Virus record (IMG/VR): IMGVR_UViG_3300037225_000875
Span: 1-22,345 of that record
DNA: 22,345 bases
Reading direction: 5' to 3' (one strand)
Source of the DNA: a virus
Of this stretch, positions 1 to 22,345 are shown piece after piece (the first letter of the stretch is position 1; each line of letters begins with the position of its first letter). A model generated the notes under the pieces. The model saw nothing but the letters and a program-made list of their open reading frames with translations. It did not search any database and was not told where the DNA came from. The translations under genes and the position numbers were made by a program.

Positions 1-2
1 CC

Positions 3-131
3 CTTACTTTTTCCGATCTTGATAAAAAACAATTTCCCGATTTGTGTACGACAATATGGGGAGTTGAATTAATTCAATTGATTCGCGCCAATTTTTCCGG
101 TGGTGTTACGAGAATGTTTCACGCGCTATGA
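3..131 (+). CDS. C-terminal end of an upstream phage head or connector gene (partial)
   Basis: An open frame enters from the left edge and runs 42 codons to a TGA at 129-131, sharing ATGA with the next gene. That is the same coupling used throughout this operon, which is why I accept it as real. The visible tail includes WGVELIQLIRANFSGG, an aromatic, basic, amphipathic end. This loosely recalls the C-terminus of DUF4054-type head-tail adaptors, but a portal or other head protein is equally possible. The product cannot be named from 42 residues. Confidence 0.6.
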   Translation, partial: LTFSDLDKKQFPDLCTTIWGVELIQLIRANFSGGVTRMFHAL

Positions 132-1009
132 AAAAAACGCCAAAATCCTTATACCCGAAACTCATTGAGGCAAGTTATCGCCAGTACTTGCTCGGATTAG
201 TTAATGAGATAAAACGGACAATCAGAAAAATAGTATTTCCGGTTATTGACCACGTCAATATTCGTCAAGATGCTCCTCCCCGTAACGAAAATTGGGCTGA
301 TGAAGTTGATAATACCATGCACTACCTGAAAATTAGTTTTGCCTCTATTGTGAATGAACCGAACCTCCGTGCACATTTAATTAGTATTGGAAAAAAGACC
401 AATGCCTGGAACGACAAGGAGTGGCGTAAGGTAATGCACTCAGTACTTAGTGTTGACGTTTTTAAAAAAGAGGCATGGCTTGGTTCTCACTTAAAAGCAT
501 TTGTCAATACAAATACTTCACTCGTTACAAAACTATCAACCGATACGCAACACGAAGTTCGCCGTGTGATTGAAAACGGTATTCGGTCCGGGGATACATC
601 GCGTACTATCAGAGAGGCTTTAATTTCGGAAACCGGATTACGAGGTCTTAACGAAGTACCATGGTTAAATAAAGTTGAAGCGCGTGCTCAATTAATCGCC
701 CGTGACCAAATCGGAAAATTAAATGGTGAACTCACCAATTTACGACAAACAGAACTTGGTATTGAGACCTATTATTGGCGCACCATGGAAGATGAAGTCG
801 TGCGTCCCGAACATGCCGCACTTGACGGCATGCTTTGTCGCTGGGATGATGATTCTGTATACTCCGATGATGATGGGAAAACCTGGCAGGGTCGAACCTC
901 TGAAATGTTTGATGGTAAACCTGGAGAGGATTATCAGTGCCGTTGTTCCGCCGAAGCTAATTTTACCGATGAAGATTTTATCGCACCGGAATTGAGGGAA
1001 GCGGCGTGA
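128..1009 (+). CDS. Mu gpF / SPP1 gp7-like minor head morphogenesis protein
   Basis: The 293 aa product matches the Mu F-like minor head protein family, which sits at the portal and helps head assembly or DNA ejection. The N-terminal 150 residues are mostly helical. The diagnostic part is C-terminal: a YYWRTMEDEVVRPEHAALDG block from about residue 213, then a CRWDD segment, then PGEDYQCRCSAE near residues 265-275. The R..H..LDG and GxxxxCRC arrangement is typical of the family. The start at 128 overlaps the preceding stop (ATGA), and the stop at 1007-1009 overlaps the next start (GTGA). The position immediately before tail-completion genes is as expected. No major capsid gene is in the window, so it must lie upstream. 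Identity is seen from motifs; the role is from family knowledge. Confidence 0.85.
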   Translation: MKKTPKSLYPKLIEASYRQYLLGLVNEIKRTIRKIVFPVIDHVNIRQDAPPRNENWADEVDNTMHYLKISFASIVNEPNLRAHLISIGKKTNAWNDKEWRKVMHSVLSVDVFKKEAWLGSHLKAFVNTNTSLVTKLSTDTQHEVRRVIENGIRSGDTSRTIREALISETGLRGLNEVPWLNKVEARAQLIARDQIGKLNGELTNLRQTELGIETYYWRTMEDEVVRPEHAALDGMLCRWDDDSVYSDDDGKTWQGRTSEMFDGKPGEDYQCRCSAEANFTDEDFIAPELREAA

Positions 1010-1527
1010 GTATTACTACCAGAATAATTGACCATGGATATAATGCCATGTTAAAAGCACATAAAAGCGTTTATACAAAAGTAGGTTTCCCGGAAAATGG
1101 AACTATAGGAACCGGTGTTGAGACAGTAGTTGGTAAATACGGTTCAAAAAGAAAAATGGTAACTGTTCCGGTAGAAACAATGTCCGAAATAGCAACAATA
1201 GCGGCCGTGCATGAGTTTGGTGCTCCAAATAAAAATATACCGGAGCGATCATTTTTGCGAACGACACTTGACGAACACTACGGTGATTTACAGTCATTTA
1301 AAGTACGACAATATCAATTGTTTTTACAGGGAAGTTTTGGACTGAAAGAGGCAATCGGTCGAGTCGGAGAATGGTTAGTCGGAAAAGTTCAAGCGCGTAT
1401 ACGAAGCGGGCCCTTTCAGGTACTTTCTCCAGCGACTCTTGCGGCAAAATTTCCGAAAACGAAACCACTTATTGATACTGGACAATTACTCAATAGTTTA
1501 CAACATGAAGAATACATACAACTCTGA
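1006..1527 (+). CDS. Tail completion / virion morphogenesis protein (HK97 gp10 or Mu gpG type)
   Basis: The 173 aa protein starts with GTG at 1006, overlapping the preceding TGA. It carries the hallmark of HK97-gp10/Mu-G-like head-tail joining proteins: an AAVHEFGAPNKNIPERSFLR segment at about residues 66-85. A C-terminal LIDTGQLLNSLQ follows at about residues 155-166, matching the 'DTGxLxxSI' end of the same family. Such proteins sit between connector and tail and stop the growing tail. ATG starts are absent near the expected N-terminus, so GTG is favoured. It lies second in the head-tail joining block, followed by neck genes, which agrees with the assignment. Confidence 0.8.
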   Translation: MSITTRIIDHGYNAMLKAHKSVYTKVGFPENGTIGTGVETVVGKYGSKRKMVTVPVETMSEIATIAAVHEFGAPNKNIPERSFLRTTLDEHYGDLQSFKVRQYQLFLQGSFGLKEAIGRVGEWLVGKVQARIRSGPFQVLSPATLAAKFPKTKPLIDTGQLLNSLQHEEYIQL

Positions 1528-1657
1528 TATTATGGTTTGCGGTGGTTTAATAATTGGTACAATCATTATCGTACTCATTATTTTATTTTATACGGCCAAT
1601 GAAATGAACGAAGATACACAAATAAAACAGGATTACGAAAATGAGCTTGCTCGGTAA
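1505..1657 (+). CDS. Small single-TM protein inside the head-tail joining block
   Basis: This 50 aa frame begins at ATG 1505 inside the end of the tail-completion gene and overlaps the next gene by 17 bp. After a short polar start it has one strongly hydrophobic segment (CGGLIIGTIIIVLIILFY, about residues 12-29), then an acidic and polar tail. I see no good ribosome binding site, so translation may depend on coupling; ATG at 1532 is an alternative start. A membrane microprotein among virion genes is unusual. It might be a superinfection or lysis accessory, or an artefact, and no function is assigned. The overlaps on both sides and the clean TM pattern favour a real gene. Confidence 0.5.
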   Translation: MKNTYNSDIMVCGGLIIGTIIIVLIILFYTANEMNEDTQIKQDYENELAR

Positions 1658-1976
1658 TATTACTATATCATGTAAACACGTTTCTACCAACTGGGATAAT
1701 GGTAGAGCAAAAGAAACCGTTACGACGGTATTTACTATTGTAGGGTCATTACAACCACCAAAGCAAGCTGATTTAGTGTATGTTCCCGAAGCACGCTGGA
1801 TAAATAAAATGTATAAAATAGTCACGTTTGACACCCTTACCTTGGGAGACCAAAATAACGGAGCGGACCAATTGACCATCGACAACGAGCAGTATGAAGT
1901 CATGTCGGCAGCCAAATGGAAAAATGGACTTTTGTACCATAATGTCTACATAGTAGGATTAGTCCAAGCGCTATGA
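1641..1976 (+). CDS. Head-tail connector / neck protein, probable
   Basis: The 111 aa protein has an ACAGGA ribosome binding site upstream of ATG 1641 and a stop that overlaps the following ATG (ATGA at 1973-1976). The sequence is beta-rich and has no cysteine cluster or TM segment. It includes QADLVYVPEARW near residue 43 and DNEQYEVMSAAKW near residue 82, where a 'Y.V....W..G..Y' rhythm recalls small head-closure or neck proteins. The assignment rests mainly on position between the gp10-like tail-completion protein and the tail terminator. In related myophages this slot encodes a head closure protein. The family could not be confirmed from motifs alone. Confidence 0.55.
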   Translation: MSLLGNITISCKHVSTNWDNGRAKETVTTVFTIVGSLQPPKQADLVYVPEARWINKMYKIVTFDTLTLGDQNNGADQLTIDNEQYEVMSAAKWKNGLLYHNVYIVGLVQAL

Positions 1977-2476
1977 GAACGCAAGAAGATATTGAGGGTG
2001 TTTTATATAATTGGGCAACGGCGATACTGGGGAATACTCCGGTTTTATGGTATCACCAGAATGTCCAGCGTCCTGCCGTCGATTATGTCACACTGCATGT
2101 CCAGTCAGATACCCGGGTCGGGGGACGTGCGTATAAAACTCTCGCGGATACCGATGGAAACATCCAGGTACAAGCTAATCGTGAAATAGTGGTATTTGTA
2201 AAAGCCTATGGGGAAACATCGAAAGATTTATGTCATCTTTTAAGAAATTCCCTTGATCTTCCCAGCGTAACCGAGAGTTTAACGGCGCAAGGAATAGCTT
2301 TTATTGACACTCTTATGGCCATAAGTGATGCTGCCGAAATAGTACAAAATAAATTTGAGGAACGCGAGCAAATGGATTTATTATTTCGATATGCGGAACA
2401 AGATACCGATACCACCGGGTATATTGATAAAGTGGAAGTGCTGGGAAATGATTTGATAACTATTACCATTCAATAA
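1973..2476 (+). CDS. Neck / tail terminator protein (gp12-like, LIC_12616 type)
   Basis: The 167 aa product matches the small alpha/beta terminator proteins that cap contractile tails (phage neck terminator gp12-like family). Seen features are an N-terminal helix with LYNWATAILG and a central beta-strand series VDYVTLHVQSDTRVG (about residues 36-50). A helix then carries KDLCHLLRNSLDLP, followed by a late strand EEREQMDLLFRYAEQ typical of the last sheet. The ATGA overlap with the previous gene, and the AGGAG-preceded sheath gene 12 bp downstream, place it exactly where the tail terminator sits in DUF3383-type myophages. Its partner would be the sheath and tube ends. Confidence 0.72.
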   Translation: MRTQEDIEGVLYNWATAILGNTPVLWYHQNVQRPAVDYVTLHVQSDTRVGGRAYKTLADTDGNIQVQANREIVVFVKAYGETSKDLCHLLRNSLDLPSVTESLTAQGIAFIDTLMAISDAAEIVQNKFEEREQMDLLFRYAEQDTDTTGYIDKVEVLGNDLITITIQ

Positions 2477-2488
2477 AGGAGTTTAATT

Positions 2489-3892
2489 ATGAGTGATGCC
2501 TTGTTTGATATTGTCGATGTAAATATTAATGAAAATGCGTCAACGACCGTTTCCGCACAAGGGTTTTCTTTGGCAATGATTTTGACTCCTGAAGCAACAT
2601 TCGTTTCTCGAACAAAACTTTATGGAAAGGGTGATGCCTACGATCTTGAACTTATCGGCGGAAAGAATTCAGTCGCCTATAAAATGGCGCAGGAGTTCTT
2701 CGCACAAAATCCAAGTCCAGTGCAAATTATGCTCGGTCGTCAAGCTGATCCCGTTATCGCGGCCACATTTAGCGCTGGAGCTTATACCAGTGGAACTATC
2801 GGGTATACTCTCAATGCCGTCGCCGGAACTCCTGTGGCATACAATGCCTCTAAAGCGGGGACGCTTGCCGATCTCGCTACTGCGATACAAGCGGCAATTC
2901 GTTTACTCAATACCGCTGATACCACTTCATCGGCAGTATATAGTAATTCCGTTCTTACAATTACAATGAAAGCAGGTGTTGCTCCTATTCAAATTACGCT
3001 TGACTTAACTAATTGTGTCGGTGGTATGGTTTTGACCAGTCTTATTGCAACGTCACAGGAAAGTACAGAGGATGTTGGAGACGCGCTGACCGCGTGTCGC
3101 CTCGAATCCACTGCGTGGTTCGGTTTACTTATTACGGATAGGACACTCGAAGATGTAGAGGATGCCGTTATTTTTGCAGAGAATAATGGCTGTTATTTTC
3201 TTACATCTTCAGCGGACCATACCAATATAACCGATCTCGCTAAAGGGACCGATGTTACATCTATCGCATGGTTCATTCAAAGCGGAAGTTATTCCCGGAG
3301 TCGCTGCGTTTATAATTCAACAGAAAATCATATTGATGCCGGACTCATGGGTGCGATTCTTTGGCGCAATCCTGGAACCTATACTTGTCAATTTAAAACA
3401 ATAGTTGGTGCAGTGGCGGACATACTTACGACTGCCCAGCATACCAATGCTCATGCAAAAAATTGTTTGACATACGAAACGGTACATGGTATTGATATGA
3501 TATGGCAACAAGAAGATAGTGCCAAGGGATACATTGACTATCAAATTTTTAAAAGCTGGTTGATGTATCGTGAAGGCGAGTCGGTTCTTTCCGCAATTTC
3601 AGGAAGTGGCAAGACGCCATATACGAGTGCGGGTATTATGGCGGTCGCCAATGCGGTCGAAAAGCCACTTATCGTTGCGTCAAGTAACGACCCTACTTCC
3701 CCAGCGATAGGCGCAAAAGAATTTGACGCAACGACCGGTTTACAAAACGGGGGATATTATTTGATAATTCCAACACTCGCGGCGTCAAGACTTGCCCGTA
3801 CATCTTCGCGCCAATTACCGAATATGCAATTTGTGGCTTTCTATTCCGGCGCAATTGAAACAGTCCAGATTAATGGTAACATAAATTTTTAA
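2489..3892 (+). CDS. Contractile tail sheath protein (DUF3383 type)
   Basis: The 467 aa protein follows a strong AAAGGAG site. The sheath polymerises around the tail tube and contracts to drive it through the envelope. The N-terminal 65 residues form a strand-rich domain ending in a GKNSVAYKMAQEFFAQNPSP helix. A central insert of about residues 85-205 (ATFSAGAY... to DLTNCVGGM) resembles the extra outer domain of DUF3383 sheaths. The C-terminal end has the conserved GGYYLIIPTLAASRLARTSS block and finishes with FVAFYSGAIETVQINGNINF, the typical closing strand of the family. The tube gene follows with its own ribosome binding site. Length and position fit the family. Confidence 0.88.
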   Translation: MSDALFDIVDVNINENASTTVSAQGFSLAMILTPEATFVSRTKLYGKGDAYDLELIGGKNSVAYKMAQEFFAQNPSPVQIMLGRQADPVIAATFSAGAYTSGTIGYTLNAVAGTPVAYNASKAGTLADLATAIQAAIRLLNTADTTSSAVYSNSVLTITMKAGVAPIQITLDLTNCVGGMVLTSLIATSQESTEDVGDALTACRLESTAWFGLLITDRTLEDVEDAVIFAENNGCYFLTSSADHTNITDLAKGTDVTSIAWFIQSGSYSRSRCVYNSTENHIDAGLMGAILWRNPGTYTCQFKTIVGAVADILTTAQHTNAHAKNCLTYETVHGIDMIWQQEDSAKGYIDYQIFKSWLMYREGESVLSAISGSGKTPYTSAGIMAVANAVEKPLIVASSNDPTSPAIGAKEFDATTGLQNGGYYLIIPTLAASRLARTSSRQLPNMQFVAFYSGAIETVQINGNINF

Positions 3893-3903
3893 AGGAGTGA
3901 ACC

Positions 3904-4350
3904 ATGAGTAATATCCAAACGCTGATTCCAAAGTTGGGAATACTAACCTTCGATGGTGTTCCCATAAATGGATTTTCAGCGGATTCGACGGTTGAAGCTG
4001 AGCGCGCAAGTGATGCTTTTGAAAAACACGTTGGTACACAGGGCGAAGTGTCCCGTATTAAAAATGCCGATATGTCCGGACACGTTACAATCTCTCTTGC
4101 ACAAACAAGTCCATCAAATGATTATCTATCGGCTAAGGCGCGGATGGACGAACTCACTGCAAACGGTATTGGCCTGTTGACGTTCGTCGACTTGAGTGGT
4201 ACTATCGGACAACCGACGAGATTTTCCGGTATGGCGTGGGTTAAAAAATTGCCAGCACTGGAAGAAGGAAAAACGATTAAAGACCGCAAGTGGGTTTTTG
4301 ACGTTGCATATTTTGATGTATGGCTTGCCGGAAATATGCCGTCACTTTAA
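3904..4350 (+). CDS. Tail tube protein (DUF3277-like)
   Basis: The 148 aa product is a tail tube subunit, forming the inner tube enclosed by the sheath. The sequence shows LTFDGVPINGFSADSTVEAE at residues 14-33, then a FEKHVGTQGEVSR motif and SGHVTISLAQTSPSNDYLS. This is the strand-loop pattern characteristic of DUF3277 tube proteins ('F..HVG.dGEvSR', 'sG.vti.L.QtSPSN..L'). The AAAGGAG site at 3892-3898 precedes the start. The gene order sheath, tube, chaperone, tape measure is canonical for contractile tails. High copy number is expected from the strong ribosome binding site. Confidence 0.88.
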   Translation: MSNIQTLIPKLGILTFDGVPINGFSADSTVEAERASDAFEKHVGTQGEVSRIKNADMSGHVTISLAQTSPSNDYLSAKARMDELTANGIGLLTFVDLSGTIGQPTRFSGMAWVKKLPALEEGKTIKDRKWVFDVAYFDVWLAGNMPSL

Positions 4351-4380
4351 TACACATACAGTATAGGAGGAGCTACTGGT

Positions 4381-4830
4381 ATGGAGGTCAAAACAAAAAC
4401 AATCAACGGGAAGGAAATCATGGTGACCCCGTTCACCGGATTTATTTCCCAGCGTTATCTGACAAAGGTAGTGAAGTTATTTGGCCCTGGAATTGCCGGA
4501 GTACTTTCTGGTAATTCTATGGATATTCTTAATTCCGATCTCTCTGTTTTTGGTGATGCTATTGGTCGTCTAACCGACAGACTCGACCCCGATGAACTTT
4601 CTAAATTTATTCTTGATCTTCTCTCAATGGTTCGTATTAACAAAGTGGAAATTACGCAGGAGAGTTTTGATCTTGAATTCCAGGGTAATTTATCCTTCAT
4701 GTATAAAATACTCTGGTTTGTCATGGAGGTGAACTGGGGCGATTTTTTCGGAAAGAGTGGTTTCGGCGAAATGATATCAAAACTGAAACCACAGTCGACA
4801 AAATCTATGAAAGGCTCGACAAGGAACTAA
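4381..4830 (+). CDS. Tail assembly chaperone, short (unshifted) product
   Basis: The 149 aa protein is preceded by a strong TAGGAGG site and lies between tube and tape measure, the fixed position of tail assembly chaperones that coat the tape measure during assembly. The mostly helical body includes SQRYLTKVVKLFGPGIAGVL, DPDELSKFILDLLS and an FMYKILWFVMEVNWGDFF end near residue 120. Just after this comes the slippery heptamer at 4743-4749; the unshifted ribosome reads a polar tail (KLKPQSTKSMKGSTRN) and stops at 4828-4830. A two-protein system made by programmed frameshift is the known arrangement for this family (as in lambda G/GT). Function is by family and position. Confidence 0.8.
   Translation: MEVKTKTINGKEIMVTPFTGFISQRYLTKVVKLFGPGIAGVLSGNSMDILNSDLSVFGDAIGRLTDRLDPDELSKFILDLLSMVRINKVEITQESFDLEFQGNLSFMYKILWFVMEVNWGDFFGKSGFGEMISKLKPQSTKSMKGSTRN
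4743..4749 (+). promoter_or_regulatory. Programmed -1 frameshift site in the tail chaperone gene
   Basis: In the chaperone frame the codons read GAT TTT TTC, giving the heptamer T TTT TTC, a perfect X XXY YYZ slip site. The -1 frame is open from 4707 to 4979, so a slip here is productive. Downstream coding in that frame looks like real protein. I did not find a clear stem-loop or pseudoknot by eye. Confidence 0.8.
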
Positions 4831-4979
4831 TGGATGAAATGTCATGCTGGAGATTAGTACTGGCAGGTTTTGCGACAAAAGAGGAAATTGAAAGGTCGTA
4901 TAGTTTGGTCGATGTAATGAAAGCCAATGCAATTTTGGATTTGAAAAACGAATTAGAATCAAATATAAGCGTCGTTTAA
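4749..4979 (+). CDS. -1 frame extension of the tail assembly chaperone (GT-like C-terminus)
   Basis: After slipping at 4743-4749 the ribosome continues at 4749 in the -1 frame for 76 codons, giving a fused product of about 199 aa encoded by 4381-4979. The extension includes TVDKIYERLDKELMDE and MSCWRLVLAGFATKEEIER, then SLVDVMKANAILDLKNELES. This W-R-L-V..G-.AT..EIE..(W/Y)SL.D....NA.LD pattern is what the T domain of tail chaperones usually looks like, so the frame is selected as protein. Reading it as an independent 49 aa gene from ATG 4830 is possible, because that start overlaps the TAA. However, coding-like sequence upstream of 4830 and the perfect heptamer favour frameshifting. Confidence 0.75.
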   Translation, partial: RKEWFRRNDIKTETTVDKIYERLDKELMDEMSCWRLVLAGFATKEEIERSYSLVDVMKANAILDLKNELESNISVV

Positions 4980-5002
4980 CCGCTTAAGAAGGTCGTACTA
5001 AC

Positions 5003-6346
5003 ATGATTGTAAGGGAACTCATCAATTTAATCGGATTCGAGGTGGACGAGGGTGCTATTGCGTCCACAGAATCAAAGGTTAAACAGTCCTTTGAGAGCAT
5101 CACAAATCTTACTCGTCAAGCGATGACTGTTATCGGTTCTGGTATGATGGTGCATTTTGCTAAAGGGCTTTCCGATAAATTTACCGAAGTACGAGTCACT
5201 CTTGCCGATATTAGAAGCAATCTCGCGAACACTGGAAACGCTGCTGGGAAAACCGCAGAACAACTCAACGCAATGGCCGGTAAACTTTCTGAAGGAGTTA
5301 ATTATTCACGTGACGATATTTTGAAGGCCGAGGCACAATTTACAAAGTTTGGTACAATCACAAAAACACATTTTGAAATGGCAACAAAGGCCGCTATTGA
5401 GTTTGCGGCGATGTCAAAAACCAGTGTTGAGTCAGCGTCACACCGAATTAGTTTATTAATGGAGCATCCCGAACGACTTCGTACACTGGAAAGGGAGGGT
5501 GTTCATTTTTCGTACTTGGAAACGCAGCGTATTCGGCAGATGTACCAAGTCGGAAATTTACAGGGTTCCCAGGATAAACTTTTACAGGCAATAATTCAAC
5601 ATACCAAAAATTACGCCGAGAACGAATACAAGGCGGGTGATGCCTCAAAGGAATTTGCGAAGCAAGTCATGGAATTAAAAATACAATTTGGAGAAGCATT
5701 ATTTCCAATTGTTAAAAAGGTGAATGAAATGCTAACCGTTTTGATTAAAGTATTAAAGGACATTTCACCAATTTGGAAAAGCCATATTGTTCAAGTGGTT
5801 GGGTTCATCACCGTTTTAACTACGCTTTCCTCTTTACTTCCGATAGTAGCGCGGGCAATCACGATGATAGGTCTTTCCCTTAAAAGTTTGAATTTACCGT
5901 TATTACTCCTCAGTATCGCTTTTGTCCTTCTCGCTAAAGATTTTGATAAATGGAAAAATCATCAAGAATCCGGTCTGGGAAAGCTGCTCGGAAAATACGA
6001 AGTCTTTGTTGATCGTTTACGGTCACAACTTAAAGGGTTATCGATGATATGGGAAGGTCTGACCTCCGGTAATATGGAGAAAGTACGGGTAGGTGGCGAG
6101 TTAGTCGCGGAAAAATATTCGTATGCACACCCGCTGGGGAAAGACTATGATATAAAACAACAAAATATCCAGCGTATGCAGTATAGTATTAGACACCATC
6201 TTTCACCACAGAAGAGCAGTATCACAAATCACACTACATTTAATATTCATACAACAGGTTTACCAGAACATCAATTAAAACAGATACCGGCAATAATTGA
6301 TAAACACCTTTCGGAAAAGTATCGACAGATTGCGGCGGTGAATTAA
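5003..6346 (+). CDS. Tail tape measure protein (short)
   Basis: The 447 aa tape measure sets tail length and is packed in the tube. The N-terminal helical region (about 1-230) has the repetitive Ala/Glu/Lys heptad character of the family, with AQFTKFGTITKTHFEMATKAA and TSVESASHRISLLMEHPERL. A hydrophobic stretch at about residues 262-312 (GFITVLTTLSSLLPIVARAI, then LNLPLLLLSIAFVLLA) matches the membrane-active segments typical of tape measures. The C-terminal part is polar and ends with LPEHQLKQIPAIIDKHLSEK. By the usual rule of roughly 0.15 nm per residue it would fit a short tail of about 65 nm. The stop overlaps the next start (TAATG). Confidence 0.85.
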   Translation: MIVRELINLIGFEVDEGAIASTESKVKQSFESITNLTRQAMTVIGSGMMVHFAKGLSDKFTEVRVTLADIRSNLANTGNAAGKTAEQLNAMAGKLSEGVNYSRDDILKAEAQFTKFGTITKTHFEMATKAAIEFAAMSKTSVESASHRISLLMEHPERLRTLEREGVHFSYLETQRIRQMYQVGNLQGSQDKLLQAIIQHTKNYAENEYKAGDASKEFAKQVMELKIQFGEALFPIVKKVNEMLTVLIKVLKDISPIWKSHIVQVVGFITVLTTLSSLLPIVARAITMIGLSLKSLNLPLLLLSIAFVLLAKDFDKWKNHQESGLGKLLGKYEVFVDRLRSQLKGLSMIWEGLTSGNMEKVRVGGELVAEKYSYAHPLGKDYDIKQQNIQRMQYSIRHHLSPQKSSITNHTTFNIHTTGLPEHQLKQIPAIIDKHLSEKYRQIAAVN

Positions 6347-6984
6347 TGAGCGGTATTACTATTCTATTAAATCAATTTACTCCAGGAGCTATTGATTCCC
6401 TTGAACTTGATTGCATTCTTACGGAAAGCCATCATTATCAAAACGAAGTAACGGAGTTCCCGATTGAGGCAGGATTTAGTATTGGTGACCATGTTATCCA
6501 TAAACCAGAACAGGTCACACTTGAGGCTTTTAATACTAACTCGCCTATTATCCAGGGAAGTGAAAGTGTCACGGATAACCGGGTGAAAGCAACGCTTGAG
6601 AATCTCCTGTTAACGGCAGGGTATGATTTGCCAGACGCAGTAATTGCTAATCAAAATCAGGCGAAGGTCGTAACAATAGTCACGGGATTGCGCATATATA
6701 CCAATATGGTACTGACAGACCTAACCATCCCACGAGACCATAATAATGCGAACGCTTTACAATTCACGGCGACTTTTAAACACCTCATTATTTTGCAGTC
6801 GCAAACTGTATTTATTGCCAACGTAAATGATGTCATGTCTCCGGGTATCAAAAATAAAGTTGCACCAAAAGTAGATACTGGAAGCGTGGATGCCCCTAAT
6901 GCCACGCAAGAACAAGGGGATATTTTTGATAAAATGGCTAACGATACAAATCCAGATAAAGAGATAGTATATGCCGAAGAGTAA
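6346..6984 (+). CDS. Dit-like baseplate/tail protein
   Basis: The 212 aa protein lies directly after the tape measure, where Dit-like hub proteins link tube and baseplate. It begins with a strand-rich domain: LDCILTESHHYQNEVTEFPI and an IEAGFSIGDHVIHKPEQVTLEA segment (about residues 40-60) typical of Dit-like phage baseplate proteins ('..Yp...G..isDH....pe.vtl.g'). A further strand GLRIYTNMVLTDLTIPRDH follows at about residues 115-133. The last 40 residues are polar and acidic, ending DPDKEIVYAEE. The next gene starts inside its 3' end (14 bp overlap). The fold and family call is by motif and position. Confidence 0.78.
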   Translation: MSGITILLNQFTPGAIDSLELDCILTESHHYQNEVTEFPIEAGFSIGDHVIHKPEQVTLEAFNTNSPIIQGSESVTDNRVKATLENLLLTAGYDLPDAVIANQNQAKVVTIVTGLRIYTNMVLTDLTIPRDHNNANALQFTATFKHLIILQSQTVFIANVNDVMSPGIKNKVAPKVDTGSVDAPNATQEQGDIFDKMANDTNPDKEIVYAEE

Positions 6985-7294
6985 AATAATACCTTTTATA
7001 GATAGTCCTTGCTTTACGGAAAATGTTATCCTTGAGGGTATACAGTATAATTTCTATTTTTACTGGAATACCACTGCTGGATTTTGGTCATTGGATGTAA
7101 GCAATTCAGATTTACAGGCAATTATAACCGGCCTTAAACTGGTTTTAAATTATGATCTTTTCTCCCAGTGTCCAGGTCGTGGATTGCCTCCGGGAAAATT
7201 GTATATTTTCGACGTGACTGGAAGTGTCAGTGACATTGCTCAAAATGATTTTATTACCGGAAGGCTACAGATAGTATATGTCGAATCAATTTAA
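6971..7294 (+). CDS. Baseplate plug protein, Pam3 gp18-like (DUF6983 type)
   Basis: The 107 aa protein sits between the Dit-like and hub genes. It has the pattern of the small baseplate 'plug' family described for cyanophage Pam3: an early YNFYFYWNTTAGFWSLDVSN segment (residues 27-46), then GLKLVLNYDLFSQC and a PPGKLYIFDVTG strand. A FITGRLQIVYVES end closes it. The W-N-....-W.LD......I..G..L....DL pattern is family-typical. The start overlaps the preceding gene by 14 bp and the stop overlaps the hub gene by 17 bp, showing tight translational coupling. The name follows family knowledge; the exact location in this virion is inferred. Confidence 0.72.
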   Translation: MPKSKIIPFIDSPCFTENVILEGIQYNFYFYWNTTAGFWSLDVSNSDLQAIITGLKLVLNYDLFSQCPGRGLPPGKLYIFDVTGSVSDIAQNDFITGRLQIVYVESI

Positions 7295-8243
7295 CAGAAG
7301 TGTAACCATTAAAATTGGTAAAGTCGGCGCTTTCGGTGAACAGTACTCGGGTTTTCGTACACATTTTACTATCACAAAAACAAGTACGACAACACCGAAT
7401 GAGGCAAAAGTGGAAATTTATAATCTCTCCCCAGCGTCACGAAAATTTATCGACGGGCTTTCTGACTCTATGGCACCACAGGCACAAGCAGCGAAAGATG
7501 AATTACTTTTCGTAACCGCCGGATACAAAGGAAATGAAAAGCAGATTTTTGTAGGTAATTTTGTTCTCGCAACAAATGAAATAAAACACCCTGAAGCCGT
7601 CACGACTATTGAAGCGAGTGACGGATTAATTACCATGAATCAAATTAAATTTTCAGAAGGTCAAGCATTGTCATACGGGGAAAACACCAGCGCAATAAGG
7701 GTAATTAAGGATATCATAAAACGTACTGGACTTGTTACTACTACGTTTAATTGGCAGTCTGTTCCTGATTATATCTATAAAAAAGGATTTTCATTCGTGG
7801 GTAATGCTCGTGCATTACTCTCAACTGTATGCAGTGTTTTGGGGCTTGAGTGGTCAATACAAAACGGACAATTGAATTTGATACCACTTGGCGGAACGAA
7901 TGGTAAAATACGAGTGGTTTCTTTGTCGCCTGAAAATGGATTGCTGGACTCTCCTCAGCACTTGCAGGATGTTTCAAATATGATATATTCCAAAATGGAT
8001 AAAAGGGCATTAGTCGGCAAATCCATTACGGCGTCGGGACAAATACAACGAAATAGGGTACTTGGTGGATTAAAGATTCGTTCATTATTGCGTCCTGAGA
8101 TCGAACCGGGAAGTGTCATAGAATTAAGTTGTAAGGATATTGACCCTCCCGCTACTTTTAGAGTTGTTGAAGTGGTGCATGAGGGGGATACCCACGGACC
8201 ACAATGGGAAACAAATTCAACGGTAATGCGGGTACGAGTATGA
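7278..8243 (+). CDS. Baseplate hub protein (gp27/gpD-like)
   Basis: The 321 aa product fits the trimeric baseplate hub that connects the tube to the central spike. Two jelly-roll-like halves can be inferred. The first includes SVTIKIGKVG, FRTHFTITKTSTTTPNEAKV and the conserved EIYNLSPASRKFI (about residues 46-58), a strong signature of phage hub proteins ('a.v.IyNLs..t...i'). The second includes GKSITASGQIQRNRVLGGLK and RSLLRPEIEPGSVIELS, then a closing FRVVEVVHEGDTHGPQWET. The last elements (..vl.V.HeGDt.g..W.T) are characteristic. The stop overlaps the spike start (ATGA at 8240-8243). Confidence 0.82.
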   Translation: MSNQFNRSVTIKIGKVGAFGEQYSGFRTHFTITKTSTTTPNEAKVEIYNLSPASRKFIDGLSDSMAPQAQAAKDELLFVTAGYKGNEKQIFVGNFVLATNEIKHPEAVTTIEASDGLITMNQIKFSEGQALSYGENTSAIRVIKDIIKRTGLVTTTFNWQSVPDYIYKKGFSFVGNARALLSTVCSVLGLEWSIQNGQLNLIPLGGTNGKIRVVSLSPENGLLDSPQHLQDVSNMIYSKMDKRALVGKSITASGQIQRNRVLGGLKIRSLLRPEIEPGSVIELSCKDIDPPATFRVVEVVHEGDTHGPQWETNSTVMRVRV

Positions 8244-8878
8244 TAAAAGAGAAAGCGCCCACGCATGATTTACAGCTCGAAACCGTTATACGAATGGTTG
8301 TAAAAAGTATTTTATCAAATGAGGTACATACTTCAATACCTGGTCGTATTGAAACGTACGACTATACAAAATGTAAAGCAAATGTGAAGCCGATGATTGC
8401 ACGAAAAAATCTTGATGGAACCACAACGTCACTACCTATTATTACCAATTGTCCGGTAATATGGCCACGTACATCAAAGGGTGGAATACATATACCTTTA
8501 AATGCCGGTGACGGTGTTTCTATTTTCTTTGCAGATAGATCAATTGAGGACTGGTTATATGGCACGGGAGAAATATCCCCAGAGGATACTCGTGCATTCG
8601 ATTATAATGACGCCTTTATAATTCCTGGTATGTTTCAATTTACGCAGGATAGTCCTTTTGATAACAATAACAATGTTCAAATAAAATCAAATACGTTAAT
8701 TGAACTTGGTGATAATGTTAAAAAATTGATAAATGAAACATTTATAGAATTATTTAATGCTCACGTCCACACTGGGGGAACAATATCTGGAAGTACGGAC
8801 GTACCCACTGTTTTATTTGGTAATACTCCTCCACAAGTTCCCGTGACATTTTTAACTACTAAGGTAGGAGCAGAATGA
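8240..8878 (+). CDS. Baseplate puncturing spike (Gp138 N-terminal domain type)
   Basis: I chose ATG 8240, which overlaps the hub stop as ATGA, over the upstream ATG 8204, giving 212 aa. The N-terminal OB-fold-like domain matches Gp138-type membrane-piercing spikes: GRIETYDYTKCKANVKPMI (about residues 35-53), ITNCPVIWPRTSKGGIHIPL and GDGVSIFFADRSIEDWLYGT, then a FDYNDAFIIPGMFQF strand. The C-terminal part, with repeating short strands and AHVHTGGTISGS, likely forms the spike shaft; the HVH motif might hold a metal at the tip. The following gp25-like gene starts in an ATGA overlap. The protein would pierce the outer membrane on contraction. Confidence 0.82.
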   Translation: MIKEKAPTHDLQLETVIRMVVKSILSNEVHTSIPGRIETYDYTKCKANVKPMIARKNLDGTTTSLPIITNCPVIWPRTSKGGIHIPLNAGDGVSIFFADRSIEDWLYGTGEISPEDTRAFDYNDAFIIPGMFQFTQDSPFDNNNNVQIKSNTLIELGDNVKKLINETFIELFNAHVHTGGTISGSTDVPTVLFGNTPPQVPVTFLTTKVGAE

Positions 8879-9237
8879 AGGCGCTTGCGATTGAACTGGA
8901 TACCGGTGAATTATCGGTTAAAAATCATGGTCATTACCTTGTTACTGGCAATGATTTTATAGATCAAAATTTAATAGTTACTCTGCGTTTTTGGTACGGA
9001 GAGTGGTTCTTAGACACAACACTGGGAATAAAGTATAAAGAAAATATACTTATAAAAAATCCAAATATTCCGGCAATTCAATCGATGCTCAAAAGTGCAA
9101 TCTTAGGGGCGTATGGTATAAAGTCGATTGAGTATTTCATTATGGATTATTCGTCAAAAAGCAGAAGTTTAGTCGTTACATTTTCCTATACGAGAACTGA
9201 CCTAACAATCAATAACCAGACGGTGGGTTTACCATGA
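8875..9237 (+). CDS. gp25-like baseplate wedge protein
   Basis: The 120 aa protein has the size and features of the T4 gp25 / P2 W-like wedge subunit that nucleates sheath assembly. The key stretch is LIVTLRFWYGEWFLDTTLGI (about residues 34-53), matching the family's 'l...l.....eWfld...Gi.....' core. KNPNIPAIQSMLKSAIL and a terminal strand SRSLVVTFSYTRTD follow. It sits between spike and baseplate J genes, with ATGA overlaps on both sides, exactly as in other compact baseplates. Confidence 0.83.
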   Translation: MKALAIELDTGELSVKNHGHYLVTGNDFIDQNLIVTLRFWYGEWFLDTTLGIKYKENILIKNPNIPAIQSMLKSAILGAYGIKSIEYFIMDYSSKSRSLVVTFSYTRTDLTINNQTVGLP

Positions 9238-10382
9238 GTAATTTCGGAGTGAAGTCAACCGGATTTGTGCTGAAAAGACTGCCTGATATTTTAGCCGATT
9301 TACAAGCGGCAAACAGAGCGGTGTTTGGAAATGATCTTGACATTTCCGCTAATTCTGTTGATGGTGAGCGTATAGGAATTGAAGCGGCACAAATGACAGA
9401 ATTATGGGAAATAGCACAAGATATTTATAATGATATGTATCCTAATTCAGCGAGCGGTGTGGGTCTTGACTTGGCTTGCGAAGCAAGTAGCGTAAAACGG
9501 AGAGAGGCCACCAAAACCACCGTCATAGCTTCACTCAGTGGTACCAACGGTACGAGCACGGGCTCCGGTTTTCAGGTAGCGACAAATACGGGATTTATTT
9601 TTGAGAATGATGCTCCCGTTTCATTGACGACCGACACGTATACCGCTTGCCCCATGAGCGCCATTATTGCCGGAAGGGAAGTTGTAGGCATTGGTGATTT
9701 ACAAAATATTGCCACGCCAGTGTCAGGAATAGCCGCGGTGACTAATCTCGTACCTGGCATTCCAGGACTGGACACAGAGACCGATGTGGATTTACAGGTG
9801 AGACGAAGGCAAATGGTTTCATCCAGTTTTATGTCGGTTGATGGCAAAGCAAGTCGTATGCTAAATGAAGTCCCAGGTATCACTTATTGTTCGGTGTTTG
9901 AGGATACGATTAATCACACAGTTAATTTTGTCGTTGACGGTTCGGCAAGCGCTCAGTCCATCGGAAATGAAATATGGAAAATACGTACGGATGGAATAGC
10001 AACAACAGGGAGTCAGTCCGTTACCGTTGTCGATGTCAATGGGAATTCTCACACAATAAAATACAGTATACCCGTATCAATACCGGTATACGTTTCCGCC
10101 ACTGTTTATAAAGACCCTCAAATCCCATTTCCCAGCGACGGAGAATCACTTATTAAATCAAACATTGTCGCGGACTCGATCGCCCTGGTTATGGGAGAAA
10201 CGGTTTTTGTTGAAAAATATAAAGGGTCGATTTACCGTGTCCCGGGTGTTGGTATCGTAACACTAAGCATGACATTTAATTCTAATTACGTGACTGACGC
10301 AGTTACTACCGATTTAATTATGCCTTATCCATCATATAGAGCGACGTTTGATATCGCTAATATCACGGTAACTATTATATGA
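9234..10382 (+). CDS. Baseplate J-like wedge protein (Mu gp47 / gp6-like)
   Basis: The 382 aa product is the large wedge subunit that forms the baseplate ring. Seen features are the N-terminal FVLKRLPDILADLQAANRAV helix and LWEIAQDIYNDMYPNSASGV near residue 62. GLDLACEASSVKRREATKTT is the family's 'LD..a...gi.R..a..a'. A LVPGIPGLDTETDVDLQVRR segment (about residues 175-195) contains the 'G...E.D..lR.R' hallmark. A NEVPGITYCSVFED element marks the second domain. It overlaps the gp25-like gene upstream and the DUF2612 gene downstream by ATGA. Partners would be the gp25-like wedge and the DUF2612 protein. Confidence 0.87.
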   Translation: MSNFGVKSTGFVLKRLPDILADLQAANRAVFGNDLDISANSVDGERIGIEAAQMTELWEIAQDIYNDMYPNSASGVGLDLACEASSVKRREATKTTVIASLSGTNGTSTGSGFQVATNTGFIFENDAPVSLTTDTYTACPMSAIIAGREVVGIGDLQNIATPVSGIAAVTNLVPGIPGLDTETDVDLQVRRRQMVSSSFMSVDGKASRMLNEVPGITYCSVFEDTINHTVNFVVDGSASAQSIGNEIWKIRTDGIATTGSQSVTVVDVNGNSHTIKYSIPVSIPVYVSATVYKDPQIPFPSDGESLIKSNIVADSIALVMGETVFVEKYKGSIYRVPGVGIVTLSMTFNSNYVTDAVTTDLIMPYPSYRATFDIANITVTII

Positions 10383-12106
10383 CAATATCCTATTTGAATA
10401 ATCAGTACGTGCCAAGTAACACGGGCACAAAATGCGACTATGACCCTGTCAATAACATTTTGTATATTGCTGATGGTACAACTTTAAAAGCGTTATCATA
10501 CAGTAACTCCGGATATACTGTCTTAGGAAGTGTCACGGTCGGAGATAATATTCAGAGTTTACGATATAAAAATGGCAGGATATTTATTGTATACGGTGAC
10601 ACTCCTTCAACACTGAGAATTTATACCTTCGATGGGGCAAATTTTCATCTTGTTACGTCGTCAGATACATCAACTGTTGGCCATATAATTTGGTACGACG
10701 TCGACACAAACGACGATTCAACCGTGGTTTTTCTCTGTGGCTTCAATCACATTTACGGCGGTGCGCTTTATGTTTTATTATTTGATGGAAGCAATTTGAC
10801 ATCACCGATGAATAATTATTTAACTTATACCAATTACTTTATAACTTTGATTAAATATTATAATGGCGTTTTGTTTTGCTTAGAAAATTTAGCGAATATT
10901 GTTGCTTTTACAATCGATGCAGATGGTTTCACAAATGTCGCATTTTGCGCTATTGGTACTCACGAAAATAATTTACAATATTTAGAAATTGTTAATAACC
11001 GAATTTTTATTAACGGTAAAGTGTTTTCATATAATGGAACCGGTACGATATCTCTAATTGGTACAATCCAGACTTCCGGTAATTTATCAATCTCAATGCG
11101 ATATCTTTTTGGATTAGTTATCTCCGCATGTGATGATGGGTTATATACCTATACATATAATTTTGATAATGATACTTTCCTGTTAAAGGACTCATATACT
11201 AACCATGGGTTTATTAATTTTAGCATTGACAAATATGGCTTGTTTCATGGAAGTACTTTTGTGGGAAAGAGTATTCAAGCATTCGATCTCGGCATTGTTC
11301 AGTCAGTAAACTTTATTGCCGCGCCATTAGTGGCACAAACGATGCAGCTGATAAATTTTACTAATTTATCTCAAGGATGTAACAACTCAATATGGAATTT
11401 TGGAGACGGTTCTTCCAGTGTAGAATTTTCCCCAACTAAGTATTATACCGCGCCTGGTATTTACACGATAACTCTGTCAGTTAATGGTATACTGGGAGAA
11501 GCTCAAGAAAAAACACGAGTGGCATATATTATAATCATACCAAAAGAAAGTAATTTATTTATTGAGCAGTTTAAAAAAACAAATTCCATTCCACGATTAT
11601 TAATTCCATTCATTTTAGAAATGCAGGAATTACAACAAGTTTTTACCGATCTCAAATTATTACGAGCGATTTCCACCGCGACAGGGAAACAGCTGGACAA
11701 TATTAGTGATATTAGACGTATTACCGGACAAAGCGATACGGATTACCGTGCTGCTATTCAATTACATATTAAAATGATAACCTCTCCCAGCGACCCGGAT
11801 ACCATAATAAATAATCTTCAATATTTTCTTAATGCAGGAGTGTGTACAATTGACCATGACGAACCGGCACCAGCAACAATTTCAATACATGCCAATACTA
11901 CAACTACGGCCTCCAGTTCCGCCGTCAATAACGTGAAACAACTAAATGAAATTAAGGGTGCCGGAATCGCTTTATTTGTTTCTTTAAATGATCTAACACC
12001 ATTGCATATCATTAATGATGACTCTTCAACACCTTCGCGGGGTCTTGGTTTATCTGAAATGAGTTCACTTTATCAAGGCGGTCAAATCGCCGAAAGGATT
12101 TTATAA
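10379..12106 (+). CDS. Baseplate protein: N-terminal beta-propeller-like region, PKD domain, C-terminal DUF2612
   Basis: The 575 aa protein is a composite. Residues about 390-575 match the DUF2612 baseplate/tail protein that normally follows baseplate J: IPRLLIPFILEMQELQQVFT, ATGKQLDNISDIRRITGQSD, TDYRAAIQLHIKMITSPSDP and a GAGIALFVSL end. Before it, residues about 312-385 carry a PKD-like Ig fold with the classic SIWNFGDGSSSVEFSPTKYY and APGIYTITLSVNG motifs. Residues 1-300 are repeats of strand-turn-strand blocks such as DPVNNILYIADGTTLKALSY, YKNGRIFIVYG and VNNRIFINGKVFSYNG, resembling a seven-bladed propeller. Ordinary DUF2612 proteins lack the first 390 residues. The addition could form a peripheral receptor-binding or sugar-binding element. 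The DUF2612 and PKD calls are firm; the propeller is inferred. Confidence 0.78.
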   Translation: MTISYLNNQYVPSNTGTKCDYDPVNNILYIADGTTLKALSYSNSGYTVLGSVTVGDNIQSLRYKNGRIFIVYGDTPSTLRIYTFDGANFHLVTSSDTSTVGHIIWYDVDTNDDSTVVFLCGFNHIYGGALYVLLFDGSNLTSPMNNYLTYTNYFITLIKYYNGVLFCLENLANIVAFTIDADGFTNVAFCAIGTHENNLQYLEIVNNRIFINGKVFSYNGTGTISLIGTIQTSGNLSISMRYLFGLVISACDDGLYTYTYNFDNDTFLLKDSYTNHGFINFSIDKYGLFHGSTFVGKSIQAFDLGIVQSVNFIAAPLVAQTMQLINFTNLSQGCNNSIWNFGDGSSSVEFSPTKYYTAPGIYTITLSVNGILGEAQEKTRVAYIIIIPKESNLFIEQFKKTNSIPRLLIPFILEMQELQQVFTDLKLLRAISTATGKQLDNISDIRRITGQSDTDYRAAIQLHIKMITSPSDPDTIINNLQYFLNAGVCTIDHDEPAPATISIHANTTTTASSSAVNNVKQLNEIKGAGIALFVSLNDLTPLHIINDDSSTPSRGLGLSEMSSLYQGGQIAERIL

Positions 12107-12663
12107 TGTCAGTAACTCCATTTACCGAGCCGTCAAAACTTCCTTACTGGACAATTGACCCGGCGACACAATTACCTGTAGACACGGTTGGTTCTACCTA
12201 TGGTCAAGTCCCAGCTGCCGAACCTTCCGATAGTAAAAAGGGAACAGGATTTGTAGAAAAAGAATATCCACCACGACAGGATCTAAATTGGCTTTTCAGG
12301 ACGATTTGCCAATGGATAGGATGGATTGTACAGCAGATTGGTTCGCTACCGCCGTTCCAGCTTTCTTACCCGACTAATGGGTTAGAAATATTAGGTACTT
12401 ATTGGGTGAGCAGTAGCACCCTTGACGGAGGAAACTTGTGCACACTCCCTTATCCTACTGGATTTGGATTGTCAAAAAGCAATGTTTTTGTTATTGGTGC
12501 AACAGTTGACGTCACCGGAAATCCATCAATTGCACAGCCGTACTATGCGAGCGTTTCTTCTTTTATGAAAATCACCTATGACGATACAAATATTTACGTT
12601 CAATTGGGTTCTGGTAACTATACCGGGGCCTTTATAAAAGTCGTATTTTGGAAAATAGCATAA
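12106..12663 (+). CDS. Small tail fibre-like protein
   Basis: The 185 aa protein starts in a TAATG overlap with the DUF2612 gene. Its first 70 residues have the signature of fibre N-termini that attach to the baseplate: PYWTIDPATQLPVDTV, then KGTGFVEKEYPPRQDLNWLF, where 'P.RqdlNwLF' is common to many phage fibre proteins. The remainder is strand-rich with Gly/Thr/Ser, ending GAFIKVVFWKIA. It is far shorter than most fibres, so it may be an adaptor to which longer fibres (15440-18171) bind. No chaperone gene is recognisable nearby. Confidence 0.65.
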   Translation: MSVTPFTEPSKLPYWTIDPATQLPVDTVGSTYGQVPAAEPSDSKKGTGFVEKEYPPRQDLNWLFRTICQWIGWIVQQIGSLPPFQLSYPTNGLEILGTYWVSSSTLDGGNLCTLPYPTGFGLSKSNVFVIGATVDVTGNPSIAQPYYASVSSFMKITYDDTNIYVQLGSGNYTGAFIKVVFWKIA

Positions 12664-12668
12664 ATTAT

Positions 12669-13097
12669 ATGCAATTCTATAAACCAGTTCACTTTCAGGC
12701 ATACGAATTTTTACCACCGGAAATTTACGAAGTATACGGTGACGCCGGGTTAATTGCCATGGACGCACGTATTCTATGGACATTGGATTCTTTGCGTAAT
12801 GCTATTAATGTTCCAATTATTGTAAATACATGGTTTAATGAAGGAGATTTTTTCCAGCGTGGCCTAAGAACCGATGCAAAACTTCTCGAAGCAACCCCTT
12901 TGTCACAGCACCGTTTTGGTCGCGCCGTTGATTTTGATATTCAGGGCATGTCAGCAGAGGATTTCAGGCAGGAAGTTAGAGATCAAAAATACTCACTATC
13001 ATTATTGTACGTTACTCGAATTGAGGATGGTATAAACTGGGTACATTTAGATTGTGCAAACACGGCGAGCACGGAGATAGAATTTTTTCATGCCTGA
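12669..13097 (+). CDS. Endolysin candidate, M15-family zinc peptidase
   Basis: I place the start at ATG 12669 (142 aa), 5 nt after the fibre stop; a TTG at 12648 in the same frame would add seven residues. The protein shows the M15 (D-Ala-D-Ala carboxypeptidase / L-Ala-D-Glu endopeptidase) zinc site. SQHRFGRAVDFD gives H81 and D88 (SxHxxGxAxD), and WVHLD gives H126. The early FYKPVHFQAYEFLPPEIY segment is also typical of small phage members. It probably cuts peptidoglycan cross-bridges at lysis, since it sits with several small membrane proteins. No signal peptide is present, so it would need a holin. A virion-bound role is less likely. Confidence 0.82.
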   Translation: MQFYKPVHFQAYEFLPPEIYEVYGDAGLIAMDARILWTLDSLRNAINVPIIVNTWFNEGDFFQRGLRTDAKLLEATPLSQHRFGRAVDFDIQGMSAEDFRQEVRDQKYSLSLLYVTRIEDGINWVHLDCANTASTEIEFFHA

Positions 13098-13275
13098 AAT
13101 AAAAACAACGAGAATATCAATAAGAAAAGCCATAATCGGTGGAAAAATGCGTACCATAACAGTGTCAACCGAACAAGTTCCGAGAATAACGCTTGACTAT
13201 TCTGAATTAAGTTTTTACAGTAAAGAGATTCAAGATGAAGTTCTTGAATATTTAGAAAAAAATAAAAATGAATAA
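13090..13275 (+). CDS. Hypothetical small protein in the lysis region
   Basis: The 61 aa protein overlaps the M15 peptidase by 8 bp and the next gene by 8 bp, consistent with a coupled operon. The N-terminal half is basic and strand-like (TTRISIRKAIIGGKMRTITV). The C-terminal half is acidic and helical (YSKEIQDEVLEYLEKNKNE). It has no TM segment, cysteines or known motif. I do not recognise the family. Its position suggests a lysis-associated or inhibitory role, but that is only context. Confidence 0.55.
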   Translation: MPEIKTTRISIRKAIIGGKMRTITVSTEQVPRITLDYSELSFYSKEIQDEVLEYLEKNKNE

Positions 13276-13558
13276 TACGGAACAATATTTGTTAAATATT
13301 GCCCTCATGGTTGATAGAGCAGGAAATGCTTTATCGTTTGGTAGTTCACGCGAGACAATTAGTTCCCGTCTCGGGCGCGCCGAATTACATTACGGCGGCG
13401 TGGGGAAAATCCCGTGGTATCGACCGGGGCGGTATATTGCAGCAGGGCTGGACGCCGTGTGGCATGATCACTGCGTAAATTCAATTCAGTGGAATGATAT
13501 TCCGGAAATAATTCAAGAGACTATAATCGATAGGTATAACCTCGAACAAAGGAGCTGA
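13268..13558 (+). CDS. Small conserved phage protein of the lysis region
   Basis: The 96 aa protein begins inside the previous gene. It has the pattern seen in small phage proteins commonly encoded beside endolysins: an N-terminal YLLNIALMVDRAGNALSFG followed by SRETISSRLGRAELH ('D...NAL.gG...ETiSsR.gR'), then a Trp/His-containing DAVWHDHCVNSIQW. The biochemical role of this family is unknown to me. A GGAGCTG-type ribosome binding site for the next gene overlaps its end (AAAGGAG just before the stop). Confidence 0.65.
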   Translation: MNNTEQYLLNIALMVDRAGNALSFGSSRETISSRLGRAELHYGGVGKIPWYRPGRYIAAGLDAVWHDHCVNSIQWNDIPEIIQETIIDRYNLEQRS

Positions 13559-13560
13559 AA

Positions 13561-13824
13561 ATGTTTAGTTCAATTTATTTGTTTTGTGTTTCGCATCAGG
13601 TACTTGTTTCTGCAATAACCGGTGGTGTATTTCTTCTGTTAGGTATTTTTATTCCAGGTGACAAATTATGGAATGCCATCAAAATGGCAGGATTCACGAC
13701 ATCTCAATTTATCAGAAAATGCTTCGGCGCAAAAGCGGAAGAGTTTGCAGATAAAGCGGCGGATGCCTTTGACGCTGGGATGAAGTCTGATGATACAAAG
13801 GTTCCGCCTGAGCAGAAAAAATAA
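13561..13824 (+). CDS. Small membrane protein, possible holin
   Basis: The 87 aa protein starts 3 bp after the previous stop and has a good AAAGGAG site. One long hydrophobic segment spans about residues 12-30 (VLVSAITGGVFLLLGIFIPG). A helical, charged C-terminus follows (KAEEFADKAADAFDAG) and ends with a Lys-rich tail. A single TM with a charged tail next to an endolysin fits a class III-type holin or a holin accessory, but there is no decisive signature. Confidence 0.6.
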   Translation: MFSSIYLFCVSHQVLVSAITGGVFLLLGIFIPGDKLWNAIKMAGFTTSQFIRKCFGAKAEEFADKAADAFDAGMKSDDTKVPPEQKK

Positions 13825-13880
13825 CAGGAGAGAGGAGTATTATTCAGAGTTTTATTAAATACTAACAAGAGGTAAATAAC

Positions 13881-14333
13881 ATGGGAGATATATCCGATCG
13901 CGAGTTTGAAAAACTAAATACGACACTTGTGGACTTTATAGAAACCTCCGTCCAGCGATATGTGGAGTTCCATAATTCACTTTCTATTCAGGGCGAGGAT
14001 ATCAGCGCAATTAAGGTCAATTTACAAAAAATAGAATTTCGTCTGAAAGACGGCGACAGGCGTATTGACGGACTTGAAAAAACCGTTGATGAAAATATGA
14101 TAAACGCGGATAAAGTTATTGATACCACCACCAGACAAGTGTATCTTGATTGTGCTCAAAAACACGCTGTTGCCTTTCGGGGCGAAATTGATAGATTAAT
14201 AGCTTTATGGAAAAAAAAGTGGAATATATTTTGGTTTAAAATATTTAAAATTACCGCATGGATAGGCGGAATTATTGCTATTGGCGTCGGATTTTCTCAA
14301 ATTTGTAAAGCTTTCCACTGGTTAGGATTTTAA
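13881..14333 (+). CDS. Coiled-coil protein with C-terminal membrane anchor (lysis region)
   Basis: The 150 aa protein has an AGAGG site before ATG 13881. Residues about 5-100 form long helices with heptad spacing, including SAIKVNLQKIEFRLKDGDRR and IDGLEKTVDENMINADKVID. A basic and aromatic stretch (WKKKWNIFWFKIFK) is followed by one TM (ITAWIGGIIAIGVGFSQI, about residues 125-142). A coiled coil plus a C-terminal anchor resembles XhlA-like or t-SNARE-like phage membrane proteins used in lysis. A spanin role is conceivable but unproven. The next tiny TM gene begins 3 bp after the stop. Confidence 0.6.
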   Translation: MGDISDREFEKLNTTLVDFIETSVQRYVEFHNSLSIQGEDISAIKVNLQKIEFRLKDGDRRIDGLEKTVDENMINADKVIDTTTRQVYLDCAQKHAVAFRGEIDRLIALWKKKWNIFWFKIFKITAWIGGIIAIGVGFSQICKAFHWLGF

Positions 14334-14335
14334 TT

Positions 14336-14440
14336 ATGTGGAAAGACATGCTTAATTTTTTAGCAATGATCTTAATGGGATGCTTTATAGGAAGTGTTAT
14401 TGCTGTTGTTGTCCTATGGTTGGTTCATTTAGTATTATGA
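14336..14440 (+). CDS. 34-aa single-TM microprotein
   Basis: This frame starts at ATG 14336, two bases after the preceding TAA, and ends at TGA 14438-14440, which overlaps the next ATG (ATGA). Nearly the whole product is hydrophobic (MLNFLAMILMGCFIGSVIAV, then VVLWLVHLVL). It could be a holin, antiholin or leader. The precise coupling at both ends supports it despite its size. Confidence 0.55.
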   Translation: MWKDMLNFLAMILMGCFIGSVIAVVVLWLVHLVL

Positions 14441-14823
14441 AAACTTTACTTTTAATATTATCGTTTGTACTCTGTTGTCAATCAGCAGATAATATTTATA
14501 CCATAGCAACCAAAATACAAACTATGTACGGTGGGAGTATTGTTCGCCCTAATGCTATTCAACCGATATCAGTTTCAAACATTCCTACAATTTTTTTAAT
14601 TCCTATCGACAGTAGTTTTAATGGGAAAGATACTGGTGCGGCATTTATAAAAATGTGGAGATTAAAATACACTGTAAAGGGCGAAACTTTATATTTAACA
14701 ATATACTCAGTCGATACACTTTGTTTTATTGCGGGACCAGAAGCAATGACTTATTTGAATAAGGGATATAATATAAAATTATCAAAATTAACCACTGCAA
14801 ACGTATCAACATTATCAAAATGA
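14437..14823 (+). CDS. Secreted protein of unknown function
   Basis: I use ATG 14437, in an ATGA overlap with the microprotein, giving 128 aa. The first 20 residues (MKTLLLILSFVLCCQSADNI) are a clear signal peptide: K, a leucine-rich core, then a small-residue cleavage area around CCQSA. The two cysteines make a lipoprotein conceivable, but a proper lipobox is absent. The rest is beta-rich and ends with KLTTANVSTLSK. No family is recognised. The stop overlaps the next start by ATGA. Signal peptides are unusual for virion proteins, so it may act in the host envelope. Confidence 0.6.
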   Translation: MKTLLLILSFVLCCQSADNIYTIATKIQTMYGGSIVRPNAIQPISVSNIPTIFLIPIDSSFNGKDTGAAFIKMWRLKYTVKGETLYLTIYSVDTLCFIAGPEAMTYLNKGYNIKLSKLTTANVSTLSK

Positions 14824-15425
14824 AAAAATTAATAATATTATTATTATTACTTACATCAAATCTATTGGCTGCGATTGCATTAGATCAATCACAACCAACA
14901 TATACTGTTAATATATATTTACAGATGCGAGTTGCGGCATCGGTATTGTGGAATGCGAATAGTTTTGTTCCTACTGTGACTGCAATATGTGATAAAATTA
15001 CAATACGATTAAGTAAAGTTGGTTTACCGACTGGTCATGTCTATTTGACTATTTGTGCTGATAATGCTGGCAAACCTGGAACACCATTAATTGGTTCTAA
15101 CTCTGTTGATGTGGCTACATTGTCCACCGATCAAACAAATGGTGCATTGGTTGATTTTGGCTTCGGGGACGCTCCGCCTGCTTTAGTAGCAAATACAAAA
15201 TATTGGTTTAAATACGATGGGGATTATGCTATATCAAACGTAAATTACGCTCAAATATTCCTTAAGACTCCAGGCGGTTCGACTTTCGGATATTATAACG
15301 GCTCCTCATTTGTAACTCCTTATGTTACTGCTGATGCCTGTTATTTTGAATACTATGTTGTGCCTGTGACAATTACTCATTCTCATAGACTTTACACTTC
15401 ATACAAAAAGTTTGGCTTCAGATAA
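14820..15425 (+). CDS. Signal-peptide-bearing beta-sandwich protein
   Basis: The 201 aa protein starts with MKKLIILLLLLTSNLLAAIA, a textbook Sec signal peptide with cleavage near residue 18. The mature part looks like a jelly-roll of the kind found in extracellular and fibre-associated proteins: DKITIRLSKVGLPTGHVYLT (about residues 58-77), DNAGKPGTPLIGSNSVDVAT, then VANTKYWFKYDGDYA. The 'v.l.l.k.G.P.g...v.i..d..G.Pg..l' rhythm is widespread in secreted carbohydrate-associated domains. It is coupled by ATGA to the gene before and lies 14 bp upstream of the large fibre gene. A role at the host surface or an exported adhesin is an inference. Confidence 0.6.
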   Translation: MKKLIILLLLLTSNLLAAIALDQSQPTYTVNIYLQMRVAASVLWNANSFVPTVTAICDKITIRLSKVGLPTGHVYLTICADNAGKPGTPLIGSNSVDVATLSTDQTNGALVDFGFGDAPPALVANTKYWFKYDGDYAISNVNYAQIFLKTPGGSTFGYYNGSSFVTPYVTADACYFEYYVVPVTITHSHRLYTSYKKFGFR

Positions 15426-15439
15426 GGAGAATTTTAATT

Positions 15440-17425
15440 ATGTGTTCCATCATTTATGACTTAAGACCAAGACCAAAACTGACAAAACTATTTGTTTTAT
15501 TGTTATTAATTATCTTTATAGTCAACGGACAATATCGTAAAAATGTCGCAAGGCAGGTTTTACAGTTTGCAATACACGATACTACGTTGACTCCTCCAGG
15601 GTTGATAACCGCAAACGATTCATCGGCATTGTCTGCACAAGTGTATAAGGATTCTGCCGTTGGAGTAGTCGCGTCGGGAAAATTCGGCCCTTTGCGTAAT
15701 CCATTAGCCGGATTGACGGGATATTACTATTTCATTGATTCAACAGCTGCCGATTTTAACGCCGATGCTTTAACATTTACTTTTGCAAGCACAACGGCAA
15801 ATCATATCTGCGATCCTGTATTTATCAAAACACAGGGTATAGTTGGGCTTGATTCCTTCACGGTTGTCAGGGCGCAAAAGATCGATTCGTTAAAACACGT
15901 TACGGCGGATGTTGCAGTTGCAAGTACGGCATTATCCACGGCAAACTGGACAACCACGAGGTCAGGTTATTTGGATACTCTTAATACGGCAGTCGCTAAA
16001 TCTGCAAAACTAACAACACTTGCATCTTCTGTTGCTGGTGACAGCATAAATAACCTGACTCACTCCACTTCCGCGTCTTTAACTTCCGATAGTTTGGCTG
16101 TTACAAAACTTAGAGCATCAATGACGCAGGATAGTACCAATGTTCTTTTAATGGCAAAAGCGACAAGTCTTACTGGAGATAGTAATAATGTTCTAACAAA
16201 TAAAACCAAGTTGACTGCACTTGCGGCCTCAGTTACTGGCGATAGTTTAACGAACGATTCCATTATGAGGCACACTAATCGAATTGGTTTTGATGCTTCG
16301 AGTTATGTTATGTCAAACGCACAAGCGATGGGCTCATCCTTACTCTATGCGGTACAACACCCGATACAAGTATCTATTGCTGGAGACTCAATAAACAATT
16401 TGGCTAATGCCAAAGCGATAAATCTTACTGCTGACTCGTTACTTGTCATTCAATTAAGGACATCGTTGACAGGAGATTCTACAAACAATTTAACCAATAC
16501 AAAAACAACAGTATGGACAAATAACAGAGCGGGGTATTTGGACACGCTTCAGACAGCGATTGCTAAAAGCCCAGGGCAAACAACCACTCTTAATTGTATA
16601 CGTGGTGACTCGTTAAATAATATCGGGCATGCCACTATCGCAAATCAAGTCATTATCACCGGAATCACTCGAACGGATAGTTTACGCAACACAACCAATT
16701 TACTAAATACGACATGGACTGACCATAAAGCTACATATATTGATACCAATATATCAAAAATTAGTGGTGGAGGTGGTGGGGGGAGTGGTGGGAGTTCTGT
16801 CACGTCAATAGATTCGGCATTGTCTATTAATCATGGCAATGGTGCCTGGGGAAGTCTGCTGACATATTCTAATTCGGTACTTTTTTACACAATGGATTTA
16901 AACCATCTGCGTATACCCAGTGTTTTCATTACTTTTAAAAATAAATCAGGATCGAATATTCAGGATTTAAGCACTAATCTAAACGGATATGGCGTAACTA
17001 CCCTTCCCAGCGACACCGTTGTTATTTATCCATGGGTTTCAGGATACTCGTTTATAACGGATACCATAATTCTTACTGGAAATAAAATTGATACGTTATA
17101 CGGTTCTCAAATATCAATTACACCACCAGCGTCCGGTTGTCAAACTCTTTACGTTCTAAAATCAGACATAGGATTAATAGGGGATACCACCGCGGTTTTA
17201 ACGGCACAAATATTTACTGAAAACACTTTTTCAGGACAAGCCGTACTCACTGGGAAGAAAATAATAGCAAAAGACAGCGGGACGTACTTTTATTGGAGTA
17301 TTGCGAAAGGCGTAAAAATACAAATAATAGGAAATAATCCGTCCACACGAAAAGAGTTCCTTAATGAAAATATCACCATAACAAATGACGACACCAAAGC
17401 CCTTAGTACCTATACACCTTTTTAA
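15440..17425 (+). CDS. Large repeat-containing tail fibre-like protein with N-terminal membrane anchor/signal
   Basis: The 661 aa protein begins with a basic stretch and a hydrophobic segment (KLFVLLLLIIFIVNGQYRKN, about residues 16-35), so it carries a signal peptide or anchor. Residues about 40-145 form a strand-rich domain (TGYYYFIDSTAADFNADALT). Residues about 150-440 repeat GDSxNNLT-type blocks and twice show 'W(T)..R(S/A)GYLDTL.TA.AKS', the coiled-coil/triple-helix motif of phage fibres. A Gly-rich linker (ISGGGGGGSGGSS, about 441-453) separates a C-terminal beta-rich region containing DTVVIYPWVSGYSF. The ribosome binding site is AAGGAG. A fibre role is strongly suggested by the repeats; the signal sequence is unexpected for a phage fibre. 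Confidence 0.68.
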   Translation: MCSIIYDLRPRPKLTKLFVLLLLIIFIVNGQYRKNVARQVLQFAIHDTTLTPPGLITANDSSALSAQVYKDSAVGVVASGKFGPLRNPLAGLTGYYYFIDSTAADFNADALTFTFASTTANHICDPVFIKTQGIVGLDSFTVVRAQKIDSLKHVTADVAVASTALSTANWTTTRSGYLDTLNTAVAKSAKLTTLASSVAGDSINNLTHSTSASLTSDSLAVTKLRASMTQDSTNVLLMAKATSLTGDSNNVLTNKTKLTALAASVTGDSLTNDSIMRHTNRIGFDASSYVMSNAQAMGSSLLYAVQHPIQVSIAGDSINNLANAKAINLTADSLLVIQLRTSLTGDSTNNLTNTKTTVWTNNRAGYLDTLQTAIAKSPGQTTTLNCIRGDSLNNIGHATIANQVIITGITRTDSLRNTTNLLNTTWTDHKATYIDTNISKISGGGGGGSGGSSVTSIDSALSINHGNGAWGSLLTYSNSVLFYTMDLNHLRIPSVFITFKNKSGSNIQDLSTNLNGYGVTTLPSDTVVIYPWVSGYSFITDTIILTGNKIDTLYGSQISITPPASGCQTLYVLKSDIGLIGDTTAVLTAQIFTENTFSGQAVLTGKKIIAKDSGTYFYWSIAKGVKIQIIGNNPSTRKEFLNENITITNDDTKALSTYTPF

Positions 17426-17436
17426 AGGAGAGAAAA

Positions 17437-18171
17437 ATGATTCTTTACAAAAATGTAGCAAGCCAGAAGCTACCGATTTACGCGTACGTTCTTGCTACCG
17501 GTGCACCTGTAACCGGACACGCTTCGGATATCACTTGTCAGATAAGCAAGGACTACGGGTCACACGCGGCAACGGGGACAGCACATCCTACCGAATTGGA
17601 TTCTACGAATCTTCCCGGGTGGTATTATTTCCCCTTGACGCAGGCGGAAACGAATTGTGATTGTTTAATCGCTTCCCCGGTTGATGGTAATGTTTCTCCG
17701 GCAATTATTCAACCGGTCAAGATTGAGACACTGAAAGTGACGGCGAACGGAAATCTTCTTGCCAGTTTGCAGGAGGTTCTCACTACGGCAGTTACCGCCC
17801 AGATGTCCGCGGCATGGGTAAAATTCTTCGACGTCGCAACCTCTGTTTTGACTACTGCGTCGGTAAATCAGGGAGCAGATAGTAATGTAATTCTCTCTAA
17901 CGGGACTTACGGGTTATCTGCTTTACATACCGAAGTTGCCAAGGACGCGACCGTGAGTAAACCAGGAACCGCGCAGACTATTGATTTAACCATTACGACG
18001 CCAGACGGAATTACGATTAGTTATGCCCTTGAACTTCTTGCAGCGTTGGTGAATGGAAAATATACCCTTAATACTCCGTCTACCGGGCAGATAACATTTT
18101 ACAAACGAAACAGCACGTCAGTATTGACGGTTGTGGCCGTCGCTGCTGCTAATAGAACGAGAGTGTCGTAA
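17437..18171 (+). CDS. Tail fibre / tip protein
   Basis: The 244 aa protein has an AAAGGAG site and starts 11 bp after the large fibre gene. Its first 95 residues resemble a beta-sandwich found at the N-terminus of many phage fibre proteins: KLPIYAYVLATGAPVTGHAS, DITCQISKDYGSHAATG, then LPGWYYFPLTQAETNCD ('G.y.f.LTqaEtn.d'). The middle is helical (ASLQEVLTTAVTAQMSAAW), and the end is a small strand domain (GQITFYKRNSTSVLTVVAVA). The same sandwich appears to begin the 661 aa protein after its anchor, so the two may share an ancestor or interact. It probably contributes to host recognition. Confidence 0.62.
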   Translation: MILYKNVASQKLPIYAYVLATGAPVTGHASDITCQISKDYGSHAATGTAHPTELDSTNLPGWYYFPLTQAETNCDCLIASPVDGNVSPAIIQPVKIETLKVTANGNLLASLQEVLTTAVTAQMSAAWVKFFDVATSVLTTASVNQGADSNVILSNGTYGLSALHTEVAKDATVSKPGTAQTIDLTITTPDGITISYALELLAALVNGKYTLNTPSTGQITFYKRNSTSVLTVVAVAAANRTRVS

Positions 18172-18344
18172 TGGATAAATTATCTCTTGATTATCGTATC
18201 GGAACGCTGGGACAAAATGTTGCTGCTGATATGGGAGATTATTCTCTATCGTGGTCGATGTCAACCTTTGGTTTTTTTCTGGTAGAGGACACGACAATAA
18301 GTGCTCCAGGTAATATGCGAAATAGTTGTTCACTCTGTTTATAA
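18171..18344 (+). CDS. Small hypothetical protein
   Basis: The 57 aa frame starts in a TAATG overlap with the fibre gene and stops 15 bp before the next ATG. The product has DYSLSWSMSTFGFFLVEDTT in the middle and ends NSCSLCL. There are no recognisable domains. Translational coupling and position in the fibre operon support it, but it may be only a short linker gene. Confidence 0.5.
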   Translation: MDKLSLDYRIGTLGQNVAADMGDYSLSWSMSTFGFFLVEDTTISAPGNMRNSCSLCL

Positions 18345-18359
18345 AAGGAGAAAAAAAAT

Positions 18360-18695
18360 ATGACAAGTCAAGCAGGAAAATTTTGTACACCTCGACAGAC
18401 CGAGGCTGACGATCTTGCTTCAATGGCTGACTGGAATGATATGCAAGATTTGGATATATCGGGGGAACCAACTAACGTCGTAATCGCTACTAAATATCCT
18501 AATCTTGTTTTAAAATCATTTCATAACCACGGGTCAAGCGCGGCGACAATACTGGGTACAACGCAGTATAACTCTACGTTTACATTGGTCATTCCTGTCG
18601 GTGGGTTTTCTGGCAAACTGCCGTCGGTAAAAACTCTCACTCAATCCGGCACCTCTGACGGATTGACACTGTTCTTCCAGCGCACTGCGGATTAG
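18360..18695 (+). CDS. Small beta-rich protein ending the phage operon
   Basis: The 111 aa protein has an AAAAGGAG site 9 nt upstream and is the last + strand gene. The N-terminal third is polar (TPRQTEADDLASMADWNDMQ). The rest is strand-like: YPNLVLKSFHNHGSSAATI, then STFTLVIPVGGFSGKLPSVK. It probably forms a compact beta domain of a virion or fibre-tip protein, but I do not recognise a family. A GC-rich hairpin follows 34 bp after its TAG stop. Confidence 0.6.
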   Translation: MTSQAGKFCTPRQTEADDLASMADWNDMQDLDISGEPTNVVIATKYPNLVLKSFHNHGSSAATILGTTQYNSTFTLVIPVGGFSGKLPSVKTLTQSGTSDGLTLFFQRTAD

Positions 18696-18728
18696 CTCCT
18701 CCGGTCTGTCAAGCTGCGTGTGGAGTGG

Positions 18729-18750
18729 AGGGGATCCGAAAGGGTCCCTT
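18729..18750. terminator. Hairpin terminator between convergent gene blocks
   Basis: The stem AGGGGATCC / GGGTCCCTT closes a GAAA tetraloop with nine pairs, two of them G-U. It lies between the last + strand phage gene (stop 18695) and the end of the minus-strand block (stop 18767), where a bidirectional terminator is expected. The T-tract is weak on either side, so efficiency is uncertain. Confidence 0.55.
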
Positions 18751-18766
18751 CTATATACACCCTCGG

Positions 18767-19003
18767 CTATGCGTGCCGTTGCGATGGTGGTCCAGCAACC
18801 CAACAACTGTGACACACTGCGCTACGATCTAACTCACACTGACACAAAGCACAAGTAGCAATGGCACGGCTGGCGCTATTGTGCGAAGAGTTGCGAATCT
18901 TCGCCAGTTCTTTTTTAATGCGCTCCCACGAGTTGCACTTTGCACCACGAAATTGAGCGTCTATCCAAAAATCAACTTTTTCGACATCACTAAAGTCAAC
19001 CAT
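18767..19003 (-). CDS. Small Cys-containing hypothetical protein (most distal cassette gene)
   Basis: I take ATG 19003 (78 aa), which has GGAG seven bases upstream; a TTG at 19015 would add four residues. The N-terminal half is charged and helical: SDVEKVDFWIDAQFRGAKC and ERIKKELAKIRNS. The C-terminal half reads through a palindrome and is Cys-rich (TCALCQCELDRSAVCHSCW); the CxxC and CxxC spacing could bind zinc, or could be a by-product of coding through attC-like DNA. No family is recognised. It is the last gene before the phage boundary. Confidence 0.55.
   Translation of the reverse strand: MVDFSDVEKVDFWIDAQFRGAKCNSWERIKKELAKIRNSSHNSASRAIATCALCQCELDRSAVCHSCWVAGPPSQRHA
18772..18868 (-). 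repeat. Degenerate attC-like palindrome at the distal array end
   Basis: On the coding strand CGTGCCATTGC (18858-18868) pairs with GCAACGGCACG (18772-18782), leaving one A-C mismatch inside the stem. This is the same off-centre mismatch seen in the other array palindromes. The GTT box expected after the right arm is missing. It lies at the 3' end of the last cassette gene. Confidence 0.45.
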
Positions 19004-19029
19004 GTCAAGCTCCAATGTGGACGTATGCG

Positions 19030-19350
19030 CTACTGGTGCCGTTTGCTTGCCTCACGTATCAAATCGTCAATATCGGTATCGTTTAAACCTGCCGCCAATG
19101 CTGCACCGTGAAGCTCGTTTGGAGAAAAGCAAATGGCATCCATGGCGATGTTGTTGAATGTGCCTAACTCCAAATTGAGAGCGGCAATTCGTTTTTCCTT
19201 TACAGCAATGTCTTCGGTATCTGCAATAATGTTTAGCACAACTTCTTTTGTTATTTTCGATGAATCACTTTCGTTTATTTTATGATATGTTTCCCTTAAA
19301 AAATTGATTGTTTTTTCATACATTTTGCCACGCTCCATAATTAAAGACAT
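19030..19350 (-). CDS. Hypothetical 106-aa helical protein
   Basis: The gene starts at ATG 19350 with CAGGAG seven bases upstream. ATG at about 19323 (MYEKT...) is a second possibility. The product is charged and helical: YEKTINFLRETYHKINESDS, VVLNIIADTEDIAVKEKRIA, then HGAALAAGLNDTDIDDLIRE near the end. It has no TM segments or cysteine clusters. The preceding 118 aa gene ends 19 bp upstream with no core site between them, so the two probably share a cassette or result from fusion after loss of an attC. Function unknown. Confidence 0.62.
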   Translation of the reverse strand: MSLIMERGKMYEKTINFLRETYHKINESDSSKITKEVVLNIIADTEDIAVKEKRIAALNLELGTFNNIAMDAICFSPNELHGAALAAGLNDTDIDDLIREASKRHQ

Positions 19351-19369
19351 TTTTTTCTCCTGCGCCCGC

Positions 19370-19726
19370 CTATAAAGATTTTTTATCGCGCTCTACTAAT
19401 TGGCGCAAAAACATAAAAATACCTAAAACAAATATACCTGCATTAAAAGACCAAAAGTGCCATTGCTGATGGCATAATACAAGAATGCCGTTCGCGGTTG
19501 CAACAAGAAGAATAGCTAAAAAGATGTTGCCTAAAATGTTTATTACACGAGTTACTCTAACGTCCCGCGCAACGGGTGAAGTTGCCGGGCTATTAATAAA
19601 TGAAAAAGTTTCGTTTTGCAAATCGACCTGTTGAGTGGTAGTTAGGGTTGCTGATCGGTTATCATATAGATACCACCGAATCAATAATTCTTCGGCAATT
19701 TTCATCCTTGCGTTGTTGGCGCTCAT
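19370..19726 (-). CDS. Hypothetical two-TM membrane protein
   Basis: The 118 aa protein starts at ATG 19726, preceded by TATAGGAG. The N-terminal 60 residues are soluble (AEELLIRWYLYDNRSATLT). Two adjacent membrane segments follow: INILGNIFLAILLVATANGI (about residues 62-81), then FWSFNAGIFVLGIFMFL (about 91-107). The C-terminus RQLVERDKKSL is basic and presumably cytoplasmic. No family is recognised. Small membrane proteins are frequent cargo of cassette arrays and of phage superinfection-exclusion loci, but neither role is shown here. Confidence 0.62.
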   Translation of the reverse strand: MSANNARMKIAEELLIRWYLYDNRSATLTTTQQVDLQNETFSFINSPATSPVARDVRVTRVINILGNIFLAILLVATANGILVLCHQQWHFWSFNAGIFVLGIFMFLRQLVERDKKSL

Positions 19727-19766
19727 TTTGCGAACTCCTATAATATTTGATCTTGGCCGCTATTGC

Positions 19767-19829
19767 GCCGTGTTACGACGTAGCCCTGCTATGTGCCCGC
19801 TTCGGGCGAACGTAACGCGGCTGTTGTGT
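19767..19829 (-). repeat. Degenerate attC-like palindrome
   Basis: On the coding strand the site opens with ACACAAC, preceded by TCAACAGC as at two other sites. GCCGCGTTACG then pairs with CGTAACACGGC around an inner GCCCG/CGGGC hairpin. The single C-A mismatch matches the position of the unpaired A in the clear attC sites. After the right arm there is GCAATAG instead of a GTT core, so it may be inactive. Confidence 0.5.
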
Positions 19830-20162
19830 GCTGTTGACTGCTACTTCCGCATTATATGCGGGCGGGCGTTTTGTCCAAATTTCCACTTCTTCGCCGAAAT
19901 CTTTGTCGTATTCAAATGTTTGAACGTACCCATTTTTGTGTACTATGCGCTCCATTTTGCCGAGCGGAGTGGGTATTCTGACAGCAAAGCCGCTTGACAA
20001 AATATTCTCGACAAGTTTTTTAAAATGACCCTTGCCGGGAACCAAGCACTCGATAAAACTGATAATGATTGCATCGCCCATTTTCCATAGCCACCCATCA
20101 AAAAGGTCGGGCGTATAACCGAAGGGTGCAGAAATGCTCGGATTGATAATTCCGTCTTTCAT
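19773..20162 (-). CDS. Hypothetical 129-aa cassette protein
   Basis: The start is ATG 20162, with GGGAGA eight bases upstream; longer reading to 20270 runs through the preceding gene and is unlikely. The body contains FGYTPDLFDGWLWKMGDAII, FIECLVPGKGHFKKLVENIL, then MERIVHKNGYVQTFEYDKDF (about residue 70 on), looking like a small soluble alpha/beta protein. The last 25 residues (NSTQQPRYVRPKRAHSRATS) are encoded by the palindrome at 19767-19829. I do not recognise a family. It follows the 63 aa gene by 16 bp. Confidence 0.62.
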   Translation of the reverse strand: MKDGIINPSISAPFGYTPDLFDGWLWKMGDAIIISFIECLVPGKGHFKKLVENILSSGFAVRIPTPLGKMERIVHKNGYVQTFEYDKDFGEEVEIWTKRPPAYNAEVAVNSTQQPRYVRPKRAHSRATS

Positions 20163-20178
20163 ATTTTCTCCCGCCCGC

Positions 20179-20370
20179 CTATTTGTTGTCGGTAGGCGCT
20201 TCGCCGCAGTTGGCCGGTTCAACTGATTCCGATTTCGGCTGGTCATCATTGTCGCAAATTTCAAATTCAATTCCCTTAAAACAAAACACCTTACATTTTA
20301 TTAATTCCATAAAATTCTCAAATTGTAGTGAATTAGCAAATGTGACTTTTACCATCGTTACATATTCCAT
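20179..20370 (-). CDS. Hypothetical 63-aa cassette protein
   Basis: The gene starts at ATG 20370 with a strong GGAGG site and is the first gene after the core site at 20418. The product is a small soluble protein with VKVTFANSLQFENFMELIKC, then VFCFKGIEFEICDNDD, and an acidic, Pro-containing tail. The core strand-helix-strand pattern could be a small alpha/beta fold. The end of the gene contains a GGCG/CGCC hairpin but no core, so it seems to share its cassette with the next gene. Function unknown. Confidence 0.62.
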   Translation of the reverse strand: MEYVTMVKVTFANSLQFENFMELIKCKVFCFKGIEFEICDNDDQPKSESVEPANCGEAPTDNK

Positions 20371-20414
20371 ATTTTCCTCCAGCCGAAATTTTTACAATTT
20401 ATTAGGCCAATTAC

Positions 20415-20554
20415 CGACAACGTTTCAGGTACTCGCCCGCTGTGCCATGTTCACCCAAAACTCACGACATTTACTTCCAATAAACGGAAACTGGCATATA
20501 CATAAATGTGCGGGACATGAATTACATGAGCATGGCGGGCTACCTGTGTTAGAT
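20415..20554 (-). other. attC-like recombination site (cassette with 78-aa gene)
   Basis: The coding strand opens with ATCTAAC (an RYYYAAC box) at 20548-20554 and closes with GTTGTCG at 20415-20421. CAGGTA then GCCCGC on the left pair with GCGGGC, GAG, TACCTG on the right; three bases (GAG) are unpaired. The site is about 140 bp and is read through by the gene. Confidence 0.75.
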
Positions 20555-20661
20555 GCTGGCGGCTGAGTTCCACTTGTTTCGAGCGCCTCCAACCTGCGCT
20601 GATGAGATATAATTATGTCAAAAAGAATGTCTGGATTTGTTAAATCTATAGGCTTAAACAT
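20425..20661 (-). CDS. Cys-rich hypothetical cassette protein
   Basis: The 78 aa gene starts at ATG 20661 with AGGAG seven bases upstream. The first 27 residues (PIDLTNPDILFDIIISHQRR) are an ordinary helical start. The rest, beginning with ASNTGSPPCSCNSCPAHLCI, is encoded by the attC and has six cysteines within about 30 residues. The NTGSP motif is also found in the neighbouring 88 aa protein, because both attC sites share AACACAGGYAGCCC in the same frame. Possible zinc binding is unproven. Confidence 0.6.
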   Translation of the reverse strand: MFKPIDLTNPDILFDIIISHQRRLEALETSGTQPPASNTGSPPCSCNSCPAHLCICQFPFIGSKCREFWVNMAQRAST

Positions 20662-20670
20662 AAGGCGCTC

Positions 20671-20937
20671 CTATGATAAATTTATGAAGCCAACGTCTAC
20701 CGCACCCGCCCGATGTGCCGCGCTGTGACATGGGCAACTATCGTCTATTGCCAAAACCATTTGACCGTTCTGCACTGGCGACTGTTGACAACGACAGCGG
20801 CATTTTGGGCTGCCTGTGTTGTCGGATCGTTGAGTGAGTACAGCGGATTTCAGCACAGCATGATTACAATGCAGCGCACCATCACATACTGCCATATCGC
20901 ACACATCTTCTTTTATACACAAAGGATCGTTTTTCAT
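20671..20937 (-). CDS. Cys/His-rich hypothetical cassette protein
   Basis: I use ATG 20937 with GGAGG six bases upstream, giving 88 aa; longer upstream reading crosses the core site. The N-terminal part has CIKEDVCDMAVCDGALHCNH, a regular C-x5-C-x4-C-x5-C pattern before H. From NTGSPKCRCRCQQ (about residue 42) onward it is coded by the attC, and the frame continues past the core GTT to a TAG in the next cassette leader. No family is recognised. The first cysteine run might bind metal. Confidence 0.58.
   Translation of the reverse strand: MKNDPLCIKEDVCDMAVCDGALHCNHAVLKSAVLTQRSDNTGSPKCRCRCQQSPVQNGQMVLAIDDSCPCHSAAHRAGAVDVGFINLS
20688..20824 (-). other. attC-like recombination site (cassette with 88-aa gene)
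   Basis: The coding strand opens with CGACAAC at 20818-20824 and closes with GTTGGCT at 20688-20694. GCCC, AAAA, TGCCGC, TGT on the left answers ACAGCGCGGCA, CATC, GGGC on the right. The four-base spacers are unpaired, as in the site at 21986-22075. Length is about 137 bp. Confidence 0.75.
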
Positions 20938-20971
20938 GCTGCGCCTCCAATAAATTTTAGAGCGAAATGTA

Positions 20972-21045
20972 CGACAACGTATGACGAACTTATGCTGTGT
21001 GCCCTTCAAAAAAATCTGCCGGATTATCGCAATCGTTTGTTGGGC
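20972..21045 (-). other. Probable attC-like site, short (74 bp)
   Basis: GCCCAAC at 21039-21045 is a perfect RYYYAAC box, and the site ends with GTTGTCG at 20972-20978. Just inside the boxes ACGA pairs with TCGT, but the rest of the stem pairs poorly by eye. The call relies on the boxes, the core and its place between two cassette genes. Confidence 0.55.
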
Positions 21046-21251
21046 GGGGCACTTTGCCCGGACTGTTGCCCGTGACTCCTTTTGTCTGCGGCACATTTCT
21101 TAAACAATAATTTTGAGGCCAGCAGAACCCCCTCACACAGACCTATTCCACGCCCCAAAATAACTGCGCCCCGATACGAAATACCCGCCACTATTGATAT
21201 TGTTAAAAAACAACACAGAAATCCACAAAGGAATATTAACACATCTTTCAT
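21024..21251 (-). CDS. Small membrane protein of the cassette array
   Basis: The 75 aa protein starts at ATG 21251, overlapping the stop of a 29-codon gene (ATGA). A hydrophobic N-terminus (VLIFLCGFLCCFLTISIVAG) forms one TM or signal anchor. A second moderately hydrophobic region (AVILGRGIGLCEGVLLASKL) may be a second helix. The C-terminal 22 residues (KRSHGQQSGQSAPPNKRLR) are basic and polar and run into the attC. Function unknown. Confidence 0.6.
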   Translation of the reverse strand: MKDVLIFLCGFLCCFLTISIVAGISYRGAVILGRGIGLCEGVLLASKLLFKKCAADKRSHGQQSGQSAPPNKRLR

Positions 21252-21337
21252 TTTAGTGCCGCCTTAGTAAATGGTTCACCCTTGACAATGTGCTCTTTAC
21301 AGTTTTTGAGCAGCTGTAAGATTTCAGCATTTTCCAC
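21248..21337 (-). CDS. 29-aa upstream microprotein (GTG start)
   Basis: The frame runs from GTG 21337 (AAGGGAG five bases upstream) to TGA 21248-21250, which overlaps the start of the 75 aa membrane protein. The peptide contains NAEILQLLKNCKEHIVKG and FTKAALK. The strong ribosome binding site and ATGA coupling suggest a leader or partner peptide. Function unknown. Confidence 0.5.
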   Translation of the reverse strand: MENAEILQLLKNCKEHIVKGEPFTKAALK

Positions 21338-21418
21338 GTTGACTCCCTTGGTTAAGATTTTTACACGCGCCTATTTGTTTTCCGCGCTCATAGCCGAGCC
21401 GGATTGCGGCCATCGGTT

Positions 21419-21485
21419 GCGCTATGCCGAAGTTTGCGCTTCGCAAATTTGGGGCGGTACTCCGCCCGGCATGGCGCTGTTATAC
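21419..21485 (-). repeat. Degenerate attC-like palindrome with two inner hairpins
   Basis: The coding strand opens with GTATAAC at 21479-21485, preceded by TCAACAGC. GCGCCATGCC then pairs with GGCATAGCGC around one C-A mismatch. Inside are GGGCGG/CCGCCC and TTTGCG/CGCAAA hairpins. The expected core reads AACCGAT instead of AACGTT, so the site may be dead. Loss of this site would explain the long 660 bp unit. Confidence 0.55.
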
Positions 21486-21646
21486 GCTGTTGAGCCGGAT
21501 TCCATAGTGTTCTGTGCGCCCAGCTCGATACTACACGGAACTTCGTTACCCCACAAATCCCAGCCGTGGCCCCCCGAACGTGCAAACAACTCTACGCGAG
21601 GAAGGTTCCCGAAAAGCTCGATTATTTTGTCGCGCACAACGTCCAA
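21422..21646 (-). pseudogene. 5'-truncated MT-A70-like DNA adenine methyltransferase fragment
   Basis: From the core site (21637-21642) the frame reads DKIIELFGNLPRVELFARSG and GHGWDLWGNEV. This is the conserved C-terminal signature of phage-type MT-A70 adenine methyltransferases ('K..ElFG..pR.ELFAR....GWd.wGnE'). The catalytic DPPW-type motif and about 150 upstream residues are absent, and recognisable sequence begins just inside the cassette junction. Possible starts are TTG 21646 or GTG 21637. After GNEV the frame continues through the attC-like palindrome. It is almost certainly non-functional as a methyltransferase. Similarity is from memory of the family; the truncation is seen directly. 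Confidence 0.65.
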
Positions 21647-21792
21647 CCTATGCCGATAGTTGCCGACCTATAAATTCATGACACGCTTCGAGTACGTGAC
21701 GCTCACGATATGAAAGATCACAGTATGGGCCACACTGAATGCTCGCGTATACTTCCTCTAATGTCGGCAATTTTGGCATGGGTTTGTTGGTG
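21634..21792 (-). other. attC-like recombination site (cassette with 97-aa gene)
   Basis: The coding strand opens with CACCAAC at 21786-21792 and closes with GTTGTGC at 21634-21640. CC, ATGCC, AAAA, TTGCCGAC on the left pairs with GTCGGCAA, CTATC, GGCATAGG on the right. One A is extrahelical, the hallmark of attC folding. It is long (159 bp) because the inner loop contains coding sequence. Confidence 0.78.
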
Positions 21793-21941
21793 GATGTGGA
21801 AGGAGCGGATTCCTTTTTCCAAGAGATTTTACGCTCACGGATGCCACGCAGAACTGGCTCTGCCTCTTTACCGCCGCCCGCCACCAAAGCTGCCATGTGA
21901 AATTGTTTTAATTCCATTTCTGAAATTGCGTAAAACTGCAT
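21648..21941 (-). CDS. Hypothetical 97-aa cassette protein
   Basis: I choose ATG 21941, with ATAGGAG ten bases upstream, over the longer reading to 22001, which would cross the core site. The N-terminal half (FYAISEMELKQFHMAALVAG, GGKEAEPVLRGIRERKISW) looks soluble and helical. The second half, from about TNKPMPKLPTLEEVYAS, is encoded by the attC and ends CDLSYRERHVLEACHEFIGR. No domain is recognised. One gene per unit, with leader, ribosome binding site, gene and attC, is the standard cassette layout. Confidence 0.62.
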   Translation of the reverse strand: MQFYAISEMELKQFHMAALVAGGGKEAEPVLRGIRERKISWKKESAPSTSTNKPMPKLPTLEEVYASIQCGPYCDLSYRERHVLEACHEFIGRQLSA

Positions 21942-21985
21942 TGTAAAATCTCCTATAATTCGTGTTTTTGAGCGACTGGAATTTC

Positions 21986-22075
21986 CACCAACGTTCGACA
22001 AATGGCCGAAGTACCGGCCTATAATATTTCAACTACCTACAGTGCTGCCGGTATTTTGGCCTTTGTTTGTTGTAG
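21986..22075 (-). other. attC-like recombination site (cassette with Lar-like gene), clearest example
   Basis: The coding strand opens with CTACAAC at 22069-22075 and closes with GTTGGTG at 21986-21992. ACAAA, GGCC, AAAA, TACCGGC on the left pairs with GCCGGTA, CTTC, GGCC, A, TTTGT on the right: two stems separated by an unpaired 4-4 spacer, with one extrahelical A. This matches R, L, spacer and extrahelical-base design of attC sites. Length 90 bp. Confidence 0.82.
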
Positions 22076-22304
22076 GCTGTTGACGAGCGCACTCCTTAGT
22101 GTCCGCCCGCCGATTCCATTCTTCCAATGCGTCTTTATGCCATTTTGCATCTTCACTATCATCATATCCCGTTCTGACTTCAGGTGCTTGAGCGCCACAA
22201 TCGATACATTGAGCTGCACCCCATTTGCACGAATCGGTGCCGTAAAGAAAATGTACCCCGCGTTTTGAACCGCAAAATGGGCATTCTTTTTCTTCGGCGG
22301 GCAT
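22029..22304 (-). CDS. Lar-like zinc-ribbon protein (restriction alleviation type)
   Basis: The 91 aa protein starts at ATG 22304 with AAAGG eight bases upstream, the first gene after the core at the window edge. It has CPFCGS at residues 8-13, CIDCGAQAP near residue 33 and ALEEWNRRAD near residue 59. This is the order found in Lar-family phage and prophage proteins ('CPFCG...C..CGa.gp...A...WN.R'), linked in the family to alleviation of type I restriction. Paired CxxC motifs indicate a zinc ribbon. The last 23 residues (ending NKGQNTGSTVGS) are encoded by attC and are not part of the family. An anti-restriction role is family-based; many homologues are untested. Confidence 0.72.
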   Translation of the reverse strand: MPAEEKECPFCGSKRGVHFLYGTDSCKWGAAQCIDCGAQAPEVRTGYDDSEDAKWHKDALEEWNRRADTKECARQQPTTNKGQNTGSTVGS

Positions 22305-22339
22305 ATTAATAACCTTTCTTTGCGCTCGGCAATTGACTA

Positions 22340-22345
22340 CAACGT
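22340..22345 (-). other. Core recombination site at the window edge (partial attC or attI)
   Basis: The last six bases are CAACGT (ACGTTG on the coding strand), the same core that closes the other attC-like sites. The rest of the site lies outside the window. It marks the left boundary of either the preceding cassette's attC or the attI next to an integrase. Confidence 0.55.

Follow-up and report, generated by a model that had tools for sequence, protein, structure and literature searches.

Why should three consecutive genes in the fibre locus of an uncultivated tailed phage begin with what look like export signals? A first-pass annotation had described, in the encoded proteins of 128, 201 and 661 residues (here p128, p201 and p661), a basic stretch followed by a leucine-rich core, and the reading frames and N-termini are as it described them. 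The window, meaning the whole stretch of DNA that was analyzed, is a linear virus record of 22,345 bases. Its genes from position 128 to about 12,100 make up the head and tail block of a contractile-tail phage, as judged from PHROG matches and positions; head morphogenesis (phrog_324, 1.4e-51), sheath (phrog_205, 4e-66) and hub (phrog_196, 2e-54) proteins are found there together with tape measure, baseplate wedge and J-like proteins. The window represents a myophage's structural block, and the host is presumably diderm. The genes at issue are the following, where L numbers denote our labels for viral loci:

12106-12663, + strand: 185-aa tail-fibre base gene, used as the bait for relatives' fibre loci (tblastn to 13 relatives, E 3e-13 to 2e-6)
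12648-13097, + strand: M15-type peptidase endolysin (phrog_894 endolysin, 6.6e-18; homologue in L252, 8e-38)
13561-13824, + strand: 87-aa holin-like transmembrane (TM) protein (TM segment at 7; no family match)
13881-14333, + strand: 150-aa protein with a C-terminal TM segment (at 116), probably lysis-related; PHROG matches sub-threshold only
14336-14440, + strand: 34-aa single-TM protein, ATGA-coupled to p128
14437-14823, + strand: p128 (128 aa), signal-like N-terminus by rule; ATGA overlap with 14336-14440
14820-15425, + strand: p201 (201 aa), signal-like N-terminus by rule; choice-of-anchor R-like domain (NF041539) at 58-133
15440-17425, + strand: p661 (661 aa), fibre-like, S/T-rich, with GDSxNN repeats and, by rule, an N-terminal signal or anchor; SD site
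17437-18171, + strand: p244, fibre-like, by sequence comparison a likely paralogue of the p661 N-terminal domain, without a signal (rule not passed)

The L252 homologue of the endolysin lies directly 3' of the L252 fibre gene. In the window, a 111-aa protein at 18360 lies 3' of p244, and past 18.7 kb the strand switches to small genes, many of them cysteine-rich; a Lar-like (restriction-alleviation) gene is found among these at the right end (22029-22304, - strand; PF14354, 2.4e-8). A baseplate-adjacent 575-aa protein (10379-12106, + strand) carries a PKD domain (PF18911, 8.8e-9) inserted 5' of its conserved C-terminal part, with residues 393-540 matching baseplate families; its relative in L252 has 214 aa only.

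Signals were called by a rule of our own, not by SignalP, that demands a positive n-region, a 9-residue core (mean Kyte-Doolittle at least 2.2, no charged residues) and a small-residue cleavage site. Exactly three of the 27 window proteins tested pass, namely p128, p201 and p661, and the other 24 fail. Each core is more than composition, because shuffling a protein's own first 60 residues yields a pass in only 4.8% (p128), 7.8% (p201) or 3.8% (p661) of trials; a single signal core is, by itself, not conclusive. The signal-like N-terminus of p128 reads MKTLLLILSFVLC, and that of p201 reads MKKLIILLLLLTSNLLAAIA, with predicted cleavage before LDQ. In p661 the hydrophobic core lies at about 17-28 and the basic residues at 9-16 rather than at the extreme N-terminus, and further basic residues follow the core, so that a cleaved signal and a membrane anchor look alike here. 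Reading by eye finds no canonical lipobox in the trio (p128 has Cys13/14, p201 no cysteine in its signal region, and p661 has Cys2 alone). Past the signals, no further TM segment is present in any of the three, and family profile searches match none of them to outer-membrane or sorting-signal families or to the PEP-CTERM signal.

The ATG of p128 overlaps the stop of the 34-aa gene (ATGA at 14437), that of p201 overlaps the p128 stop (ATGA at 14820), and a strong ribosome site, TAAGGAG, stands 10 nt 5' of the p661 ATG at 15440, while start codons downstream of the cores have SD matches of at most 3 bases. The couplings and the SD site thus place the signals inside the genes and make the starts credible. 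All three proteins show the n-region, core, cleavage site and credible start of Sec export, p661 with its ambiguity between signal and anchor, and on these sequence grounds their export is likely. No promoter or terminator of their own stands out (24 promoter-like sites versus 20.2 expected), which, with the ATGA coupling, sets the trio apart from classical morons. The low GC of p128 (31%; GC3 0.22) and p201 (36%; GC3 0.24), against a mean GC3 of 0.37, suggests acquisition.

The same virus can be followed upstream. L168, which shares a record with L250, is 99.97% identical to window positions 127-6077, and L249 is 99.99% identical to L250 over 8,153 bases. Together L250 and L249 add terminase, portal (Pfam Phage_portal_3, 8.3e-63), protease, decoration-like and capsid genes, some of these names resting on position and similarity to relatives' maps, and then a fourth signal-like gene. 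Its product, p165 (165 aa, MKKVLFILFAALMLYAAVPS...), is encoded directly 3' of the major capsid gene and ahead of the head-completion genes, with AAGGAG before the start. We found no relatives of p165 in phage records, and in the viral collection only the same virus (1 of 50 records, its own). Under a stricter form of the rule, p165 and the trio are the four that pass among 35 proteins of at least 60 aa in the known ~30 kb of the virus, for a binomial P of 7e-5 at the shuffled false-positive rate and 1.5e-3 at the rate of relatives' structural modules.

Three other features of this upstream region were observed. The C-terminal ~170 residues of the portal (L250:1680-3776) appear by eye to be leucine-rich-type repeats, Pfam matching the portal part only. 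The called terminase reading frame (L250:363-1580) has a hydrophobic start that overlaps the preceding gene; the gene was probably called too long, a caution for signal-peptide surveys. A TnpB-type IS605-family insertion (L168:4876-6223; OrfB_IS605, 1.3e-29; Cas12f1-like TNB, 2.5e-23) lies between the head-completion and head morphogenesis genes, at a site uninterrupted in the window (~127-131) and at which L249 ends exactly.

What the exported candidates resemble is partly virion and partly surface protein. Residues 58-133 of p201 match choice-of-anchor R (NF041539) at E 8.7e-6 and 25.8 bits, below the cut-off of 30, and no C-terminal sorting signal is recognised in p201; "choice-of-anchor" domains take their name from surface proteins with differing sorting signals. 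The p201 domain also resembles a P22 gp10-like "phage stabilization protein" (UOF80530; 31.9% over 91 aa, E 3e-4) and recurs in a 652-aa protein of L251, and these phage relatives are without a signal peptide. Nine bacterial genomes of candidate hosts did not contain p201. A search of 50 viral records for choice-of-anchor R returned nothing, as it did for the controls, and so carries no weight. In p661, serine and threonine make up 24% of residues; the GDSxNN repeats reported by the first-pass annotation occur as four exact copies, and GDS six times. Its residues 34-111 align with residues 5-77 of p244 at a composition-corrected 25.8 bits, a score reached by none of 1000 shuffles (best shuffle 25.0). 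The uncorrected E-value of 2e-5 reflects a tiny database and no composition correction, and the uncorrected score of 35.0 equals that of the best uncorrected shuffle (35.0); the homology appears weak. The shared part is N-terminal in both proteins, not C-terminal, and a two-sequence profile of it matches nothing outside the window in the relatives' loci searched. For p128 there is no family match above cut-off and no convincing relative. AlphaFold2 models made without alignments were too poor (mean pLDDT 45.7 for p201, 44.0 for p128) for a fold search.

The first-pass annotation had proposed an exported host-surface system built from fibre domains. Export signals read from sequence, sound starts, the signal of p165 and the genuine surface-protein types in relatives' structural modules bear out the export part, and a virion- or fibre-type domain does stand behind a signal in p201 and p661; the notion of one system finds no such backing, there being no sequence similarity among the three proteins. 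It had also counted homologues beginning without the hydrophobic segment against the proposal, and these do exist at the level of domains: p244, the fibre-like counterpart of p661, and the relatives of the p201 domain, UOF80530 included, all start without one. Since these genes are not the same and hold the domain in other surroundings, they point to gain or loss of a signal rather than to a wrong start.

Is the arrangement conserved? Direct searches yielded little or nothing in the way of close relatives of p201, p661, p244, the endolysin or baseplate J, and no viral contig carrying the trio. Relatives were reached only when a head protein (A1) and a tube protein (A3) served, after alignment, as baits; 160 viral loci were fetched in this way, and p661 was matched in 0 of 50 relatives' records. 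The trio, which the first-pass annotation had suggested seeking in related prophages, does not occur in the fibre loci examined in 13 relatives and is therefore not a conserved feature of the fibre locus. Within 6 kb downstream in those loci only one of 93 distinct genes passes the signal rule, and that one (143 aa, with a second TM segment) sits in the holin position.

Relatives' head modules present a different picture, with 13 signal-like genes out of 595, spread over 10 of 73 loci, where shuffles lead one to expect ~3.7 genes; tail modules have 4 of 604. The head-module count excludes L168 as well as tube proteins (GFADG/GFSDG/GGVP/GGIP starts), which were taken for false positives, and loci that share a capsid stretch enter it a single time; some of the 13 genes are weak, and those of L017, L083 and L219 look like false positives. 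Among the strongest cases, L201 has three consecutive signal-like genes 3' of the capsid gene (77, 134 and 383 aa), the last encoding a basic tail besides its C-terminal TM segment, and L016 has two 5' of its portal gene. A small signal-like gene is common to L013 and L014, and L014 also encodes a 548-aa exported-type protein weakly like polysaccharide deacetylase, below the Pfam cut-off. Homologous lipoprotein-like genes occur between the head morphogenesis and protease genes in L041 (10855-11337) and L073 (4174-4758).

A further strong case consists of homologous 197-217-aa proteins at two positions in head modules (L056:14006-14659, L077:7981-8574, L084:7741-8394), flanked by phage genes on the same strand. 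Against a Pfam PEP-CTERM cut-off of 20.7 bits, the L056 protein scores 27.6 and the L084 protein 22.4, that of L077 being linked by homology only. Since PEP-CTERM signals sort exported proteins by their C-terminus, the L056 and L084 proteins, at least, are probably destined for the host envelope or for the outside. The L084 protein has no match in 50,697 phage records, and the portion of the literature available to the search held no paper on phage PEP-CTERM proteins. Sequence comparison gave no sign of a common origin for p128, p201, p661, p165 and the exported proteins of relatives; it grouped significantly only L013/L014, L041/L073 and L056/L077/L084.

The reading that we prefer, at a probability of roughly 0.4, is that p128, p201 and p661 are late-operon cargo, exported through Sec and probably altering or masking the host surface. 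We infer a single message, shared with the lysis and fibre genes, and actual export by the host Sec pathway, and likewise the location, binding and function of the products. Most likely p128 and p201 would lose their signals by cleavage and pass into the periplasm or to the outside, while p661 would be either cleaved or kept by its N-terminal anchor. The fibre- and surface-type domains would then most likely bind host surface structures late in infection, altering or masking them, which may save progeny from being wasted on the dying cell or on debris and may keep competitors away. A simple receptor decoy is not favoured, because p661 and p244 share their N-terminal and not their C-terminal part. 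Also counting against the preferred reading are the lack of conservation of the trio, the want of a lipobox and of outer-membrane or sorting-signal families, and an apparent late timing where T5 makes its exclusion factor early (PMC9586334).

Proteins of this kind are already known. In the available portion of PMC9586334, Llp of T5 is an exported exclusion factor, made early, whose gene is adjacent to and downstream of that for the receptor-binding protein pb5; for small siphophages, the available part of PMC11990801 gives as a general rule that exported exclusion proteins are coded beside receptor-binding genes. Such proteins block competing phages and keep progeny from being lost on debris (PMC9586334, PMC11990801). 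Like the lipoproteins of superinfection exclusion, Llp (T5) and Cor (T1, phi80), which are coded beside receptor-binding genes, the trio would consist of exported phage proteins, and, adjoining fibre-like p244, it may lie next to a receptor-binding gene; but Llp is a small, early-made lipoprotein, while the proteins here are larger and fibre-like, lack by eye the lipobox of Llp and Cor, and lie in an apparently late block. Lambda Lom, an outer-membrane barrel, and similar morons lie within tail regions and encode exported proteins of the envelope. The trio shares with them the presence of export genes in a tail region, and differs in having no barrel family match and none of the standout promoter and terminator by which a moron is set off between conserved phage genes. 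Compared with the exclusion proteins, the trio differs in size, want of a lipobox, fibre-like make-up and apparent late timing.

Other explanations draw on the same evidence. An export detour of virion components, which would wait in the periplasm or at the surface and attach at lysis, or act as host-glycan-binding fibres released with the virions, suits the p201 domain relatives in stabilisation and other large phage proteins, the place of p661 in a fibre locus with a domain in common with p244, and the position of p165 between capsid and head-completion genes; we judge it unlikely, since the fibre genes of 13 relatives have no such signals and no tailed-phage fibre is known to take an export route. 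Improbable too is lysogenic-conversion cargo, that is, exported adhesins or envelope proteins that benefit the lysogen and have no tie to receptor masking. The PEP-CTERM and deacetylase-like proteins of relatives are of a kind that changes the cell surface, and the low GC and GC3 of p128 and p201 suit acquired genes, but neither an integrase nor a repressor came to light among those window genes that were looked at, and the trio, for which no separate promoter or terminator stands out, is tied by ATGA coupling to the late operon.

It is distinctly improbable that these are late lysis accessories, continuing the endolysin-holin cassette and helping to break the envelope in a spanin-like role. 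Their place is directly 3' of the M15 endolysin and the TM genes, with coupling to the 34-aa TM gene, and L252 has a signal-bearing TM protein at the corresponding place; against this, p201 and p661 look beta-rich and S/T-rich, and the lipobox (absent by eye, p128 included) and later TM segments that mark two-component or unimolecular spanins are missing. Wrong starts or chance, leaving the hydrophobic stretches untranslated or non-functional, can be nearly dismissed: over-long calls do create hydrophobic N-termini, as in the called terminase gene of this very virus, and 4-8% of own-composition shuffles pass, but the ATGA couplings, the SD site, gapless packing and four signal-like cases in one virus speak against this reading.

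Late surface-altering cargo, the preferred reading, admits a more far-reaching version, doubtful as a whole, in which some myophages have turned virion fibre modules into secreted host-surface proteins: in the fibre locus a fibre paralogue (p661, next to p244) would have gained a signal peptide, and so would a virion-type domain (p201). With the capsid-adjacent exported genes, these would constitute a late "envelope coat" programme, recurrent in kind, differing in content between phages, and including PEP-CTERM proteins handed to the host exosortase.

More than the trio itself, it is the wider pattern of exported-type proteins concealed within structural blocks that is of interest. Searches for exported phage proteins usually look for early exclusion factors or separately transcribed morons; the exported-type genes described here are found inside head and fibre blocks, where they are easily annotated as virion proteins. 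The sequence evidence suggests that genes within the structural block of the phage may serve to coat or alter the surface of its host. If this is true, part of the "hypothetical structural protein" set of metagenomic phages would act on the host surface.
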